64,000 nt of DNA, from NCBI GenBank assembly GCA_945903265.1, contig CAMDNQ010000009.1, positions 1 to 64,000 on the forward strand, read 5' to 3'. Below, in pieces: positions 1 through 64,000 of the stretch. The first letter of the stretch is position 1. Every line of letters begins with the position of its first letter. The notes below the pieces were generated by a model. That model worked only from the letters and a program-made list of their open reading frames with translations. It had not been told where the DNA came from and did no database searches. The stretch comes from Candidatus Sulfopaludibacter sp. SbA3 (GTDB taxonomy: Bacteria > Acidobacteriota > Vicinamibacteria > Vicinamibacterales > UBA2999). A program made the translations under genes and the position numbers.

Positions 1-181
1 AGCCAAAGACGCGCACAAGGAAAGCCTCATCTGCCTTGATGCGAAGATTGAGCCGGAAACCGTGGACCAGTTCAAGAAAGAAGACATCGACCACTTCCTC
101 ATCTGCCTAGAGCTGGCGCTCGACACGACGAAGAAGTGGAATCTCAGGCACCACCTCGGCGACAAGCTGAAGGCATTCTGA
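1..181 (+). CDS. C-terminal end of an unidentified protein, possibly a DNA methyltransferase
   Basis: An open frame enters from the left edge (first full codon at base 2) and ends at TGA 179-181, giving the last 59 residues only. The peptide is hydrophilic, rich in Lys, Asp and Glu, and ends in a TTKKWNLRHHLGDKLKAF segment. From memory this resembles the tails of some adenine-specific DNA methyltransferases in restriction systems, but that is weak. Base composition is clearly lower in GC than the genes to the right, and an AT-rich spacer and a tRNA gene follow, so it may be the last gene of an inserted island. The function cannot be fixed from this fragment. Confidence 0.5.
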   Translation, partial: AKDAHKESLICLDAKIEPETVDQFKKEDIDHFLICLELALDTTKKWNLRHHLGDKLKAF

Positions 182-351
182 ATAAGCTCAATCAGTCGTC
201 CTTCGCCGGCAACCGGTCTTGTCAGTGCTGCGCCGGCCAAGCGCGCGTTTGGTGGCCCGCTGAGGCCTGAATAAATGTGGGATAAATAGAGGTATTGAGC
301 CGTTTAAGACTAGATTAAGTCGTTTATATACTTCTATTTATACGGTTTAAT
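182..351. other. AT-rich spacer between the island-like gene end and tRNA-Ser
   Basis: No gene is visible here. From about 265 the sequence is strongly AT-rich, unlike the rest of the window. The hexamer CGTTTA occurs at 301 and again at 321, two helical turns apart, and a related CGGTTTA follows near 343. Such spaced repeats next to a tRNA 3' end could be integrase or excisionase arm sites, but this is inference. Confidence 0.4.
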
Positions 352-441
352 TGGCGGAGAGAGTGGGATTCGAACCCACGGTAGGGTTTCCCCTACACAC
401 GCTTTCCAAGCGTGCTCCTTCAACCACTCGGACATCTCTCC
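352..441 (-). tRNA. tRNA-Ser (anticodon GGA)
   Basis: Read on the minus strand, the 5' end GGAGAGA (441 downward) pairs with TCTCTCC at 356-362, forming a 7-bp acceptor stem. The anticodon stem CACGC/GCGTG encloses the loop TTGGAAA, giving anticodon GGA (plus-strand tcc at 405-407). A long variable arm follows (TGTAGGGGAAACCCTAC), as expected for class II serine tRNAs, then a GGTTCGAATCC T-arm. Discriminator G and an encoded CCA occupy 352-355. Its 3' end faces the AT-rich spacer on the left. Confidence 0.97.
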
Positions 442-593
442 TCTGAGTGGAATCAACAGTTTAGCGTGCGCTGTGCGAGGTTCACAATCGGCATGTCCGA
501 CTGTGAGACAGCCGTGGTTTTCAGACGAAGCGGCGGGGCGGAATCCGTGGGTGCGTTGTCGCGGCCATCGAACACGTCGCCGACCACGAACCG

Positions 594-1925
594 TCAGACG
601 ACAAGAACTCCAGTATCGGCCTGGGCGGCGTCAGCCTTGGGCGTTGCCTCCCAGCCTGGGCTGGCACCGACCGGAAGGGTCACCGTGAATGTGGCTCCCT
701 TGTCCTTGCCGTCGCTCGCAGCGATGACAACGCCGCCATGGAGCTCGACGAGGTGGCGAACGATCGCCATGCCGAGACCCAGTCCCCAGTGCACGCGCGT
801 GGCCGAGCCGTCGGCCTGTGTAAAGCGGTCGAAGACATGGGGCAGAAACGCCGGGTCGATGCCCTGACCGGAGTCGGCGATGGTCACGACGATGTCGCCC
901 GCGTGCGCGCGCAGCTCGACGCGGACACGTCCGTCCTTCGGCGTGAACTTGATCGCGTTCGACAGGAGGTTCCACATGATCTGCTGGAGGCGGTCCCGAT
1001 CGGCAATGATCGGCGCCAGGTCGGCGAGCACCGTCTCGATCGTGATGCCCTTGGCGTCGACCGCCGGCTCCACGGCTTCGAGCGCAGCCTCGATGACCGT
1101 ACGAAGACTCACCAGCTCCAGCTTGAGCGTGAGCCGGCCGCCGATGATGCAGGACACATCCATCATGTCGGCCACGAGGTGCGCCTGCGCCTGCGCGTTC
1201 CTCTTGATGACCCGCAAGGCGCGGTCGATGGTCGCGTTGTCCCGGGCGCCCGTTTCCAGGATGTGCGTCCACCCGAGGATGGCGTTGATCGGCGTGCGCA
1301 GCTCGTGCGAGAGGGTGGCCAGGAACTCGTCCTTCAACCGGGTCATCGCGTCCGCCTCGAGAGAGCCCAGGTGCTCGCGTTCGAGCCCCTGCGTGCGCTG
1401 GAGCTCCACGCTTTGGCGCTCCGCCATTTCGGCCTCGAGCGAATGGTTGGTCGCCGCCAGCTCGCTCGTCCGTTCCTCGACCCGGTGTTCCATGTCGTCG
1501 TACGCGCGTTTCAGCGCGTCGGTCGAATCGTTCACGGCCTGCCGCTTGACGTACAGATCGACGAAGACAGCGACCTTCCACAGGAGCACTTCAGGGACGA
1601 AGGGCTTGAACAGGTAGTCGACGGCGCCGACCGCGTACCCACGGACGATGTGCGTGTCGCTCCTGACGTTCGCGGTAATGAAAATGATCGGCGTATAACG
1701 GGAACTCTCGCGCCGTCGAATCAGTTCGGCCGTCTCGTAGCCGTCCATGTCGGGCATCATCACGTCCATCAGGATCAGCGCAAACTCCTGCAGCAGCAGC
1801 GCCTTCAGGGCTTCGGCGCCCGACCGTGCGCGTACCAGCTCGTAGCCCGTGCCGCCGAGGATGGCCTCGAGCGCCAGCAGGTTCGCGGGGTGGTCGTCGA
1901 CCATCAGAATCCTGACGAGTGTCAT
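594..1925 (-). CDS. Response regulator-histidine kinase hybrid
   Basis: A 443-residue cytoplasmic signalling protein. Residues about 3-120 form a receiver domain with the acidic pair (VDDHP), the phosphoacceptor Asp in LMDVMMPDMDG and the conserved Lys in LFKPF. A coiled-coil linker of about 130-210 leads to a HisKA dimerisation helix with the phosphoacceptor His in LATLSHELRTPI. A HATPase domain follows with the N box (LSNAIKFTP), G1 (DSGQGI) and G2 (GLGLGMAI) motifs. It has no membrane segment, so it is probably fed by another sensor or kinase. The ATG at 1925 overlaps the cheB stop as ATGA, indicating translational coupling; the frame continues upstream without a start as convincing. It is the last gene of a cheR-cheB-kinase operon. 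Confidence 0.9.
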   Translation of the reverse strand: MTLVRILMVDDHPANLLALEAILGGTGYELVRARSGAEALKALLLQEFALILMDVMMPDMDGYETAELIRRRESSRYTPIIFITANVRSDTHIVRGYAVGAVDYLFKPFVPEVLLWKVAVFVDLYVKRQAVNDSTDALKRAYDDMEHRVEERTSELAATNHSLEAEMAERQSVELQRTQGLEREHLGSLEADAMTRLKDEFLATLSHELRTPINAILGWTHILETGARDNATIDRALRVIKRNAQAQAHLVADMMDVSCIIGGRLTLKLELVSLRTVIEAALEAVEPAVDAKGITIETVLADLAPIIADRDRLQQIMWNLLSNAIKFTPKDGRVRVELRAHAGDIVVTIADSGQGIDPAFLPHVFDRFTQADGSATRVHWGLGLGMAIVRHLVELHGGVVIAASDGKDKGATFTVTLPVGASPGWEATPKADAAQADTGVLVV

Positions 1926-2509
1926 CGTGCCTCCTCCATCCGTCCGGCCAGGGTGCCGAGCAGGCGCCCGAGATCGGACAGCGCCAGCGTGTGATCGACG
2001 GGGGTCGCCGCGAGCGCCGCCCGCGGCATCACGTCGCACGCCGCGGACGCGGGGTCCTGGACCAGGGCGCAGCCGCCTCGCGCGCGAATCGCGCGGAGCC
2101 CCTGGCTGCCATCCGCACTCGCGCCCGTCAGGATCATTCCGATGACGGCTCCTCGATAGGCCTCCGCCGCGGTTTCGAACAACACGTCGATAGACGGGCG
2201 CGCCCAGAGGACCGGTCCTTCGGTGGAGAGCGCCAGACGGTCGCGGGTTTCAATCATCACGTGATAGTCCGCGGGCGCCACATAGACACGTCCCGGCAGA
2301 ATCGGTGCCTTGTCGACCGCGTCGCACACGACCAGCGAGGTGTAGCGCTGCCAGATCGACTGGAGCTCTCCGTCGGACGGCGGCACGGTGGCCCGGTGCT
2401 GCGCAATGACAATCGGCAAGTGAAACCCCTCCGGCAGCGCGGCCAGCAGCGTGGAAACGGCCTGGAGCCCCCCGAACGACGACCCGATCACCACCACGCC
2501 GTAATCCAT
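1922..2509 (-). CDS. cheB: CheB-type methylesterase domain protein
   Basis: A 195-residue stand-alone CheB catalytic domain without the usual N-terminal receiver. The catalytic triad of the family is visible: Ser in IGSSFGG near residue 10, His in IAQHRA, and Asp in GASADGSQG near residue 140. CheB hydrolyses glutamyl methyl esters on chemoreceptors or receptor-like proteins. Without a receiver, activity cannot be gated by intramolecular phosphorylation, and the receiver-kinase encoded next may do that in trans. It lies 5 nt downstream of the cheR stop and overlaps the kinase start by 4 nt. No chemoreceptor gene is visible here, so the target may be non-chemotactic. Confidence 0.9.
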   Translation of the reverse strand: MDYGVVVIGSSFGGLQAVSTLLAALPEGFHLPIVIAQHRATVPPSDGELQSIWQRYTSLVVCDAVDKAPILPGRVYVAPADYHVMIETRDRLALSTEGPVLWARPSIDVLFETAAEAYRGAVIGMILTGASADGSQGLRAIRARGGCALVQDPASAACDVMPRAALAATPVDHTLALSDLGRLLGTLAGRMEEAR

Positions 2510-2514
2510 ACCCT

Positions 2515-3156
2515 TCAGTGCGCCCGCCTGAACAGCTTTTCACCGGGCACAAGCGCCTCATACTCATCGCCCACCCGCCCCGGCAGCGACTCGTGCGACC
2601 CGATACCCAGCAGCCCGAACGTCGCGAAGCTCCGCGCGAATAGATCGTGCACGCGTTCCTGCAACGGAGCTGTGAAATAGATCATCACGTTGCGGCACAG
2701 GATCACGTTGAACTCGTTGAAGGCCCCGTCGGTCGCGAGGTTGTGCTGCGCGAAGACCACGTGATCGCGCAGCGACTGCCGCAGGACCACATGGTCGTAG
2801 GCGGCAGTGTAGTAGTCGGACAAGGCGCCCGTGCCCCCCGACGCACAATAGTTGGCGGTGTACGTCTTCATCACATCGATCGGGAAAATCCCGCTCCGCG
2901 CCTTCCGCAGCACGAGCTCGTTCATGTCCGTGGCGTAAATGCGGCTGCGGTCGTACAGCCCTTCTTCCTGAAGCAGAATCGCCAGCGAATACACCTCCTC
3001 GCCCGTCGAGCAGCCCGCCTGCCAGATTCGGATGAAGGGATACGTCCGCAGCAGCGGCACCGCATGCTGGCGGAACGCCAGGAAGAACCGCGGATCCCGG
3101 AACATGGCGCTGACGTTGACCGACAGCCCCAGCAGCAGGCGCTCGAGATCGATCTG
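2515..3156 (-). pseudogene. cheR: CheR-type methyltransferase, 5'-truncated fragment
   Basis: The C-terminal catalytic part of a CheR protein glutamate methyltransferase. It has the SAM-binding motif WQAGCSTGEEVYSLAI, YATDMNE, and the NVILCRNVMIYF strand that closes the Rossmann fold. Recognisable homology begins at about 3150 (LERLLLGLSVN), while family members carry a further 60-70 N-terminal residues (the CheR_N helices). Those are absent: upstream of 3156 the frame stays open only as antisense of the DUF4159 gene. The break coincides with the 5' break of DUF4159. Either a rearrangement destroyed both genes or the sequence was joined wrongly. The ORF itself is intact to its TGA and lies 5 nt before cheB. 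Confidence 0.8.
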
Positions 3157-3750
3157 ATGATCCGCCTGGCGGAGCTGACGAAAACGCGGGTCGGCTTTGA
3201 CGGCTCGAAGCGGCCCGAGCACCTCATCGTGCGCCTCACCGACGACGAGCTGTTCCAGTGCCCGTTCATCATGATGCAGGAGGTCGGCAGTCTCTTCTTC
3301 AGCGATGAAGACGCGGCGAAGCTGCGCACGTATCTGCTCAAGGGCGGGTTCCTCTGGGTGGACGACTTCTGGGGCTCGTATGCGTGGGAGGCGTGGGCCG
3401 GGCAGATCCGGAAGGTCTTCCCGCCGGGTGAATACGCCATCGAAGACATCGGACCCGATCATCCGATGCTGCACAGCCATTTCAACCTGCCCGGCGTCCC
3501 CCAGATCCCGAGCATCAACTATTGGTACGGCAGCGGCGGCGGCACGTCAGAGCGCGGGTCCGACAGCGCCCAGGTGCACGCCCGCGCGATTTCGGATACG
3601 GGCGGCCGCATCATGGTGCTGATGACGCACAACACCGACGTCAGCGACTCGTGGGAGCGCGAAGGCGACGACCCGCAGTATTTCCTGAAGTTCTCGGTGC
3701 CCGGCTATCAGGTGGGAATCAACGTGCTCATGTACACGATGACGCACTGA
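3157..3750 (+). pseudogene. DUF4159 domain protein, 5'-truncated fragment
   Basis: About 197 residues matching the C-terminal bulk of DUF4159 proteins, which are common in Acidobacteriota and usually exported. Family hallmarks are RLAELTKTRV, LTDDELFQCPF, LLKGGFLWVDDFWG, SGGGTSERG, LMTHNTD and a C-terminal GINVLMYTMTH. The normal signal peptide and first tens of residues are missing. The only nearby in-frame ATG (3157) falls exactly where homology begins, and further upstream the frame runs antisense through cheR. The fold is related to glutamine-amidotransferase-like domains; the function is not established. Start and integrity are uncertain because of the shared break with cheR. Confidence 0.75.
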
Positions 3751-3753
3751 TCT

Positions 3754-3781
3754 GTTGGCAGTTGGTGGTTGGTAGTTACGG
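3754..3781. repeat. Tandem heptamer repeat at a convergent gene junction
   Basis: Four consecutive degenerate 7-base units of the form GTTGGYR (the last is GTTACGG) begin 3 nt after the DUF4159 stop. The redoxin stop codon lies inside the last unit. The pattern resembles the STRR heptamer repeats of cyanobacterial intergenic DNA and the heptamer elements at 53954 and 60010. Confidence 0.7.
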
Positions 3782-4357
3782 CTTGAAGTACTTGGGTTCG
3801 TTGCCCTTCGCCCATTTGATATTGCAGCCGAGGCTCGGGCGCTGGTCCTGCGCGATCGGCGTGCCTGCCAGCAGCGCGTCAATCGCCTCCTTCAGATCCT
3901 TCCCCGTCACCGGCACGTCGCTCTTGGGGCGGCTGTCGTCGAATTGCCCTCGATAGACCAGCCGCTGCGCGGCGTCGAACAGGAAGAAATCCGGCGTGCA
4001 CGCGGCGTGAAACGCCTTGGCCACGTCCTGCGACTCGTCGAAGCAATACTGGAACGTGTAGCCCCCCTCCCTGACCTCCTCCCGCATCCCGTCAGGGCTG
4101 TCGTCCGGAAATGCCGTCACGTCGTTCGAGTTGATCGCCAGCACGACGATCCCGCGCTGCTGCGCGGCCGCCGCCACCTGCGTGAACACGGTGCGGATGT
4201 GGCGGACGAACGGGCAATGCGGGCAGATGAACGCGACGAGCACGCCCCTGGCCGCCGTGAAATCCTTCGACGTGACGGCCTTGCCATCGAGATCGCGCAG
4301 GCGGAACGGCGGCAGCACCGTCCCGAGTTCGAGCATCGTCGACGCGATGGCACCCAT
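3776..4357 (-). CDS. Thioredoxin-like redoxin / peroxiredoxin-type protein
   Basis: A 193-residue redoxin of the thioredoxin fold, close to the family's usual length. The active-site segment ICPHCPFVRHI carries a CxxC (CPHC) near residues 45-48, followed by the cis-Pro loop ACTPDFFLFD near 120. Members of this family reduce peroxides or disulfides; the exact substrate is unknown. There is no clear signal peptide, so a cytoplasmic site is likely. The ATG at 4357 is chosen, though an in-frame ATG 7 codons later (MLELG) is also possible. It ends in the heptamer repeat, convergent with DUF4159, and lies just downstream of the uracil-DNA glycosylase on the same strand. Confidence 0.88.
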   Translation of the reverse strand: MGAIASTMLELGTVLPPFRLRDLDGKAVTSKDFTAARGVLVAFICPHCPFVRHIRTVFTQVAAAAQQRGIVVLAINSNDVTAFPDDSPDGMREEVREGGYTFQYCFDESQDVAKAFHAACTPDFFLFDAAQRLVYRGQFDDSRPKSDVPVTGKDLKEAIDALLAGTPIAQDQRPSLGCNIKWAKGNEPKYFKP

Positions 4358-4360
4358 GCG

Positions 4361-4909
4361 TCACATCGTAGCGTAACGACGAAGCTTCCTGAAGGCGGCC
4401 AGCATCTCCGCATACGTGAAGTTCGCGTTCCGGCCGCTCGGGTTGGGAAGCACGAACACCGCGGAGGCGCCGATGCGCTCCTTCTGCAATCCCAGCGTCA
4501 CCGACCCTTTGTGTGCCGGACACATGGCGCGGAAGACCGTGACGCCGACCAGCGCGACCACCGACGGACGGTAGCGCAGGATCTTCGCGCGGAGCCGGGC
4601 GCGGCCCGCCACGTATTCCTCCGGCCGGAGCGTGTCGATCCCCGGCGTCGGCCGCCGGATGAGATTCGTGATGCCGTAGCCCCACTCCGGCAACCGGTCG
4701 TCGTCGGTGAACGTGATCGGCACCGGCACGAGACGCGCATCGACGAGCAGCTTCCAGAAGCTGTTCGAGAAGCCCGCGAAGTGGTGGCCGGTGATCGACG
4801 ACCGGACGCCCGGGTTGATGCCGACGAACAACACGCGCACGCCTGGTTGAATGCGATCGCGCAGCGGCGGCAGGGGGGCGTCAGGCAGTCTCGATATAAT
4901 CCGGGCCAT
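4361..4909 (-). CDS. mug: G/U mismatch-specific uracil-DNA glycosylase (MUG/TDG family)
   Basis: A 182-residue family-2 uracil-DNA glycosylase that removes uracil or thymine mispaired with guanine, starting base-excision repair. Motif 1 is FVGINPG, with the catalytic Asn near residue 30, and motif 2 is LPNPSGRN near 157. The intervening HHFAGFSNSFWKLL segment is typical. The chosen ATG (4909) lies in the palindrome CCATGG that also holds the ATG of the EVE gene on the other strand. A TTG at 4942 would lengthen the overlap. Only 3 nt separate its stop from the redoxin start, so the two are probably cotranscribed. Confidence 0.93.
   Translation of the reverse strand: MARIISRLPDAPLPPLRDRIQPGVRVLFVGINPGVRSSITGHHFAGFSNSFWKLLVDARLVPVPITFTDDDRLPEWGYGITNLIRRPTPGIDTLRPEEYVAGRARLRAKILRYRPSVVALVGVTVFRAMCPAHKGSVTLGLQKERIGASAVFVLPNPSGRNANFTYAEMLAAFRKLRRYATM
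4895..4900 (+). promoter_or_regulatory. TATAAT -10 element for the EVE gene
   Basis: A perfect TATAAT ends 7 nt before the EVE ATG, so the transcript would be leaderless or nearly so. No good -35 hexamer is visible. The element lies inside the mug coding region. Confidence 0.55.
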
Positions 4910-5318
4910 GGCGCAGTGGCTGGTGAAGGAAGAACCCGACAATTACAGTTACGACCAGCTGGTGCGCGATCGCAAGACCGTCTGGGCTGGCGTCCGCAAT
5001 CCCCTGGCACAGAAGCACCTCCGCAGTATCCGCAAGGGCGACCGCATCTTCTATTACCACACGGGCAAGGAGAAGGCCGTCATCGGCGTGGCGAAAGCCA
5101 CGAGCGACGCCTATCCGGATCCGAACGACGCGTCCGGCAAGCTCCACGTCGTTGATGTCGCGCCCGACGCGAAGCTACCGCAGCCGGTGACGCTGGCCGC
5201 CATCAAGGCCGACCGCGCGTTCGCGTCGTTCGCGCTCGTCCGGATGTCACGGCTGTCGGTCATGCCGGTGACCGACGAGGAATGGACGCGCATCACTGAC
5301 ATGAGCCGCAAGGGTTGA
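4908..5318 (+). CDS. EVE domain protein
   Basis: A 136-residue single-domain EVE protein, the PUA-like fold that binds modified bases. The typical N-terminus WLVKEEPDNYSYDQL and the WAGVRNPLAQKHLRSI and GDRIFYYHTGKEKAVIG segments are all present, and the length is normal. EVE proteins are thought to recognise modified cytosine in DNA or RNA. Having a uracil/thymine-mismatch glycosylase start at the same CCATGG palindrome on the other strand hints at a shared concern with modified or deaminated pyrimidines. The ATG at 4908 follows a TATAAT by 7 nt. Its stop overlaps the TTG start of the ABC permease. Confidence 0.93.
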   Translation: MAQWLVKEEPDNYSYDQLVRDRKTVWAGVRNPLAQKHLRSIRKGDRIFYYHTGKEKAVIGVAKATSDAYPDPNDASGKLHVVDVAPDAKLPQPVTLAAIKADRAFASFALVRMSRLSVMPVTDEEWTRITDMSRKG

Positions 5319-6157
5319 TTGTCCTGATCCTGGCCGCGGTCCTGGGCGCCGCGTCCCTGGCATCCGCACAGACCACCGACCTTCCAACCATCCTCGTCAC
5401 CCGGCAGCTCGCGGAACGCGAGCGGCTGGCGGTTGGCGATACCGTGCAGCTGGCGCGCGAGGCAGACGGCGCCAACCCCGGCACGTTCCGTATCGCCGGC
5501 ATTTATGAGCCGGTGCCGGATCCGATGCGCCTCGGGCAGGCCCCGCTGGAAATCCGGCTCCATCTCCCGGACCTCCAGGGCCTGACGCGCAATCCGGCGA
5601 CGCCTGTCGGCGCGGAGCGCGTCGATCAGATCAACATCACCCTTGTCGATCCGGCCGACGCGGAGCAGTTTGCGGACGACATCAATGGACGAACGGCCGG
5701 CGTCTTCGCGATGCGGGCGACCGACGCGGGCGGATCGCGAGAGACGTTTCTCGTGCTCGAGCGGTTCCACTACGCGATCGCCACCGTCACCATCATTGCG
5801 GCGACGGTGTTCCTGCTCGCCCTGACGATCATGCTGGTGGATGAACGGCGCGAAACGGTCGGCGTGCTGCGTTTGATCGGTCTTCCGGCCAGACGAATCC
5901 TGATGCAGGTCTTCATCGAAGGCGTGCTGATTGCCGCCGCCGGCGCCCTGTTCGGCCTGCTCCTCGCCATCGCGTGCGAGAGCCTGCTCAATCGCTTTTT
6001 CCAGTGGCGGTACGACACGGCACTCGTGTTCGTCCGCATCAGCCCGCGCGTTGCGGCGACCTGTGTGGCGATCGCCGTGCCGCTTGGCGCCGCCGCCACG
6101 GTGGTGGCGTCATGGGCACTCCTGCGGCGCAGCGGCTTGAGGCTCGCCCGGCGATGA
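5315..6157 (+). CDS. ABC transporter permease, FtsX/MacB type (AttF/G-like), short form
   Basis: A 280-residue inner-membrane permease. It begins with a hydrophobic signal-like segment (about 1-18) and a beta-rich periplasmic region that includes VGDTVQLAREADG and FRIAGIYEPVPDP. Three C-terminal membrane segments follow (about 150-170, 198-222 and 240-265) with the FtsX-family ERRETVGVLRLIGLPARRIL turn. Compared with a full FtsX permease, the first cytoplasmic helix and canonical first membrane segment are reduced. The start is TTG at 5315, overlapping the EVE stop as TTGA. It opens a chain of four genes joined by 4-nt overlaps. Confidence 0.85.
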   Translation: MIVLILAAVLGAASLASAQTTDLPTILVTRQLAERERLAVGDTVQLAREADGANPGTFRIAGIYEPVPDPMRLGQAPLEIRLHLPDLQGLTRNPATPVGAERVDQINITLVDPADAEQFADDINGRTAGVFAMRATDAGGSRETFLVLERFHYAIATVTIIAATVFLLALTIMLVDERRETVGVLRLIGLPARRILMQVFIEGVLIAAAGALFGLLLAIACESLLNRFFQWRYDTALVFVRISPRVAATCVAIAVPLGAAATVVASWALLRRSGLRLARR

Positions 6158-7338
6158 GCAGCGTGCTGTCGTTCGCGTGGCGCAGCCTCGTCCGCCAGCC
6201 GGCGCGATCGACGCTCGGCATTCTCGGCGTGGCCGCTGTGGGCGCGCTGCTGTTCGATATGTTGCTGCTCTCCGAAGGACTGGTCCTCTCGATGCGCGAC
6301 ATGCTCGACCGCATGGGCTTCGATGTCAGGGTAACGGCGTCGGAGCCGCTGCCCGGGCAGGGCGCCGATATCGAACACGCCCCGGGCGCGAAACGCGCTC
6401 TCGAAGCCCTGCCCGCCGTGCGCTCCGTCACCAGCGTTCGATCCGAAGCAGCCGTGATGCGGGGAAACGGGATCAGCGTGCCTGATGCCATGTTCATTTC
6501 CGTCGACGGCCCGACGCACCCATGGACCGTGACCGACGGACGCGATATCGCCGCGGACGACGAGATGGTCGTCAACCGGTTCACCGCCGACACGCTGAAG
6601 CTCAGCCCCGGTTCCGTCGTCAATATCAGCGCCTCGTGCGGCGGGCGCGCCGAAGCCCCTCCCCGCACCGACTTTCGAGTGGTGGGCGTCGTCACCATTC
6701 CGTTCGAGGCGCCGCAACGCGCGGCGGGCGCGACGACCATTCCGGGCCTCGAAGCGGCGTGCGGCGGAACGCGGGCGGGCATCGCGGATTTTCTGGCGGT
6801 CGCGTCGGCAGGCGATACCGCCGCCGCCCTGGCTGCCATCGCCGCGGCGCGGCCTGACCTGACGCCGTTCACCAACGAGCAGATCGTCGGCCGGCTTCAG
6901 CAGGGCGGCTTCGCGTATTTCCGCCAGATCTCAACCGTGCTCATCACCGTCACGGTGTCCTTCGCGCTGCTGCTTATTACGGTGCTGCTGACCGTGTCCG
7001 TGAACCAGCGTCTCGGCGAAGTTGCGGCGTTGCGGGCACTCGGCTTCTCGCGCCGCCGGGTGGTGCTCGACGTGTTCTGCGAATCGGCCCTGATCGTCGG
7101 CATGGGCGGGCTGCTGTCGCTGCCCCTCGGCTGGGTGCTCGCAGCGGCGCTCGACGACATTCTGAAGCGCATGCCCGGTATTCCCGAACAGCTGCACTTC
7201 TTCGTGTTCCGGCCGGACGCACTCGTCGTGCACGCGGCCTTGCTGTGCGCGACGGCGGTGCTCGCGGCTGTCTATCCGATGCAGCTGGTCGCACGGCTTC
7301 CGATTGCCACCACGCTGCGAAACGAGGTCATCGGGTGA
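6154..7338 (+). CDS. ABC transporter permease, FtsX/MacB type
   Basis: A 394-residue permease with the full FtsX layout: a cytoplasmic WRSLVRQPARSTLGILGV entry, TM1 at about 20-40, a periplasmic domain at about 45-255, and three C-terminal TMs. The family turn LGEVAALRALGFSRRRVV links TM2 and TM3. It would pair with the preceding permease as a heterodimer that transmits ATPase motion to the periplasm, as in MacB/LolCDE-type extraction of lipids or lipoproteins. The ATG at 6154 overlaps the previous stop (ATGA), and its own stop overlaps the GTG of the ATPase. The cargo is unknown. Confidence 0.92.
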   Translation: MSSVLSFAWRSLVRQPARSTLGILGVAAVGALLFDMLLLSEGLVLSMRDMLDRMGFDVRVTASEPLPGQGADIEHAPGAKRALEALPAVRSVTSVRSEAAVMRGNGISVPDAMFISVDGPTHPWTVTDGRDIAADDEMVVNRFTADTLKLSPGSVVNISASCGGRAEAPPRTDFRVVGVVTIPFEAPQRAAGATTIPGLEAACGGTRAGIADFLAVASAGDTAAALAAIAAARPDLTPFTNEQIVGRLQQGGFAYFRQISTVLITVTVSFALLLITVLLTVSVNQRLGEVAALRALGFSRRRVVLDVFCESALIVGMGGLLSLPLGWVLAAALDDILKRMPGIPEQLHFFVFRPDALVVHAALLCATAVLAAVYPMQLVARLPIATTLRNEVIG

Positions 7339-8033
7339 GCGCGCTTCCTTCCTCGACGATCGTCGAGGCGACCAGCGTCACGCGTCAGTTCCAGATGCCG
7401 GCCGGCCCCGTCTTCGCGGTCCGTGATCTGTCGCTGACGATTGCGGCGGGAGCCTACACGGCGATCCAGGGACCGTCAGGCTGCGGAAAGTCCACGCTGC
7501 TCCACATCCTGGGGTGCGTCGACACTCCCTCATCCGGCAGCCTCACCTTTGACGGCCAGGACGTGGCCAGGCTCCGCGATCACGCACGGAGCCTGCTCCG
7601 CCTGCGCCAGATCGGATTCGTGTTCCAGCGGTTCTATCTGCTGCCGATGCTGACCGCGGCCGAGAACGTCGAATTGCCGCAGGCCGAAGCGGGGGTGTCG
7701 AAACCCACACGGCTCGAGCGCAGTCGCGAGCTGCTCGAGTATGTCGGACTGGCGGCGCGCGCCGGCCACCGGCCGTCGCAATTGTCGGGCGGCGAAATGC
7801 AGCGCGTCGCGATTGCGCGCGCGCTGGCGAACCGGCCCCGACTGTTGCTGGCGGATGAACCGACCGGCGAGCTCGATCAGGCGACCGGCGAACACGTGGC
7901 GGCCCTGCTCGATCGTGTGAACGCCGATGGCACCGCGGTCGTCGTGGTCACGCACGACTCCGCGCTGGCGTCGCGCGCGCGGCGCGTGCTGACCATGAAG
8001 GACGGCCGAATCGATCGCGAGACGACCGCATGA
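7335..8033 (+). CDS. ABC transporter ATP-binding protein (MacB/LolD-like, AttE-like)
   Basis: A 232-residue ABC ATPase of the MacB/LolD branch. Walker A GPSGCGKST is near residue 47, the Q-loop lies in QIGFVFQRFYLLPMLTAAENV, the signature LSGGEMQRV is near 152, and Walker B LLLADEPTGELD is near 172, followed by the H-loop in VVVVTHD. The GTG at 7335 overlaps the permease stop (GTGA), and the frame upstream is antisense-free but has no better start. It energises the two permeases before it, and its stop overlaps the next gene's ATG. Confidence 0.95.
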   Translation: MSALPSSTIVEATSVTRQFQMPAGPVFAVRDLSLTIAAGAYTAIQGPSGCGKSTLLHILGCVDTPSSGSLTFDGQDVARLRDHARSLLRLRQIGFVFQRFYLLPMLTAAENVELPQAEAGVSKPTRLERSRELLEYVGLAARAGHRPSQLSGGEMQRVAIARALANRPRLLLADEPTGELDQATGEHVAALLDRVNADGTAVVVVTHDSALASRARRVLTMKDGRIDRETTA

Positions 8034-9457
8034 TCGGCCGGCTGGCGATCCGGTCGCTCACGGCGCATCCGGTGCGCAGCGCGGTACTTGCGGCGGGGTT
8101 CGGCGCGGGCGTCGGCGTCATGGCGATCCTCCTCGGCGTCGCGGACATCGTGCTCGAACAATCGACCGCGCCTGCGCTGGCGGGCGGCGGTGACGTCGTC
8201 GTGTCGCTGGCGCCTCAGGTGCCCGCCCGCATGGTGCTTGCGGGAGTCCTGCAGGGCGACAGTCTCCGCTCGCGGATACAGACGGCGTCGCCACGGGATC
8301 AGTCGCGTCTCTATCTGGTCCGGAACGGCAAGACGATCGAGGTCGGCGCGGTCGGCGAGATCCCGAGTCTCCAACGCAAGCTGGGCGATGCGTCGATCGC
8401 CGGTATCGCCGCATGGCGGGATACGCCCGCGGACATCGAGTGGACGCAGGACAGTCCGGAAGCCATTCTGCGGTTCGTCGATCGATTCCATCGCGTACCC
8501 GATGCGCCCGAGTGGTCCGATTCGTGGGCCGAATGGCTGTATTTCAATGGCCGCGCCGGCGACGCGCGGTTCTACCTGACCTTCCTCGTCGGCCCTCCGG
8601 CCGCGGGCGGAGGACGCAGCGCAGGAGTGCGCCTCCAGCTCGATCGCGGCCATGGCGTTGAAACATTCGCCGCGGGAGCGTCGCTGACCGATGACCAGGT
8701 GCTCCGTGCGCCCGATCTGACAATCGGGGCGAGCTCCGTGCGGCTCGAGGGACTGCGGTACCACATTCATCTGGACCTGCCCGGCGCGGGGGGAACACGG
8801 GTGCTCGGTGATGTCACGCTCGATGCGGCGCCGGGGCGGTTGATTCCTCCGTTTGAAATCACCGGCGCACGCGGCTGGCAGACCGGCTACGTCGTTCCGG
8901 TGATGTCAGGCGAGCTTGGGGGGCAGCTGGATGTCAGTGGCTCGACGATCCCGCTCGCCGGCGGGCGCGGCTATCACGATCACAACTGGGGCTTCTGGGA
9001 AGGCGTGTCGTGGCAGTGGGGGCAGGTGCAGTACGAAGACCTGTCGATCATTTACGGGCGCGTGTTTCCGCCTCCTGATGCGGCCGACCCTGAGCGGCTG
9101 CCGGTGTTCGTCGGCGTCATCGGTCCCGACGGTCCTCTCGGATACGCCAACAGCCTTCGCCTCACGCCCGGCGATACGAGCGTCGTGACGATTCGCGAAA
9201 CCGACGACGCGCGCGGGGACCCGCGGCTCGTATCGGTGGTCGCGCGGAGCGGCGTCCTCGACCTCGAGCTCACATTCGAGGTCGAATCCCGTGTGGCGAC
9301 CCAGGGCACTCCGGGATCGGGGCCGCTCCGTGGCCAGCTCGACTTCCTCCAGATGCGCGGGACCTACGTCGTCAAGGGACGCGCCGGCGGCCGCGTCCTG
9401 AACTTCAGTGCGCCGGGGAGCGCGGAGACGTTCCGAGGCGCTTCACCCACGCCGTGA
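8030..9457 (+). CDS. AttH/CrtC-like lipocalin-fold protein with FtsX-type N-terminal anchor
   Basis: A 475-residue protein. Residues 1-60 look like the start of an FtsX permease: a cytoplasmic AIRSLTAHPVRSAVLAAGFG, one membrane helix and the first periplasmic strand GGGDVVV. The remaining 400 residues match the AttH / carotenoid 1,2-hydratase-like (CrtC) double-lipocalin family, with the diagnostic GYHDHNWGFW near residue 320 and paired beta-rich halves. AttH is the predicted secreted component of AttEFGH ABC systems. Here it is encoded last in the operon and overlaps the ATPase stop as ATGA. The fusion would tether the lipocalin to the inner membrane beside the exporter, where it could accept or hydrate a lipid-like cargo (inference). 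Confidence 0.85.
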   Translation: MIGRLAIRSLTAHPVRSAVLAAGFGAGVGVMAILLGVADIVLEQSTAPALAGGGDVVVSLAPQVPARMVLAGVLQGDSLRSRIQTASPRDQSRLYLVRNGKTIEVGAVGEIPSLQRKLGDASIAGIAAWRDTPADIEWTQDSPEAILRFVDRFHRVPDAPEWSDSWAEWLYFNGRAGDARFYLTFLVGPPAAGGGRSAGVRLQLDRGHGVETFAAGASLTDDQVLRAPDLTIGASSVRLEGLRYHIHLDLPGAGGTRVLGDVTLDAAPGRLIPPFEITGARGWQTGYVVPVMSGELGGQLDVSGSTIPLAGGRGYHDHNWGFWEGVSWQWGQVQYEDLSIIYGRVFPPPDAADPERLPVFVGVIGPDGPLGYANSLRLTPGDTSVVTIRETDDARGDPRLVSVVARSGVLDLELTFEVESRVATQGTPGSGPLRGQLDFLQMRGTYVVKGRAGGRVLNFSAPGSAETFRGASPTP

Positions 9458-9530
9458 CCAGCGCACGATCTCGACTGAAGCAGCCCATCGTTTTCCAACA
9501 GGGGAAAGCGATTTGCTTACAGAAACCCAT

Positions 9531-9707
9531 ATGGCCAACGCATCGCTCTCACCCAGGCAGTTGGCTGCTCTGCTCGCGTGTCTCGACGATGCGCAGCGCG
9601 TCATCGCTACCATTCGTGGCCAGATCATTACCGCGATGGCAGCACGACGTCGCCCCGGGGTGAAGCGCGCGGCCCCCAGGCGCGTGAAGAGCAGGCAGCT
9701 CTCATAG
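9531..9707 (+). CDS. Hypothetical small basic protein
   Basis: A possible 58-residue protein with an amphipathic helical N-terminal half (SPRQLAALLACLDDAQRVI) and a very basic tail (AARRRPGVKRAAPRRVKSR) that could bind nucleic acid. The family is not recognised. There is no strong ribosome-binding site, and a purine stretch (AGGGGAAAG) lies about 25 nt upstream. It is retained because it fills the gap between two genes on the same strand; it may not be translated. Confidence 0.35.
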   Translation: MANASLSPRQLAALLACLDDAQRVIATIRGQIITAMAARRRPGVKRAAPRRVKSRQLS

Positions 9708-9777
9708 CCTCATCAGTAACGACGGTCTCTTCGGTGGTACGGGACGTGCCTACGAACCCGGCTGCCGAGGAGACTCC

Positions 9778-10323
9778 ATGCGAAACCAAGACGTCATCCT
9801 GCTCGTCAACGACATTCCCGACCACGCCGTTACGTACGGACGGGCGCTCACTGCCCACGGATTCCACGTGCAGCTGGCGCGCTCGGGCGCCGACGCGCTC
9901 CAGCTCGCGCGGTACACCGTCCCTGATTGCGCGATCATCGATCTCCGCCTGCCGGATATGTCGGGCTGGGAGCTCTGCAGTAAGTTGAAAGAGCGTGGAG
10001 TGAGAAAGAACATGCGCATCGTGGTCCTAACGCCCGATCTGTCGAAGGTCTGCGCGAAGGACAGCGCGGCCAACGGCTGCGATGCGTGGCTGGCGCACCC
10101 GACCGTCGCCGAGGATCTCGTGCGGACGGTGAAGCGTGTGCTCACCCTCGAAAGCGCCGGGCCGGCATCCCCTGACGACGCGCTGCTCGATATCAAGGTG
10201 TGCGGAGCCTGCGGGTCGGAGGAGGTCAGGCCGACGCTCCGGATGGGGCTGATTCAGTACTACTGCTGCAAGGCGTGCGCGTTCTGCTGGCGCGCGGAGG
10301 TGCTGATGCCCGCGTCAGCGTAG
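9778..10323 (+). CDS. Response-regulator receiver domain with C-terminal zinc ribbon
   Basis: A 181-residue protein. Residues 5-122 form a receiver-like domain with the phosphoacceptor region IIDLRLPDMSGWE and the Thr strand VVLTP. The acidic pocket is reduced to VNDIPD, and the usual Lys-Pro is replaced by His-Pro (WLAHPT), so phosphorylation chemistry may be altered. Residues 140-172 hold two CxxC pairs (CGACGSEE and CCKACAFCW), a probable zinc ribbon. No DNA-binding helix-turn-helix is present. A strong Shine-Dalgarno sequence (GAGGAGA) precedes ATG 9778. It may act by protein-protein contact or RNA/DNA contact through the ribbon. Confidence 0.8.
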   Translation: MRNQDVILLVNDIPDHAVTYGRALTAHGFHVQLARSGADALQLARYTVPDCAIIDLRLPDMSGWELCSKLKERGVRKNMRIVVLTPDLSKVCAKDSAANGCDAWLAHPTVAEDLVRTVKRVLTLESAGPASPDDALLDIKVCGACGSEEVRPTLRMGLIQYYCCKACAFCWRAEVLMPASA

Positions 10324-10342
10324 CAACACAGCCGACCGCGGC

Positions 10343-11344
10343 CTAGACGGCGCGGACAAACGAGGGCAGCCGCATATCACGCATCGTGCGGAAGCCGGGC
10401 GGTGACGTGATCACCGCGGGGATCGAATTCACGACCATCGACGCCGTCGCGATGTCGCCATGGACGCCGCCGGTGATCTTCGACTCAATGCGCGGCGACC
10501 CCTCAATCACCACCGAGTCGAACGACTCCGGCGCGCCCAGATACGCTTCGAGGTGCAGCCGGATCCGCGGCTCGTCGCCCACATAGCCGACGCCGTCCTG
10601 CACGATGCCGCACACGTAGCCGGGATCGACGGCCAGCAGCTCGGACTCGATGGTGACGGTCGCCATCTTCGGCTCGATCTCATCGGTGATCCGGTCAATC
10701 TTCCATCCCACCGCATCGGCAATCATCTGAATGGATTCGGTGAACCCGACGTGCCGCAACGTGCCCCTCTGGACGCCGCGCCGGAACTGTTCCTGCGTCA
10801 GCCCCGCGCCAATCTTCTGCTGAAACGGGAGGCGGCGAACGCGCGCGTCCTGGACGCGCGTGACGGCAATCGCGTCGACTCGCGCGCAGACGGCCGTCAG
10901 CGCGATCGGCAGCGCGTCCATGATGAAGCCGGGATTGACGCCGGTGCCCAGCACGGCCACTTTGGCTTTGCGCGCGGCGGCATCGAGCTGGCGGGCGATC
11001 GCGCGGTTGCGCGGGGCCGGGTACGCCGCTTCCTCCGTCGTCGTGATAATCGGGAGCCGATGCTTGAGGAGCTCGAGAAACTGGGGAAGAACTTTTCGCA
11101 GCGAGGAGCTGGTGCAGACGACGGCGATGTGCGGCTTTGTCTTCTTGACCGTCCGGGCGAGATCGTCGCTGACGGCGACGCGGAGCCGGCGTCCGAGCTG
11201 GAGGACGTCGCCGGCATCCCGCCCGAGCTTGTGGGGATCGACGTCGATCGCGCCCACGATGTGAAAACCCTTGCGGCCGTCGAACTGCCGCGCGACGGCC
11301 GCGCCGATAGGCCCGAGTCCGACGAGCAGCACGCGTATCGACAT
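10343..11344 (-). CDS. NAD(P)H-dependent dihydrodipicolinate reductase / diaminopentanoate dehydrogenase-like protein
   Basis: A 333-residue Rossmann dehydrogenase. The N-terminal nucleotide site IRVLLVGLGPIGAAVAR is followed by an acidic ribose-binding strand (GAIDVDPHKLG). The central TGVNPGFIMDALPIALTA segment and the C-terminal alpha/beta domain match the DapB-like / 2,4-diaminopentanoate dehydrogenase group. It lacks the hallmarks of a true DapB and is longer, so lysine synthesis is unlikely. A reductive or oxidative step on an amino or keto acid is the best guess. The ATG at 11344 is chosen because it immediately precedes the nucleotide-binding strand. It lies 7 nt downstream of ftsH on the same strand. 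Confidence 0.8.
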   Translation of the reverse strand: MSIRVLLVGLGPIGAAVARQFDGRKGFHIVGAIDVDPHKLGRDAGDVLQLGRRLRVAVSDDLARTVKKTKPHIAVVCTSSSLRKVLPQFLELLKHRLPIITTTEEAAYPAPRNRAIARQLDAAARKAKVAVLGTGVNPGFIMDALPIALTAVCARVDAIAVTRVQDARVRRLPFQQKIGAGLTQEQFRRGVQRGTLRHVGFTESIQMIADAVGWKIDRITDEIEPKMATVTIESELLAVDPGYVCGIVQDGVGYVGDEPRIRLHLEAYLGAPESFDSVVIEGSPRIESKITGGVHGDIATASMVVNSIPAVITSPPGFRTMRDMRLPSFVRAV

Positions 11345-11351
11345 GGACGGA

Positions 11352-13199
11352 TTATAGGGCCGCGCTCCCCGCACTTTCGGTGGCCAGCATGGGAGGAGGC
11401 GTCGACTGCGTCAGCGCAGCTGCCAGTATCTGACGTAGACGATCAGCATCGACAGATTCGACTTCGAGCAGCTCGTCGGCGAGCGCGCGGACCGCGCCGC
11501 GCTGGCGCTCGATGATCATGCGCGCCGTTTCGTAGCCGCGCATCACGAGCGTGCGGATCTCATCGTCCACGCGCCGGGCCGTCTCCTCGCTGAAGCCCGA
11601 CGCACGCGAATCGCTGTCGAATGCGCCCGACGGACGCCGGAAGTGCAGTGGTCCGAGCGGCGACATGCCCAGCTCGCACACCATCCTGCGCGCGAGATCA
11701 GTGGCCCGCTCGATGTCGTTGGCGGCGCCGCTCGTGACCTGGCGCAGGAAGAGCTCCTCGGCCACACGGCCGCCCATCAGAATGGCGAGCTGTGACTCGA
11801 TGTAGGGCTTCGAGTGCGTGTACCGATCCGCCTCCGGCAGCTGCATCGTCACGCCGAGCGCGCGTCCGCGCGGAATGATCGTCACCTTGTGCAGCGGATC
11901 GGCGTCCGGCAGAAGCGCGGCGACCACCGCATGTCCGGCCTCGTGATACGCGCAGGTGATGCGCTCGTGCTCGCTCATGGCGACCGACTTGCGCTCCACG
12001 CCCATGAGCACCTTGTCACGCGCGGCGTCAAGATCGGTCGTCGCCACGGACTGCCGGCCGGAGCGGGCCGCAATCAGCGCCGCCTCGTTGACCAGGTTGG
12101 CGAGATCGGCGCCGGAGAACCCCGGGGTCCCGCGCGCGATCGAGCGCAGGTCGATCTCCGGCTCGAGCGACACCTTCTTCGTATGGACACGAAGAATCTG
12201 TTCGCGGCCCCGAATGTCAGGATTGCCGACCATCACCTGGCGGTCGAAACGCCCGGGCCGCAGCAGCGCCGGGTCGAGGATGTCGTGGCGGTTGGTCGCG
12301 GCGACCACGACGATGTTGTCGGACTGGCTGAAGCCGTCCATTTCCACGAGCAGCTGGTTGAGGGTCTGCTCGCGCTCTTCGTGGCTGAGTGAATTGCCGC
12401 CGCGGTTCCGTCCGACGGCGTCGAGCTCGTCGATGAAGATGATGCAGGACTTGTGGCGGCGGGCGTCCTTGAACAGGCGGCGCACGCGCGAGGCGCCCAC
12501 GCCGGCATACATCTCGACGAAGTCGGAGCCGCTCGCGGAAATGAACGGGACGCCCGCTTCACCCGCCATCGAACGCGCCAGCAGGGTCTTGCCGGTGCCG
12601 GGAGGGCCGATGAGCAGAATGCCGCGCGGAATCCGGCCGCCGATCGTCGAAAACCGCGCTGGATCCTTCAGGAAGTCGACGATCTCGCTGACTTCGTCCT
12701 TCGCTTCGTCGACGCCGGCCACATCGGCAAACGTGACAGGCACCTGTTCGAGATCGACGGTGCGCGTGCGCTCGAGCGACGGGACGCGTCCCGTCATCAT
12801 GCGCATCAGGACGAGACCAGCCATCACGAAAAACAGGAATCCCATCGCGATGGCGCCGTACCGGCCGGCATTGGACGGCTTCGGCTGATTGACGTCGAGC
12901 CGGACGCCGCGCGCCGTGAGGCCGGTGACAAAGGTCGCGTTCGACGCGATGTAGCCCGGGGGCGCGATCGTCTGAAACTTCGTGCCGTCGAGGCGCTCGA
13001 AGAGCACCGCGTCAGGCTCCACGGTGACCGCGCGGACGCGCCCCGCCTCAACGTCGATCAGGAATTCAGAAAAGGCGACCGACGTCGGAACCGTCCCGGT
13101 GGAGCGAAAGACGAAGAAGGCCGCAATGCCGAGCGCCACGACGGCGACGGCAGTGCCGATCCAGAACAGACGGGGACGCCGGAACGTGCCTCTGAGCAC
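11352..13199 (-). CDS. ftsH: ATP-dependent zinc metalloprotease FtsH
   Basis: A 615-residue inner-membrane AAA+ protease that degrades damaged membrane proteins and regulators. TM1 lies at about 12-32 and TM2 at about 113-134, enclosing the periplasmic domain. The AAA module has Walker A GPPGTGKT near residue 200, Walker [13 protein letters not shown] near 255 and the second region of homology [13 protein letters not shown]. The zinc site HEAGH lies near 415. It is complete, with a short C-terminus. The GTG start at 13199 is preceded by GGGAG at good spacing. The roughly 200-base upstream region holds an 8-bp stem hairpin (13284-13305) but no gene. Confidence 0.97.
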
Positions 13200-13406
13200 T
13201 CGAGTACTCCCTCAGGTCGCAGTAGAGCCGAAAACACTGCGGACACCCGAGTGCAGAACGGCCCGATTTGTGTGGGATTGCAGGGCGGCGGGACACTCCG
13301 CCGCCATGCGTAGAACGATTCTATCGGACCGGATGGTGGCTGTAAATAGCTATTACTGCAGGACTTGCGGAACTCGGCGGTATTCGGAGCCCGGCCGTAT
13401 GCGATT

Positions 13407-13994
13407 ATGGCCGCGATGGGACACGGAACGGCGGGGCTGAGCCCGGAGGTCGACGCCTTCCGGAAGCGGTTCGAACAGATGTCGGCCGACGCCGATGCGG
13501 TCTCGGTCCCGCTGAGCGACGCGCAGTTCGCGTGGCAACCGTCGCCTGAGTCGTGGTCGGTGGCCCACTGCCTCGATCACCTCAACGCGACAGCGCGCTC
13601 CTACCTTCCCGTGCTCGATGAAGGCATTGCCGATGCGATCCGGCGCGGGCTGTACAGCCCCGGGCCGTACACCTATAACTGGATCGGCCGCGCCTTCGTC
13701 TGGGTCATGGAGCCGCCGGTGCGTGTGCGCACCAAGGCGCCAAAGCCGTTTCAACCGGCACCGTCACGGTCGCGGCGCGACATCATGGCGGCGTTCCACG
13801 CCTACCAGGTCCAGTACGTCGACCGCCTCCGACAGGCCAGTGGACTGGACCTCGCCCGCGCGCGCGTCTCGTCTCCCGTCGTGCGGTGGGTGCGCATGCC
13901 GCTCGGCTCGGCCTTCGCGATGATGCTGGCGCACGAACGCCGGCATCTCGAGCAGGCGCGCCGCGTCATCACGCAGATGGACGGGGGGGCGTGA
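13407..13994 (+). CDS. DinB-family metal-binding protein
   Basis: A 195-residue four-helix-bundle DinB/YfiT-like protein. The metal-site histidines appear in SVAHCLDHLNAT near residue 50 and in LAHERRHLEQARRV near 180. Members include thiol transferases (bacillithiol- or mycothiol-dependent) and DNA-damage-induced proteins; which applies is unclear. Two starts are possible, ATG 13407 and ATG 13416, with weak ribosome-binding sites. The stop overlaps the GTG of the HD-GYP gene as GTGA, so the two are coupled. Confidence 0.85.
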   Translation: MAAMGHGTAGLSPEVDAFRKRFEQMSADADAVSVPLSDAQFAWQPSPESWSVAHCLDHLNATARSYLPVLDEGIADAIRRGLYSPGPYTYNWIGRAFVWVMEPPVRVRTKAPKPFQPAPSRSRRDIMAAFHAYQVQYVDRLRQASGLDLARARVSSPVVRWVRMPLGSAFAMMLAHERRHLEQARRVITQMDGGA

Positions 13995-15340
13995 GCACCG
14001 TCAAGCTTTCCACCGTTCTTTCGGCCATGTCCTACGCCCTCGATCTCACCGAGGGCCAGCCGCTCGGCCATGCCGGGCGGAGCTGTTTGATCGGCATGCG
14101 GCTGGCGGACCAGCTGCGGTTGTCGCCGGACGACCGCTCGGATCTGTTTTACGCGCTGCTGATGAAGGATGCGGGCTGCTCCAGCAACGCGGCGCGCGTG
14201 AGCCAGCTGTTCGGCGGTGACGACCAGAACGCCAAGCGCGGGCTCTGGGAGCGCGACTGGCGGAACTGGCGGGAGAAATTGGCGTATGCCCTGGAATATG
14301 TGGAACCAGCGGGGTCGCCCCTGCAGCGTCTCCGGCGATTCGCCACCCTCGCAACTTCCAGTCGTTCGAGCAACCGGGAGCTCTTCGAGATCCGCTGCGA
14401 CCGGGGCGCGAACATCGCCCGCGCGCTGGGCGTCTCGGAACCGACTGCTGTCGCGATCCGCTCGATGGACGAACACTGGGACGGCGGCGGCTACCCCGAA
14501 GGACTCCGCCGCGACCAGATCCCGCTCTATGCCCGTATCGTCGGCCTCTCCCAGGTCGCCGAAATCTTCTGGGGTCTGCACGGCACCGACGCCGCGCTGG
14601 AGGTCATCCACGCGCGGCGCGGCCGCTGGTTCGATCCGGAGCTGGCCAGGGCGTTCTGCGCGATCGGCTCCGGCGACCGGCTGTGGGAGTGCCTGCGCGC
14701 CGAGACGCTGCCGGACGCGATTGCCCGCGCCGAGCCGGTGGAGCGCGTGATTCCGGCCGACGAATCACGCCTTGACCGCATTGCCCATGCGTTCGCGCTC
14801 GTCGTCGACGCGAAATCGACGTTCACCTACCAGCATTCCGATCGCGTCGCGGCGGTGGCCGATGCCATCGCCGGCCAGATGGGCGTGCCGGATGTCGAGC
14901 GGGTGCGCCTGCGCCGCGCGGCGCTGCTGCACGACGTCGGCAAGCTGTCGGTGCCAAACCGCATCCTCGACAAGCCGGGGAAGCTGGACGCGGACGAATG
15001 GGATGTCGTGCGCCGCCATCCCCATTTCACCTACGAGATTCTGGCGCGCGTGCCAGTGTTCTCGGATTTCGCGTACGACGCGAGCTGCCATCACGAGCGG
15101 ATCGACGGCCAGGGATACCACCGCGGCGTGCCCGGGGAAGGCCTCTCGGAGACCGCGCGCATCCTGGCGGCGGCGGATGTGTTTGATGCGCTCTCGGCTG
15201 CGCGGCCCTATCGCGAGGCGATGCCGCTGGAGCGGGTGCTGTCGATTATCGGGGAAGATCGGGGCACGCATCTGTGCCCCGTGACGGTCGATGCGCTGAC
15301 GGCGGTGGCCTACAGACCTTTGACCGCCGCGACAATCTGA
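13991..15340 (+). CDS. HD-GYP domain cyclic-di-GMP phosphodiesterase-like protein, tandem domains
   Basis: A 449-residue cytoplasmic protein with two HD-GYP-like modules. The N-terminal module (about 1-270) has lost its HD pair but keeps DEHWDGGGYPEGL. The C-terminal module (about 290-440) has HDVGKLSVPNRILDKPGKL and HHERIDGQGYH, where the GYP Pro is replaced by His. HD-GYP enzymes hydrolyse cyclic di-GMP or cGAMP with a bi- or tri-metal site; the metal-binding HD is intact only in the second module. It starts at GTG 13991, overlapping the DinB stop. Its 3' end overlaps the transketolase 3' end by 31 bp in convergent orientation. Confidence 0.9.
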   Translation: MSTVKLSTVLSAMSYALDLTEGQPLGHAGRSCLIGMRLADQLRLSPDDRSDLFYALLMKDAGCSSNAARVSQLFGGDDQNAKRGLWERDWRNWREKLAYALEYVEPAGSPLQRLRRFATLATSSRSSNRELFEIRCDRGANIARALGVSEPTAVAIRSMDEHWDGGGYPEGLRRDQIPLYARIVGLSQVAEIFWGLHGTDAALEVIHARRGRWFDPELARAFCAIGSGDRLWECLRAETLPDAIARAEPVERVIPADESRLDRIAHAFALVVDAKSTFTYQHSDRVAAVADAIAGQMGVPDVERVRLRRAALLHDVGKLSVPNRILDKPGKLDADEWDVVRRHPHFTYEILARVPVFSDFAYDASCHHERIDGQGYHRGVPGEGLSETARILAAADVFDALSAARPYREAMPLERVLSIIGEDRGTHLCPVTVDALTAVAYRPLTAATI

Positions 15341-17163
15341 CGCGCGGAGATGCCATAGACGTCGAGCAGTTCGGTCGGCGTGCCGCTTCTCGGGATCTCG
15401 CGGACGGCAAGCCGATGGACCGTGAAGCCGCTGGACGCCACCGCCGAGGCGACGGCATCGCCAATCCCGCCTGCGGCGTAATGATCCTCGACGGTGATCA
15501 CCTTCCCCTTTGTATCGCGGGCGCACCGCACGAGTCCGTCCACGTCAATCGGCTGCACCGAGTAGAGGTCGATCACGCGGATATTGATGCCGGCCTTCTT
15601 CAGCTCGTCATGCGCCGTCAGCGCTTCGAATACGGTGACACCGGCGCCGATGACGGTCACCGCATCGCTGGCGCTTTCGCGGAGCACCTTCATGCCGCCG
15701 ACCTCGAACGTGTCTGCGTCGGAATAGATCACCGGTGTCTTCGGGCGGCTGGTACGCATGTAGGCCGGACCCGGGTGGTAGGCCATCCGCTCGATCAGTT
15801 TCTCGGTGCTCACCGCATCGCACGGATACAGCACGGTGACGTTTGGCTGGGCGCGCATCATGGCCAGATCTTCGAGCGCCATCTGCGACGGCCCGTCTTC
15901 GCCAATCGACACACCCGCGTGGGAACCCGCCATCTTGATGTTCAGCCTGCTGATGGCCGCCATCCGGATGAAGTCGTACGCGCGGGTGAGGAACGCGGCG
16001 AATGTGGAGGGGAACGGGATCGCGCCGCGGCTCGCCAGCCCCATCGCCGCGCCGATCATGACCTGCTCGGCAATGAACGACTGGTAGAAGCGGTCCGGGT
16101 GCGCCTGCTCGAACTTGTCGCTGAACGTCGAATTCTTGACGTCGGCGTCGAGCGCGACAATCCGATCGTCCCCCGCGGCCAGCCGCGCGATCGCCGCGCC
16201 GTACGCTTCGCGTGTGGCCACGCTGTCGCCCAGCTTGTAGGTGGTCCCTGCCAGACGTGACGGCGCGGGTGCCGGCCGTTTCACGGACTTCGGCGGCTGC
16301 GGCCGGGGCGCCGGACCCGCGTCGGGCAGCAACTGCGCCTGCAGCTCGCCCAGCGCGCGTTCGAGCTCCTCGCCCTTCTTGATCGGCTTGCCGTGCCAGC
16401 CGCCCTTTCCTTCCATGAACGAAATGCCCTTGCCCTTCAGCGTCCGGGCGAGAATCATCGTCGGACGTCCACGCGTCTGACGCGCCTTCTCGAGCGCATC
16501 CAGGATTCCGGGCAGGTCGTGTCCGTCGATCACAAGGGCATGCCAGCCGAACGCGCGCCAGCGCACGGCCAGCGCGTCGAGGTCGTGCTGCCACTGCGTC
16601 GTTCCGCTCTGGCCGAGCGCGTTGACGTCTGTGATGCCGCAGATCGAGTCGAGGCGGTCGTGCGCGGCGACGGCCGCCGCTTCCCAGACCGATCCCTCGG
16701 CCGTCTCACCGTCGCCGAGCAGCACATAGGTCCGGTAGTCGGACGTGATGCGGCGAGCGTTCAGCGCAATCCCGACGCCGGCGCACAGCCCCTGGCCAAG
16801 CGACCCTGTCGCCACGTCGACGAACGGCAGCCGCGGCGTCGGATGTCCTTCGAGATCGGAGTCGAGACGCCGCAGCGTGACCAGATCGTCGCGCTTCAGG
16901 AAACCCGCCTCCGCCCAGGCCGAATACAGAATGGGCGCGGCGTGCCCCTTGGAGAGCACGAACCGATCGCTGTCCGGGTTCTGCGGATCGCGCGGGTCAT
17001 AGCGCATCTCCGCAAAGAACAGCGCGGCGACGATTTCCGCAGCCGAACAGCAGGTACTGGGATGTCCGCTTCCCGCTTCGGTGGTCGCGCGCACCGAGTC
17101 GATGCGCAGGCGGGTGGCGATGTTCATCAACGCGGGAATACGGACAGATGTGTCTACCGACAA
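15310..17163 (-). CDS. tkt: Transketolase
   Basis: A 617-residue thiamine-diphosphate enzyme that moves two-carbon units in the non-oxidative pentose phosphate pathway. The N-terminal ThDP domain has SGHPSTCCSAAE, SKGHAAP and the metal-binding GDGETAEGS near residue 150. The pyrimidine domain has the catalytic Glu region IAEQVMIGAAMG, and a C-terminal domain follows. The length (about 620) fits the short, animal-like branch. The start is TTG 17163, with GGAGG at 17170-17174 at 6-nt spacing; an ATG 12 codons later is possible. It shares a palindromic -10 element with the divergent DUF4149 gene. Confidence 0.95.
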   Translation of the reverse strand: MSVDTSVRIPALMNIATRLRIDSVRATTEAGSGHPSTCCSAAEIVAALFFAEMRYDPRDPQNPDSDRFVLSKGHAAPILYSAWAEAGFLKRDDLVTLRRLDSDLEGHPTPRLPFVDVATGSLGQGLCAGVGIALNARRITSDYRTYVLLGDGETAEGSVWEAAAVAAHDRLDSICGITDVNALGQSGTTQWQHDLDALAVRWRAFGWHALVIDGHDLPGILDALEKARQTRGRPTMILARTLKGKGISFMEGKGGWHGKPIKKGEELERALGELQAQLLPDAGPAPRPQPPKSVKRPAPAPSRLAGTTYKLGDSVATREAYGAAIARLAAGDDRIVALDADVKNSTFSDKFEQAHPDRFYQSFIAEQVMIGAAMGLASRGAIPFPSTFAAFLTRAYDFIRMAAISRLNIKMAGSHAGVSIGEDGPSQMALEDLAMMRAQPNVTVLYPCDAVSTEKLIERMAYHPGPAYMRTSRPKTPVIYSDADTFEVGGMKVLRESASDAVTVIGAGVTVFEALTAHDELKKAGINIRVIDLYSVQPIDVDGLVRCARDTKGKVITVEDHYAAGGIGDAVASAVASSGFTVHRLAVREIPRSGTPTELLDVYGISARQIVAAVKGL

Positions 17164-17183
17164 AAATTTCCTCCGGGACGGGA

Positions 17184-17191
17184 ATTATAAT
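17184..17191. promoter_or_regulatory. Palindromic bidirectional -10 element (ATTATAAT)
   Basis: The perfect palindrome ATTATAAT reads TATAAT on both strands. On the plus strand it lies 6 nt before the DUF4149 ATG, giving a leaderless transcript. On the minus strand it lies about 20 nt before the transketolase TTG, leaving room for its GGAGG. No strong -35 is seen on either side. Confidence 0.6.
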
Positions 17192-17197
17192 GCGCGG

Positions 17198-17692
17198 ATG
17201 CTCGCCCTGCGGTACGTCTACGTGCTTGCGCTCGTGATTTGGCTCGGCGGGATGGTGGTGCTCGGCGCGCTGGTGGCGCCGACGACGTTCAACGTGCTGC
17301 AGGTGCTGGAGCCGGATGGCGGCCGCGCGCTGGCCGGCGCGGTGTTCGGCGCCACGCTCGCCCGGTTTCATCATGTGGCGTACGCCGCGGGCGCGCTGCT
17401 GCTCGTGACGCTCGGAATGATGCGCATTCTCGGTCCGCGGCCGGCCCACTTCGGCATCCGCGCGACGATTGTCGTCCTCATGCTGGCCGTGGCGGCCTAC
17501 TCCGGCCTGGTCGTGCTGGACCGCATCGATGCGCTCCAGGCACTCGCGGGCGGGCTGATGTCGGCGCTGCCGGTGTCCGACGGCCGCCGCCTCGAATTCG
17601 ACCGCCTCCACCTGCTCTCGACCCGCCTGATGATGCTCAACATGGCAGGGGCACTGGTGTTGCTGTACTGGGAAGCCAGGGAGAAGGCGTAA
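17198..17692 (+). CDS. DUF4149 family integral membrane protein
   Basis: A 164-residue membrane protein with about four hydrophobic helices (about 5-28, 45-70, 80-100 and 140-158). The N-terminal YVYVLALVIWLGGMVVLG and the RFHHVAYAAGA segment fit DUF4149, whose role is unknown. Possible haem- or metal-binding His residues sit in FHHVAY and RLHLL. The ATG at 17198 follows a TATAAT by 6 nt. The next gene begins directly after its TAA, so they are cotranscribed. Confidence 0.8.
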   Translation: MLALRYVYVLALVIWLGGMVVLGALVAPTTFNVLQVLEPDGGRALAGAVFGATLARFHHVAYAAGALLLVTLGMMRILGPRPAHFGIRATIVVLMLAVAAYSGLVVLDRIDALQALAGGLMSALPVSDGRRLEFDRLHLLSTRLMMLNMAGALVLLYWEAREKA

Positions 17693-18691
17693 CTGACACA
17701 CACCATCACGCTCATTCCAGGCGACGGAATCGGCCCCGAAGTCACCGAAGCGGTCGTCACCATCCTGGAGCGGGCCGGACTGGCGGTCGAGTGGGAGCGG
17801 CATCTGGCAGGCACGGCCGCGCTGGACAGCGGGAACAGCACGCTTCCCAACGAGCTCCTCGAGTCCGTCCGCCGGAACAAGGTCGCCCTCAAGGGGCCGC
17901 TGACAACGCCCGTCGGCGGCGGATTCACGAGCGTGAACGTCGGGTTGCGGAAGGCGCTCGACCTGTTCGCGAACCTGCGGCCGGTCTGGAATCTCCCGTC
18001 AGTGACGTCCCGCTACGACCATGTCGACCTGGTCATCGTGCGCGAGAACACCGAGGACCTGTATGCCGGCCTCGAGCACGAGATCGTCCCGGGCATCGTC
18101 GAGAGCCTGAAGATCACGACCGAGAAGGCGTCGCGCCGAATTGCGACGTTCGCGTTCGATCACGCGCGTGCGCACGGGCGCAAGCGGGTCACGGCCGTCC
18201 ACAAGGCCAACATCATGAAGAAGGGGGACGGCCTCTTCCTCGACTGCTTTCGCGCGGTCGCACAGGGGTATCCCGAGATCGCCGCCGACGATCGCATCGT
18301 CGATGCGACCTGCATGCAGCTCGTGATGGACCCGACGCGCTTCGACGTTCTGCTGCTGCCGAACCTGTACGGGGACATCGTGTCGGACCTCTGCGCCGGT
18401 CTGGTCGGCGGGCTCGGCGTGGTACCCGGCGCCAATCTGGGCACCGAGATCGGCGTGTTCGAGGCGGTGCATGGCAGCGCGCCGGATATTGCCGGTCAGA
18501 ATGTCGCCAACCCGACGGCGCTGCTGCTCTCCGCGGTGCTGATGCTTCGTCATATTCGCGAGGGGGCGATCGCCGATCGCGTGATGGCCGCGCTCACGGC
18601 TGTGCTGACCGAGGGACGCATCCGGACGCGGGATCTCGGCGGTACGGCCAGCACAACCGAGTTCGCGGAGGCAATCGCCCGGATGGTATAG
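17693..18691 (+). CDS. NAD-dependent isocitrate dehydrogenase (isocitrate/isopropylmalate family)
   Basis: A 332-residue beta-decarboxylating dehydrogenase of the TCA cycle. ITLIPGDGIGPEV opens the protein. The substrate loop is TSVNVGLRKALDLFANLRP, the catalytic Tyr lies in ENTEDLYAGLEH, the Lys in HKANIMKK, and the Asp cluster in LPNLYGDIVSD; the cofactor loop HGSAPDIAGQ favours NAD. It resembles the IDH3-type more than isopropylmalate dehydrogenase, but substrate assignment is inferred. The frame is opened by TAA at 17690 and no ATG or GTG occurs for 79 codons, so initiation at CTG 17693 is likely; AGGGAGAAGG lies 6-14 nt upstream. Confidence 0.88.
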   Translation: MTHTITLIPGDGIGPEVTEAVVTILERAGLAVEWERHLAGTAALDSGNSTLPNELLESVRRNKVALKGPLTTPVGGGFTSVNVGLRKALDLFANLRPVWNLPSVTSRYDHVDLVIVRENTEDLYAGLEHEIVPGIVESLKITTEKASRRIATFAFDHARAHGRKRVTAVHKANIMKKGDGLFLDCFRAVAQGYPEIAADDRIVDATCMQLVMDPTRFDVLLLPNLYGDIVSDLCAGLVGGLGVVPGANLGTEIGVFEAVHGSAPDIAGQNVANPTALLLSAVLMLRHIREGAIADRVMAALTAVLTEGRIRTRDLGGTASTTEFAEAIARMV

Positions 18692-18701
18692 TCCGAGGCT
18701 G

Positions 18702-19817
18702 ATGCTCGACGAGATCACCGAAGCCGTCCTCGCCCGCGAGGAGGTTGCGCGGTATATCGAGGGCAACCGCGGCGCCGACGGAGCCCGCGAGCGGATCGAA
18801 GGCTATCTCGAAGAGCTGCGCACCACGCAGCGCTACCCCATCTACCGCGCCCTCAGGCACCCCCTCTATCCGATTCTGCGGAAGATCGAGCGTGTCGCCG
18901 AACACATCGATCGCGCCGTCGCCGCCACGCACGCGGGACGTGTGGTGTACGCCTCCAACCACAAGAGCCACACCGACTATCTCGTCGAGCTGCTCGTGCT
19001 CGATGAAAACGGGGTGCGTCCGCCGATCATCGCCGCCGGCATCAACCTGTTCGGCGGCCCGCTGGGACTGCTGCATCGCCACGTCACCGGCGCGATTCCG
19101 ATCCGGCGGAACACCAAGGACCCGGCGTACCTGATCACGCTCAAGGCCTACGTCGCGGAACTGCTCCGCAAGCACGACCTGTTCTTCTATCCCGAAGGGG
19201 GCCGGAGCTACAGCGGCGAGATCAAGAGTCCGAAGACCGGCCTGATTCACGCAGCGCTGCAGGCCGAGCATCCGGGCCTGCTGATCGTGCCGACGGCGGT
19301 CGCGTACGACCTGGTGCTCGAGGATCACGTGCTCGCGCGGCAGCGCGTCAAGCGGACGCAGCGTCCCTTCAGCCGCGAGCTGGGCGAGATGGTCCGGCAC
19401 GCGGTCGGCTACCGGTCGCGCGCCTTCGTGACGTTCGGCAAACCGATCGCCGCTGACGTCGACCCCTCGTCGCGGCGCGACGTGCTGGATTTCGCGCATA
19501 CGGTGATGGAGGCGGTCGGCCTGCTGTTCAAAGTGCTGCCGACCGCTGTGGTCGCGAGCGCGATGCGCCCGTCGATCACCCGGCGCGACCTGACGTCGCG
19601 CGCGGATGCCATCATCGACACGCTCCGCGCGAAAGGCGCGAATCTCGGCGTGGCTTCCGGCGCAGAAGCGGTCGAGTTCGGCCTCGCCCCGCTGGCCGGC
19701 CGCGGCGTCGTCGTCGTGGAGCACAGCCGCGTGCGCGTCCGGGAACGTAACGTGCTTCGGTATTACGCACGGACCCTCGATCATCTACTCGCCTCTCCCT
19801 CCCGCCGAACGCACTGA
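18702..19817 (+). CDS. Glycerol-3-phosphate/1-acylglycerol-3-phosphate acyltransferase-like protein
   Basis: A 371-residue PlsB/PlsC-fold acyltransferase of phospholipid synthesis. The catalytic HX4D is in NHKSHTDYL near residue 86, and the phosphate-binding motif is FFYPEGGRSYSG near 162. GAIPIRRN lies between them. It is longer than PlsC (about 250) and much shorter than PlsB (about 800), and fits the PlsB-like domain group. No clear membrane helix is present, so it is probably peripheral on the inner membrane. It lies 10 nt after the isocitrate dehydrogenase. Confidence 0.88.
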   Translation: MLDEITEAVLAREEVARYIEGNRGADGARERIEGYLEELRTTQRYPIYRALRHPLYPILRKIERVAEHIDRAVAATHAGRVVYASNHKSHTDYLVELLVLDENGVRPPIIAAGINLFGGPLGLLHRHVTGAIPIRRNTKDPAYLITLKAYVAELLRKHDLFFYPEGGRSYSGEIKSPKTGLIHAALQAEHPGLLIVPTAVAYDLVLEDHVLARQRVKRTQRPFSRELGEMVRHAVGYRSRAFVTFGKPIAADVDPSSRRDVLDFAHTVMEAVGLLFKVLPTAVVASAMRPSITRRDLTSRADAIIDTLRAKGANLGVASGAEAVEFGLAPLAGRGVVVVEHSRVRVRERNVLRYYARTLDHLLASPSRRTH

Positions 19818-19839
19818 CGCGGATGCGTGAGCCCGCCTG

Positions 19840-20772
19840 ATGTACGCCGGCTCCAAGGCGTTCTTCTACACCCTGTCACGCAGCGCCGCGCTCAAGCGAC
19901 TGGCATCGCGCTACGGGCTGGCGACGGAGGGCAGCTTCGCCAGCAGGTTCATCGCGGGCGAAACGATCGAGGGGGCGATTGCCGTCGCGCGGCGGCTCCA
20001 GACCGAGGGGCTGCTCGTGACGCTCGACCATCTCGGGGAAAGCGTCCGCACCCTCGAGGAAGCGTCGGCGGCCACGCGCGAGTACGTGCGGCTGATGGAG
20101 GTGATCGTCGCCGCCGGCATCGAGCGGAACATCTCGCTCAAGCTGACCCAGCTCGGCATTGATGTGGACCGCGCCACGTGCGTGGACAACATGCGCCGTA
20201 TCCTCGAGCCGGCGACCCGCAACGGGTTCTTCGTGCGCATCGACATGGAGAACTCCCCCTACACCGAACGGACGCTCGAGATTTTCGAAACCCTGTGGGA
20301 GCAGGACTATCGCAATATCGGGGTGGCGCTGCAGTCCTACCTCCGGCGAACCGAGAACGATGTCCGCCGCATGAACACCCTCGGTGCGCGCGTGCGACTG
20401 GTGAAGGGCGCCTATAAGGAGCCGCCTGCGGTGGCCTACCAGCGCAAGGATGAGGTAAACGGGGAGTTCGTGCGCCTCGCCCGGATCCTGCTGGACGAGG
20501 GGACGTACCCCGCAATCGCCACACATGATGAGGAAGCCCTTCAGCAGGTGCGTGCATATGCGTCGGCGAAACAGATCGCGCACGATCGGTTCGAGTTTCA
20601 GCTTCTGTACGGCATCCGTCGCGACGTGCAGCTAGGCCTGGCTGGGGCGGGTTACCGCGTGCGCGTCTACGTTCCATTCGGCCGCGAATGGTTTCCCTAC
20701 TTCATGCGACGGCTCGGTGAACGGCCCGCCAACCTCAGCTTTGTCCTGAGATCGCTCATCCGTGAAGGTTAG
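19840..20772 (+). CDS. Proline dehydrogenase
   Basis: A 310-residue FAD-dependent monofunctional proline dehydrogenase that oxidises proline to pyrroline-5-carboxylate and feeds electrons to quinone. The barrel strands show LDHLGESV, SLKLTQLGID, VRIDMENSPYT, RVRLVKGAYKEP, ATHDEEAL, FQLLYGIRRD and the C-terminal YVPFGREWFPYFMRRL with the substrate-binding Arg pair. The length is typical of the Thermus/Bacillus type. It follows the acyltransferase by 22 nt. A partner pyrroline-5-carboxylate dehydrogenase is not in the window. Confidence 0.94.
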   Translation: MYAGSKAFFYTLSRSAALKRLASRYGLATEGSFASRFIAGETIEGAIAVARRLQTEGLLVTLDHLGESVRTLEEASAATREYVRLMEVIVAAGIERNISLKLTQLGIDVDRATCVDNMRRILEPATRNGFFVRIDMENSPYTERTLEIFETLWEQDYRNIGVALQSYLRRTENDVRRMNTLGARVRLVKGAYKEPPAVAYQRKDEVNGEFVRLARILLDEGTYPAIATHDEEALQQVRAYASAKQIAHDRFEFQLLYGIRRDVQLGLAGAGYRVRVYVPFGREWFPYFMRRLGERPANLSFVLRSLIREG

Positions 20773-20925
20773 GAGATACGACCTCTACCGTACGTGACAC
20801 AGCTGTTTCCTACTGAGTGTCGCGTCCTGCCTACTCTCGCGACAGTCTCTCCTTCCTGCTGACTTGTCAGCCGATACAGACACTCCTGCTGACGTGGCAT
20901 TCCTCTTGAACTGAGAGTTACTGCC

Positions 20926-21258
20926 ATGCGGATGAGCGGCGTCGAACGCTACGTCGAAGCTCAACGGAAAGGGAAGGCAATGTTTACGGACCTGGCGCAG
21001 CAAGACACGAATCAACTCGAGGGCGTATCCACCGGACTTCTGGAACGAACCACTGTCCAGGTTCGGCAGTTCTTCTGTGGACTCCACGGCCACGACGCCC
21101 TGCTGCACTTCGAAGACAACCGGATCTCACTGCTCTGCACGTCGTGCGGCCACGAGTCCCCAGGCTGGGAATTCGGGCGCCGGGCGGCACGCAGCGAGCG
21201 TGCGGCATCGCAGCCGACCGTGCGCATGCCGCTCGTCGGCCAGCGCCGCGTCGCCTGA
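20926..21258 (+). CDS. Hypothetical protein with a putative zinc-binding C-terminal segment
   Basis: A 110-residue protein of no recognised family. A Cys/His group in VRQFFCGLHGHDALLHF and LLCTSCGHESPGWEFG (about 48-82) looks like a zinc knuckle. The start is uncertain between ATG 20926 and ATG 20980 (MFTDLAQQ). A good intrinsic terminator follows 27 nt after the stop, which supports it as a real transcribed unit. The roughly 150-base region before it has no recognisable gene. Confidence 0.6.
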   Translation: MRMSGVERYVEAQRKGKAMFTDLAQQDTNQLEGVSTGLLERTTVQVRQFFCGLHGHDALLHFEDNRISLLCTSCGHESPGWEFGRRAARSERAASQPTVRMPLVGQRRVA

Positions 21259-21285
21259 CCGACACGAACCAGTCCTGCCACAGGA

Positions 21286-21312
21286 GACCAGGCGCCATCG
21301 CCTGGTCTTTTT
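21286..21312 (+). terminator. Rho-independent terminator
   Basis: GACCAGGCG pairs with CGCCTGGTC around a 4-nt loop (CCAT), followed by TTTTT. It ends the plus-strand transcript before the convergent M20 peptidase gene. Confidence 0.92.
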
Positions 21313-21326
21313 CGTTGTGATGTCCG

Positions 21327-22463
21327 TCAGCGCGCAGTGAACGCGCGCGCCAGCGCCACGAGCGTATCGCGGCACATCCGCACATCGGCGACACGCACGT
21401 ATTCTTCGCGGCTGTGGAGACCCGCGCCACCCGGCCCAAACAACACCGTCGGAATGCCCGCGGCCGACAGGATCGCCGCATCGCTCCAGAAGCTCATACC
21501 GACGCGCCCCGGCTGACAGCCCGCACCGTTGGCTGCGTCGATCAGCATGGACGGCAGTGGCTGTCCCGCATCGACCTCGTAGGCAGTGCGGTTGAAGACC
21601 CCACGGGCGTCCCCTTCGAATTCCTCGTCCTCACGGCGCAGCGCATCGAGAATCGCGTCCACTTCCTGACGGCCGATGCCCTGTGGTTCGCCCGGGAGCG
21701 TCCGCCGCTCGATTTCAAGGACGCACCGCTCGGGATAGCTGCTCCATTCATGGCCCCCGATGACACGTGAGGCGTGAAGCGAGGCGGTGCCGAGCAGCGG
21801 ATGCGGGTCGCGCTTCTGCAGGCGGCGATCGTGAGCCTCGAGGCGGCCGAGGACGCGGCCCATCCGCATGACCGCGTCGCGGCCGTCGCGCGGGCGGCTC
21901 CCGTGGGCGGCGATGCCGCGGGTTTCGACCTCCACCCACTCGAACCCTTTGTGGGCCACGGCGACATCGAGGTCGGTCGGCTCCGTCACCACGGCGCCAT
22001 CGGCCCGCCATGTCGCCACCAGCGCTTCGGCGCCCAGGCTCGCGTGCTCCTCATCGACGACCGCCGCCACGATCAGGCGGCCGCGCGCCAGCCCTTCGGC
22101 CGCCATCTGACCGGCCGCGCCCAGCATCGCGGCGAGGCCGCCTTTCATGTCCTGCGCGCCGCGCCCGTAGAGCCGGCCGTCGCGCTCGACTGGTGCAAAG
22201 GGCGCGGTCATGCCGCTGACCCCGACGGTGTCCATGTGCCCGCAGAACATGAGCGTCGGGCCCGGCGTCTTTCCGTCGAGGACCGCAACGACATTCGGGC
22301 GGCCGGGAGACACCTCGGCGATGTCGACTGTCAGGCCCGCCGCGCGGCATTCGGCGGCAATGCGCTGCGCAATCTCGCCCTCGCCGCGCGCGCCCGGCAC
22401 GAGCGACGGATTGACCGAGTCGATGGCGACCAGGTCCGCAAGAAGCGCGATGGTGGGATCCAT
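21327..22463 (-). CDS. M20 family metallo-deacylase (ArgE/DapE/ACY1-like)
   Basis: A 378-residue di-zinc amidohydrolase. Metal and catalytic residues are in MFCGHMDTVG (His and Asp near 75-77), GRGAQDMKGG (Asp near 106) and DEEHASLGAE (Glu-Glu near 138), with the C-terminal His in GPGGAGLHSREEY. The dimerisation insert starts at about 180. The family removes acyl or amino-acid groups from N-acyl amino acids or dipeptides; the substrate is unknown. ATG 22463 is preferred over GTG 22472. Its start is only 33 nt from the divergent cca start. Confidence 0.88.
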   Translation of the reverse strand: MDPTIALLADLVAIDSVNPSLVPGARGEGEIAQRIAAECRAAGLTVDIAEVSPGRPNVVAVLDGKTPGPTLMFCGHMDTVGVSGMTAPFAPVERDGRLYGRGAQDMKGGLAAMLGAAGQMAAEGLARGRLIVAAVVDEEHASLGAEALVATWRADGAVVTEPTDLDVAVAHKGFEWVEVETRGIAAHGSRPRDGRDAVMRMGRVLGRLEAHDRRLQKRDPHPLLGTASLHASRVIGGHEWSSYPERCVLEIERRTLPGEPQGIGRQEVDAILDALRREDEEFEGDARGVFNRTAYEVDAGQPLPSMLIDAANGAGCQPGRVGMSFWSDAAILSAAGIPTVLFGPGGAGLHSREEYVRVADVRMCRDTLVALARAFTAR

Positions 22464-22496
22464 TCCTCGCACAATCGAAGCACAATCTCAGACACG

Positions 22497-23885
22497 ATGT
22501 CACTGGATCTCGCCCGCGCCATTGCCGTCGCCGTTCGCGATGCCGGCGGGCGCGCGCTCATCGTCGGCGGCTGGGTCCGCGACCGTTTGCGGACTTCGGC
22601 AGGCTCAGCCCGCCAGCCTTCCAAGGACATCGACCTCGAGGTATTCGGCATCCCCGAGGATCACCTGTCCCGACTGCTGATGGCGTTCGGGCGCGTCGAA
22701 GCGGTCGGCCAGAGCTTCGCGGTTTACAAGGTCGTCGGCGGCGGCAGTGGATCAGGCGCCATCGATGTCGCGCTGCCGAGACGCGAATCCAAGGCGGGAC
22801 GCGGCCACAAGGGCTTCAAGGTCGTGGGTGACCCCTCAATGTCGTTCGCGGAGGCGGCGCGGCGGCGCGACTTTACGGTGAACGCGATTGGATGGGATCC
22901 GCTCAGCGACGCCTATGAGGATCCGTTCGGCGGCGGCACCGACATCGAGCGCCGTGTCCTGCGCGTCGTTGATGCCGAGACGTTTGGCGACGACAGTCTG
23001 CGTGTCCTGCGCGCGATTCAGTTTGCCGCCCGCTTCGAATTCTCCCTGGCCGACGACACGGCCGACCTGTGCCGGCGCATCCCGCTCGACGACCTGCCGG
23101 CCGAGCGGGTCTGGGGTGAATTCGAAAAGCTGCTGCTGCAGGCCGAGCGTCCGTCGATCGGCCTCGCGCTGGCGCTCGATCTTGGTGTCGTCGAGGCGCT
23201 CCTGCCGGAGCTGAAACCGCTCGTCGGGTGCCCGCAGGAACCGGAGTGGCACCCGGAGGGCGATGTGTGGACACACACGCTGATGGTGGTCGACAAGGCC
23301 CGCCTCCTCAACGCGGACCTGCCGCGGCCGCAGTTGATCACCCTCATGCTGGGCGCCGTCTGCCACGACCTCGGCAAGCCGCCGACGACAGCCGTGATCG
23401 ACGGACGCATCCGGTCGCTCAATCACGAGGAAGAAGGCGTGGCGCCCACCGTGAGCGTGCTGGACCGGCTGAACATCCACACGATTGATGGGTTTGACGT
23501 TCGGTCGCAGGTTGTGGGCCTGACCGCGCATCATCTGAAGCCCGGGATGCTCCACAAGGCGCCGCAGGTCGGCGACGGAGCGTTCCGGCGGCTCGCGCAG
23601 AAAGTCGACCTCGAGCTGCTGGCACGGCTCGCGCGCGCCGACTGCCTGGGCCGCACCGGCGACTTCGATTGTTCGGCGATGGACTGGTTTCTCGAGCGCG
23701 CCCGGGCCCTCGGCGTCGAGCATCAGCCGCCGCCACCGCTGCTGCTCGGACGGCACCTGCTGACGCTGGGGCTGTCGCCCGGTCCGCGCGTCGGCGAAAT
23801 TCTCAAGCAGGTCTACGAACGGCAGCTTGATGGCCTCGTCACAACGGTCGACGACGCCATCTCTGAGGCGAAACAGCTCCTTTAG
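22497..23885 (+). CDS. cca: CCA tRNA nucleotidyltransferase / poly(A) polymerase-family enzyme with HD domain
   Basis: A 462-residue class II nucleotidyltransferase. The head has GGWVRDRL near residue 23, the metal-binding DxD in KDIDLEVFG near 44, and RRRDFTVNAIG near 122. Neck motifs include GDDSLRVLRAIQFAARF. An HD phosphohydrolase domain follows from about 255 (VWTHTLMVVD, CHDLGKPPTT), as in E. coli CCA enzymes. It adds or repairs the tRNA 3' CCA; the only tRNA in this window already encodes CCA. ATG 22497 fits the family's N-terminus. Its TAG overlaps the convergent gene's TAA. Confidence 0.93.
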   Translation: MSLDLARAIAVAVRDAGGRALIVGGWVRDRLRTSAGSARQPSKDIDLEVFGIPEDHLSRLLMAFGRVEAVGQSFAVYKVVGGGSGSGAIDVALPRRESKAGRGHKGFKVVGDPSMSFAEAARRRDFTVNAIGWDPLSDAYEDPFGGGTDIERRVLRVVDAETFGDDSLRVLRAIQFAARFEFSLADDTADLCRRIPLDDLPAERVWGEFEKLLLQAERPSIGLALALDLGVVEALLPELKPLVGCPQEPEWHPEGDVWTHTLMVVDKARLLNADLPRPQLITLMLGAVCHDLGKPPTTAVIDGRIRSLNHEEEGVAPTVSVLDRLNIHTIDGFDVRSQVVGLTAHHLKPGMLHKAPQVGDGAFRRLAQKVDLELLARLARADCLGRTGDFDCSAMDWFLERARALGVEHQPPPPLLLGRHLLTLGLSPGPRVGEILKQVYERQLDGLVTTVDDAISEAKQLL

Positions 23886-24826
23886 CGCGCGAGCAGGCGG
23901 GCGTGATCTTCGGGCGAGACATTCCCGCCTGAGATGACCGCCACTGCCCTGCCCGTCGCAGCACCATCGCGCAGGACGGCTGCGACGGCCGTCGCGCCGC
24001 TCGGTTCCGCGACGATGCCCGCCTGCCGGTGCAGCCACCCCACCGCCGCACCGATCTCGTCGTCGGTGACGGTCACGATGTCGTCGACGAACGCCTGGAC
24101 GTGGGCAAAAGTGAGGTCTCCCGGCCGCAGCGGCAGCAGGCCGTCCGCGATGCTCGATGTCGTGTCCAGCTTTACCGGATGGCCGGCCGCACGCGATGCG
24201 GCCATCTTGGCCGCGCCGGCCGGCTCGACTCCGATCACTCGCACGTCCTTGCGCCTTCCCTTGACCGCGGCCGCAATGCCCGCGATGAGTCCCCCGCCGC
24301 CGACCTGGACGTAGATGGTCGTCACGTCGGGCTTCTGCTCGAGGATTTCAAGGCCGCACGTTCCCGCACCCGCGATGATCCACGGATGATCGAACGGCGG
24401 CACCATCGTGAGGTGTCGCGCCGCGGCTTCGGCTTCCGCACGGGCCTTGCGGTCCAGCGACGTCGTGCCCGCGAAGATCACTTCTCCGCTATACGACTTC
24501 ACACCCTCGACCTTCACACGGGGAGCCGTCTCGGGCATGACGACGACGGCGACCATCCCCAGGCGCTGGGCTGCGAGCGCGACGGCCTGGCCGTGGTTGC
24601 CCGAGGAGTAGGTGATCACACCGGCGGCCCTCGCCTCCGGTGGCAGCTGGGCGAGGAAGTTGACGGCGCCCCGGATTTTGAACGCGCCCATCGGCTGCTG
24701 GTTCTCGCACTTGAGCGCCACGACAGGCGTGTCAACGAGGGACGTGCGGACCGCGACGCCCTGGATGCGCGCCGCGGCAGCCTCGATGTCGGCGACGGTA
24801 ACCAGGGCGCTCAATTCGTTGCTCAA
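23882..24826 (-). CDS. PLP-dependent threonine dehydratase / serine racemase-like enzyme
   Basis: A 314-residue fold-type II PLP enzyme. The Schiff-base Lys is in PMGAFKIRGA near residue 50, SSGNHGQAVA binds the substrate carboxylate, and QVGGGGLIAGIA holds the cofactor phosphate. It lacks the C-terminal regulatory domain of biosynthetic IlvA, so it is a catabolic dehydratase or serine racemase type. The start is TTG 24826, overlapping the M28 peptidase stop as TTGA; the reading frame continues upstream only as antisense of that gene's end. It is translationally coupled to the peptidase, perhaps degrading released hydroxy-amino acids. Confidence 0.88.
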   Translation of the reverse strand: MSNELSALVTVADIEAAAARIQGVAVRTSLVDTPVVALKCENQQPMGAFKIRGAVNFLAQLPPEARAAGVITYSSGNHGQAVALAAQRLGMVAVVVMPETAPRVKVEGVKSYSGEVIFAGTTSLDRKARAEAEAAARHLTMVPPFDHPWIIAGAGTCGLEILEQKPDVTTIYVQVGGGGLIAGIAAAVKGRRKDVRVIGVEPAGAAKMAASRAAGHPVKLDTTSSIADGLLPLRPGDLTFAHVQAFVDDIVTVTDDEIGAAVGWLHRQAGIVAEPSGATAVAAVLRDGAATGRAVAVISGGNVSPEDHARLLAR

Positions 24827-26502
24827 GGTGTCCCTGCGCGCGGACGGGCGAACTGTTCGTTCGGGTGATACGACGGCTTCCCGGCGAGATTGGCAATGCG
24901 CCATCCCAGCTCCGCCAGGAATCGCACGTCGTTGATGGCCCCTCCATAGTTCCAGGACGGCAGTATCTCGTCATCGACGTTGTGATACCGCTTCGCGTTG
25001 TACTCCTCCCAGAACCGCCTGGACGCGGCGGGATCGGGACCGATGAAGTCGATCGGCTCGCCAACAGACACAGCGGGGATGCCAATCTTGGCGAGCGGAA
25101 AGTGGTCGGAGCGGAAGAAATATCCGCGGCCCGGCTCGGGATCAGGCCCAACGACCCGATCGGTCTCGGCGGCAAGCTGCGCGGCAAGGGCACCGAGCGT
25201 GGAGCGCTCCGCGCCCAGCAGCACGATGTCACGGCTTGGGCCGGCCATGTTCAGCGAGTCGATATTGATATTCGCGACCCACGCATCAGCCGGGAGCACC
25301 GGGTGATCGGCGAAATAGGCGGCGCCCAGCAGGCCGGACTCTTCGGCCGTGGTGAACAACACATAGATCGAGCGACCGGGTCTCGTTCGAGCCCGCGCCA
25401 ATGACTGGGCGACTTCAAGAACGCCGGCAAGGCCGGTGGCGTTATCGGTGGCGCCGTTGGAAATGCGATCCACATCGGATGGCTCGCCGGGCTTCGATTC
25501 ACGAACGCCAAGGTGGTCGTAATGGGCGGTATAGATCACCGCCTCGGACTCGTTCGCGCCGCGCAGCACGCCGATGACATTCGGCGAGGTTTTCTGCGCC
25601 ACCGTCTGCGTGATGCTGCCCGAGGCCTGAACGCCAAGGGGAACGGCCGTGAACCCGCGCGCGACCGCGCCCGTCCGCAGCGCGTCGAGGTCCTGTCCCC
25701 CGCGCTTGGCGATCTCACGGGCGGCGCGATCCGTCACCCATCCCATCAGCGACAGCCGCGGCGCCCCTTCGACCGCCGGAATCGAATACTGCGTGCCGGT
25801 CCACCCCGCCTGGACCACCTGCCAGCCGTAGGTGGCCGATTCGTCGGTGTGGATCAGCAACGCCCCGGCGGCGCCCTGGCGCGCCGCTTCCTCGAACTTG
25901 TAGGTCCATCGGCCGTAGTACGTCAGCGCCGGCCCGCCAAACAGCTGCGGCTCGCCGCCCGTCGCCGGCGGATCGTTCACCATGATGAGCGCGACCTTGC
26001 CGCGCATATCGATGCCGGCATAGTCGTTCCAGCTGTACTCGGGAGCGACGATGCCGTGGCCGACGAACACGACGTCGCCGGCCGCACGCACCTGCGGCTC
26101 CTGGATGCCGGTGACCGCCACGACGTCCTCGAGATATTTGAATGGAGTCCCGGGGCCGGCGGTGAGGGTAAACGACGGATCGACGAGCGTCTCGACGATC
26201 GGCACCTGCTGGAAAAACGTCCCGTCGGCGGCGCCGGGTCCGTAGCCGAGCAGCGCCAGTTGAGCCGCCAGGTACTTCGCGGCGAGGTCGCCGCCTCGTG
26301 TGGAAGGCGCGCGGCCTTCCAGGAGATCATCGGCAAGAAAGTGCACGTGTGCGGCAATGTCTTCCCCGCGAATCTCAGCCAGGACCGCGCCGCTTCGCGC
26401 CGTTCGCGCGTCGGGGCGGGGCGATCCAGGACGCTCCTGAGCGGCAAGAACGCTCGCAATCACTAGGGCAACCACGCCCGACAGCCACAGGCCTGTGCGC
26501 AT
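24823..26502 (-). CDS. Exported M28 family zinc aminopeptidase with PA domain
   Basis: A 559-residue secreted or periplasmic peptidase. A signal peptide (about 1-21, ending near VLAAQ) precedes the mature enzyme. A protease-associated (PA) insert at about 130-270 is followed by the di-zinc M28 core: TAHYDHLG, GATDNATG, TAEESGLLG, NIDSLNMAG and a C-terminal His in AKRYHNVDDE. It releases N-terminal amino acids from peptides. The length is typical of PA-containing M28 enzymes. Its stop overlaps the TTG of the PLP dehydratase. Upstream (26503-26699) lie the repeats before the ClpP-like gene. Confidence 0.92.
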   Translation of the reverse strand: MRTGLWLSGVVALVIASVLAAQERPGSPRPDARTARSGAVLAEIRGEDIAAHVHFLADDLLEGRAPSTRGGDLAAKYLAAQLALLGYGPGAADGTFFQQVPIVETLVDPSFTLTAGPGTPFKYLEDVVAVTGIQEPQVRAAGDVVFVGHGIVAPEYSWNDYAGIDMRGKVALIMVNDPPATGGEPQLFGGPALTYYGRWTYKFEEAARQGAAGALLIHTDESATYGWQVVQAGWTGTQYSIPAVEGAPRLSLMGWVTDRAAREIAKRGGQDLDALRTGAVARGFTAVPLGVQASGSITQTVAQKTSPNVIGVLRGANESEAVIYTAHYDHLGVRESKPGEPSDVDRISNGATDNATGLAGVLEVAQSLARARTRPGRSIYVLFTTAEESGLLGAAYFADHPVLPADAWVANINIDSLNMAGPSRDIVLLGAERSTLGALAAQLAAETDRVVGPDPEPGRGYFFRSDHFPLAKIGIPAVSVGEPIDFIGPDPAASRRFWEEYNAKRYHNVDDEILPSWNYGGAINDVRFLAELGWRIANLAGKPSYHPNEQFARPRAGTP

Positions 26503-26591
26503 GGGCCCAGTATATCGACGCGGAAAACGCGACAGGAACCCTGTTTGCAGTTACGAAAGGCGTGCCCGACTCGACTGTTCCCGACAGCGCT

Positions 26592-26651
26592 AGTCCAAGT
26601 GTCAATCCAAGCGCCAATCCAAGCGCCAATCCAAGCGCCAATCCAAACGCC
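26592..26651 (+). repeat. Five tandem 12-bp units (consensus AATCCAAGCGCC)
   Basis: Three exact units and two flanking variants. The period of 12 keeps frame with the downstream ClpP-like ORF and would encode an NPSA repeat if translated from an upstream GTG (26562). It is either a disordered N-terminal extension or a repeated leader. Confidence 0.75.
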
Positions 26652-26699
26652 GATCCGACCCATCAATCCGAGACCACGGCCCCGGACGAGCGGTCGCAA

Positions 26700-27317
26700 A
26701 TGGCTTCGTACGCACCGGCTCCGTTCCGCGACCTGAACGACCGGCTCGTATGGGACCTGATCGAAGCCGTCAAGCAGGTCCTGCGGAAAGAATCGTCGGA
26801 CCGGCTGCGCGACATCTATCTGGTGGGCGATATCGAGAAGGATCCGACGCGGGCGGTGATCGAGCGGCTGCGGGAGCTGGCCAACGACAACACGCGCCCG
26901 ATCACGCTCTACATCAACAGCGCCGGGGGCAACGTCACCGACGGCCTCGCGCTGCACGACTCCATCCGCCAGATCGTCAATCGCGGCATCGAAGTGACGA
27001 TCATCGTGCAGGGGATGGCGTACTCGATGGGGTCGGTGATTCTGCAGGCGGCGAGCCCGGGGCGTCGGCTCGCGCAGCCGCACTCGTGGATCATGATCCA
27101 CGAGCCGGCGAAATGGGCGGGATGGCAGTCGACGTCAGCGGCCGCGCAGCATCTCGACCGCCTGAAGCAGATGCAGAAGCAGATCTACGAGATCCTCGCG
27201 AAGCGCTCCGGCAAGCCGCTCCAGAAGATCATCCGCGACACCAAGCGCACCGACTTCTATCTCGATGCGACGATGTCGCTCGAATACGGCCTGATCGACG
27301 GCGTCGTGGAGAGCTAG
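26700..27317 (+). CDS. ClpP-like serine protease subunit
   Basis: A 205-residue ClpP/crotonase-fold peptidase. The substrate-binding strand is TLYINSAGGNVTDGLAL, the catalytic Ser lies in QGMAYSMGSVIL near residue 108, the His in SWIMIHEP near 133, and the Asp probably in TKRTDFYL near 182; EYGLIDGVVES ends the protein. It diverges from housekeeping ClpP (MIHEP for MIHQP), so it may be an accessory ClpP paralogue. ATG 26700 is chosen because the conserved region begins soon after. The frame is open back through the 12-bp repeats to GTG 26562, so an NPSA-repeat extension is possible. Its TAG overlaps the convergent DUF5916 stop. Confidence 0.88.
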   Translation: MASYAPAPFRDLNDRLVWDLIEAVKQVLRKESSDRLRDIYLVGDIEKDPTRAVIERLRELANDNTRPITLYINSAGGNVTDGLALHDSIRQIVNRGIEVTIIVQGMAYSMGSVILQAASPGRRLAQPHSWIMIHEPAKWAGWQSTSAAAQHLDRLKQMQKQIYEILAKRSGKPLQKIIRDTKRTDFYLDATMSLEYGLIDGVVES

Positions 27318-29536
27318 TTCAACAGATCGAACTGGCGCACGTACTTCACAATGAACGTGCGGTTGACCGGCCCGAATCCATTCAACCCCTCCGTATCGTT
27401 GTAGACGACAAAGAGGCCGGTTCCTGCCGTTTCCAGCCAATGGAAACGCAGGTTCGTCGACCAGCGATCGGTGCGGTCGTTGTACTGCAGCAGGCTCTGC
27501 ACGAACACGGACGGCGAGAAGTTGTAGGTGACCCGCATGTTGCCGAGGTTGGTGTGGAACGCTCCCTGCGGCAGATCGATCTCGCGGTAGTTCCAGGTCG
27601 TGTCCACCGCCAGCTTGCCCCCGTCACGCAGGATCACCTGCACGGTCGGACTGCTCTGCGTGCCGGTCATGAACGCCCCGAGATCCCACTGCAGGCGCGT
27701 GAACCACCACTTCCGCCGGTCGCTGTTGTAGCGAAATGTCGTGCGCAGCCCGCCATGCTCCCCCGGCGGCACAATAACGCCGGGATAGATCTGAAAGGGC
27801 TCGCGCAGCCCGTCCCATGTGCCATTCAGCCCGACCGTGATGAACTGGCCGTTCTCCCAGTCCCAGTGATTGTCGACGTGCATGTCCGCCGTGAGGAGGC
27901 TTCCGTCCAGGTAATTGAACCGCGTGTAGTTCATGTGCGGGTTGAGTTCGCGGAACCCAATCGACGTGAATCGGTCCTGCCGCCAGACTTCGCCGTAGCT
28001 GACACGGTAGCGGCGATACCCGCCGGGGGTTTCGAGGAACCCCACTTCGGGGTTGAAGTTCTCGCCAGTCCCGCCCCACTCCAGCTGTCCTTCCCGGTAG
28101 CCGTTGTCGTACTGCACGTTCGTGTTGAACGCGTAGTCGTTGCCAGCGCGCCCCGGAGTGTCGGTGTTGGCGGTATACCCCGAGACCGTCATGTGCTCGC
28201 CAACGCCCAGGCGGGCGTCCGCGCCGTACGTGCGGTTGTACTCGTTGTAGCCGCGAAGGCGCGAGAGGTCTCCCGTCGCGGACCGGTTCACGAACATCAG
28301 CCCGACTCCGGACCGATTTCGCAATTCGCGGCTGGCGCGCACCACCGAGAAATTGTTCGAGGGGGATGACAGCGTGTCGTCGGTCTGCATGTTGAGCACG
28401 CCGACGTTGAAGCCGTTCACCTTGCCGGTCAGGCGGCCGCCGCCCCGAATCGGCACGAGCCCGCCGTTCTCATCGAGACCGATAGCGCGGCTGAAGAACA
28501 GATCGACTTCGTTGCCCTGGCCAATCCGGAAGAGGCCCGAGTTCTCCTGGAAGAACGGCCGCTTCTCCGGAAAGCGCAGGTTGAAGCGCGTGAGATTGAT
28601 CTGCTGGTTGTCGACTTCGACCTGCGCGAAATCCGTGTTGTAGGTCGCGTCGAGGTTGAGGCTCGGCGTGATGCCGATCTTCGCGTCGAACCCGAAATCG
28701 CCGTCGTAGTCGCTGTTCGCGCTCGGACGGAAGTTCCGGTTGGCCGACGACGTCACGTACGGCAGCACTTTCAGGTTGCGCGGCGCCTGCAGCTGCAGGC
28801 CGCGCAGGTCGCCCGCGGACGAGAGGCGGCTGATGTTGTATTCGCGCGGCAGCTGCGACCAGTACGTGCGCTCGCGCGACCGCTGAATGTTCCGGTAGGC
28901 GTTGACGCCCCATGTCTGCGGCGCCGCCCCGTAGCGCAGGGTGCGGAGCGGAATCCTGAACTCGGCAGTCCAGCCGGACTCGGTCACGTTGGTCTTGACC
29001 TCCCAGCTCCCGTCCCAGGTGTTGCTGGCGTTCCCCTGATCGCGCACCTGCGCGTCGTATTGCACGCCGAGCGCGTTGGTGCCGAAGACGAAGCCGTTCT
29101 GCTGGTCGCGATACGTGTCGAAAATGATCTGGAACGAGTCCATCTCGCCCAGGTTCGCGTCGCGACGCGTGTCGGTCGTCACGATCTGCGAGGGATCCGT
29201 GTCGTGCAGAATCGCCCCGACGTAAATCGAGGTGGCATCGAAGAGGATACGGACTTCGGTGCGCTGGGACGCGGGCTCGCCCTGGAGCGGCTCCGCCTGG
29301 GTGAACCCGTCGAGCGGGATCGCCTTCAGCCACGCGCCTTCGTTGAGCAGGCCGTCAATCATCGGCGCTTCACCGACCTGGATGGCGGTCGCGATGCGGC
29401 GCGACGAGCCATTGGCAGCGGCTCCACCGCCCTGGCCGCCTCGCTGACCCTCGGCAAAGGCAGGGGCATCGAGACCAAGAATGAGTGCGGCGGTACAGAC
29501 GATGGCCGCAAATACGAACGAAACACGCTTAGACAT
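27314..29536 (-). CDS. CBM9-like / DUF5916 outer-membrane beta-barrel protein
   Basis: A 740-residue exported protein. A signal peptide (about 1-28, ending APAFA) is followed by a carbohydrate-binding family 9-like domain at about 50-230 (PMIDGLLNEGAWLKA, TEVRILFDATSIYVGA). A long DUF5916 barrel region of alternating aromatic strands follows and ends in FIVKYVRQFDLLN. The hallmark FAQVEVDNQQINLTRFNL and FPEKRPFFQENSGLF segments are present. The function is not established; a surface glycan-binding or transport role is a guess. A TTGACG-18-TATCAT promoter lies upstream. A paralogue is encoded at 31381-33648. Confidence 0.9.
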   Translation of the reverse strand: MSKRVSFVFAAIVCTAALILGLDAPAFAEGQRGGQGGGAAANGSSRRIATAIQVGEAPMIDGLLNEGAWLKAIPLDGFTQAEPLQGEPASQRTEVRILFDATSIYVGAILHDTDPSQIVTTDTRRDANLGEMDSFQIIFDTYRDQQNGFVFGTNALGVQYDAQVRDQGNASNTWDGSWEVKTNVTESGWTAEFRIPLRTLRYGAAPQTWGVNAYRNIQRSRERTYWSQLPREYNISRLSSAGDLRGLQLQAPRNLKVLPYVTSSANRNFRPSANSDYDGDFGFDAKIGITPSLNLDATYNTDFAQVEVDNQQINLTRFNLRFPEKRPFFQENSGLFRIGQGNEVDLFFSRAIGLDENGGLVPIRGGGRLTGKVNGFNVGVLNMQTDDTLSSPSNNFSVVRASRELRNRSGVGLMFVNRSATGDLSRLRGYNEYNRTYGADARLGVGEHMTVSGYTANTDTPGRAGNDYAFNTNVQYDNGYREGQLEWGGTGENFNPEVGFLETPGGYRRYRVSYGEVWRQDRFTSIGFRELNPHMNYTRFNYLDGSLLTADMHVDNHWDWENGQFITVGLNGTWDGLREPFQIYPGVIVPPGEHGGLRTTFRYNSDRRKWWFTRLQWDLGAFMTGTQSSPTVQVILRDGGKLAVDTTWNYREIDLPQGAFHTNLGNMRVTYNFSPSVFVQSLLQYNDRTDRWSTNLRFHWLETAGTGLFVVYNDTEGLNGFGPVNRTFIVKYVRQFDLLN

Positions 29537-29604
29537 AAGTTTTGAAGGTCCCCGCGCAGAACCGGTGGTCCTCGCCGGGCGCGGGGCGCCGGACGGGTCT
29601 CAAG

Positions 29605-29634
29605 ATGATAGCCAACCGCTTGTAAATACGTCAA
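29605..29634 (-). promoter_or_regulatory. Sigma-70-type promoter for the DUF5916 gene at 27314
   Basis: Read on the minus strand, TTGACG (29634-29629) and TATCAT (29610-29605) are separated by 18 bp. The start codon is at 29536, implying a leader of about 60 nt. Confidence 0.6.
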
Positions 29635-29694
29635 TTACGGGCGATCTGTTTAGCCGCGTTCCGGGCGCCCGAAATCGATGAAAATAGCCCCGCC

Positions 29695-30465
29695 ATGCGC
29701 ACCAGGACCAGCCGCCGGATGTTCATGCAGGCCGTGGCAGGCGGCGCCGCGGCCGGGACACTCATGGAGGCGCACATCATGGCAACAAGGCAGGTGGGGC
29801 CGATCGAGGCGCTCGCGTTTGACGCCTACGGAACCCTGTTCGACGTGTTTTCCGTTACCGCGCTCTGCGACGAGCTGTTCCCGGGTCGCGGCACAGCTCT
29901 GGCGCAGGCCTGGCGCGCCAAGCAGCTCCAGTACAGCCTCCTGCGAAGTCTCATGGGACGGCACGCCGACTTCTGGCGGTTGACCGAAGACGGCCTCGTC
30001 TGGGCTGCCAAGAGCCTGCAACTCGACCTGACGGCGGCGCGGAAGACCCGGCTCATGGACGCCTACCTGGGTCTCACGCCCTTTCCCGACGTGGTGCCGG
30101 GTCTGAAGGCGCTCAAAGACCGCGGGATCCGTCTGGCGATTCTGTCGAACGGGGAGCCGAAGATGCTTCACGCGGCTGCCGCGAATGCGGGACTGTCGTC
30201 GCTGCTCGATGCCGTCATCAGCGTCGAAGAAGCCGGGATCTTCAAGCCGAGCGCCCAGGTGTACGCCCTCGCCGCGAAGCATCTGGGCCCCGGTCGCCGT
30301 ATTGGCTTCGTGTCGTCGAATTCGTGGGACATTGCCGGCGCCGGATCCGCCGGCCTCACCACCTTCTGGATTCAGCGCACTGCCGCGGAGCCGCCGGAGG
30401 AGCTCGGCTTCCCCGCCGCCTACGTTGTACGCTCGCTGACGGACATCAGCTCGCTCATCCAATAG
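29695..30465 (+). CDS. Haloacid dehalogenase type II-like hydrolase with Tat signal
   Basis: A 256-residue HAD-superfamily protein. The N-terminus SRRMFMQAVAGGAAAG is a twin-arginine signal followed by a hydrophobic stretch, which is unusual for this family. The HAD core has the nucleophile Asp in FDAYGTLFD near residue 43, motif II ILSNGEP, the Lys in GIFKPSAQ, and SSNSWDIAGAG. This matches L-2-haloacid dehalogenases, which hydrolyse 2-haloalkanoic acids, though related phosphatases exist. Export before folding checks by Tat suggests a periplasmic role. The beta-lactamase-fold gene follows 14 nt later. Confidence 0.87.
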   Translation: MRTRTSRRMFMQAVAGGAAAGTLMEAHIMATRQVGPIEALAFDAYGTLFDVFSVTALCDELFPGRGTALAQAWRAKQLQYSLLRSLMGRHADFWRLTEDGLVWAAKSLQLDLTAARKTRLMDAYLGLTPFPDVVPGLKALKDRGIRLAILSNGEPKMLHAAAANAGLSSLLDAVISVEEAGIFKPSAQVYALAAKHLGPGRRIGFVSSNSWDIAGAGSAGLTTFWIQRTAAEPPEELGFPAAYVVRSLTDISSLIQ

Positions 30466-30479
30466 AGGAAGGGATACAT

Positions 30480-31376
30480 ATGCGCAGACTCGCCATTCTG
30501 ATCGTGCTCCTGATGCCGCTCGTCGTGTTCGCGCAGGCAGGCCCCGGCGGATTCATCAGCTCGGAACAGGACGCCCAGCTGAAAGGCCCGTGGAGCGACG
30601 GCGTCGAGCCGTTCCCCATCATTGCCAACATCTATTACGTGGGCGGCGTGAACATCTCGTCGTACCTGATTACGACCCCGCAGGGACACATCCTGATGGA
30701 CACCGGCATGCCGCGGATGGCGAAGACGGTGCTCGCCAATGTGGAGAAGCTCGGATTCAAGCCGAATGACATCCGGCTCATGATCTCGAGCCACGCGCAC
30801 GTCGATCACATTGGCGGGCATGCGGAAGTGAAAAAGGCCACGGGGGCGCAGGTCATCGCATCCGCCGAAGATGCCAAGGCGCTCGAAGCGGGACGCGATA
30901 TGTCGCCGGTCGAATACGACGGGTGGCCGGCGGTGCGCGTCGACCGCATCATCAAGGACGGCGAAACGGTGACGCTCGGCACGGTGACCCTGCGCGCCGT
31001 CCTGACGCCCGGGCATACACCGGGCGCCACCACCTGGGTGACGACCGTGCAGGACGGCGGACGCAGCTACAACGTCGTGTTCCCCGGCGGCGCCGCGCCC
31101 AACGGCGGCCCGCTCGTCGTCGGCAATCCGAAGCACCCGAACCTCGCGGAGATCACGCTCGCCACGTACGGCAAGCTGAAGCAGCTCAATCCCGACATCG
31201 TGCTGCAGGGCCACCCGCAGCAGGCGTTCATGGGAAAGGTCGACGCCATGAAGAAGGGCGCGCGGCCGCATCCACTGCTGCAGGAGCCTGGCACGTGGCT
31301 GAAACAGCAGGAACAGGGCGAAGCCAACTTCCGGAAACGCATCGAGGCCGACAAGGCCAAGATGTCGGGGCGGTAA
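30480..31376 (+). CDS. Subclass B3-like metallo-beta-lactamase-fold hydrolase
   Basis: A 298-residue exported zinc hydrolase. A signal peptide (about 1-19, ending VVFAQ) is followed by the MBL core: SSHAHVDHIGG supplies HxHxDH near residues 103-108, TPGHTPGATTW the next His near 180, and LQGHPQQ the last His. The spacing and the N-terminal IYYVGGVNISSYLI fit subclass B3 enzymes, but many environmental B3-like proteins are not tested as beta-lactamases. ATG 30480 is preceded by AGGAAGGG. It sits between the HAD and DUF5916 genes on one transcript. Confidence 0.9.
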   Translation: MRRLAILIVLLMPLVVFAQAGPGGFISSEQDAQLKGPWSDGVEPFPIIANIYYVGGVNISSYLITTPQGHILMDTGMPRMAKTVLANVEKLGFKPNDIRLMISSHAHVDHIGGHAEVKKATGAQVIASAEDAKALEAGRDMSPVEYDGWPAVRVDRIIKDGETVTLGTVTLRAVLTPGHTPGATTWVTTVQDGGRSYNVVFPGGAAPNGGPLVVGNPKHPNLAEITLATYGKLKQLNPDIVLQGHPQQAFMGKVDAMKKGARPHPLLQEPGTWLKQQEQGEANFRKRIEADKAKMSGR

Positions 31377-31380
31377 GCCG

Positions 31381-33648
31381 GTGTTCCTGCCGAACCGCCG
31401 TGCGGTACGAACGCTGCTGTGCGTGGCGGCGGCGCTGATCGCCGCGCCGACCGTCGAGGCGCAGCAGACCGCCGAAACCGGCCGCCGCAGCGTCCGCGCG
31501 ACCCGCATGAGCGACGGCGAAACGATCGCGCTCGACGGCCGGTTCAACGAGCCGGTCTGGCAGCGCGCGACGCCCGCCGACAAGTTCGTCCAGATCGACC
31601 CGAACAACGGACAGGCGCCAACCGAGCTGACAGAAGTCCGGATCATCTTTGATGAGGATGCGCTGTACATAGGGGTGACCGCGTTCGACTCAGAGCCGGA
31701 CGAGTGGCTCGGCTACGAAATGCGTCGCGATATGTTCCTCGGCTCGGACGACCGGTTCATGTGGACGATCGATACGTTCCTCGACGCCCGCTCCGGCTAC
31801 TTCTTCGAGATGAACCCGTCGGGCCTGATGGCGGATTCGCTGATGGGCGTCAACGGGGACAACCGCGCGTGGGACGGCATCTGGGACGCGCGGACCTTCA
31901 AGCACGACAAGGGATGGAACATCGAGATCGAAATTCCCTTCCGGACGCTGAACTTCAATCCCCAGAGCGACACGTGGGGCATGAACTTCCAGCGGACGGT
32001 CCGCCGCAAGAACGAGGAATCGATCTGGACGGGCTGGGCGCGCAACCAGGGGCTGCGCCGCATGACGAACGCCGGCCACGTGACCGGCATCACCAACGTC
32101 ACGCAGGGGCGAGGCCTCGAGCTGAAGCCGTACGGCGTCTATACGGCCAGCGCCGCCCCCGGCCGCGGCCAGACCGCGCTCGACGGCGACGGCGGTGCCG
32201 GCTTCGACGTGTTTTATAACCCCACGCCGGTGCTCCGGACGAACCTGACCGTCAACACGGACTTCGCGCAGACCGAGGTGGACCAGCGCCAGGTCAACCT
32301 CACCCGCTTCAACCTGTTCTTCCCGGAGAAGCGGGAATTCTTCCTCGACGGCGCGATTTTCTTCGACTTCGGCAGCCCGGGGTCAGGTGGCGGCGCCGGT
32401 GGCAACCGCGGCGGCCAGGGGAACGATCTCCTCGTGAACCCGTTCTTCAGCCGGCGAATCGGGTTGAGCGAAGCGGGGTCGCCGCAGCGCATCGACGTCG
32501 GCACGAAGATCACCGGCCAGATGGGTGGACAGGACGTCGGCGTCCTCTACGTCCGCACCGGCGACGATGGCGACTTCATCGGCGAGGACTTCATGGTCGC
32601 GCGCGTCAAGCGCCGGATGCTGACGCAGTCGTACGTCGGCGTGATGTACACGGGGCGCAATGCGCGCCTCGGGAGCATCGCGCGGCCGGGACTCGTCGAC
32701 GGGACGCAGCATACGACCGGCCTCGACATGCGGCTCGCGACGAACCGCTTCCGGGGTTCGGACAACCTCTCCAGCACCTTCTGGTTCCTCAATGCGGCCC
32801 GTCCGGGCGTCACCGGCGGCACCAACGCATTCGGGGCGCAGCTTGATTATCCGAACGACGTCTGGCAGGCGAGCCTCGGTGTTCGTGAAGTGCAGGAGAA
32901 TTTCGACCCCGGGGTCGGTTTCGTCTCGCGCAACGCGTACCGCCGGTATCAGCCGACGCTGTCGTGGAACCCGCGACCGCGGGGCCACCGGTATATCCGG
33001 CAGTTCGGGTTCGGGCCGGACGTCGATATCCAGACCGATCTCGAGGGCCGTACGCTGACCCGCAACGTGGGACTGACGCCGTTCGAGGTGAACCTGCATT
33101 CGCAGGAGCAATTCGCCGTCGAACTCGACTGGTCTCACGAGCGCCTCGATCGGCCTTTCAACATCAGCCGCGGGATCACGCTGCCGGCCGGCGCCGAGTA
33201 CGACTTCATGCGGTGGAGCCTCCGCGGGAGCACGGCGAACCGGCGGGTCGTGTCGGCCTTCATGCGCTACTCCGGCGGCGATTTCTATTCGGGGACGCGG
33301 CGGCAGTTCATGTCCACGCTGAACTTCCGGCTTCGCCCTGGACATATGTTCTACCTGACCGGCGAGTGGAACGACGTGGACCTGCGTGAAGGCAGTTTCG
33401 TCTCGAACGTCTATCGCGTCATCGGCGAGACGCAGTTCTCCCCGTTCCTGTTCGTCGTCAACAACCTCCAGTTCGACACCGTGAGCCGCGTGGCCGGATG
33501 GCAGTCGCGGTTCCGCTGGATCATGAAGCCAGGCAACGATCTGCACCTGGTGTACACGCACAACTGGCTCGAGAACCCGGTCATCGATCGCTTCGCCAGC
33601 CTCGACCGCCGCTTCGCGTCAAAGATCCTCTACACGCACCGGTTCTGA
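31381..33648 (+). CDS. CBM9-like / DUF5916 outer-membrane beta-barrel protein (second paralogue)
   Basis: A 755-residue exported protein with a signal peptide (about 1-28, ending TVEAQ), a CBM9-like domain (IALDGRFNEPVWQRA, ALYIGVTAFDSEPD) and a DUF5916 barrel. It shares with the paralogue at 27314 the FAQTEVDQRQVNLTRFNLFF and FPEKREFFL signature, but overall divergence is large. It starts at GTG 31381, 4 nt after the beta-lactamase-fold gene's stop. A Gly-rich loop (GSPGSGGGAGGNRGG) follows the signature. Its TGA is immediately followed by the TTG of the next gene. Confidence 0.9.
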   Translation: MFLPNRRAVRTLLCVAAALIAAPTVEAQQTAETGRRSVRATRMSDGETIALDGRFNEPVWQRATPADKFVQIDPNNGQAPTELTEVRIIFDEDALYIGVTAFDSEPDEWLGYEMRRDMFLGSDDRFMWTIDTFLDARSGYFFEMNPSGLMADSLMGVNGDNRAWDGIWDARTFKHDKGWNIEIEIPFRTLNFNPQSDTWGMNFQRTVRRKNEESIWTGWARNQGLRRMTNAGHVTGITNVTQGRGLELKPYGVYTASAAPGRGQTALDGDGGAGFDVFYNPTPVLRTNLTVNTDFAQTEVDQRQVNLTRFNLFFPEKREFFLDGAIFFDFGSPGSGGGAGGNRGGQGNDLLVNPFFSRRIGLSEAGSPQRIDVGTKITGQMGGQDVGVLYVRTGDDGDFIGEDFMVARVKRRMLTQSYVGVMYTGRNARLGSIARPGLVDGTQHTTGLDMRLATNRFRGSDNLSSTFWFLNAARPGVTGGTNAFGAQLDYPNDVWQASLGVREVQENFDPGVGFVSRNAYRRYQPTLSWNPRPRGHRYIRQFGFGPDVDIQTDLEGRTLTRNVGLTPFEVNLHSQEQFAVELDWSHERLDRPFNISRGITLPAGAEYDFMRWSLRGSTANRRVVSAFMRYSGGDFYSGTRRQFMSTLNFRLRPGHMFYLTGEWNDVDLREGSFVSNVYRVIGETQFSPFLFVVNNLQFDTVSRVAGWQSRFRWIMKPGNDLHLVYTHNWLENPVIDRFASLDRRFASKILYTHRF

Positions 33649-34653
33649 TTGAAAGCCGTCGTCCTTCGAACAACCGGCAGTCCGGACGTCCTCCAGATGG
33701 AGGACGTCCCCGATCCGGCTCCCGGCGCCGGAGAAGCCGTCGTACGGCTGCGCGCCGCGGCGCTGAATCACCGCGACATCTGGATCCGCAAGGGGCAGTA
33801 CGCGGGTATCAAGATGCCGATCATCCTGGGTTCGGACGGGGCCGGTGACGTCGCGGCGGTCGGTGCCGGCGTCGACCCGACATGGGTCGGCACCCCGGTG
33901 GTCATCAATCCCTCGTTCAACTTCGGCGATGACGAACGGGCGCAGGGACCGGAGTTCCAGATTCTGGGCCTGCCGCGCGACGGCACGTACGCCGAACTGG
34001 TCCGCGTGCCGGCGACGGCCCTGCACAAGAAGCCGGCCCATCTCTCGTTCGAGGAGGCGGCGGCCCTTCCCCTGGCGTCGCTGACGGCCTACCGCGCGCT
34101 GGTGCCGCGTGCGCAACTGCAGGCGGACGAGACGATCGTGGTGACGGGCATTGGCGGCGGGGTGGCCACCTGCGCCCTCCTCTTCGCCATCCGCCTGGGG
34201 GCGCGCGTCTACGTCACGTCAGGGAGCGACGCCAAGCTCGAATCGGCGCGGGCGCACGGCGCATCCGGCGGCGTGAACCACCGCGACCCCGAGTGGCCGA
34301 AGGCGCTCCAGGCGCTCATCGGCGGACGGCCGGCCGTCATCATCGACGGCGCCGGCGGCGAGACGTTCAACAAGGCGCTCGATCTCGTGACACCCGGAGG
34401 CCGGGTCGTCTCCTACGGCGCGACGCTCGGCGCGGTCCCGAATCTCGAAGTGCGGCGGATTTTCTGGAAGCAGCTGAACGTGCTGGGCAGCACGATGGGC
34501 AGCCCGCGCGACTTCGCGGCGATGCTGCAGCTCTATGCGGATGGATTGCGGCCGGTGGTGGATGGGGTCCTGCCCCTCGACCAGGCGGCGGCTGCGCACC
34601 GCCGCATGGAAGAAGGCGATCAGTTCGGGAAGATCGTCCTGCGAATCAGCTAG
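33649..34653 (+). CDS. Zinc-type alcohol dehydrogenase-like quinone oxidoreductase (MDR family)
   Basis: A 334-residue medium-chain dehydrogenase/reductase. The GroES-like half begins MKAVVLRTTGSPDVLQ and contains AALNHRDIWIRKGQYAG. The Rossmann half has VVTGIGGGVATCALLFA near residue 165, giving the NADPH-binding Gly motif. The usual catalytic-zinc Cys is absent, which fits quinone-oxidoreductase or crotonyl-CoA reductase-like members. It starts at TTG 33649, directly after the preceding TGA. A giant inverted repeat separates its stop from the convergent TonB receptor gene. Confidence 0.9.
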   Translation: MKAVVLRTTGSPDVLQMEDVPDPAPGAGEAVVRLRAAALNHRDIWIRKGQYAGIKMPIILGSDGAGDVAAVGAGVDPTWVGTPVVINPSFNFGDDERAQGPEFQILGLPRDGTYAELVRVPATALHKKPAHLSFEEAAALPLASLTAYRALVPRAQLQADETIVVTGIGGGVATCALLFAIRLGARVYVTSGSDAKLESARAHGASGGVNHRDPEWPKALQALIGGRPAVIIDGAGGETFNKALDLVTPGGRVVSYGATLGAVPNLEVRRIFWKQLNVLGSTMGSPRDFAAMLQLYADGLRPVVDGVLPLDQAAAAHRRMEEGDQFGKIVLRIS

Positions 34654-34663
34654 CGGAGGTGGC

Positions 34664-34781
34664 GGAGGGAACGGGACAAAAACACAGGAGAAACGGAGAA
34701 ACGGAGGAGAACGGAAAACCTAAAAGATCTCCGTTCGTCCCCGTTACTCCGTTTCTCCTGTGTTTTTGTCCCGTTCCCTCC
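34664..34781. repeat. Large inverted repeat filling a convergent intergenic region
   Basis: The arms 34664-34698 and 34747-34781 are perfect 35-bp reverse complements. Pairing continues inward with 13 of 17 matches (34699-34715 with 34730-34746), leaving a 14-nt loop. Within the left arm an 8-base unit (GGAGAAAC) is repeated. RNA of either strand would form a hairpin of about 52 bp between two convergent stop codons, so it may be a bidirectional terminator or a mobile palindromic element. Confidence 0.9.
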
Positions 34782-34795
34782 GTCCCCTTCCTCGA

Positions 34796-37750
34796 TTAGA
34801 AGGCTGCCCTAAAGCCCAATTGCAGCACGCGCGGCGCATACGCGATGTTCGCGTGTGCGTTCGGCTGGCCGAAGCGGGCGTTGCGCTCGTTGATCTCGTA
34901 CGACTCGTAGTTCGCGCGGTTGAACACGTTGAACACTTCCAGCACTCCGTCGATGCTGGCGCGCCCGCCGAGCGGGATCCGGCGCTGGGCGCGCACGTCG
35001 AAGCGGTGCATCGACTTGCGGTCGAAACTGTTCCGCTCCACCAGCGTGCCGTTGGCGCGCAGCCGCGTGCCGGCACCGCCGGTCGCACGGACGTCGATGC
35101 CGCTGGCCGGCGTTTCGTACCCCTCGTCACCGAAGATGTACAGGCCGCTCAACTGGAAGCCCAGCGGCGCGTCCCAGATGCCGTTGAACGTCGCGCGATG
35201 GCGCTGGTCGCTCGCGAGGTACCAGTCGTTCTCGGCAATGTCGGAGGCCAGCGTAATCGGCACGTCGCACGTGAAGCCGGTCGTCGCCGTCCACGTCATC
35301 GGGTTCTCGCAGCCGGGATTCAGCGGCAGCTGATCGAAGTTCCACTGCGCGCCAATCGAGTAGGTCGCCGACGCCTGCCAGCGGTTGCTCATCCGCTTCG
35401 TCAGCCCCATCTGCAACGCGTGGTAGCTGTTGTCCAGGTCGGGGCGGTTGATGCTGAGATTTCCCCACGCACTGAACGGACGGCGCGCCGTGTTCGTGAA
35501 CGGAAAGTTCGCGCCGGTCGCGGGGTCGTACGCGATGTTGATGTTCCGCGCGGTCAGGATGTCGCGGTTGCCCGTGTAGACCCAGTCGGCTTCCACCGCC
35601 ATCGTGTCGGTCAGCTGGCGCTGCACGCCGGCCGACGCCTGGTGGCTGTACGGCGACTTGAGGTCGTCGGCGACGAAGTTGCCGACGTTGGCGCGCAGGC
35701 ACGTGGCGGCCGTATTGACGGTGCACAGCAGCGCTTTCGCCTGATCGTAGGTCGGCGCCGGACCGTTGAAGGGGTTCGACGCGAAATCCGCACGGCCGTC
35801 GTTCAGGATCTGCGGCGTGATCTGCTGCACGTTGCGGAGCGTGAACACCGCCGGCTGCCCGGTGACTTCGGCGTAGTAGATGCCGTAACCGCCGCGCACC
35901 ACCGTGCGCTCGGTCAACGAGTACGCCAAGCCGACCCGCGGACCGAAGTTGTTGGTGTCATTCGGCCGATCACCGCTGAGGAACGGGGGGAACTCGACCC
36001 AGTTCACGAAAGCGCCGAGCGACACGTCATAGCGCAGGCCGAGGTTCACCGTCAGCTTGTTCGACACCGACCAGTTGTCCTGGACCCAGCCCGCGAAGAC
36101 GTTTCGCGGTGCGTACTCCGTGAAGCCGTTGTTGCCCGCCGGACGTGAATACGGTGAGCTCGTCATGCCGATCGCGCGGGTGTAGAACCGGGCGATGTTC
36201 GACATCGCGTTGAGGTTCCATGTCGACACATCGTTCACGTCCCCGATGAGCGCCTCGAGATTCGCCGGCACCGGACCGCCGCGCAGGTCGAGCTGACCCA
36301 TGCACTGGTTGCAGACGTCCTCGAACGTGAAGTGGTACATGTACTCGCCGCCGAGGCGGACATCGTGGCGGCCGGCCTTGTTGAACGACAGCGCGAGGTC
36401 GTCGCGGAGCGTGTAGAAGTCCTCGCCGATGTCCTGCGGCGTGATCGCGTGGCTCTGGCCCAGCGTGAACCCGTTCATGAGGATGTTCGGCGCGCCCACA
36501 CCCGCCGTCATGCCCGGCAGTGTGTTCGAGTTCTTCACGTGCGGGAACTGGTTCCAGTGGAACATGCTGTGCCCGCCCTTCACCTCATTGACGCCCCTGG
36601 ATCCCAGCACCTGGGTGAAGGTCGCCTGGATCTGCTCGCTGCGGCGGTTGGTGCCGATCGCCGAGGCGGGCGTGCGGTCCGAGCCGCCAGTGTAGCGCGA
36701 GTCATAGGGCACGCGGTTGTCGTACCGCGAGCCACGCACCGACAGGCGCTTGGCCGGCGAAAACTGATAGTCCACCCGGGCGAGTGACTTGTACTCCTTG
36801 CGGGTGCCGGTGAGGCTCGTGTTGAACTTCGGATACGGCGTCGTATAGGTGAACGTCTGCGGTTCGCGCTCGTATTCGTAGCTCGCGAAGAAGTGGAACC
36901 GATCGCGCTGGATCGGGCCGCCGAACGTGGTGCTGATCTGCTGGTTCGAGTACGGCAGCACACGCTTGACGACGGGGTCCGCGGCGTTGAACTTGTCGCT
37001 GCGGAAGTAGCCCGCGAACGTGCCGGCGAACTGGTTGGTGCCGGACTTGGTCACCGCGTTCACCTGGACGCCCATCGAGCGTCCCTGGCTCGCATCGAAG
37101 CGGTTCGAGACGAACTCGAACTCGCCAATCGCGTCGCGGCTGTAGCGCGGCTGGCCGAACCCGAGCGCCACCATGTTCGTCACCTGCTGGCCGTCGAGGT
37201 TCATCTGCACGCCGACGCTCGACGCTTCCGACGTCACCGGCACTTCGCGGACCGCGTTCACGCGGCTGCCCGGCGCGAGCATCGTCAGGTTCATCCAGTT
37301 GCGGCCCTGCACCGGCAGTTCCTGCATCTGGCGCGGATCGATATTGCCCGACGCGCGGGACCGCGTCACGTCGACGAGCGGCGCTTCCGCCGTCACGGTG
37401 ACCGATTCCTGCAGTGTCGCCGGGGTCATCTGGATGTTCGCCGTCACCTGCTGGCCGACGAGCACGTCGAGCCCCGTCTGCGTGACGGTGTTGAAGCCGG
37501 CGAGATCGGCGGTGACGCGGTACGCGCCGACGCGCACGGCCAGGCGGAACGCGCCCGTGCCATCCGTGACGGCTTCATAGCTGTTGCCCGTCGCTTCGTG
37601 GACGGCCCGAACGACGACGCCTGGGAGGACGCCGCCGGTTGTATCAGAGACGGTGCCGCCCAGTACCGCCTCTGCCTGCGCAAACGACGCGGTGGGCAGG
37701 GCAAGCAGTGCGGCGAGAAGGATGACGACGCCGAAAATACGCTGTGTCAT
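34796..37750 (-). CDS. Oar-type TonB-dependent receptor with carboxypeptidase regulatory-like domain
   Basis: A 984-residue outer-membrane receptor. A signal peptide (about 1-24, ending ASFAQ) precedes a carboxypeptidase-regulatory-like beta-sandwich at about 28-115 (GTVSDTTGGVLPGVVV). A plug domain (about 120-260) has SGNIDPRQMQELPVQGRNW, YSRDAIGEFEFVSNRFDASQGRSMG and NAVTKSGTNQFAGT. The beta-barrel extends to a C-terminal Phe. A conserved extracellular CNQCMG segment lies near residue 480 and recurs in the second receptor. No SusD partner is present; the substrate is unknown. It follows acs by 27 nt on the same strand and may be cotranscribed. Confidence 0.93.
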   Translation of the reverse strand: MTQRIFGVVILLAALLALPTASFAQAEAVLGGTVSDTTGGVLPGVVVRAVHEATGNSYEAVTDGTGAFRLAVRVGAYRVTADLAGFNTVTQTGLDVLVGQQVTANIQMTPATLQESVTVTAEAPLVDVTRSRASGNIDPRQMQELPVQGRNWMNLTMLAPGSRVNAVREVPVTSEASSVGVQMNLDGQQVTNMVALGFGQPRYSRDAIGEFEFVSNRFDASQGRSMGVQVNAVTKSGTNQFAGTFAGYFRSDKFNAADPVVKRVLPYSNQQISTTFGGPIQRDRFHFFASYEYEREPQTFTYTTPYPKFNTSLTGTRKEYKSLARVDYQFSPAKRLSVRGSRYDNRVPYDSRYTGGSDRTPASAIGTNRRSEQIQATFTQVLGSRGVNEVKGGHSMFHWNQFPHVKNSNTLPGMTAGVGAPNILMNGFTLGQSHAITPQDIGEDFYTLRDDLALSFNKAGRHDVRLGGEYMYHFTFEDVCNQCMGQLDLRGGPVPANLEALIGDVNDVSTWNLNAMSNIARFYTRAIGMTSSPYSRPAGNNGFTEYAPRNVFAGWVQDNWSVSNKLTVNLGLRYDVSLGAFVNWVEFPPFLSGDRPNDTNNFGPRVGLAYSLTERTVVRGGYGIYYAEVTGQPAVFTLRNVQQITPQILNDGRADFASNPFNGPAPTYDQAKALLCTVNTAATCLRANVGNFVADDLKSPYSHQASAGVQRQLTDTMAVEADWVYTGNRDILTARNINIAYDPATGANFPFTNTARRPFSAWGNLSINRPDLDNSYHALQMGLTKRMSNRWQASATYSIGAQWNFDQLPLNPGCENPMTWTATTGFTCDVPITLASDIAENDWYLASDQRHRATFNGIWDAPLGFQLSGLYIFGDEGYETPASGIDVRATGGAGTRLRANGTLVERNSFDRKSMHRFDVRAQRRIPLGGRASIDGVLEVFNVFNRANYESYEINERNARFGQPNAHANIAYAPRVLQLGFRAAF

Positions 37751-37777
37751 GGCGGTAAATAATACTCCCTGCGATTC

Positions 37778-39865
37778 CTATTCCTGTTCCCCGAAGCGCT
37801 TGATGTCCTCTGGAGCGTCCTGCAGGTCCACAGGGCCATCCCCCTGCACCTGTTTGCGGATTTGCTCGACGATTTCCGGATTGGCGAGCGTCGTCACGTC
37901 GCCGGTATCCACGCGATTGGAGATGGCCGCCAGGATCCGGCGCATGATCTTGCCGGATCTCGTCTTCGGCAGGTCCGCCACGATGTGGACCCCCTTCGGG
38001 CGCGCAATCTTTCCGATCATCGTTTCGACCGCGCGGATGATGTCCTCAGTGACCTGTTTCGTGTCGGTGACGCCAGGCTTCAACGCCACGTAGATAGCCG
38101 GCACGCGCCCCTTGATTTCGTCGACGACAGGCACGACGGCCGCTTCCGCCACCTGCGGCACCGTCAGGCATGCCGATTCGATCTCCTTGGTGCCCAGACG
38201 ATGCCCGGCCGTATTGATCACGTCGTCCACACGGCCAAGGATGCGGTAGTAGTTGTCCGCCGCCAGCACCGCGCCGTCCGAGGCAAAGTACGGCCAGTCG
38301 CGCCAGTCCGTGCTCTTCGGATTCTTGCAGAACTTCGCGTAGTACTGCTGCACGAAGCGGTCGTCGTTATTCAGGATCGTCTGCATGATGCTCGGCCAGG
38401 GATTGCGAATGCCGAGATTCCCTGCACGCCCGGACCCCGCCGCGATCTCGTTTCCTGCCTCGTCAAAGATGACCGGAAAGATGCCGAGCGCCGCGGGGCC
38501 CGCGCTCCCCGCTTTCATAGGGTCGAGCGCCGGCTTCGTCGTGATCAGAAAGCCGCCCGTTTCGGTCTGCCACCAGGTGTCGACGATGACCGCCTCGCCC
38601 TTGCCAACAACTTCGTGGTACCACCGCCATGACTCCGGCTCAATCGGCTCACCCACAGTCGTCATGTGCTTGAAGTGGTAGTTGTACTTCTGCGGTTCGT
38701 TCGGACCCGCCTTGCGCAGCATGCGAATCGCGGTGGGCGATGTGTGAAAGATGTTGACGTCGAGCTGCTCGGCGATGCGCCACGGCCGGCCGGCATCCGG
38801 ATAATTGGGCACGCCTTCGAACAGCACGTTCGTGGCGCCGAGCGACAGCGGCCCATAGACGATGTACGAATGGCCCGTGATCCATCCGATGTCGGCCATG
38901 CACCAGTAGACATCCTCGGGATGAATGTCCTGGTAATACTTCGCGGTGGCGGTCACGTAGGCGAGATAGCCTCCGGTGCGGTGCTGGCACCCCTTCGGTT
39001 TGCCCGTTGAACCGCTGGTGTACATGAGAAACAACGGGTGCTCGGCATCGACCGAGACAGGCGCCACCTTCACGCGCCGGTAGTTCTTGAGCAGCTCCTC
39101 CATGTAAAAGTCGCGGCCCGGCACCATGGGTGTGTTGGAGAGATCCTCGCCGTCGCGGCGGCGCCAGACGAGGACCTTGTCGATCGTCACGCCCTCCGCC
39201 GCGGCGGTCTTGACCGCAATGTCGGCGCTCGCCTTGTGATCGATCAGTTTGCCGTTGCGGTAGTACGCATCGGCGTAAATCATCACGGTGCTGCCGGAAT
39301 CGGCGGCGCGGGTCCCGGCGGCCTCGCCGCTGAAGCCGCCGAACACGACCGAGTGCGTCACGCCGATCCGCGCGCACGCGAGCATCGTGATCGGCAGCTC
39401 GAGGATCATCGGCATGTGGATCGTGACGCGGTCGCCCGGCTTGAGGCCGCAGAAGTCCCGAAGCACCGCCGCGGTTTCGTTCACCCGGACATACAGCTCC
39501 TGATACGTGAGCGTGTACGTCGGCTCCGTCTCCGCTTCCGGCACGAAGATGAAGGCTGCCTTGTTCTTGTGTTTCGGCAGGTGCCGATCGACGCAGTTGT
39601 AACAGGCGTTCAGCTTGCCGCCGACGAACCACTTCCAGAACGGCGGGTGACTCGTATCGAGGGTGGTGTGCCAGGACTGATCCCACGAGAGCATGTCCGC
39701 ATACTCGCGGAAGCACTCCGGAAAATTCTCGAGGCTGAACCTGTCGGCGATGGAAGGGTCCGCGAGATTGGCCTGGCCGACGAATTTCGCCGGCGGCTGC
39801 ACGTACCCCTCTTCCTTCCAGTGAACGGCGATATCGCTTGTCTCGGTCTTTCCGACAGTGGCCAC
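37778..39865 (-). CDS. acs: Acetyl-CoA synthetase (acetate-CoA ligase, AMP-forming)
   Basis: A 695-residue adenylate-forming ligase that activates acetate to acetyl-CoA through acetyl-AMP. The P-loop YTSGSTGKPKG lies near residue 290, the acetate-pocket WWQTETGG near 440, and the catalytic Lys in PKTRSGKIMRR near 640, the site acetylated by Pat/Pka in studied homologues. It starts at GTG 39865 with AAAGGAG upstream. The frame remains open further, but only as antisense of glcD. It diverges from glcDEF, consistent with shared control of C2-compound use. Confidence 0.95.
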   Translation of the reverse strand: MATVGKTETSDIAVHWKEEGYVQPPAKFVGQANLADPSIADRFSLENFPECFREYADMLSWDQSWHTTLDTSHPPFWKWFVGGKLNACYNCVDRHLPKHKNKAAFIFVPEAETEPTYTLTYQELYVRVNETAAVLRDFCGLKPGDRVTIHMPMILELPITMLACARIGVTHSVVFGGFSGEAAGTRAADSGSTVMIYADAYYRNGKLIDHKASADIAVKTAAAEGVTIDKVLVWRRRDGEDLSNTPMVPGRDFYMEELLKNYRRVKVAPVSVDAEHPLFLMYTSGSTGKPKGCQHRTGGYLAYVTATAKYYQDIHPEDVYWCMADIGWITGHSYIVYGPLSLGATNVLFEGVPNYPDAGRPWRIAEQLDVNIFHTSPTAIRMLRKAGPNEPQKYNYHFKHMTTVGEPIEPESWRWYHEVVGKGEAVIVDTWWQTETGGFLITTKPALDPMKAGSAGPAALGIFPVIFDEAGNEIAAGSGRAGNLGIRNPWPSIMQTILNNDDRFVQQYYAKFCKNPKSTDWRDWPYFASDGAVLAADNYYRILGRVDDVINTAGHRLGTKEIESACLTVPQVAEAAVVPVVDEIKGRVPAIYVALKPGVTDTKQVTEDIIRAVETMIGKIARPKGVHIVADLPKTRSGKIMRRILAAISNRVDTGDVTTLANPEIVEQIRKQVQGDGPVDLQDAPEDIKRFGEQE

Positions 39866-39890
39866 GCGTGGTCTCCTTTGGGGAACGGGC

Positions 39891-39897
39891 GATAATA
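39891..39897. promoter_or_regulatory. Possible overlapping -10 elements of the acs/glcD divergent promoter
   Basis: GATAAT (39891-39896, plus) lies 15 nt before glcD. The overlapping ATAATA reads TATTAT on the minus strand toward acs. The gap between the two start codons is only 46 nt, so both promoters must lie here. No clear -35 is seen. Confidence 0.35.
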
Positions 39898-39911
39898 GTA
39901 GACTTCCGCCA

Positions 39912-41372
39912 GTGGCAGCAACTATCGACGCCCGCTTCGTGCGCGAACTGGAGCGCATCTGCGGTAGCTCCGGCATCGTGCGGGAGCCGCTCGAGCTGCT
40001 GACGTACGAATGCGACGCGCTGCCACACCTGCGAGCCGTACCGCCGGTCGTCGTGCTGCCGGATTCGGCCGCGCAGGTCCAGCAGGTCGTCAGGTTGTGC
40101 AGCCGCGAGAGCGTGCCCTTCGTGGCTCGCGGGCATGGCACCGGTCTGTCGGGGGGCGCGGTTCCCGTTCCCGGCGGGGTCGTCATCGGTCTCTCGCGCC
40201 TCAACCGCGTGATCGATGTCGACATCCCCAACCGGCGGGTGACGGTTGAACCGGGCGTCACCAATCTCGAGATCACCCGGCAAGTGGCGCCGTTCGGCTT
40301 TTACTATGCGCCCGACCCCTCGAGCCAGCAGGTGTGCTCGATCGGCGGGAACGTCGCCGAAAACTCTGGCGGCGCGCACTGCCTCAAGTACGGCTTCACG
40401 GTCCACCACGTCATCGCCGTCGATGCGGTCATGCCGGACGGCGAGCTGGTGCACCTCGAAAGCGCCCTCACCGATGCACCCGGTCCCGATCTCGTGTCGC
40501 TGCTCGTCGGTTCGGAGGGGACACTCGCGATCGTCACGAAGGTGGTTGTCCGGATTCTCCGGAAGCCGGAGAGCGTCCGGACGCTGCTCGCGGCATTCGA
40601 CACGATTCGCGGCGCCGCCTCGGCGGTGTCCGAGATCATTGCCGCCGGGATCATCCCCGCCGCGGTGGAAATGATGGATGCGTTGTCCATCCGCGCGGCC
40701 GAAGCCGCCGTCCATCCCGGATTTCCCGCGGCGGAGGCTGTCCTCATCGTCGAGCTCGATGGGAATGGCGCCGAAGTCGCGGAACTGTTTCCGATCGTCG
40801 AAGAGATCTGCCGCCGCACCGGAGCGACGAGCATCGAGATTGCCGCCGACGAGCAGCAGCGCGCCCGCATCTGGAAGGGGCGCAAGGCCGCCTTCGCGGC
40901 GATGGGGCGCGTATCGCCGAACTACTACGTCCAGGACGGAGTCGTGCCGAGGACGAAACTGCCGGAAGTGCTCGAGCGCATTCGCGCGCTCGAGGCGCGG
41001 TGCGGCCTGCGCATCGCCAACGTCTTCCATGCCGGCGACGGCAACCTCCACCCGCTGATCTGCTACGACGAGAAAGTGCCCGGGGAGGCGGACCGCGCTG
41101 TCGAGGCGTCTGGCGAAATCCTGCTGTACTGCCTTGAGGCGGGCGGTTCCATCACAGGCGAGCATGGCGTCGGCGCGGATAAGAGCGAGTTCATGCCGAA
41201 AATGTTCACCGACGAGGACCTCGACCTGATGCTACGGGTCCGCGCGGCGATCGATCCGGGACATCTCTGCAATCCCGGCAAGGTCTTCCCGACGCCACGG
41301 CTCTGCGGCGAAGTGCCAGGGCCCTATCGGCAGCATCCGGCCGAAAAAGCCGGCCTGGCCGAGCGGTACTGA
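39912..41372 (+). CDS. glcD: Glycolate oxidase subunit GlcD (FAD-linked)
   Basis: A 486-residue FAD-binding PCMH-type oxidase that converts glycolate (or D-lactate-like 2-hydroxyacids) to the keto acid. The FAD loop is FVARGHGTGLSGGAVPV near residue 75, with SIGGNVAENSGGAHCLKYG near 150, GSEGTLAIVTKV near 200, and the C-terminal NVFHAGDGNLHP and GEHGVGADK metal and substrate motifs. It starts at GTG 39912. It overlaps glcE by 1 nt (TGATG). A peripheral membrane complex with GlcE and GlcF is expected from E. coli. Confidence 0.94.
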   Translation: MAATIDARFVRELERICGSSGIVREPLELLTYECDALPHLRAVPPVVVLPDSAAQVQQVVRLCSRESVPFVARGHGTGLSGGAVPVPGGVVIGLSRLNRVIDVDIPNRRVTVEPGVTNLEITRQVAPFGFYYAPDPSSQQVCSIGGNVAENSGGAHCLKYGFTVHHVIAVDAVMPDGELVHLESALTDAPGPDLVSLLVGSEGTLAIVTKVVVRILRKPESVRTLLAAFDTIRGAASAVSEIIAAGIIPAAVEMMDALSIRAAEAAVHPGFPAAEAVLIVELDGNGAEVAELFPIVEEICRRTGATSIEIAADEQQRARIWKGRKAAFAAMGRVSPNYYVQDGVVPRTKLPEVLERIRALEARCGLRIANVFHAGDGNLHPLICYDEKVPGEADRAVEASGEILLYCLEAGGSITGEHGVGADKSEFMPKMFTDEDLDLMLRVRAAIDPGHLCNPGKVFPTPRLCGEVPGPYRQHPAEKAGLAERY

Positions 41373-42622
41373 TGACGCTCTCCACCGACGCGCTCCTCCA
41401 ATCGTCATTTCTCGCGGGAGCGATCGCCCGCAGCGGCAAGGACGCCGACCGCATCGACGGCGTCGCGCCGCGCCTGGTCGTCGAGCCCCGCACGCCGGAG
41501 GAGGTGGCCTCGATTCTTGCCGCCGCGTCCCGCGAGGGGCTGACGGTCGTCTTTCGCGGGGGCGGCACCAAACGGGGTTGGGGGCGCATCCCGGCGGGTG
41601 TCGACCTGCTGATCAGCATGCGCGGACTCGCGCGCGTCATCGCCCACGAACATGCGGATCTGACCGCCACGTTCGAAGCGGGCGCAACCCTCGACGAGGT
41701 GAACGCCGCCCTCGGCCGCCACCGGCAATGGCTCCCGCTGGATGCGTCTGGCGACGGCAGCACCATCGGCGGCGCCATCGCCACCAATGACAGCGGGCCG
41801 CTGCGGCACCGGTTCGGCACACCACGTGATCTGCTGATCGGGATCCGGCTGGCAACAACCGACGGGCGCCTCGTCAAAGCCGGTGGGAATGTCGTCAAGA
41901 ACGTGGCGGGCTACGACCTGGGCAAGATGATGACCGGCTCGTTCGGCACCCTCGCGGCCATCGTCAGTTGCACGTTCAAGCTGCTCCCCATGCCCGCGGC
42001 ATCACACACGGTATCGGCAGCACTCCCCGACAAGGAATCTGTGACGCGCGCGCTTGTCGCCCTCAATGACAGCCAGCTCGAGCCGCTGGCTGTCGAACTG
42101 CAGGCGCAGGCGGGCCGAGCGCCCTATCGGCTACTCGCCCGGTTCGCGACGTCGCCCGCTGCGGCGGTCGCCCAGGCGGCGCAGGCACAGGGCCTTATTG
42201 GTGGGGGCGAAATCATCACGGGCGATCAGGAGGCCGCGATCTGGCGGCGCTATCAGGGTCGCGCGGCCGCGTCGGCGGGTACTGTTGTGCGCATGAACTG
42301 GCTGCCTGCCGCACTCCCTGGCGTCCTGGCGTTGTTTGAAACGCTGGCGCAGGCACACGGCAGCGTCGAACTGGTGGCGCGCGCCGCGCTGGGCGCGGGA
42401 CTGATCCGCATCGACGGCAGCATCGACTGGCAGGCCTCCGTCATCGAACGCCTGCGTGCCGCGGATGTCGTCCGGCACGTGACGATCGTCGATGCGCCGC
42501 CAGACGTCAAGCGGCAGGTCGACGTCTGGGGAGCGCTGGGCGCCGGCGGCGTGATCTCCTCCGCGATCAAGCGGGCGCTGGATCCGGCCGGCCTCCTCAA
42601 CGCGGGACGCGGACCGGTATGA
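41372..42622 (+). CDS. glcE: Glycolate oxidase subunit GlcE (FAD-binding)
   Basis: A 416-residue FAD-binding subunit related to GlcD but lacking its C-terminal catalytic metal motifs. The FAD loop is VVFRGGGTKRGWG near residue 60, and GSTIGGAIATNDSGPLRHRFG follows near 130, then NVVKNVAGYDLGKMMTGSFGTL. The length is a little greater than E. coli GlcE. It starts inside the glcD stop and ends overlapping glcF (ATGA), so the three subunits are coupled. Confidence 0.92.
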   Translation: MTLSTDALLQSSFLAGAIARSGKDADRIDGVAPRLVVEPRTPEEVASILAAASREGLTVVFRGGGTKRGWGRIPAGVDLLISMRGLARVIAHEHADLTATFEAGATLDEVNAALGRHRQWLPLDASGDGSTIGGAIATNDSGPLRHRFGTPRDLLIGIRLATTDGRLVKAGGNVVKNVAGYDLGKMMTGSFGTLAAIVSCTFKLLPMPAASHTVSAALPDKESVTRALVALNDSQLEPLAVELQAQAGRAPYRLLARFATSPAAAVAQAAQAQGLIGGGEIITGDQEAAIWRRYQGRAAASAGTVVRMNWLPAALPGVLALFETLAQAHGSVELVARAALGAGLIRIDGSIDWQASVIERLRAADVVRHVTIVDAPPDVKRQVDVWGALGAGGVISSAIKRALDPAGLLNAGRGPV

Positions 42623-43932
42623 GCGTGCCCACCACCACTCCCGGCGGACCGCCGGCATTCGACATCATCGAGCCGCCGTCCACGGCTCTCATCGACGCGT
42701 GCGTGCACTGCGGCTTCTGCCTGCCCACCTGCCCGACCTATCTGCTCTGGAATGAGGAGATGGATTCTCCGCGCGGTCGTATCTATCTGATGAAGGCGGG
42801 GCTCGAGGGACGCACACCGATGACGCCCACGTTTGTCGAGCACTTCGATCGGTGCCTCGGCTGCATGTCGTGCGTGACCGCATGCCCGTCCGGCGTGCAG
42901 TACGGACCGCTGATCGAGAAGACGCGGGCGCAGATCGAACGCCTGTACCCGCGCAGCGCCGGCGACCGCGCCTTCCGGGCGCTCTTGTTCAGCGTGCTGC
43001 CGTACCCGGGACGTCTTCGGATCGCGCTGGCGCCCCTGGCGCTCCTCTCCTGGCTGCCGAAGGCGCTGGACCGGGTGGGCCTCCTCGGCCTGCTTCCGTC
43101 ACGGATTGGCGCCCTTCTCCGGCTGGCGCCGCCAGTGTCGTTCGCAGGGCTCGCCGCCCGGTCACCCGTCGAGACTCCCGCGGCCGGCGAGCAGCGGATG
43201 CACGTGGGGCTGCTCACCGGCTGCGTGCAGCGCATGGCCTTCCCAGGGGTGAACCAGTCGACGATCAACGTCCTGTCGGCCGAAGGATGCCGTGTGAGCG
43301 CGCCGGCCGAGCAGGGCTGCTGCGGGGCGCTCTCGCTCCACGCAGGCAATGTGGATCAGGCCCGTGAGCTCGCCCGCCGGAATATCGAGGTCTTCGAGCG
43401 GTCCGGGGCTGACCGGATTGCTGTGAATGCGGCAGGCTGTGGCTCCTGCATGAAGGAGTACGGCCACCTGTTCAAGGACGACCCGGCGTGGGCGGCGCGG
43501 GCGAAGGCGCTCGGCGACCGGGTGCGTGACGTATCAGAAGTGCTCGTCGAGGTCGGCGAGCCGCGGGCTCGACGCCACCCGATCCCGGCGCGGGTCGTGT
43601 ACCACGACGCCTGCCACCTGGCTCACGCGCAGGGCATCCGCGCGGAGCCTCGCGCGCTGCTCGCATCGATCCCCGGTGTGGAGGTCGTGACGCCGGCCGA
43701 ATCCGAGATCTGCTGCGGCAGCGCCGGGATCTACAACCTGGTGGAGCCCGAAGCGGCGGCCCAGCTCGGTGAGCGCAAGGCCGCACACATCGCGCTGCTC
43801 AAGCCGGACATCATCGCGACCGGAAATCCCGGCTGCACGCTGCAGATTGCGGCCGCCGGCCGCCGGCTCGGACACACCTGGCGCATCGTGCATCCGATCG
43901 AACTCCTCGATCAATCCATCAGCGGGAAATAA
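42619..43932 (+). CDS. glcF: Glycolate oxidase iron-sulfur subunit GlcF
   Basis: A 437-residue iron-sulfur protein that passes electrons from GlcDE to the quinone pool. Two 4Fe-4S motifs lie at the N-terminus: CVHCGFCLPTCPTY near residue 29 and CLGCMSCVTACPSG near 80. Two CCG cysteine-rich domains follow (GCCGALSLHAG, AAGCGSCMKEYGH; YHDACHLAHAQG, EICCGSAGIYN). It is complete and of normal length. It is immediately followed by a hairpin that serves the convergent receptor gene as terminator. Confidence 0.95.
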   Translation: MSVPTTTPGGPPAFDIIEPPSTALIDACVHCGFCLPTCPTYLLWNEEMDSPRGRIYLMKAGLEGRTPMTPTFVEHFDRCLGCMSCVTACPSGVQYGPLIEKTRAQIERLYPRSAGDRAFRALLFSVLPYPGRLRIALAPLALLSWLPKALDRVGLLGLLPSRIGALLRLAPPVSFAGLAARSPVETPAAGEQRMHVGLLTGCVQRMAFPGVNQSTINVLSAEGCRVSAPAEQGCCGALSLHAGNVDQARELARRNIEVFERSGADRIAVNAAGCGSCMKEYGHLFKDDPAWAARAKALGDRVRDVSEVLVEVGEPRARRHPIPARVVYHDACHLAHAQGIRAEPRALLASIPGVEVVTPAESEICCGSAGIYNLVEPEAAAQLGERKAAHIALLKPDIIATGNPGCTLQIAAAGRRLGHTWRIVHPIELLDQSISGK

Positions 43933-43957
43933 AAAAGGCGGGTCCAAAGGACCCGCC
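43931..43957 (-). terminator. Rho-independent terminator for the TonB receptor at 44009
   Basis: On the minus strand GGCGGGTCC and GGACCCGCC form a 9-bp stem with a 3-nt loop, followed by TTTTTT. It overlaps the last bases of glcF. Confidence 0.85.
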
Positions 43958-43976
43958 CCACAAGTCGGACGTGTAG

Positions 43977-43998
43977 GCCGGGTCCCTTCGGACCCGGC
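43977..43998. repeat. Second hairpin of the terminator region
   Basis: GCCGGGTCC pairs with GGACCCGGC around CTTC. It shares the GGGTCC/GGACCC core with the neighbouring terminator 20 bp away, so the two hairpins could also pair with each other. Confidence 0.75.
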
Positions 43999-44008
43999 TC
44001 ACATGTGT

Positions 44009-46990
44009 TTAGAACGTCAGCCGGACCCCCAGCTGCATCACGCGCGGCCAGTAGGCGATGTTCGAGTTGAACGCGGGCTGCCCGAAGAGGGCGTTGCTCT
44101 CGTTCGTCGTGTACGACCCGTAGTTCGCGTGATTGAGCAGGTTGAACACTTCGAACATGGCATCCACCCGCATGTTGCCGCCGAGCGGAATCCGCTGCTG
44201 GAGGCGCATGTCCGTGCGGTGGATCGGCTGCCCGACGAACGTGTTGCGCTGGACGATGGTGCCGTCGGCGCGCAGCCGCTGTTCGGAGATGCCGCTTTCG
44301 GCACGGCGATCGACGCCGGTGTTGACCGCGAGGCGTTCACCCGAGCCGTAGAAGTAGACGCCGCTCACCTGCAGCCCCCGGCCGATGTCGTAGATGCCGT
44401 TGGCCGTGAAGCGGTGGCGCTGGTCGCCCGTCGCGAACGTGTAGTCGCCGCCCATGTCCGATGCCAGCGGGAACGAGATCTCGCTGCTCGTCACCATGCC
44501 GTCCGACCCGAAGAACCACTGCTCACGCCGCGGATTCGCGTCTCTGAAGTGCGCCAGCGTGTAGCTGCCAGACATCTGCCAGTTGTCGCTGTAGCGCTTC
44601 GTGAGAGTGAAGTCGGTCCCGGCGTAGTTCGAGCGGCCGGCCAGCCACTCCATGTTCACCGTGCCCCAGTGCGGAAACGGCCGCAGGAGGGTGCCCGCGG
44701 CATCGCGCGCCGTGAACGCGTAATTGGCTCCAGTCGCCGGGTTATAGGCGAGGTTGGCGTTCATGCCCTGTTCTTCACGGCGTCCGCCGGTGTAGTTGAA
44801 GTTGGTCTCGAACGCCATCGCGTCGTTCAGCTGGTGCTGAAACCCGATGCCCGCCTGGTGCGCGTACTGCGGCGGGCGGCCTTCGTAGTTGATCTCCTGC
44901 GTCAGTGCGCGGAAGACGCAGCCGGCGCGCGAGTTGTTCACGTCGCAGGCGCGCGCGACGGCGTCGAGGCCCGTCGGCTTCGGACCGCCCCACTCGCCTT
45001 CCTTGCTCGCGCCGGGCCCGAACCAGTTGGTGACGAAGTCCGGCCTGCCGTCCGGGAAGATCTCGTTCTCGAACCGGGCGCAGTAATTCGCCTCGGTCGA
45101 GCAGAGATAGCCCTTGGTCTGCTGCACGCCGTCGTTGGGCTGGAACGCGAAGAACAGCCCGTAGCCGGCGCGTATGACGGTGCGTTCCGCCAGCTTGAAG
45201 TTCATGCCGACCCGCGGCGCGAAGTTCGCCCAGTTGGGCGACCGCTCGGTCACCCACGGACGGAACTCCAGCGTTTCGCTGTTGCCGTTGCTGTCCCAGT
45301 CCCAGCGAACGCCGAGATTCATCGTCAGCCGATCGCCCATGGCCCAGTCGTCCTGGATCCAGGCGGACAGGAGGTTCCGGGTGACGTCGTACGTGTGCTC
45401 GGTGCTCGTCAGCGAGTGCTGGACGTTGACGACGAGCGGGTTGAGGGGCGCGAGATTCCAGGTTGACGCGTCGTTCCAGACGGGGAACATGGCGGCCAGC
45501 TGCGCGTTATTCGGCGCCTGCGCCGGCGTGCCGCCGCGTGCGTCGACGCTGCCCATGCAGCGGAGGCACCACCGGAAGTCATTCAGGAACCACATGTACT
45601 CGCCGCCGATCTTCAGGTCGTGGCGGCCGCGCCATTCGCGCGACGTCGTGAAGTCGTCGCGGATGTTGGCGGTGTTCTGAATGATGTTCAGCGGGCTGAC
45701 GCCGATGCTGTAGCCGCGAAGCTGCGTGAGCACCGTGCCGCCCTCGAGCACCGGCGAGTACGGCAGCGGCCGCTGTCCCTTCCAGGTGATCGTCGCGGAC
45801 TGGTCCTGACGCTCGTAGAAGGTGGCGCCACCGCGGACTTCGTTCACCGAGCGATTGCTGAGGACCTTGGTCAGGGAGCCGGTGTACTGGCTCGTGATGC
45901 GGCCCCGCTTGCCCATGCTCGCCGGGTGGTTCGTCGCGCCGCCGCCCTCGAAGAACGTGGCGTTGTAGAACGAGATGCGCGACGACAGGCGCGTCTGCGG
46001 CGTGATCTGCCAGTCGAGACGGCCGAGCGGCTTGTGCGCGATGTTCGTGAACGAGAGATCCATGTTGAACGCGGGATACGGCCCGACGTAGGAGAACGTC
46101 TTCGGCTCCCGCTCGTACTCGTAGGTCGCAAAGAAGTGCAGCCGGTCACGGAGGATCGGCCCGCCGAATGTCCCGCTCGTCTGCTGGTTCGAATACGGCA
46201 GCACGCGCTTGGCGACGAAATCCTCGGAATTGAACTTGTCGTTGCGGAAGTAGCCGGCGACCGTGCCCGTGTAGGTGTTCGTACCGGACTTGGTGATCGC
46301 GTTCACGACCATACCCGTCGAGCGCCCCTGCGTGGCGTCGAAGCGGTTGGCCACCACCTGGAACTCGCCGATGGCGTCGCGGCTCCACTGCGGCTGCTCG
46401 TTGTCGCCGCCGGAGTGGTAGATCGTCGTGACCTGCTGGCCGTCGACGTTCGTCTGCGAGTAGCCCTGGCGGTTCTGCACGAAGCCGCCCGACTCGTTGC
46501 GGCGCGCGCCCGGCGTCAGCAGGGCAAGGTCCATCCAGTTGCGTCCGTTGATCGGCAGATCTTCCATCTGCCGCGGATCGATGTTGGCGCCGACGGCCGA
46601 TTCGGTCGTGTCGATGAGCGGCGCTTCGCCGGTCACGGTCACCGTTTCCTGCAGTGTCGCGGGGGCGAGCTCGAGGCCGAGGTTCAACTGCTGGCCGAGC
46701 AGCAGCTGGACACCCGTTCGCGTGACGGTCTGGAAACCCTGGAGCTGCGCCGTGACACGGAACGTGCCGACGCGAACCGGGATACGAAACGTGCCGGAGC
46801 CCTCGGTGACGGCCTCAAAGGTGTTGCCCGTCGCTTCGTGCACCGCGGTAACCGTCACGCCGGGCAGCACGCCGCCCGTCGTATCGGTGACGGTGCCCTG
46901 CAGCACCGCTTCCTGCGCCTGGGACACGGCCGGGAATCCGGCGATCATCGCGATCGCAAGACACCAGCCGATAAAACTCGACCTTCTCAT
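44009..46990 (-). CDS. Oar-type TonB-dependent receptor with carboxypeptidase regulatory-like domain (second)
   Basis: A 993-residue outer-membrane receptor paralogous to the one at 34796. A signal peptide (about 1-26, ending AVSQAQ), a regulatory-like domain (GTVTDTTGGVLPGVTV), a plug (GANIDPRQMEDLPINGRNW, QWSRDAIGEFQVVANRFDATQGRSTG) and a large barrel ending RLTF are present. The extracellular CLRCMGSVDARGG near residue 475 matches CNQCMGQLDLRGG in the paralogue. A TTGACG-18-TAGAAT promoter lies upstream and a terminator downstream, so it is a separate transcription unit. The substrate is unknown. Confidence 0.93.
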   Translation of the reverse strand: MRRSSFIGWCLAIAMIAGFPAVSQAQEAVLQGTVTDTTGGVLPGVTVTAVHEATGNTFEAVTEGSGTFRIPVRVGTFRVTAQLQGFQTVTRTGVQLLLGQQLNLGLELAPATLQETVTVTGEAPLIDTTESAVGANIDPRQMEDLPINGRNWMDLALLTPGARRNESGGFVQNRQGYSQTNVDGQQVTTIYHSGGDNEQPQWSRDAIGEFQVVANRFDATQGRSTGMVVNAITKSGTNTYTGTVAGYFRNDKFNSEDFVAKRVLPYSNQQTSGTFGGPILRDRLHFFATYEYEREPKTFSYVGPYPAFNMDLSFTNIAHKPLGRLDWQITPQTRLSSRISFYNATFFEGGGATNHPASMGKRGRITSQYTGSLTKVLSNRSVNEVRGGATFYERQDQSATITWKGQRPLPYSPVLEGGTVLTQLRGYSIGVSPLNIIQNTANIRDDFTTSREWRGRHDLKIGGEYMWFLNDFRWCLRCMGSVDARGGTPAQAPNNAQLAAMFPVWNDASTWNLAPLNPLVVNVQHSLTSTEHTYDVTRNLLSAWIQDDWAMGDRLTMNLGVRWDWDSNGNSETLEFRPWVTERSPNWANFAPRVGMNFKLAERTVIRAGYGLFFAFQPNDGVQQTKGYLCSTEANYCARFENEIFPDGRPDFVTNWFGPGASKEGEWGGPKPTGLDAVARACDVNNSRAGCVFRALTQEINYEGRPPQYAHQAGIGFQHQLNDAMAFETNFNYTGGRREEQGMNANLAYNPATGANYAFTARDAAGTLLRPFPHWGTVNMEWLAGRSNYAGTDFTLTKRYSDNWQMSGSYTLAHFRDANPRREQWFFGSDGMVTSSEISFPLASDMGGDYTFATGDQRHRFTANGIYDIGRGLQVSGVYFYGSGERLAVNTGVDRRAESGISEQRLRADGTIVQRNTFVGQPIHRTDMRLQQRIPLGGNMRVDAMFEVFNLLNHANYGSYTTNESNALFGQPAFNSNIAYWPRVMQLGVRLTF

Positions 46991-47066
46991 AGATCCTCCT
47001 GTGCTCCCTGGGTGACGGTAGATCGACGTACGAGGACGTGGTCTTGCCCGGTATGAAAGGTGCCGT

Positions 47067-47096
47067 ATTCTAGGGACGCTTCCCCCTGGACGTCAA
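47067..47096 (-). promoter_or_regulatory. Sigma-70-type promoter for the TonB receptor at 44009
   Basis: On the minus strand TTGACG (47096-47091) and TAGAAT (47072-47067) are spaced 18 bp apart, about 75 nt before the receptor ATG. Confidence 0.65.
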
Positions 47097-47101
47097 CAGA
47101 T

Positions 47102-47956
47102 TCAGCGAGCGCCGGCTTTCTGCACCGCCGGAGGCACCGGCATGATGACGTAGGGGTTATAGGTGTTCGTCTTGTCGATCATCAGCTCGAGGACGGCCTG
47201 GCCGTCGACGGTGCGCACGACCTTCGCCGGCATCAGGATGTCGGCTTTGTAGTCCGCTTCGTTCAGATCCGCGTAGCCGGAATACGTGTTCACGTACTTG
47301 CGGCCGCGGAACGTCACTTCGACCTGCGCCGGCCGGTACATCGCGTCGAGGGTGATCTTCATCAGCGTACCACTGAGCTCGCCGACCGTGACCGTCGTCG
47401 CGTTCTCGGGCTTGCCGTTCACCAGCGGGAACGTCACCACCGAGCGGCCGTTCTCCACGGTCACCTTCGCCTGATCACCGGCGGCGCGAGCCGCCTTGAC
47501 CGCCCCGGCCGGCGTCATCCAGAGACGCAGCAGCCGATCGGCGACGGCATCCATCGCGGGCGTCGCCGTACCCCATTCGGGCGCGAGCCCGCCGCCCAGT
47601 TTGTCGGTCTCATTCCACGCGAAGGTTCCGCTCACGACCTGGATGTCGCGGCGGCCGTCCCCGCGGACGGTGTCGATACGCATGCCGGGATGGTCGTAGG
47701 CAATCTGCGAGTAATAGCTCTTGAGCGGCACGGACGGCCCGACGCCGGTCGCGGTGACGTCGCGCATCGTGCCACGGCCCCAGAACTCCACCGTCATGAA
47801 GGTGTCGACCTCGTTGACGGTGCGAAGCATCCCGAGGCTGTTCGCCATGCTGTAGAAGACCTTCTGGCGGTCGGTCTCCTGGGCCTGCGCCGTGCTGGCA
47901 AGCCCGACTCCCGCGAGCACGGTCAGGATTCCGAATACGGCAATGGTCCGTCGCAT
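47102..47956 (-). CDS. Unnamed secreted protein, family B (copy 2)
   Basis: A 284-residue exported protein of no family I recognise. A signal peptide (about 1-25, ending STAQAQ) is followed by a beta-rich body with repeated motifs shared with the neighbour at 48051: TVEFWGRGTMRDV, GPSVPLKS, RDIQVVSGTFAWNE, YADLNEADYKADILMP and a C-terminal TNTYNPYVIMPVP. ATG 47956 has GGAG at 6-nt spacing; an in-frame ATG two codons earlier (47962) is also possible. A terminator of the upstream unit ends just 15 nt before this start, so its own promoter or readthrough is needed. Confidence 0.85.
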   Translation of the reverse strand: MRRTIAVFGILTVLAGVGLASTAQAQETDRQKVFYSMANSLGMLRTVNEVDTFMTVEFWGRGTMRDVTATGVGPSVPLKSYYSQIAYDHPGMRIDTVRGDGRRDIQVVSGTFAWNETDKLGGGLAPEWGTATPAMDAVADRLLRLWMTPAGAVKAARAAGDQAKVTVENGRSVVTFPLVNGKPENATTVTVGELSGTLMKITLDAMYRPAQVEVTFRGRKYVNTYSGYADLNEADYKADILMPAKVVRTVDGQAVLELMIDKTNTYNPYVIMPVPPAVQKAGAR

Positions 47957-47970
47957 CTGCATCTCCGATA

Positions 47971-48006
47971 AAAAAAGGCGCCTCGAAGCATATGCCGAGG
48001 CGCCTT
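47971..48006 (-). terminator. Rho-independent terminator between the two family B genes
   Basis: On the minus strand an 11-bp stem (AAGGCGCCTCG with CGAGGCGCCTT) and a 10-nt loop precede a run of T. It ends the DUF6152-family A-family B unit. Confidence 0.85.
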
Positions 48007-48050
48007 CAAGCCTGTCCGACGCCGTGAGCCACGGCGCTGCCCGGCGGTCG

Positions 48051-48929
48051 TTACCGTCCCGCAGCCTTCCGGACGCTGTCCGGCACCGGCATGAGGACGT
48101 ACGGGTTATAGGTGTTCGTTTTCTGAATCGTGAGGTCGAGCACGTTCTCGCCGTCGACGGTCTGGACGATCCGCTTCGGCATGAAGATGTCGGCCTGATA
48201 GTCGGACTCGTTCAGGTCGCCGTACTCGGAATACGTCGTCACATAGAGACGGTTGTTGTAGCGCACTTCGACGCGGGCCGGCTGATAGCGGGCGTTGAGC
48301 GTGACCTTGACCGGCGTGCCTTCGAGCGCGCCGACGACCAGGTTCGCGGTGTTCCCCGGCTTGCCGTTGCTCAACGGGAAGGTCAACGTGACCGCGCCGT
48401 TCTCGACCGCCGTCTTGGCGCTGGCCTGCGCCGCGAACGCCGCCTTGTAGACGCCCATCGGGCTCGTCCACATCCGAAGGAGCCGCTCGGTCACTGTGTC
48501 CATGGCGGGAACGGCGCTGCCCCACCCCGGCTCGAGACCGCCGCCGATCTTGTCGATCTCGTTCCACGCGTAGGTGCCGCTGACCACCTGAATGTCGCGG
48601 GTGCCGTTGGCGCGCGTCATGTCCACGCGCATCCCCGGGAAGTCATAGGCGAACTGGACGTAGACACTCTTGAGCGGTACCGATGGGCCGATCTTGGGGC
48701 CCACCTCGCGCATCGTGCCGGTGGCCCAGTACTCGACGGTGAGCACGGAGTCTTCGTCCTGCACGCCGCGATGCAGACCGAGGCCGACCTCGTTTCTGAA
48801 GCCGCCCCCCCCGCCACCCATGCGGTAGAGGACCCCCTTGAGGTCACTGACCTGCTGTTGCTGCTGCGCGACGAGTGCCGGCGATCCCATCAGGACCGCC
48901 AGGCCGATGGCTGCTGCGTACCTTCGCAT
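48051..48929 (-). CDS. Unnamed secreted protein, family B (copy 1)
   Basis: A 292-residue paralogue of the protein at 47102. The signal peptide (about 1-22, ending ALVAQ) runs into a Gln tract and a Gly-rich stretch (RMGGGGGGFR). Shared blocks are TVEYWATGTMREV, GPSVPLKSVY, DFPGMRVD, RDIQVVSGTYAWNE and TNTYNPYVLMPVP. The ATG at 48929 is preceded by GGAGGG, and the longer open frame upstream has no ribosome site. It follows family A copy 1 by 17 nt and is followed by a terminator. The function is unknown; periplasmic or surface localisation is inferred. Confidence 0.85.
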   Translation of the reverse strand: MRRYAAAIGLAVLMGSPALVAQQQQQVSDLKGVLYRMGGGGGGFRNEVGLGLHRGVQDEDSVLTVEYWATGTMREVGPKIGPSVPLKSVYVQFAYDFPGMRVDMTRANGTRDIQVVSGTYAWNEIDKIGGGLEPGWGSAVPAMDTVTERLLRMWTSPMGVYKAAFAAQASAKTAVENGAVTLTFPLSNGKPGNTANLVVGALEGTPVKVTLNARYQPARVEVRYNNRLYVTTYSEYGDLNESDYQADIFMPKRIVQTVDGENVLDLTIQKTNTYNPYVLMPVPDSVRKAAGR

Positions 48930-48946
48930 CCGACCCTCCAGAGTTC

Positions 48947-49825
48947 TCAACCGCGTTCCTTGGTAACCATGTGCTGCAGGTCGCGCTCGACGCACGGCAG
49001 CGGTTCTTCGAGCTCCGCCAGCGGATCGGTGTTCAGGAGCCGCCGCTGCGGGCCGGTCTTCCACGGCCGCATCAGCACGGAGTCGGTGACTTCGGCTTCC
49101 CAGGTCAGCGTGTTGCCGACGCGGCGGATCCGCTCGGTCACGCGTTTATCCGGCGACGTAAACCATCCCGGCCAGCCGAGCCACTCCAGGCCGTTGAAAT
49201 CGACCGACGAGATCACGAGGGTGTCGCCGTCCCACGTCCCGACGGAGTGCCCGAACCAGGTGCCGAGCCAGTGCTCCTCGGGCGGGTGCGGACGGCCATC
49301 CATGTAGATCCGGCGCATGTGCAGCGGGTAGATGAAGACCATGTGCCGGTCGGTCTGGATAATCTCCTGCGGGAGCCCGATTCGCGGGACGCCGGCCGGC
49401 ATGCACAGGAAGTCGGGGTCCGGCGCGAGCAGCGAATGGCCGTTCACGTCGTTGAACTGCACGCGCTCCCAGTGCTCGGGCTTGTACCAGGGCCGGCTCT
49501 CGCGCGGGAACACCCGCTGCCGGACGCCCGCGTCCCGCTCGAAGTCGACGGCGGCGCCGGTGCGGCCGCGGAGCACGTTGTCAAAACTGCCGGTCTTCTG
49601 GTCGAGCGCCGCAGGCACATTCTTCCCGCGCGGAACCGTGGCGACCCACAGACCCGACAAATCGATCACCCCGTTCGCCCGCTTCGGCGTGGGTTTCGAC
49701 TCCGCGTCCTTAATGGCGGCAGGCGTCATTCCACCGCCGCCGCCAAACTGCGCGGCGACGTCCGTGGACCCCACGCACGCCGCCACAAGGAACGCACCGA
49801 TACCGCTGATGAGGAAACGATTCAC
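48947..49825 (-). CDS. Unnamed secreted protein, family A (copy 1)
   Basis: A 292-residue exported protein of an unnamed family that I associate with Acidobacteriota. A signal peptide (about 1-25; a possible lipobox VAAC lies within it) precedes a beta-rich, aromatic-rich body. Conserved blocks include PWYKPEHWERVQFNDVNG, DPDFLCMPAGVPRIG, IYPLHMRRIYMDGR, EEHWLGTWFGHSVG, GDTLVISSVDFNGLEWLG and LPCVERDLQHM. It lies 21 nt after DUF6152 and 17 nt before family B. A close copy lies at 54022. No catalytic motif is identifiable. Confidence 0.85.
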   Translation of the reverse strand: MNRFLISGIGAFLVAACVGSTDVAAQFGGGGGMTPAAIKDAESKPTPKRANGVIDLSGLWVATVPRGKNVPAALDQKTGSFDNVLRGRTGAAVDFERDAGVRQRVFPRESRPWYKPEHWERVQFNDVNGHSLLAPDPDFLCMPAGVPRIGLPQEIIQTDRHMVFIYPLHMRRIYMDGRPHPPEEHWLGTWFGHSVGTWDGDTLVISSVDFNGLEWLGWPGWFTSPDKRVTERIRRVGNTLTWEAEVTDSVLMRPWKTGPQRRLLNTDPLAELEEPLPCVERDLQHMVTKERG

Positions 49826-49846
49826 GATGACGCTCCTGACGCTGTT

Positions 49847-50254
49847 TTACCGGTTCCCGGATGCATCCCCGAACCACAGCTGAATCTTGCGGCCGTCGGG
49901 GAAATGAATCGCGGTCGTGAAGATGCGCTCGCCACCGTCGCGGGCGGCAAAGCCCTCGAACGTGTAGAGATCGCCGATCCGGAGCGACGCGGGGCCGCGC
50001 AGGAATCCGGCCTGGCGCAGCGCGGCTGGACCGACCGTCTCGGCGCCCCACTGCTTGACTTCGCCCTTCTCGTCCTTCACGTTGAACCAGAAGTACGCAT
50101 GGGGATTAATCCATTCCATGCGGGCGAGATTGCCTTTGAGCGTCATCGATTTCTCGGTATCGAACTGCGCCTGCAGCGCGTGATGCGCCGACACCGACCC
50201 GGTCCACAGCAACAGGCCGCACAGAACCGCCACCGCACCAAGCATGTATTTCAT
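49847..50254 (-). CDS. DUF6152 family secreted protein
   Basis: A 135-residue exported protein. A signal peptide (about 1-23, ending SVSAH) is followed by the DUF6152 pattern HHALQAQFDTEKSMTLKG, ARMEWINPHAYFWFNVKDEKG, LRIGDLYTFEGFAARDG and HFPDGRKIQLW. The double His at the mature N-terminus is typical and might bind copper. The function is not established. ATG 50254 is preceded by GGAGG (50264-50260) at 5-nt spacing. A TTGACT-17-TACTTT promoter is upstream. It heads the unit DUF6152-family A-family B. Confidence 0.85.
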   Translation of the reverse strand: MKYMLGAVAVLCGLLLWTGSVSAHHALQAQFDTEKSMTLKGNLARMEWINPHAYFWFNVKDEKGEVKQWGAETVGPAALRQAGFLRGPASLRIGDLYTFEGFAARDGGERIFTTAIHFPDGRKIQLWFGDASGNR

Positions 50255-50311
50255 AGCCAAGCCTCCAGGAAAGAACGCGACCCCTCCGTTTTCCGCCGGA
50301 AATCTACGCGG

Positions 50312-50340
50312 AAAGTACAGCAGGGCAACCCCCGAGTCAA
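50312..50340 (-). promoter_or_regulatory. Sigma-70-type promoter for the DUF6152 unit
   Basis: On the minus strand TTGACT (50340-50335) and TACTTT (50317-50312) are separated by 17 bp. The DUF6152 start lies about 50 nt downstream. Confidence 0.5.
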
Positions 50341-50369
50341 TATACCGAAACTTCGACCATCCGCCCCAT

Positions 50370-51560
50370 CTAATTGAGCGCAATCGGCGCCGGACGCTGG
50401 AAACGGTTCGCGTCCACCGGCGCATTGAGGCGCACGTCCTTCAGCTTGTAGACGACGCGGTTGTTGGTCCACGCGCGGACCCACTGGAATGGCTTGCGGA
50501 TCGCGCCCACCTGGCGGTAATCAGAGAAGTCGAACCGCGTCGGAACAGGACCCACTGCCGTATCGTTCCAGCGCACCAGGCGCACGAGCATCCCCGCGTC
50601 GTTGAAGTACAGGTTGACCGGGGTTTCGCCCTTGTTCGTGCCCTGCAGCACGGTCACCGGTTCGTCGCCGACGAGGTCCTCGCTGACCTGCCACTGCGCA
50701 TACGCCTTCTGCACGGTCTGCGGCGCCACCTGCAGCAGGGCGTCAATGCGGAAGCCGGTGAGGTTGCCACCCGTGTAGTTCAACGTGAAGTTCGGGGCCG
50801 CCGCATCCACACCTGCGAACCAGGCATTCATCCCGTTGAACACGAAAATGTTGTCGCCTTCCTTGCGGTGAACCATCGTCGTGAACTGGTTTGGCGCCTG
50901 CGCAAAGAAGTCCACGGGCACTTCGACGTGCGAGGTATCCCAGCCGGCATAGGTCCCGGCCGCCGTGAAGCTCTTGACGCCGGCCCAGGCCTGCGCGCCG
51001 CCGATTTCCTGGATCCACTTCGCGAAAATCGCGTCGACGTCCTTGGCGCGATCCGGCAGCACGACGAACTCGAGGCGATCGGGGTTGTCCTCCGGAGGCG
51101 TGCCGTACTGGATCGACAGGTTCGGCGTGCGGTGCGGGAATGGCACGCCACTGTGGCACGTATAGCAGGTGACACGCCTCTGGTTGCCGAAGAAATTGCG
51201 GTTGATGGTGTTCGTCATCACCGTCATCTGGCGCGCGCGCTGAATCAGAGGAGTCGAGATGGCGAATGCCTCGCGGCTGCCGCTCAGAATCTCGGGCGCG
51301 TGACAACCGGTGCAGTCCCTCGTCGTGGCGGCCGCGAACATGCCCATGGTGTCCATGAACTCGTCGACGGTGATGCCCTTGAGCACCTGCACGTCCTTGA
51401 ACACCTGCTCGGCCATCTGCGGCGCCTGGCCGCCGGCGGCCTGCCCCTGCCCCGCGGCGTTGGTCACGGCGCCGGTCATGACACCGGTCACGCACGCGAC
51501 GAACGCCGCTGCCACGCAGAGAATCACCCCCCGAATCACCCGCCGCACTCCCACTTGCAT
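50370..51560 (-). CDS. Di-haem cytochrome c of the photosynthetic reaction-centre cytochrome family
   Basis: A 396-residue exported cytochrome. A signal segment (about 1-35) ends in a possible lipobox (FVAC). Two haem sites follow: EFMDTMGMFAAATTRDCTGCH near residue 85 and QMTVMTNTINRNFFGNQRRVTCYTCH near 130. In each, a Met about 16-20 residues before CxxCH can serve as the sixth ligand, as in the reaction-centre tetrahaem subunit. The C-terminal 250 residues are a beta-rich domain of unknown role. There are no photosynthesis genes here, so it probably carries electrons for an extracytoplasmic oxidation. The ATG at 51560 is chosen. Confidence 0.88.
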   Translation of the reverse strand: MQVGVRRVIRGVILCVAAAFVACVTGVMTGAVTNAAGQGQAAGGQAPQMAEQVFKDVQVLKGITVDEFMDTMGMFAAATTRDCTGCHAPEILSGSREAFAISTPLIQRARQMTVMTNTINRNFFGNQRRVTCYTCHSGVPFPHRTPNLSIQYGTPPEDNPDRLEFVVLPDRAKDVDAIFAKWIQEIGGAQAWAGVKSFTAAGTYAGWDTSHVEVPVDFFAQAPNQFTTMVHRKEGDNIFVFNGMNAWFAGVDAAAPNFTLNYTGGNLTGFRIDALLQVAPQTVQKAYAQWQVSEDLVGDEPVTVLQGTNKGETPVNLYFNDAGMLVRLVRWNDTAVGPVPTRFDFSDYRQVGAIRKPFQWVRAWTNNRVVYKLKDVRLNAPVDANRFQRPAPIALN

Positions 51561-51583
51561 GCTCACTCCCCTCGAAGTCACGG

Positions 51584-51609
51584 TAGGGGCCGGCTGCAGC
51601 CGGCCCCTA
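51584..51609. repeat. Perfect 26-bp palindrome between DUF6351 and cytochrome genes
   Basis: Each half is 13 bp (TAGGGGCCGGCTG and its complement) with no loop. There is no T-tract after it on the minus strand, so it is not a standard intrinsic terminator. It could be a regulator-binding site or an RNA hairpin that separates the two genes. Confidence 0.8.
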
Positions 51610-51636
51610 AAACCGACGAAGTATACATCGCGCCGG

Positions 51637-53934
51637 TCAGCGACCGGCGAGCTGCTGCGCACTGCCCGAACGCGGGTACGTCAACCACGTCTGCGGCGAC
51701 CGCTTCCCGACGCCAGGACGACTGTAGTCGCAGACGCCGCCCGCGAAAATGTCGCGCAGCGCCGCCAGCTGCGCGTCGCTCAACGGCGTCTTGTAGTCGG
51801 CGCGCTCGATTGGCTTGAGCTCGCACTTGACGCGGTCGTGCGTCATCGGCTCTCCGGCGACGAGGCGCGGGTTCGCGGCGACCGGAAACAACGCCCGGCA
51901 GCGTGATGGATCAGTGACCGGCTCGAGCGAGGCAAGGTAGCAGGTGTCGACCAGGTTGCTCGGCTTGTTGCGCACGACTTTGTCGAGGGCGCTCGCCGCC
52001 GGCGCGGTATCGCGCGCCATGCTGCTCAGCCACTCGTCCATCGCGTCCAGGACATAGCGCTGCGCTGCCTGAATCGGTGTGCCGGGCGCGTAGGTGCGAA
52101 ACACCTGGTTGTTCGCATGACCGTTCGCCGCCACCAGCCGCGCGCGCGTGATGTGATTGGCGACGATATCGTGCACATCGTCATCGCCGTCGGTGTACGG
52201 GCGGACGTCGATGATCGGCACCATGCTCAGCCCCCGGCTCGCGTCGTTGATCCGTCCCGTTTCGTACGCGATCCGGAGCGCCTCGGGATCCGCGATCGTC
52301 CGCTGCGGCACGAGAGTGCCGTCGATGTCGTGGCCGCCCGCCCGGCGGTTGACATCGACGAACTGCTCGAAGGTGATCCGGCCCTCGTTCAGCGCGCGGA
52401 GGCCGTACTGAATGCCGACGTTGTCGAACGGCCGGCGCGCGAATCCCGTGCGGGGGTCGAGGCCATAGACGTTGACCAGGTTGTCCTGATACGTGCACCG
52501 GGCTCCGGTGCGATTCGTCTGCGGATGGTAGACGGATGCGGCGGGCAGCGCGTCCGGATCGCAGTTGGTCGCCCGGAGGTTCGGATAGCCCGTCCCGTTG
52601 CGGTTGCAGTACGCCCATGAGGCATGTCCGGCGACGGCGGCCTTCTGTTCCGGCGTCCACGCGAGCGACGACGAGTTGAAGGCCTGGTTCAGCACTTCGC
52701 AGTCGAACAACGGTTCCAGGAAGGTCAGGTTGTCGGCATAGCTCGCGGTCGGGATGATGCCGTCCAGCAGCCCCGGATAGTTGTTGGCGATCATGTGCTG
52801 CTGCATCGAACCGCCCGACCGGCCGCTGCCAATCGTGTAACGCGGCACCCCGAACCGCTCAGCGAAGTGTTCCTTCACCATCATCATCGTCTCGGCCGAG
52901 ATCAGATCCGCGCAGCTCGTGCCAAAGACGTTGAGCGATCCCCCGGCAATCGCATAGCCGCGAGCGATCGCGTAATCGCCCACCTGCGACTCCTCGAGAT
53001 AATGGCGATTGGCGGTCAGACCACCGATCGATCGGCCCTGGTGATAGCCCGCGCGGCACCCACCACCGAAGCTGTAGAGCAGGCGGCCGTTCCACGATCC
53101 CGCCGTCCAGGGATCGGCCAGCGGCGTCCCCGGCTCGTGGAGAAACGCGATCACATAGACGGCGCGGTTGATCGTCCCCATTTCACGACGCACGATGTAC
53201 GGCACGGTGCGACCGTCGGTGGTCGTCGTCTGCGCCAGGTCCGCCGGCCGCGGGCCGGCCGGATCGAACGGCCTGAATGGATTCTGCTGCTGCGCGTTTC
53301 CAGCGCCACCGCCACCACCGCCGCCAGCGGCAGGCGCCGCCTGGTCGACCGCCGCGAGCGCGGCTGCGCTGTTGGCGCCGCCACCAGGGGCGGGCGCCGC
53401 CACCGGACGCGCTGCACCAGCCGGCGTCTCCAGCATCGGAGTCGCCGGTGTCCGCACGCGATAGAAGTATTCGACGCGCGTCTTCACCGTGCAGTTGCTG
53501 TCGACGGCCGCTCCGAGACCAAACGACTCGGTTTCGCAGACAAACGGCGTCTGGTGCGGGCCCGCGATGACGGGTCCGGCCGACGGGTGGTTGACGAGTG
53601 TGAGCTGTGCGGCTCGCTGTCCCGGTGCAGACGCTTCGAGGCGGTTCGATCCCACGTTCAACCCGGTCACGAGCCCGACAAGGGTCTGCGGCTGAGCGCC
53701 AGCGCGGAACGCGGTTCGTACGTCGCGCCCATTCAGCGTGACCGTGACCCGATCGGCGGCGGCGGCGCGGGGGACGGCGACCTGCACGAGCACTTCCCCC
53801 CCACTCACCGTGTCGGGGCGCGTCGAGAGCGTCCGAAGCTCCAGCCCCGGAGGGCCCGCCGGAGTCTGCGCTGACGCCGGCAGCGTGGCGATCGCCGCGA
53901 AGGCCGCAAGGCCAAGTGCGCGCATGCCTCTCAT
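51637..53934 (-). CDS. DUF6351 family secreted protein (probable alpha/beta-hydrolase)
   Basis: A 765-residue exported protein. A signal peptide (about 1-23, ending LPASAQ) precedes a beta-sandwich of about 100 residues and a Gly/Ala/Pro-rich linker (near 175-235, with a run of Gly). A hydrolase-like core has GRLLYSFGGGCRAGYHQG and the probable nucleophile elbow IGSGRSGGSMQQH near residue 370. Later HDIDG, IIDVRPYTDGDDDVHD and several Cys pairs fit DUF6351. The substrate is unknown; plant-derived esters are possible by analogy with tannase-like folds. ATG 53934 has AGGGAG upstream, and the cytochrome gene follows. Confidence 0.85.
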   Translation of the reverse strand: MRGMRALGLAAFAAIATLPASAQTPAGPPGLELRTLSTRPDTVSGGEVLVQVAVPRAAAADRVTVTLNGRDVRTAFRAGAQPQTLVGLVTGLNVGSNRLEASAPGQRAAQLTLVNHPSAGPVIAGPHQTPFVCETESFGLGAAVDSNCTVKTRVEYFYRVRTPATPMLETPAGAARPVAAPAPGGGANSAAALAAVDQAAPAAGGGGGGGAGNAQQQNPFRPFDPAGPRPADLAQTTTTDGRTVPYIVRREMGTINRAVYVIAFLHEPGTPLADPWTAGSWNGRLLYSFGGGCRAGYHQGRSIGGLTANRHYLEESQVGDYAIARGYAIAGGSLNVFGTSCADLISAETMMMVKEHFAERFGVPRYTIGSGRSGGSMQQHMIANNYPGLLDGIIPTASYADNLTFLEPLFDCEVLNQAFNSSSLAWTPEQKAAVAGHASWAYCNRNGTGYPNLRATNCDPDALPAASVYHPQTNRTGARCTYQDNLVNVYGLDPRTGFARRPFDNVGIQYGLRALNEGRITFEQFVDVNRRAGGHDIDGTLVPQRTIADPEALRIAYETGRINDASRGLSMVPIIDVRPYTDGDDDVHDIVANHITRARLVAANGHANNQVFRTYAPGTPIQAAQRYVLDAMDEWLSSMARDTAPAASALDKVVRNKPSNLVDTCYLASLEPVTDPSRCRALFPVAANPRLVAGEPMTHDRVKCELKPIERADYKTPLSDAQLAALRDIFAGGVCDYSRPGVGKRSPQTWLTYPRSGSAQQLAGR

Positions 53935-53953
53935 CTCGTTCTCCCTAATGAAA

Positions 53954-54004
53954 AATGCCCAATGCCCACGCGTGTTGCGCTGAGCATTGGGCACTGGACA
54001 TTGC
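53954..54004 (-). terminator. Heptamer-built hairpin terminator downstream of family A copy 2
   Basis: Two AATGCCC heptamers (53954-53967) face three related units (GCATTGG, GCACTGG, ACATTGC at 53984-54004) in inverted order. On the minus strand the stem TGCCCAATGC/GCATTGGGCA is followed by TTTTT, so it can terminate the family A gene. The heptamer build resembles 3754 and 60010. Confidence 0.7.
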
Positions 54005-54021
54005 GCCGTGATGTGTGAGGA

Positions 54022-54852
54022 TTACCCGCGCTCCCTCGTGACCATGTGCTGCAGGTCACGTTCGACGCAGGGCAACGGCTCTTCGAACTCCGCGTTCGGT
54101 GTGGCATTCAGCGTGCGCGTCTGTGGCGCGGCCTTCCACGGCTGCATCAGAATCGGGTCGGTCACCTCAGCTTCCCAGGTCAGCGTGTTCCCGACGCGGC
54201 GGATGCGTTCGGTCACGCGCTTGTCCGGGGATGTGAACCAGCCGGGCCATCCGAGCCACTCGAGGCCGTTGAAATCGACCGTGGAGATCACCAGCGTGTC
54301 GCCTTCCCACTTGCCAACCGAATGCCCGAACCACGTGCCGAGCCAGTGCTCCTCCGGTGGGTGCGCCCGGCCGTCGATGTAGACGCGGCGGATGTGCAGC
54401 GGATAAATGAACACCATGTGCTTGTCGGTCTGCAGGATTTCCTGCGGCGCGCCGATGCGGGGGACACCGGGAGGCATGCACAGGAAGTCCGGGTCCGGCG
54501 CGAGGAGGGAGTGGCCGTTCACATCATTGAACTGCACCTGCTCCCAGTACTGCGGCTTGTACCAGGGCCGGCGCTCGCGCGGGAATATCCGCTGCCGGAC
54601 GCCCGCGTCGCGCTCGAAATCGACCGAGTTCTTGTTGCCATTGCGGGCATTCGCCGTCGTCCGGAAGTTACCCGTCGCCGGATCCAGCGCACCAGGCACC
54701 ACGCCACGCGTCGGCGTGTTCACCCAGATGCCGGTAAAGTCCGGCACGCCATTGCGGCGCGGCACGTCGCCGCCCGCCGGCGTCTGCGCGGCCAGCGGTG
54801 CGCCGGCGAACGCCACAAGGGCGGCAATGCAAAACGCGAGGATCATCCGCAT
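54022..54852 (-). CDS. Unnamed secreted protein, family A (copy 2)
   Basis: A 276-residue exported paralogue of the protein at 48947. A signal peptide (about 1-22, ending APLAAQ) leads to a body nearly identical to copy 1 from VDFERDAGVRQR to the C-terminus, including DPDFLCMPPGVPRIG, IYPLHIRRVYIDGR, EEHWLGTWFGHSVG and LPCVERDLQHMVTRERG. The N-terminal third differs. The ATG at 54852 is preceded by AAAGGGAG. It has its own promoter and terminator, so it is monocistronic. Confidence 0.86.
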   Translation of the reverse strand: MRMILAFCIAALVAFAGAPLAAQTPAGGDVPRRNGVPDFTGIWVNTPTRGVVPGALDPATGNFRTTANARNGNKNSVDFERDAGVRQRIFPRERRPWYKPQYWEQVQFNDVNGHSLLAPDPDFLCMPPGVPRIGAPQEILQTDKHMVFIYPLHIRRVYIDGRAHPPEEHWLGTWFGHSVGKWEGDTLVISTVDFNGLEWLGWPGWFTSPDKRVTERIRRVGNTLTWEAEVTDPILMQPWKAAPQTRTLNATPNAEFEEPLPCVERDLQHMVTRERG

Positions 54853-54897
54853 GTGATTCTCCCTTTCGGCAGAAAAAATCCGAAGAGTACAGCGCGA

Positions 54898-54926
54898 AAC
54901 GTACTGCAAACCCCAGAACGGGTCAA
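54898..54926 (-). promoter_or_regulatory. Sigma-70-type promoter for family A copy 2
   Basis: On the minus strand TTGACC (54926-54921) and TACGTT (54903-54898) are separated by 17 bp, about 45 nt before the start codon. Confidence 0.5.
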
Positions 54927-54942
54927 GCGATTCTAAGAGGGG

Positions 54943-55860
54943 TCAGGCGGCGACGCGGGCGGTGCGGAACTCTTCGAACAGACGCGGAACGCTGCCGGCA
55001 ACCGAATGCAGGGTAGGCGTCCATCCGAGTCCCCGCGCGCGGGAACTGCGAACGATCTGATTCAGGACCAGGGCGTCCGCGTACGGGCCGAGTTTCCCCC
55101 GCGCTTCATCGAGCGGCATGTGCCGGATGTCGGGCTCCATCTTGGCGTGCTTCGCGACCGCCTCGACGATGTCGTTCACCCGCTCGTCCGCCTCATCATT
55201 GACGTGGTAGATACCGGCAGCCTCGGGCTGCGTCGCAGCACGTACATATAGGTCGGCCAGGTCACGGTCGTAGACACAAGCCCACCGGTTGCCGCCATCC
55301 CCGACGATCCGGATGAGGCCGTTGGCCGCATCCTTGAGGAAATCCCCAACAATTCCGCGCGCGCCGCCGTACACGACCCCCGGACGCACCACGACCGTCC
55401 GAAGCACGCGGCCACGTCCCGCGTCGAGAACCAGCTTTTCGTGCTCCGGCCGCCAGTCGACAACCGTCGTCGGCCGCAACGGCGCTTCCTCGCCTGCGGC
55501 TCCCGAGGTGTTGCCGAGAATCCACAGGTCGGACGTATAGACGAAGGCGACGGGGTTACCCTTCGCGGCGCGGCGGATCGCGGATCCGAGCAGGGTTTCA
55601 ATCGCCTGCCGATCGACCACCGCGGCGCGCTTCGATTGTTCGAGCGCGGTGTGGACGATCGCGTCGCACCCTTCGGCGATCGACGCATACGATTTGGGGA
55701 CAGACAATTCGCCCACCACGCTCTGAACGCCGCGCAAGCTCAGGCGCTCCGCGCGTTCCGGATCGCGAACAAGCGCGGTCACGTCGTGACCGCTGCGAAG
55801 GAGCGCGTCGAGGACGGCGGATCCGATATATCCGGTCGCCCCGGTCAGAAAGATGCGCAT
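54943..55860 (-). CDS. NAD(P)-dependent epimerase/dehydratase-like SDR protein
   Basis: A 305-residue extended short-chain dehydrogenase. The nucleotide motif is MRIFLTGATGYIGSAVLDAL at the N-terminus. VYTSDLWILGN occupies the usual catalytic Ser strand, and the family YxxxK is replaced by WRPEHEK, so catalysis may differ. A C-terminal domain with ADLYVRAATQPEAAGIYHVNDE follows. The group includes sugar epimerases, NmrA-like and reductase-like members; the substrate is unknown. ATG 55860 opens the Gly motif directly; a longer upstream frame is less likely. Confidence 0.87.
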   Translation of the reverse strand: MRIFLTGATGYIGSAVLDALLRSGHDVTALVRDPERAERLSLRGVQSVVGELSVPKSYASIAEGCDAIVHTALEQSKRAAVVDRQAIETLLGSAIRRAAKGNPVAFVYTSDLWILGNTSGAAGEEAPLRPTTVVDWRPEHEKLVLDAGRGRVLRTVVVRPGVVYGGARGIVGDFLKDAANGLIRIVGDGGNRWACVYDRDLADLYVRAATQPEAAGIYHVNDEADERVNDIVEAVAKHAKMEPDIRHMPLDEARGKLGPYADALVLNQIVRSSRARGLGWTPTLHSVAGSVPRLFEEFRTARVAA

Positions 55861-55918
55861 GGGGGAGCCACATTGTAGTCGTTGAGCCACCCGACACAAC
55901 GATTGATGAATCGGTGAA

Positions 55919-58444
55919 ATGCCCAACCTGAGAAATACGGATCATAATTCCGTCGTGCCGCGCGAGACGCTGATCGGGTTCTTTCAGGACCTCGGAGATA
56001 TCCGCGCCGAGTTCCTCGTCCATGACGACGGCTTTCGGCGCCGAAGCTATACGTACGCGGACGTCACACGCAGCGCGCGTGGTTTCGCCGCGAGGCTCGC
56101 CGCCGCCGGCGTGGGCTGCGGCGACAAGGTCATCCTGTGGGGCGAGAACCGCCCTGAATGGATCGCGTGCTACTGGGGCTGCGTCATCTCCGGCGTGATC
56201 GTCGTGCCGATCGATTACCGATCGTCGCCGGAGTTCGTGGCGCGCGTCCGCGGACTCGTGGACGCACGCGTGGTCGTGGCCGGCGACGACGTCGTTGCGG
56301 ATGCTGTCCCCGCCACGATCTGGCGATTCGAGGATCTGGACTGGAGCGCCGACGGACCGATGCCGGCGGTGGCGGTCACGCGCGACGACATCATCCAGAT
56401 CATCTTCACGTCCGGGGCGACCGCCGAGCCGAAGGGGGTGGTGATCCGTCACCGCAATGTCCTGGCGAACATCGTTCCGGTCGAGCAGGAAATCGCCAAA
56501 TACCGGCGGTACGCGCGCCCGATCCACCCGCTCCGCTTCCTGAACCTGCTGCCCCTCAGCCACATGTTCGGGCAATCGATGGCGACAAACATCCCGCCCA
56601 TGCTTCGCGGGACCGTGATTTTCACCCGGAGTTTCAACCCACATGACGTGGTGCGGCTGGTCCGCGATCGGCGTGTCACGGTGCTCGTCTGCGTCCCGAA
56701 GATTCTGGACGTCCTGCGGGAGCACGTGGTGCGTACCTTTCCGGAATCAGCGGAGCCGCCGCCGGCCGGCACGTCGATCCCCGGACGATGGTGGAAATAC
56801 CGGCGCGTGCATTCCGCGTTCGGCTTCAAGTTCTGGTCGTTCGTCGTCGGTGCGGCTCCCCTGTCACCGGAGCTCGAAGAATTCTGGCGGCGCATGGGGT
56901 TTGCCGTCATTCAGGGATACGGCCTCACGGAGACCGCGCCCATCGTCACGTTGAATCATCCCTTCAAGAAGTCGCGCGAGGGGTCGGTCGGCACACCGAT
57001 CTCCGGCGTCGACGTGCGCATCGCGGAGGATGGCGAGATTCTCGTGCGCGGGGAGAACGTCACGAGCGGGTATTACGGCGAGGCGCCTGCCGCCGGTGAC
57101 GGATGGCTGCATACCGGAGACATCGGGGAACAGGACGCCGAGGGACGCCTCTACATCAAGGGGCGCAAGAAGGAGATGATCGTCACGCCCGAAGGATTGA
57201 ATGTCTTTCCGGAGGACGTGGAGCGCACGCTGCTCGGGTCTCCTGGCGTGCGTGAGGCCGCGGTCGTCGGGATCGCTCAGGACAGCGAGGAGCGAGTGCA
57301 CGCGGTGGTCGTACTGGAGCCCGGCACCGACATCGACCTGGTCGTCCGTGAGGCGAACGCCAGGCTGCAGGATCACCAGCGGATCCGCGGCGCGTCGGCG
57401 TGGCCGGGTCCGGAGCTTCCGCGCACCGAAGGGACGCGCAAGCTGAAACGCGCGGCGATCCGGGAATGGGCGATGTCCGGCAGGACGACGGTGGAGACGG
57501 CAGGCACCGACACGCTCGAGTCGCTCATCGCGCGATTCGCCCGCGGCCGCGACGTCTCCGATGCCACGACCCTCGAAGAGCTGGGACTGAGCTCTCTCGA
57601 TCGCGTCGAACTCATGGTGGCGCTGGAGGATCGGTTTCAAACCACCGTCGACGAAAGCCGATTCGCGGAAGCCGCCAGCGTCGAGGACCTGAAGCGCCTC
57701 GTGCGGCCGCAGACGGCTGTGGCCGAGTCGGAGGAGCCGATCGCCTTTCCCACATGGAACCGGCGCTGGCCGGTGCGAGTCGTACGGCGGCTGTCGCTCG
57801 CCACGTGGATCCTGCCGCTCGGCCGGCTGTTCGCGCGCATGCAGGTGGACGGTCTCGAGCATGTCCGCCACCTCGATGGGGCGGTCGTCTTTGCGTCGAA
57901 TCATCAGAGCCACCTGGACGTGCCGATCATCCTGGCGGCCCTGCCGGGCCACGTCCGCGCGCGGGTCGCGCCGGCGATGCTGAAGGAGTTCTTCACCGCG
58001 CACTTCCATCCCGAAGGGCACACGTGGCGTCAGCGCATCACCAGCTCGCTGAACTACTACCTCGCGTGTCTCTACTTCAACGGCTTTCCGATTCCGCAGC
58101 GCGAGGCGGGGACGCGGCACACGCTGCGCTACATGGGCGACCTGCTGAACGGCGGCTGGTCGATCCTGATCTTTCCGGAGGGGGTGCGCGCGGAAACGGG
58201 TGCCCTCAGGCCGTTCCGCGGCGGCGTCGGGATGATCGCGTCGCGCCTGAACGTGCCGGTCGTGCCGGTGCGCCTGGACGGGGTCGACCGCCTGCTCGGC
58301 ACCACGCAGATGATGGTTCGCCCTGGCCGGGTCCGCGTAGCCTTTGGCGCTCCGCTCCATCTTCATGGCGACGACTACTCTGCGCTTGCCTTACAAGTGG
58401 AAGATCAGGTGCGATCGCTCGCTCCAAATAACACGATCCGTTGA
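55919..58444 (+). CDS. Three-domain acyl-AMP ligase - acyl carrier protein - acyltransferase
   Basis: An 841-residue fusion. Residues about 15-510 are an adenylate-forming ligase (P-loop IIFTSGATAEPKGVV near 160, GYGLTETAP near 340, and the hinge TGDIGEQDAEGRLYIKGRKKE). Residues about 525-600 are an acyl carrier domain whose phosphopantetheine Ser is in LEELGLSSLDRVE near 557. Residues about 620-830 are a PlsC-like acyltransferase with NHQSHLD near 660 and LIFPEGVRAETG near 752. A fatty acid could be activated, loaded on the internal ACP and passed to a lysophospholipid, as in Aas but with a built-in carrier. It starts at ATG 55919. Confidence 0.92.
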   Translation: MPNLRNTDHNSVVPRETLIGFFQDLGDIRAEFLVHDDGFRRRSYTYADVTRSARGFAARLAAAGVGCGDKVILWGENRPEWIACYWGCVISGVIVVPIDYRSSPEFVARVRGLVDARVVVAGDDVVADAVPATIWRFEDLDWSADGPMPAVAVTRDDIIQIIFTSGATAEPKGVVIRHRNVLANIVPVEQEIAKYRRYARPIHPLRFLNLLPLSHMFGQSMATNIPPMLRGTVIFTRSFNPHDVVRLVRDRRVTVLVCVPKILDVLREHVVRTFPESAEPPPAGTSIPGRWWKYRRVHSAFGFKFWSFVVGAAPLSPELEEFWRRMGFAVIQGYGLTETAPIVTLNHPFKKSREGSVGTPISGVDVRIAEDGEILVRGENVTSGYYGEAPAAGDGWLHTGDIGEQDAEGRLYIKGRKKEMIVTPEGLNVFPEDVERTLLGSPGVREAAVVGIAQDSEERVHAVVVLEPGTDIDLVVREANARLQDHQRIRGASAWPGPELPRTEGTRKLKRAAIREWAMSGRTTVETAGTDTLESLIARFARGRDVSDATTLEELGLSSLDRVELMVALEDRFQTTVDESRFAEAASVEDLKRLVRPQTAVAESEEPIAFPTWNRRWPVRVVRRLSLATWILPLGRLFARMQVDGLEHVRHLDGAVVFASNHQSHLDVPIILAALPGHVRARVAPAMLKEFFTAHFHPEGHTWRQRITSSLNYYLACLYFNGFPIPQREAGTRHTLRYMGDLLNGGWSILIFPEGVRAETGALRPFRGGVGMIASRLNVPVVPVRLDGVDRLLGTTQMMVRPGRVRVAFGAPLHLHGDDYSALALQVEDQVRSLAPNNTIR

Positions 58445-58507
58445 AGTTGCGCCGCGCCGTGACGTGTGGCACACTCATTGCTTCGGAAAGTTGAAAGGAT
58501 GAGCTGA

Positions 58508-58726
58508 TTGAGCAAAGACGATCTAATCGATATGCAGGGCACTGTTGTTGCCGTCCATTCTGGCGGTCTGTATCGCGTGCAGTGCGACGCGGGTCACGAA
58601 GTTCTCGCCCAGTTGAGCGGCCGGATGCGCCGCTTCCGCATCAAGGTCGTCCCCGGCGATCGGGTTACCGTCGGCGTCTCACCCTACGATCCCGTCCGCG
58701 GCATCATCACATTCCGGGCCCGCTGA
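58508..58726 (+). CDS. infA: Translation initiation factor IF-1
   Basis: A 72-residue OB-fold initiation factor that binds the ribosomal A site. The sequence is typical in most strands (GTVVAVHSGGLYRVQCDAGH, VLAQLSGRMRRFRIKVVPGDRV, GIITFRAR), though the usual Glu in the first strand is shifted. It starts at TTG 58508 with AAAGGA upstream. The DEAD-box helicase starts 4 nt after its stop; this pairing of IF-1 with an RNA helicase suggests a cold-shock or translation-linked unit. Confidence 0.95.
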   Translation: MSKDDLIDMQGTVVAVHSGGLYRVQCDAGHEVLAQLSGRMRRFRIKVVPGDRVTVGVSPYDPVRGIITFRAR

Positions 58727-58730
58727 ACCC

Positions 58731-60002
58731 TTGAAAACAAGCACCCCACATTCCAGCGCGAAACAGCCCGGGCATCGCGGCCCCTCGCGCGGCCGCGGCC
58801 GCCGGTCATCGTCCAGCCGTCCGCCCGAGTCGCCGGCCACACAGAACGCCGCACCGATCCCGCCGACGTACGATTCGGTCGTCTTCGATCCGGCCCCGAT
58901 CCCCTTCGACGCTCTCGGCCTCGATGCGCGGCTGTTGAACGGCATTCACGACCTGGGCTGGAAGGCCACGCGGCCGGTCCAGAGCGGTGTCATTCCGATT
59001 GCGCTCTCGGGCGCCGACGTCATTGCGTCGGCTGAAACAGGGACCGGGAAGACGGCCGCGTTTCTCGTCCCGATCCTCCAGAACTTTCTGACAACGGTCC
59101 GCCCGGGACCGGCGATGACCAAGGCGCTCGTCCTCGCGCCGACGCGTGAGCTCGTCGTGCAGATCGAGGATCAGGTCCAGGGCCTGACGTATCACACGGG
59201 GCTCTCGAGCGTGGCGGTCTATGGCGGCGTCCCGATGGATCCGCAGGAACGTGCGCTGAAAGCGGGCGTGGACATGATCGTCGCGACGCCCGGGCGCCTG
59301 ATGGACCACATGCGCCACAATTCGACCAATTTTTCCGGCCTCGAGATCCTCGTGCTCGACGAAGCCGACCGCATGCTCGACATGGGGTTCTGGCCCGACG
59401 TGCAGCGCATTCTGTCGGCATTACCCGCCACGCGGCAGACGCTGCTCTTCTCCGCGACGATGCCGAACGAGGTCATGCAGCTGACGCGGGAGTTCATGCA
59501 CAACGCGAAATACGTGCAGTCGGGCGGGCTCGGCGCGCCGGCGCGGACCATTTCCCATTCGGTGCAGACCGTGTCGAAGGGCGAAAAGATCGACTGGCTG
59601 GCGAAGTGGCTGCGCAACGACGCCGAGGGGCCTGTGCTCGTGTTCTGCCGCACGAAGATCGGCGCCGACCGCGTCGCCTCGAGGCTGAGCGGCATGGGCA
59701 TTCGCGCCGCGGTCGTGCACGCGGACCGGTCGCAGCAGCAGCGAATGGCAGCCGTCGAGGGGTTCCGCTCGGGCACGTATCCCGTACTCATCGCCACTGA
59801 TGTCGCGGCGCGCGGGCTCGACATCGACGGCATCGCGCACGTCGTGAATTTCGAAGTCCCGGACACGCCCGAGGCGTACGTGCACCGTGTGGGCCGGACG
59901 GGTCGGTCCGAAACAACCGGACGCGCGCTCACGCTCGTCGCACCGGAAGAATTGCGCGCGCTTCGCGCGCTGGAGAAGGCCGTTGGCGTACAACTTCAAT
60001 AA
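58731..60002 (+). CDS. DEAD-box ATP-dependent RNA helicase (RhlE-like)
   Basis: A 423-residue RNA helicase. A Ser/Arg/Pro-rich N-terminal tail (about 1-45) leads to the Q motif (FDALGL...ATRPVQSGVIP), Walker A SAETGTGKT near 103, PTREL, TPGRL, DEAD near 208, SAT (FSATMPNE) and the C-terminal ARGLDI and HRVGRTGR motifs. It unwinds short RNA duplexes during ribosome assembly or mRNA decay. It starts at TTG 58731, 4 nt after infA. It ends just before the heptamer repeats at 60010. Confidence 0.95.
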   Translation: MKTSTPHSSAKQPGHRGPSRGRGRRSSSSRPPESPATQNAAPIPPTYDSVVFDPAPIPFDALGLDARLLNGIHDLGWKATRPVQSGVIPIALSGADVIASAETGTGKTAAFLVPILQNFLTTVRPGPAMTKALVLAPTRELVVQIEDQVQGLTYHTGLSSVAVYGGVPMDPQERALKAGVDMIVATPGRLMDHMRHNSTNFSGLEILVLDEADRMLDMGFWPDVQRILSALPATRQTLLFSATMPNEVMQLTREFMHNAKYVQSGGLGAPARTISHSVQTVSKGEKIDWLAKWLRNDAEGPVLVFCRTKIGADRVASRLSGMGIRAAVVHADRSQQQRMAAVEGFRSGTYPVLIATDVAARGLDIDGIAHVVNFEVPDTPEAYVHRVGRTGRSETTGRALTLVAPEELRALRALEKAVGVQLQ

Positions 60003-60009
60003 CAGCGTG

Positions 60010-60063
60010 TCGGGAGTCGGGGATCAGGGATTGGGGGTCGGCAACCCGATTGGGAATCAGAGC
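60010..60063. repeat. Tandem degenerate heptamer repeat after the helicase gene
   Basis: Five consecutive 7-base units with consensus TNGGGGA are followed, after a 5-base break, by two more (TTGGGAA, TCAGAGC). They lie 7 nt after the helicase stop. They resemble cyanobacterial STRR repeats and the elements at 3754 and 53954. Confidence 0.75.
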
Positions 60064-60102
60064 CCCGAGGCGGCCGCGCCGGCACCCGCTCGTGAGAGCC
60101 CG

Positions 60103-60372
60103 ATGCCGAGTGCGCAGTCGCCCACGCCGATCCCGCTGACGCCAGTGCCCCCGGTGACGTCCGATAACCTCGAGTCCGCCGCCGGCGTGCGGTTCCGGTC
60201 GTGCCGGTGGATGCAGAAGGAAGACAGCGGCAACCAGGCGTTCTGCACGCACCGCGAGGTCAAGCCGTACGCCGGGATGCAGGGATTCGACGCGGATGCG
60301 TGGTGCCCGGAGTGCCAGTACTACAAGCTGCGGCGCGCGCCGAGGAAACGGGACGATAGCTACACGTACTGA
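60103..60372 (+). CDS. Hypothetical small cysteine-rich protein
   Basis: An 89-residue protein of no family I recognise. A Pro-rich N-terminal part leads to a compact block CRWMQKEDSGNQAFCTHRE, PYAGMQGFDADAW and CPECQYYKLRRAPRK, with four Cys (the last two as CPEC) and one His that could bind zinc or an Fe-S cluster. The start is uncertain: ATG 60103 is chosen because the sequence before it is heptamer repeat, but the frame is open to GTG 60007. It follows the helicase on the same strand. Confidence 0.6.
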   Translation: MPSAQSPTPIPLTPVPPVTSDNLESAAGVRFRSCRWMQKEDSGNQAFCTHREVKPYAGMQGFDADAWCPECQYYKLRRAPRKRDDSYTY

Positions 60373-60385
60373 CCTCGTTCGCGGC

Positions 60386-61198
60386 CTAGTCTGAAAACTC
60401 CTTCGCCAGGTCCACCCACTCCCCCTTCGGCGCCAGTTGCTGGTACGCACGCCAGTGCGCGCGCGCGTCCTTCGAGTGCCCGCTCTTCTCCAGCGTCACG
60501 GCCAGGTAGAAGTGCGCATCCGCATAGCCGGGATTCAACTTCAGCGCGTCGCGGTAACACAGCTGCGCCGACGGATAGCGCCCGAGATCGTGAAAGATGT
60601 TCCCCAGATTGAAATGCGCCTCGAAGACGTCGGGTTCGAGCGCGATCGCCCGCTCGTAGAGCGCCTGCGCCTCCGCGATCTCGTCGCGCGCGTAATGGAT
60701 GTTGGCGAGATTGATCAGCGCGGCCACCAGGTACGGATCGATCTCGAGGGCCCGGCGGTAGGCGGACGCCGCCGCATCGAAATCAGCCGGGTCGCCGGTG
60801 TCGGCGATGGACGCAGCCGTGAAGTACTGCTCGGCTGAGGAATCGGGCAGCGCGGGCGACGTGTCCATGAGGGCCGCGAGCGGCGGCGGCTCGCGGCGGC
60901 GCAGCTGCAGGACCTTCGCGGGCTGCGCCTCGATCCGGAAGTCGAGGGTGAGCTGCCCCGCGCGCGAGGCGAGCAGGTTCCTCAGGACCGCGCGAAAGTT
61001 CCCGCCTTCCGCGATCGCCTCGTCGGCCTGCCGGATGACCGCGAGGTCGGCAAACGAATAGAGCTCTTCGCCATTCGCCCGGTGGTCGGGACGGATGAGT
61101 CCCCACTTCTGCATGTAGCGGAGATGGTCGTCGCGGAGATGCGCGTAGCGGTCGAGCAGTTGCCGACGCGACGCGAACGCAGAACCCGTGGTCGTCAC
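60386..61198 (-). CDS. MerR-type helix-turn-helix regulator with TPR repeats
   Basis: A 270-residue protein. Residues about 20-75 form a winged-helix MerR-like DNA-binding region (LRDDHLRYMQKWGLIRP, YSFADLAVIRQADEAI). A linker follows, then three to four TPR units from about 140 to 260 (AASAYRRALEIDPYLVAALINLANIHYA, AQALYERAIALEPDVFEAHFNLGNIFHD, AQLCYRDALKLNPGYADAHFYLA). The TPR array probably binds a partner protein. It starts at GTG 61198, 9 nt after a TATAGT element shared with the divergent glucokinase gene, so control of glk is plausible. Confidence 0.87.
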   Translation of the reverse strand: MTTTGSAFASRRQLLDRYAHLRDDHLRYMQKWGLIRPDHRANGEELYSFADLAVIRQADEAIAEGGNFRAVLRNLLASRAGQLTLDFRIEAQPAKVLQLRRREPPPLAALMDTSPALPDSSAEQYFTAASIADTGDPADFDAAASAYRRALEIDPYLVAALINLANIHYARDEIAEAQALYERAIALEPDVFEAHFNLGNIFHDLGRYPSAQLCYRDALKLNPGYADAHFYLAVTLEKSGHSKDARAHWRAYQQLAPKGEWVDLAKEFSD

Positions 61199-61207
61199 TG
61201 CGCGTTC

Positions 61208-61215
61208 ACTATAAT
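61208..61215. promoter_or_regulatory. Overlapping divergent -10 elements (ACTATAAT)
   Basis: TATAAT on the plus strand (61210-61215) ends 7 nt before the glucokinase ATG. The reverse complement reads TATAGT toward the MerR-TPR gene and ends 9 nt before its GTG. Both transcripts would be nearly leaderless. Confidence 0.6.
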
Positions 61216-61222
61216 CTACGCC

Positions 61223-62227
61223 ATGGGTGCGCCGCGACGAGGTTCGCCGGCCGTGTTGCTGGCTGGCGACGTCGGCGGGACGAAGACCTTCCTCGGACTC
61301 TTCGAGCCGGCTGCGCCGCGGCCGGTGCCCCTCGCCATCCACACCTACTCGACTGCGGCGTTCGCGAGCTTCGCCGACATGCTTGGGGCGTTCGCACGCG
61401 ACGTGAACCAGCAGGCGCCGATTCAGGCGGCAGCGATCGGAGCCGCCGGCCCGGTGATCGACGCGCGGGCGCGTCTCACCAACATCACCTGGGATATCAG
61501 CATCCAGGGCGTCTCGGCACGTCTCGGTACCGCCAGGGTCAGCCTGCTGAACGACCTCGAAGCGATGGCCTCCAGCGTCGACGTCCTGTCGGCGGACGAC
61601 GTGGTCGTGCTGCAGCGGGGCAACCCCAACCCGGACGGCAATGCGGTCGTCATTGCCGCAGGTACCGGACTGGGACAGGCGCATCTCCATCGCGTGAACG
61701 GACGGCTTCAACCCGTCGCATCCGAGGGCGGACATGCCGATTACGCGCCTCGATCCGATCGCGAGATTGCGCTCCTCACCATGCTTCGCGCAGCGCACGG
61801 CCGCGCGGAAGTCGAGGACATCCTCAGCGGTCCAGGCCTCGTGAACGTGCATCGATTGACACACGCGTCGCAGCCATGTCCCGCGCTGGTATCGATCGCA
61901 GCCGACGCGTGGCCCGCCGCTATCTCCACGGCCGGCCTGTCGGGCGCATGCGCGGCCTGCGTCGAAGCGCTGGATATCTTCGTGACCGTCTACGGCGCCG
62001 AAACGGGAAACCTCGCGCTCAGAGGCGTTGCGACGGCCGGCGTGTACGTGGGGGGAGGGATCGCGCCGAAAATTCTTCCCGCGCTGCAGGACGGCCGCTT
62101 CCTCGACGCGTTCAGGGCGAAAGGTCCGATGACCGCACTCATGGCCGCGATGCCGGTCACCGTCATCGTCAATCCGGCTGCGGGACTCCTCGGCGCCGCC
62201 GTTCGCGCCCAGGAACTGCTCGATTAG
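61223..62227 (+). CDS. glk: Glucokinase
   Basis: A 334-residue hexokinase-fold sugar kinase that phosphorylates glucose with ATP. The phosphate loop LLAGDVGGTKTFLGLF lies near residue 15, the catalytic Asp in LLNDLEAMA near 112, the adenosine region VVIAAGTGLGQAHLH near 140, and SEGGHADYAP near 170. GVYVGGGIAPKIL follows near 277. It is of the E. coli Glk type rather than the ROK zinc type. It starts at ATG 61223 and its TAG overlaps the convergent exporter stop. It shares a divergent promoter with the MerR-TPR gene. Confidence 0.93.
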   Translation: MGAPRRGSPAVLLAGDVGGTKTFLGLFEPAAPRPVPLAIHTYSTAAFASFADMLGAFARDVNQQAPIQAAAIGAAGPVIDARARLTNITWDISIQGVSARLGTARVSLLNDLEAMASSVDVLSADDVVVLQRGNPNPDGNAVVIAAGTGLGQAHLHRVNGRLQPVASEGGHADYAPRSDREIALLTMLRAAHGRAEVEDILSGPGLVNVHRLTHASQPCPALVSIAADAWPAAISTAGLSGACAACVEALDIFVTVYGAETGNLALRGVATAGVYVGGGIAPKILPALQDGRFLDAFRAKGPMTALMAAMPVTVIVNPAAGLLGAAVRAQELLD

Positions 62228-63909
62228 CGGTTCATCTTTTCCAGCGCGGCAACGCCCGACCGCATCCCGATCAGCCAGGTCGCCGCGCTGAGGGCCACCG
62301 CGCCGGCGAAACTGGCGACCATCAGCGCTTCACGCGCCGCCGAGAGCCGGATGCCCCGCAGGCGGCTGAACAGCCACATCGCCGATGGCCAGCCGAGCAG
62401 CACGATCATGATGATGATGTAGAGGACGGCGAGGACCATGAACGCGACGCCGCCATACGACCCGGCCGCCTGTGTCGCATCCGCGCCGAACCGCGGGTAG
62501 CGCGCGCCCAGCCCGGTCGCCAGGCCCACGAGGGCAAACGTCATCAGGCCGACGGCCACGACCGCGACCACTTTCAGGAGCGGATCGATCGCCATCAATT
62601 CATTGGCGGCAATGGTCAGCCCCTCGATGAACAGCAGGAGCGGGACAAGACCCGTCCAGAACTTGGACCACAGAAAGTCGCGCATCGAGACGGGTGACGT
62701 CCGCACGATCCAGAACGCGGCGCCCTCGATTGAGACGGCTGGAAACACGAACCGCACGGCGACCGTCGCCAGGACGAAACCGGCCATCGCCAGATTGACC
62801 AGGGCGTAGACATTCTTCACGAAGCCGCTCATATACGGGATGCGATCGAGATCCAGCGCGCGGAAGTTATAGAGGTACAGCAGGACGAGTGCGAGGAGCG
62901 GCAGCAGCTGCAGCCACTGGCTGACGTCCCGCAGAAAGACCTTCGCGTCTTTGACGAGCAGCTGACGCCGCACCGGTGAGAGCGGCAGCACCTGCGCGAG
63001 TGTTTCGACGATGCGCAGCTGGCTGGCCCGCACTTTGGGCGCCTCCTGCGATCGGCTGTACCCCGAGAAATGCCATCGCCGTTGCGCGCCGCCCAGCATC
63101 ACGATGCAGGCGAGCGCCGTCGTCCAGAGCGCAGCGCCGTGCAGCAGATCCCGGCCTCCCTGCAGTTCGGCAAAGAGCGATTCGCCGGCCCAGAACGACG
63201 GCAGGAGCGGCGTGAGCGGCGACTGGAGCGTCGCGAAGAAGCCGGCAATGTCGGGCAGCGATTCGACCCGGAGCAGCCGCTCGGGCTCCATGAAACGCAG
63301 CATCAGGACGAGCGCCGCCGCAAACAGCAGGCTCACGAGCATCAGGACGTCGCGCGTACGACGCGCCGGCAGGACGTTGACGAGGAACAGCGTCGCAGCC
63401 GCCCCGGCGGCGACCGGGATTGCCGCAAATGGCGCCACGGTCAGCACGGCTGCGACATAGAACGATGGCGAGGCGCACCGTGCAGCGCCGATCCCGAGCA
63501 GCACCGGTGTGAGGAACATGACGACCATCCATGACGACTGCCCCACGGTTCGGGCAAAGCGCGCAAGAAACAGACGCCCCGGCGGAATGGGCGCGGCGAG
63601 GAGCAACCGCAGATCGTCGGCGAGAAAGAACGTCGACAGCGACGTGACGACGCCGCTGAACGCCAGAAATGCCAGGAATGTGAGAAAGAGCCACGAGAGT
63701 CCGAGCCGGAGCAGGTAGTCGCCAAATTCCTGGAACTCGGCGAGCCGCAGCGCCAGCCAGTACGCTCCGGAAAACAGCGCGACGCACACCAGGGTGCCGA
63801 TGATCCCGAAGAACGCGGCTCGGGCGAGATCGCCCCGCTCGCGCTTCCGCGCACGGTTCCGCATCGCCCAGACCTGCGGCAGCAACAGGAAGGTGAATGG
63901 CGTCTGCAT
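62224..63909 (-). CDS. ABC exporter-type membrane protein
   Basis: A 561-residue integral membrane protein with about 12 hydrophobic segments and no ABC ATPase motif. Short Arg-rich loops (MRNRARKRERGD, PARRTRDVL) separate the helices. It fits the putative ABC exporter family of large two-halved permeases, and the preceding gene ends like an ABC ATPase. The substrate is unknown. ATG 63909 overlaps the stop of that upstream gene (TAATG), indicating coupling. Confidence 0.82.
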   Translation of the reverse strand: MQTPFTFLLLPQVWAMRNRARKRERGDLARAAFFGIIGTLVCVALFSGAYWLALRLAEFQEFGDYLLRLGLSWLFLTFLAFLAFSGVVTSLSTFFLADDLRLLLAAPIPPGRLFLARFARTVGQSSWMVVMFLTPVLLGIGAARCASPSFYVAAVLTVAPFAAIPVAAGAAATLFLVNVLPARRTRDVLMLVSLLFAAALVLMLRFMEPERLLRVESLPDIAGFFATLQSPLTPLLPSFWAGESLFAELQGGRDLLHGAALWTTALACIVMLGGAQRRWHFSGYSRSQEAPKVRASQLRIVETLAQVLPLSPVRRQLLVKDAKVFLRDVSQWLQLLPLLALVLLYLYNFRALDLDRIPYMSGFVKNVYALVNLAMAGFVLATVAVRFVFPAVSIEGAAFWIVRTSPVSMRDFLWSKFWTGLVPLLLFIEGLTIAANELMAIDPLLKVVAVVAVGLMTFALVGLATGLGARYPRFGADATQAAGSYGGVAFMVLAVLYIIIMIVLLGWPSAMWLFSRLRGIRLSAAREALMVASFAGAVALSAATWLIGMRSGVAALEKMNR

Positions 63910-64000
63910 TACAGGAGCTCGTCAATCTCCTGCAGGCCGCTGCCGCCCGTCAGCCTGAGGAAGACGGACGTGAGCTGATCGTCCTCGCCGCCGGAGAGCC
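63909..64000 (-). CDS. C-terminal end of a probable ABC transporter ATP-binding protein
   Basis: The last 29 codons of a gene that continues beyond the right edge, ending in TAA 63911-63909. The visible peptide (LTSVFLRLTGGSGLQEIDELL) resembles the tail that follows the ABC ATPase core in exporter ATPases. Assignment rests mainly on its coupling to the permease. Confidence 0.55.
   Translation of the reverse strand, partial: LSGGEDDQLTSVFLRLTGGSGLQEIDELL

Follow-up and report, generated by a model that had tools for sequence, protein, structure and literature searches.

Eight genes that all appear to encode exported proteins lie side by side at positions 44009–54852 of the window, that is, of the whole 64,000-nucleotide stretch of DNA analysed here. 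This arrangement raises two questions. First, do the eight genes belong to a single conserved pathway? Second, what would such a set of proteins do in the cell envelope?

All eight genes are co-oriented on the minus strand with intergenic gaps of 17–115 bp, and in the order of transcription they encode family A copy 1 (A1, 54022–54852), DUF6351 (51637–53925), a dihaem c-type cytochrome with an extra C-terminal domain (50370–51560), DUF6152 (49847–50254), family A copy 2 (A2, 48947–49825), family B copy 2 (B2, 48051–48929), family B copy 1 (B1, 47102–47962) and an Oar-type, TonB-dependent-transporter-like outer-membrane protein (44009–46990). By visual inspection of the sequences, a signal-peptide-like N-terminus was called on each of the eight proteins, and the initial annotation of an all-exported block on one strand with both families A and B duplicated is borne out: A1 and A2 are 76% identical, B1 and B2 57%. 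The proposal that several genes have their own promoters and terminators stands only in part. Promoter predictions are at chance, with one promoter-like site observed against 1.2 expected, and the scan of the block gave six terminator-like sites against 6.3 expected. What remains are two strong minus-strand hairpins, one resembling an intrinsic terminator between B2 and B1 (47974–48007, a 13-bp stem with a trailing T run) and the other at the end of the block after the receptor (43935–43959, an 11-bp stem, likewise with a trailing T run), on account of which the block may comprise two transcription units.

The first question was approached through the neighbourhoods of B in the fetched loci, in which 41 B genes were counted, those at contig ends being left out. 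B-like matches that lacked A and exceeded about 370 aa were also excluded from the count, because B fronts metallo-beta-lactamase fusions; a B-related domain precedes metallo-beta-lactamase domains in other proteins (sequence comparison, 99.9%). A lies within two genes of B, or is fused to it, in 38 of the 41 cases, and DUF6152 is present at 37. The other components are optional: the Oar-type receptor is found at 19 of these loci, the cytochrome at 15 and DUF6351 at 6, and B is present at only 6 of 24 DUF6351 genes. Natural fusions join A to B (L119, L139, L183, L193, L204, L205 and L209) and DUF6152 to A (L077 and L121). The conserved core unit is B-DUF6152-A, and this association is solid; A2 occupies the conserved core position in the block. 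A single conserved pathway of all eight genes is not supported. The refuting condition set at the outset, that A and B should mostly occur without DUF6351, cytochrome or receptors, largely holds for DUF6351, which is an add-on, and half holds for the cytochrome and the receptor, each of which half or more of the B loci lack. The set is, as first claimed, an undescribed one, and it recurs across the fetched loci. One of these, L103, retains the order DUF6351-cytochrome-DUF6152-A-B-receptor, with a receptor at the corresponding place that is 79.5% identical to that of the block.

The 3.5-Mb genome carries 43 copies of DUF6152 and 43 of A. Of the 43 DUF6152 genes, 25 lie no more than 2 kb from an A gene, a position shared by 3.7% of the genome, and about 40% have no A gene within that distance. 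Of 10 cytochromes of this kind, 9 have DUF6152 or A no more than 5 kb away (P = 7e-8), and the same is true of 8 of 9 DUF6644 genes (P = 5e-7). In a survey of 149 genomes of the phylum, DUF6152 and A occurred together in 12 genomes and A alone in one, each family being found in eight genera; the Fisher value for this shared pattern, 8e-17, overstates independence, the sampled genomes being related. DUF6152-A-TonB-receptor arrangements occur on Sphingomonadales plasmids as well, namely DUF6152-DUF6152-A-TonB receptor in Croceibacterium and A-DUF6152-A-DUF6152 in Novosphingobium, there accompanied by TonB receptors and DUF6644-like pairs. It might be imagined that unrelated exported genes simply accumulate in regions rich in gene families, with no common function, given that A and DUF6152 are multi-copy and that this genome has about 37 Oar-type receptors; the fusions, the order conserved across genera, the recurrence across phyla and the strong enrichment over genome-wide expectation make such ordinary clustering very improbable.

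Neither B nor A gave a match of meaningful E-value in Pfam-A or NCBIfam. The AF2 model of B1 (mean pLDDT 89.7) matched LolB in Foldseek with an E-value of 1.1e-6, and VIA-align gave a Z score of 15.1 to Porphyromonas LolB and 14.8 to 3bk5. B1, and B2 with it, is therefore predicted to adopt the fold of the LolA/LolB superfamily, which comprises LolB, LppX and RseB/MucB, and to be a carrier of the LolA/LolB type. Unlike members of that superfamily, B is without a Pfam sequence match, is multi-copy, and is encoded together with DUF6152 and A.

The fold of A comes from the model of a natural DUF6152-A fusion, which is of middling quality (mean pLDDT 74.8, pTM 0.51) and from whose A domain that of A1 is also deduced. 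The A part aligns with NanoLuc, CRBP1 and FABPs with Z scores of about 9. It was observed that this Z score is close to the level of matches of common arrangement. A carries a GxW motif in 96% of sequences, which would lie in the first strand as in calycins (FABP, lipocalin, NanoLuc), and is tentatively predicted to be a calycin-type, FABP/lipocalin-like barrel; it differs from calycins in being bacterial, exported and multi-copy, with two near-invariant cysteines and no sequence similarity to solved structures, a sequence search of which returned no match. Homology between A and B by sequence was rejected (0.3%). The earlier description of both families as binding proteins agrees with the ligand-binding folds predicted for them.

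DUF6152 (PF19649) matches its family model with 71.5 bits against a curated cut-off of 27, and no mention of it was found in a literature search. The OB part of the fusion model gives a Z score of 9.7 to PriB, and DUF6152 is predicted to be an OB-fold protein; matches of the model to aminoacyl-tRNA synthetases and SSB were set aside as due to the OB domain alone. Ala-His-His stands at the predicted signal-peptidase site in 69 of 71 DUF6152 sequences, residue −1 always being Ala, so that the mature protein, with cleavage predicted by motif alone, probably begins His-His (His24-His25 in the block copy, codons 50185–50180). Together with an invariant Asn-Pro-His (codons 50107–50099 in the block copy), this start suggests a metal site. 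A conserved histidine directly after the predicted signal-peptidase site is the mark of the exported N-terminal-His metalloproteins (LPMO, CopC, DUF4198, DUF6702 and anglerases; PMC12537917), and DUF6152 has a histidine at position 1 after its motif-predicted cleavage. It is distinguished from them by its predicted OB fold and by two consecutive histidines plus NPH, and its metal site is putative. Binding of Ni or Cu is reported for other exported DUFs with an N-terminal His, DUF4198 being a Ni-binding protein encoded near TonB receptors, and DUF6152 is absent from the main text of that paper (PMC12537917).

Could the block then serve the acquisition or tolerance of a metal, with DUF6152 as periplasmic metal-binder, A and B holding a metallophore and the TonB-type receptor importing it? 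The histidine motifs and the example of DUF4198 speak for this, as does the Croceibacterium receptor beside DUF6152-A, the best model for which is that of a siderophore receptor (175.5 bits, below the cut-off). However, 43 copies is a high number for a metal system, the block contains neither a metal transporter gene nor one for a metallophore, and its receptor is of the Oar rather than the siderophore type; we consider this explanation unlikely.

DUF6351 (PF19878) is matched over practically its full length (784 bits against a cut-off of 22.4, profile positions 1–654 of 655). The hydrolase elbow noted at first is confirmed, in that Ser370 in a GxSG motif (codon ~52818–52816) is invariant among 24 sequences, as is His585, which points to a tannase-like exported alpha/beta hydrolase. 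True tannases and feruloyl esterases possess the neighbouring Cys-Ser pair of the CS-D-HC motif. Ser370 stands in G-R-S-G with no adjacent Cys, and there is no tannase Pfam match, so DUF6351 was rejected as a true member of that group. No solved structure matched it in a sequence search, and the literature search returned a passing mention in one paper. The hydrolase invites a nutritional explanation, in which DUF6351 cleaves plant or phenolic esters extracellularly, the product enters through the receptor to be bound by A and B, and its oxidation yields electrons to the cytochrome. The gene order kept in L103 would fit, as would a Caulobacter rhizosphaerae plasmid on which the neighbours of DUF6351 include GH2, GH3 and GH43 genes and a TonB receptor. 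Given the scarcity of DUF6351 at B loci and of B at DUF6351 loci, and a block devoid of any aromatic-catabolic enzyme, such a pathway seems to us improbable.

The description of a dihaem cytochrome proved correct: two CXXCH sites (~51314–51300 and ~51167–51153) are present, and the pair is invariant in 22 sequences. Its N-terminal part resembles photosynthetic reaction-centre-type cytochrome c (CytoC_RC, 49.3 bits; NF033196), from which it differs in scoring below the PufC/NF033196 cut-offs, in having two haem sites only and in carrying a further C-terminal domain, about 200 residues long. Visual inspection had hinted at homology between this domain and B, which hhalign did not support (probability 4.2%).

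The receptor combines a beta-barrel with an N-terminal CarboxypepD_reg domain (OMP_b-brl_4, 256 bits; CarboxypepD_reg, 60 bits; PF25183, PF00593 and PF13620 all above cut-off); a separate plug domain was not matched in Pfam. With its receptor next to a hydrolase and exported binding proteins, the block recalls TonB-linked uptake loci with Oar/SusC-like receptors and exported hydrolases, but it has no SusD and no sugar enzymes, and the three-family core is kept without receptor or hydrolase. Traffic in the opposite direction, with the Oar-type transporter releasing proteins or lipids for surface assembly and A, B and DUF6152 as outbound carriers, would suit the LolB/LolA fold predicted for B; about half of the B loci lack a receptor and the alphaproteobacterial receptor is siderophore-like, and we regard export as decidedly unlikely.

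The interpretation we tentatively prefer, at somewhat less than even confidence, is that the block represents a large copy of an undescribed envelope module which is built around the core B-DUF6152-A, occurs repeatedly and handles a ligand or metal. The module probably binds a metal or small molecule within the envelope and passes it on. As to ligand, redox role and direction, we infer that B, DUF6152 and A form a single complex, in the periplasm or beyond it. A small molecule of hydrophobic or amphipathic character, or a metal complex of such a molecule, would be taken into its barrels, and the His-His at the mature N-terminus of DUF6152 would, with the NPH histidine, provide the metal site. 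An outer-membrane TonB-type transporter would import or release the ligand; in the block copy, the dihaem cytochrome would deliver electrons to the ligand or metal or withdraw them from it, and DUF6351, as a tannase-like esterase, may release the ligand from a larger ester. The high copy number could reflect variants for different ligands. A bolder version, which we think rather doubtful, sees in DUF6152 an OB-fold metalloprotein of a new class, with His-His at its N-terminus. Together with calycin-like A and LolB-like B it would make up a redox-linked complex that processes ligands in the periplasm and is supplied by TonB-type transporters and the dihaem cytochrome, each genome holding dozens of ligand-specific copies.

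The genome, of 3.5 Mb and from a phylum common in soil and groundwater, holds 43 copies of each of two families without an assigned function, one of which has no Pfam or NCBIfam entry. The conserved and sometimes fused three-family unit, the predicted folds and the likely metal site turn these hypothetical proteins into a testable system, and the DUF6152-A unit is also found in culturable Sphingomonadales. Such a module would account for a considerable share of the proteins that these bacteria export.

The Acidobacteriota genome containing the window (3.52 Mb, 45 contigs) carries a block of eight genes on the minus strand (44009–54852), with intergenic gaps of 17–115 bp. In the order of transcription these are A1, DUF6351 (a tannase-like hydrolase), a dihaem c-type cytochrome, DUF6152, A2, B2, B1 and an Oar-type outer-membrane receptor, where A and B are two families absent from both Pfam and NCBIfam. 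The starts of all eight proteins resemble signal peptides as judged by eye, and the exported block is real. Given two strong terminator hairpins on the minus strand, at 48007–47974 and 43959–43935, the block is likely made up of two units. Promoters were predicted in it no more often than by chance. Genes resembling glcD-glcE-glcF of glycolate oxidase adjoin the block (39912–43932). At the fetched locus L208, such genes lead straight into B-DUF6152-A, sharing its strand, and both an acetyl-CoA-synthetase-like gene and Oar receptors are close by; a glcF-like gene also adjoins the copy of the block at L103, in a relative. A functional link to 2-hydroxyacid oxidation is possible.

The initial annotation had proposed that the eight genes could together bind, oxidise or hydrolyse, and import a complex substrate as one pathway. 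B, the rarest core member, was taken as the probe, giving 51 distinct genes from this genome, its relatives and a named genome collection, and neighbours were counted for the 41 that had two or more genes on each flank. Family A was fused or within two genes in 38 of the 41, and DUF6152 within three genes in 37. The receptor (within five genes) accompanied 19/41, the cytochrome (within five) 15/41 and DUF6351 (within six) 6/41, and B was near 6 of 24 DUF6351 genes. By these counts the conserved unit is B-DUF6152-A, not the eight-gene set; the observation behind the annotation stands and its interpretation survives in part, but not the pathway as a conserved unit. A and B are joined in single proteins at L119, L139, L183, L193, L204, L205 and L209, some of which are copies of one contig, and DUF6152 and A at L077 and L121. 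Among 149 genomes across the phylum, which are not independent, DUF6152 occurs in 12 and A in the identical 12 plus one incomplete genome, with eight genera involved.

The block represents one instance of a module that occurs repeatedly. This genome holds 43 DUF6152 genes, 43 family-A matches, seven true B genes, ten complete cytochromes of the block's kind and three full DUF6351 genes. B-DUF6152-A stretches lie at L077, L079, L081 and L082 (L080 being a split version), and in relatives at L099, L101 and L103. An A gene lies within 2 kb of 25/43 DUF6152 genes (expected 3.7%), while 9/10 cytochromes and 8/9 genes for DUF6644 membrane proteins have DUF6152 or A no more than 5 kb away (expected 12.5% for each). 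Receptors are more weakly enriched around these genes (13/37, P 0.0004), and enrichment of DUF6351 was not significant. Oar-type (OMP_b-brl_4) receptor genes number about 37 in 3.5 Mb. L103 has the window's gene order, DUF6351-cytochrome-DUF6152-A-B-receptor, at 64–82% identity gene by gene, with a single A and a single B. Since A1 and A2 are more alike (75.7%) than A2 and the A of L103 (71.1%), the sequences indicate a recent duplication of A in the window's lineage.

Beyond the Acidobacteriota, the arrangement DUF6152-DUF6152-A-TonB receptor is found on a Croceibacterium atlanticum plasmid, a Novosphingobium plasmid carries A-DUF6152-A-DUF6152 with TonB receptors nearby, and B is present in a Rhodospirillaceae MAG (L121). 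Small membrane proteins that belong to DUF6644 (PF20349) or resemble it adjoin DUF6152/A in pairs at L080, L123, L132, L133, L177, L213 and L215; they have a conserved His by eye. Two from Acidobacteriota were scanned and both match DUF6644, whereas pairs near the Novosphingobium genes were recognised by eye only. These proteins may be the inner-membrane partner of the module. At L092, a 691-residue protein (4705–6780, plus strand) adjoining A-A-DUF6152 seemingly joins, by eye, a cytochrome-b-like membrane part to the dihaem cytochrome with its extra domain, and this apparent fusion suggests a possible electron exchange between the cytochrome and the quinone pool. The extra C-terminal domain of the cytochrome looked LolA-like by eye, which profile comparison did not support. 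At L210, a Caulobacter rhizosphaerae plasmid, DUF6351 sits amid a TonB receptor and genes of GH2, GH3 and GH43, a setting that hints at plant-polysaccharide esters.

Among solved structures, the AlphaFold2 model of B (mean pLDDT 89.7) is nearest to members of the LolA/LolB family, LolB itself scoring Z 15.1, and B is predicted to share their fold. In these genomes it is common to find exported proteins in which a LolA-type domain resembling B precedes a metallo-beta-lactamase domain (hhalign probability 99.9), as at L080:6240–7823 (plus), L083:8755–10209 (minus), L089:9824–11314 (plus) and L102:15684–17267 (minus). A natural fusion of DUF6152 and A served to model the two jointly (mean pLDDT 74.8, pTM 0.51). 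In this model DUF6152 adopts an OB fold of five strands (Z 9.7 to PriB) and A an up-and-down barrel, to which NanoLuc and the retinol-binding and fatty-acid-binding proteins come nearest (Z ~9). Like calycins, of which this is typical, A has a GxW motif in its first strand; Cys125, Cys262 and Arg155 are near-invariant in its alignment. In DUF6152, Ala-His-His lies where the signal peptide ends in 69/71 sequences, the residue preceding the His pair is always Ala, and Asn-Pro-His is invariant. If signal peptidase cuts after the Ala, the mature protein would begin with His-His. Metal sites are known from exported proteins whose N-terminal His is conserved, and a recent study characterised four families of this type as metal-binding (PMC12537917); its main text does not name DUF6152.

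The module recurs, and its members fuse and share a presence pattern, while its folds and export are predicted and its mechanism falls short of demonstrated. We propose that A, B and DUF6152 could form a single complex in the envelope. Its ligand would be hydrophobic or amphipathic and bound either alone or as its metal complex, and DUF6152 would carry the putative metal site. The receptor would carry the ligand over the outer membrane, the cytochrome would couple it to electron flow, and DUF6351, an accessory in the block and a few related loci, might free it from an ester. Transport could run inward or outward, since protein secretion in Myxococcus requires an Oar-type transporter (PMC6434023). 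As a lead this is a good one: an envelope module that is large, repeated and undescribed, and whose predicted metal site can be tested.
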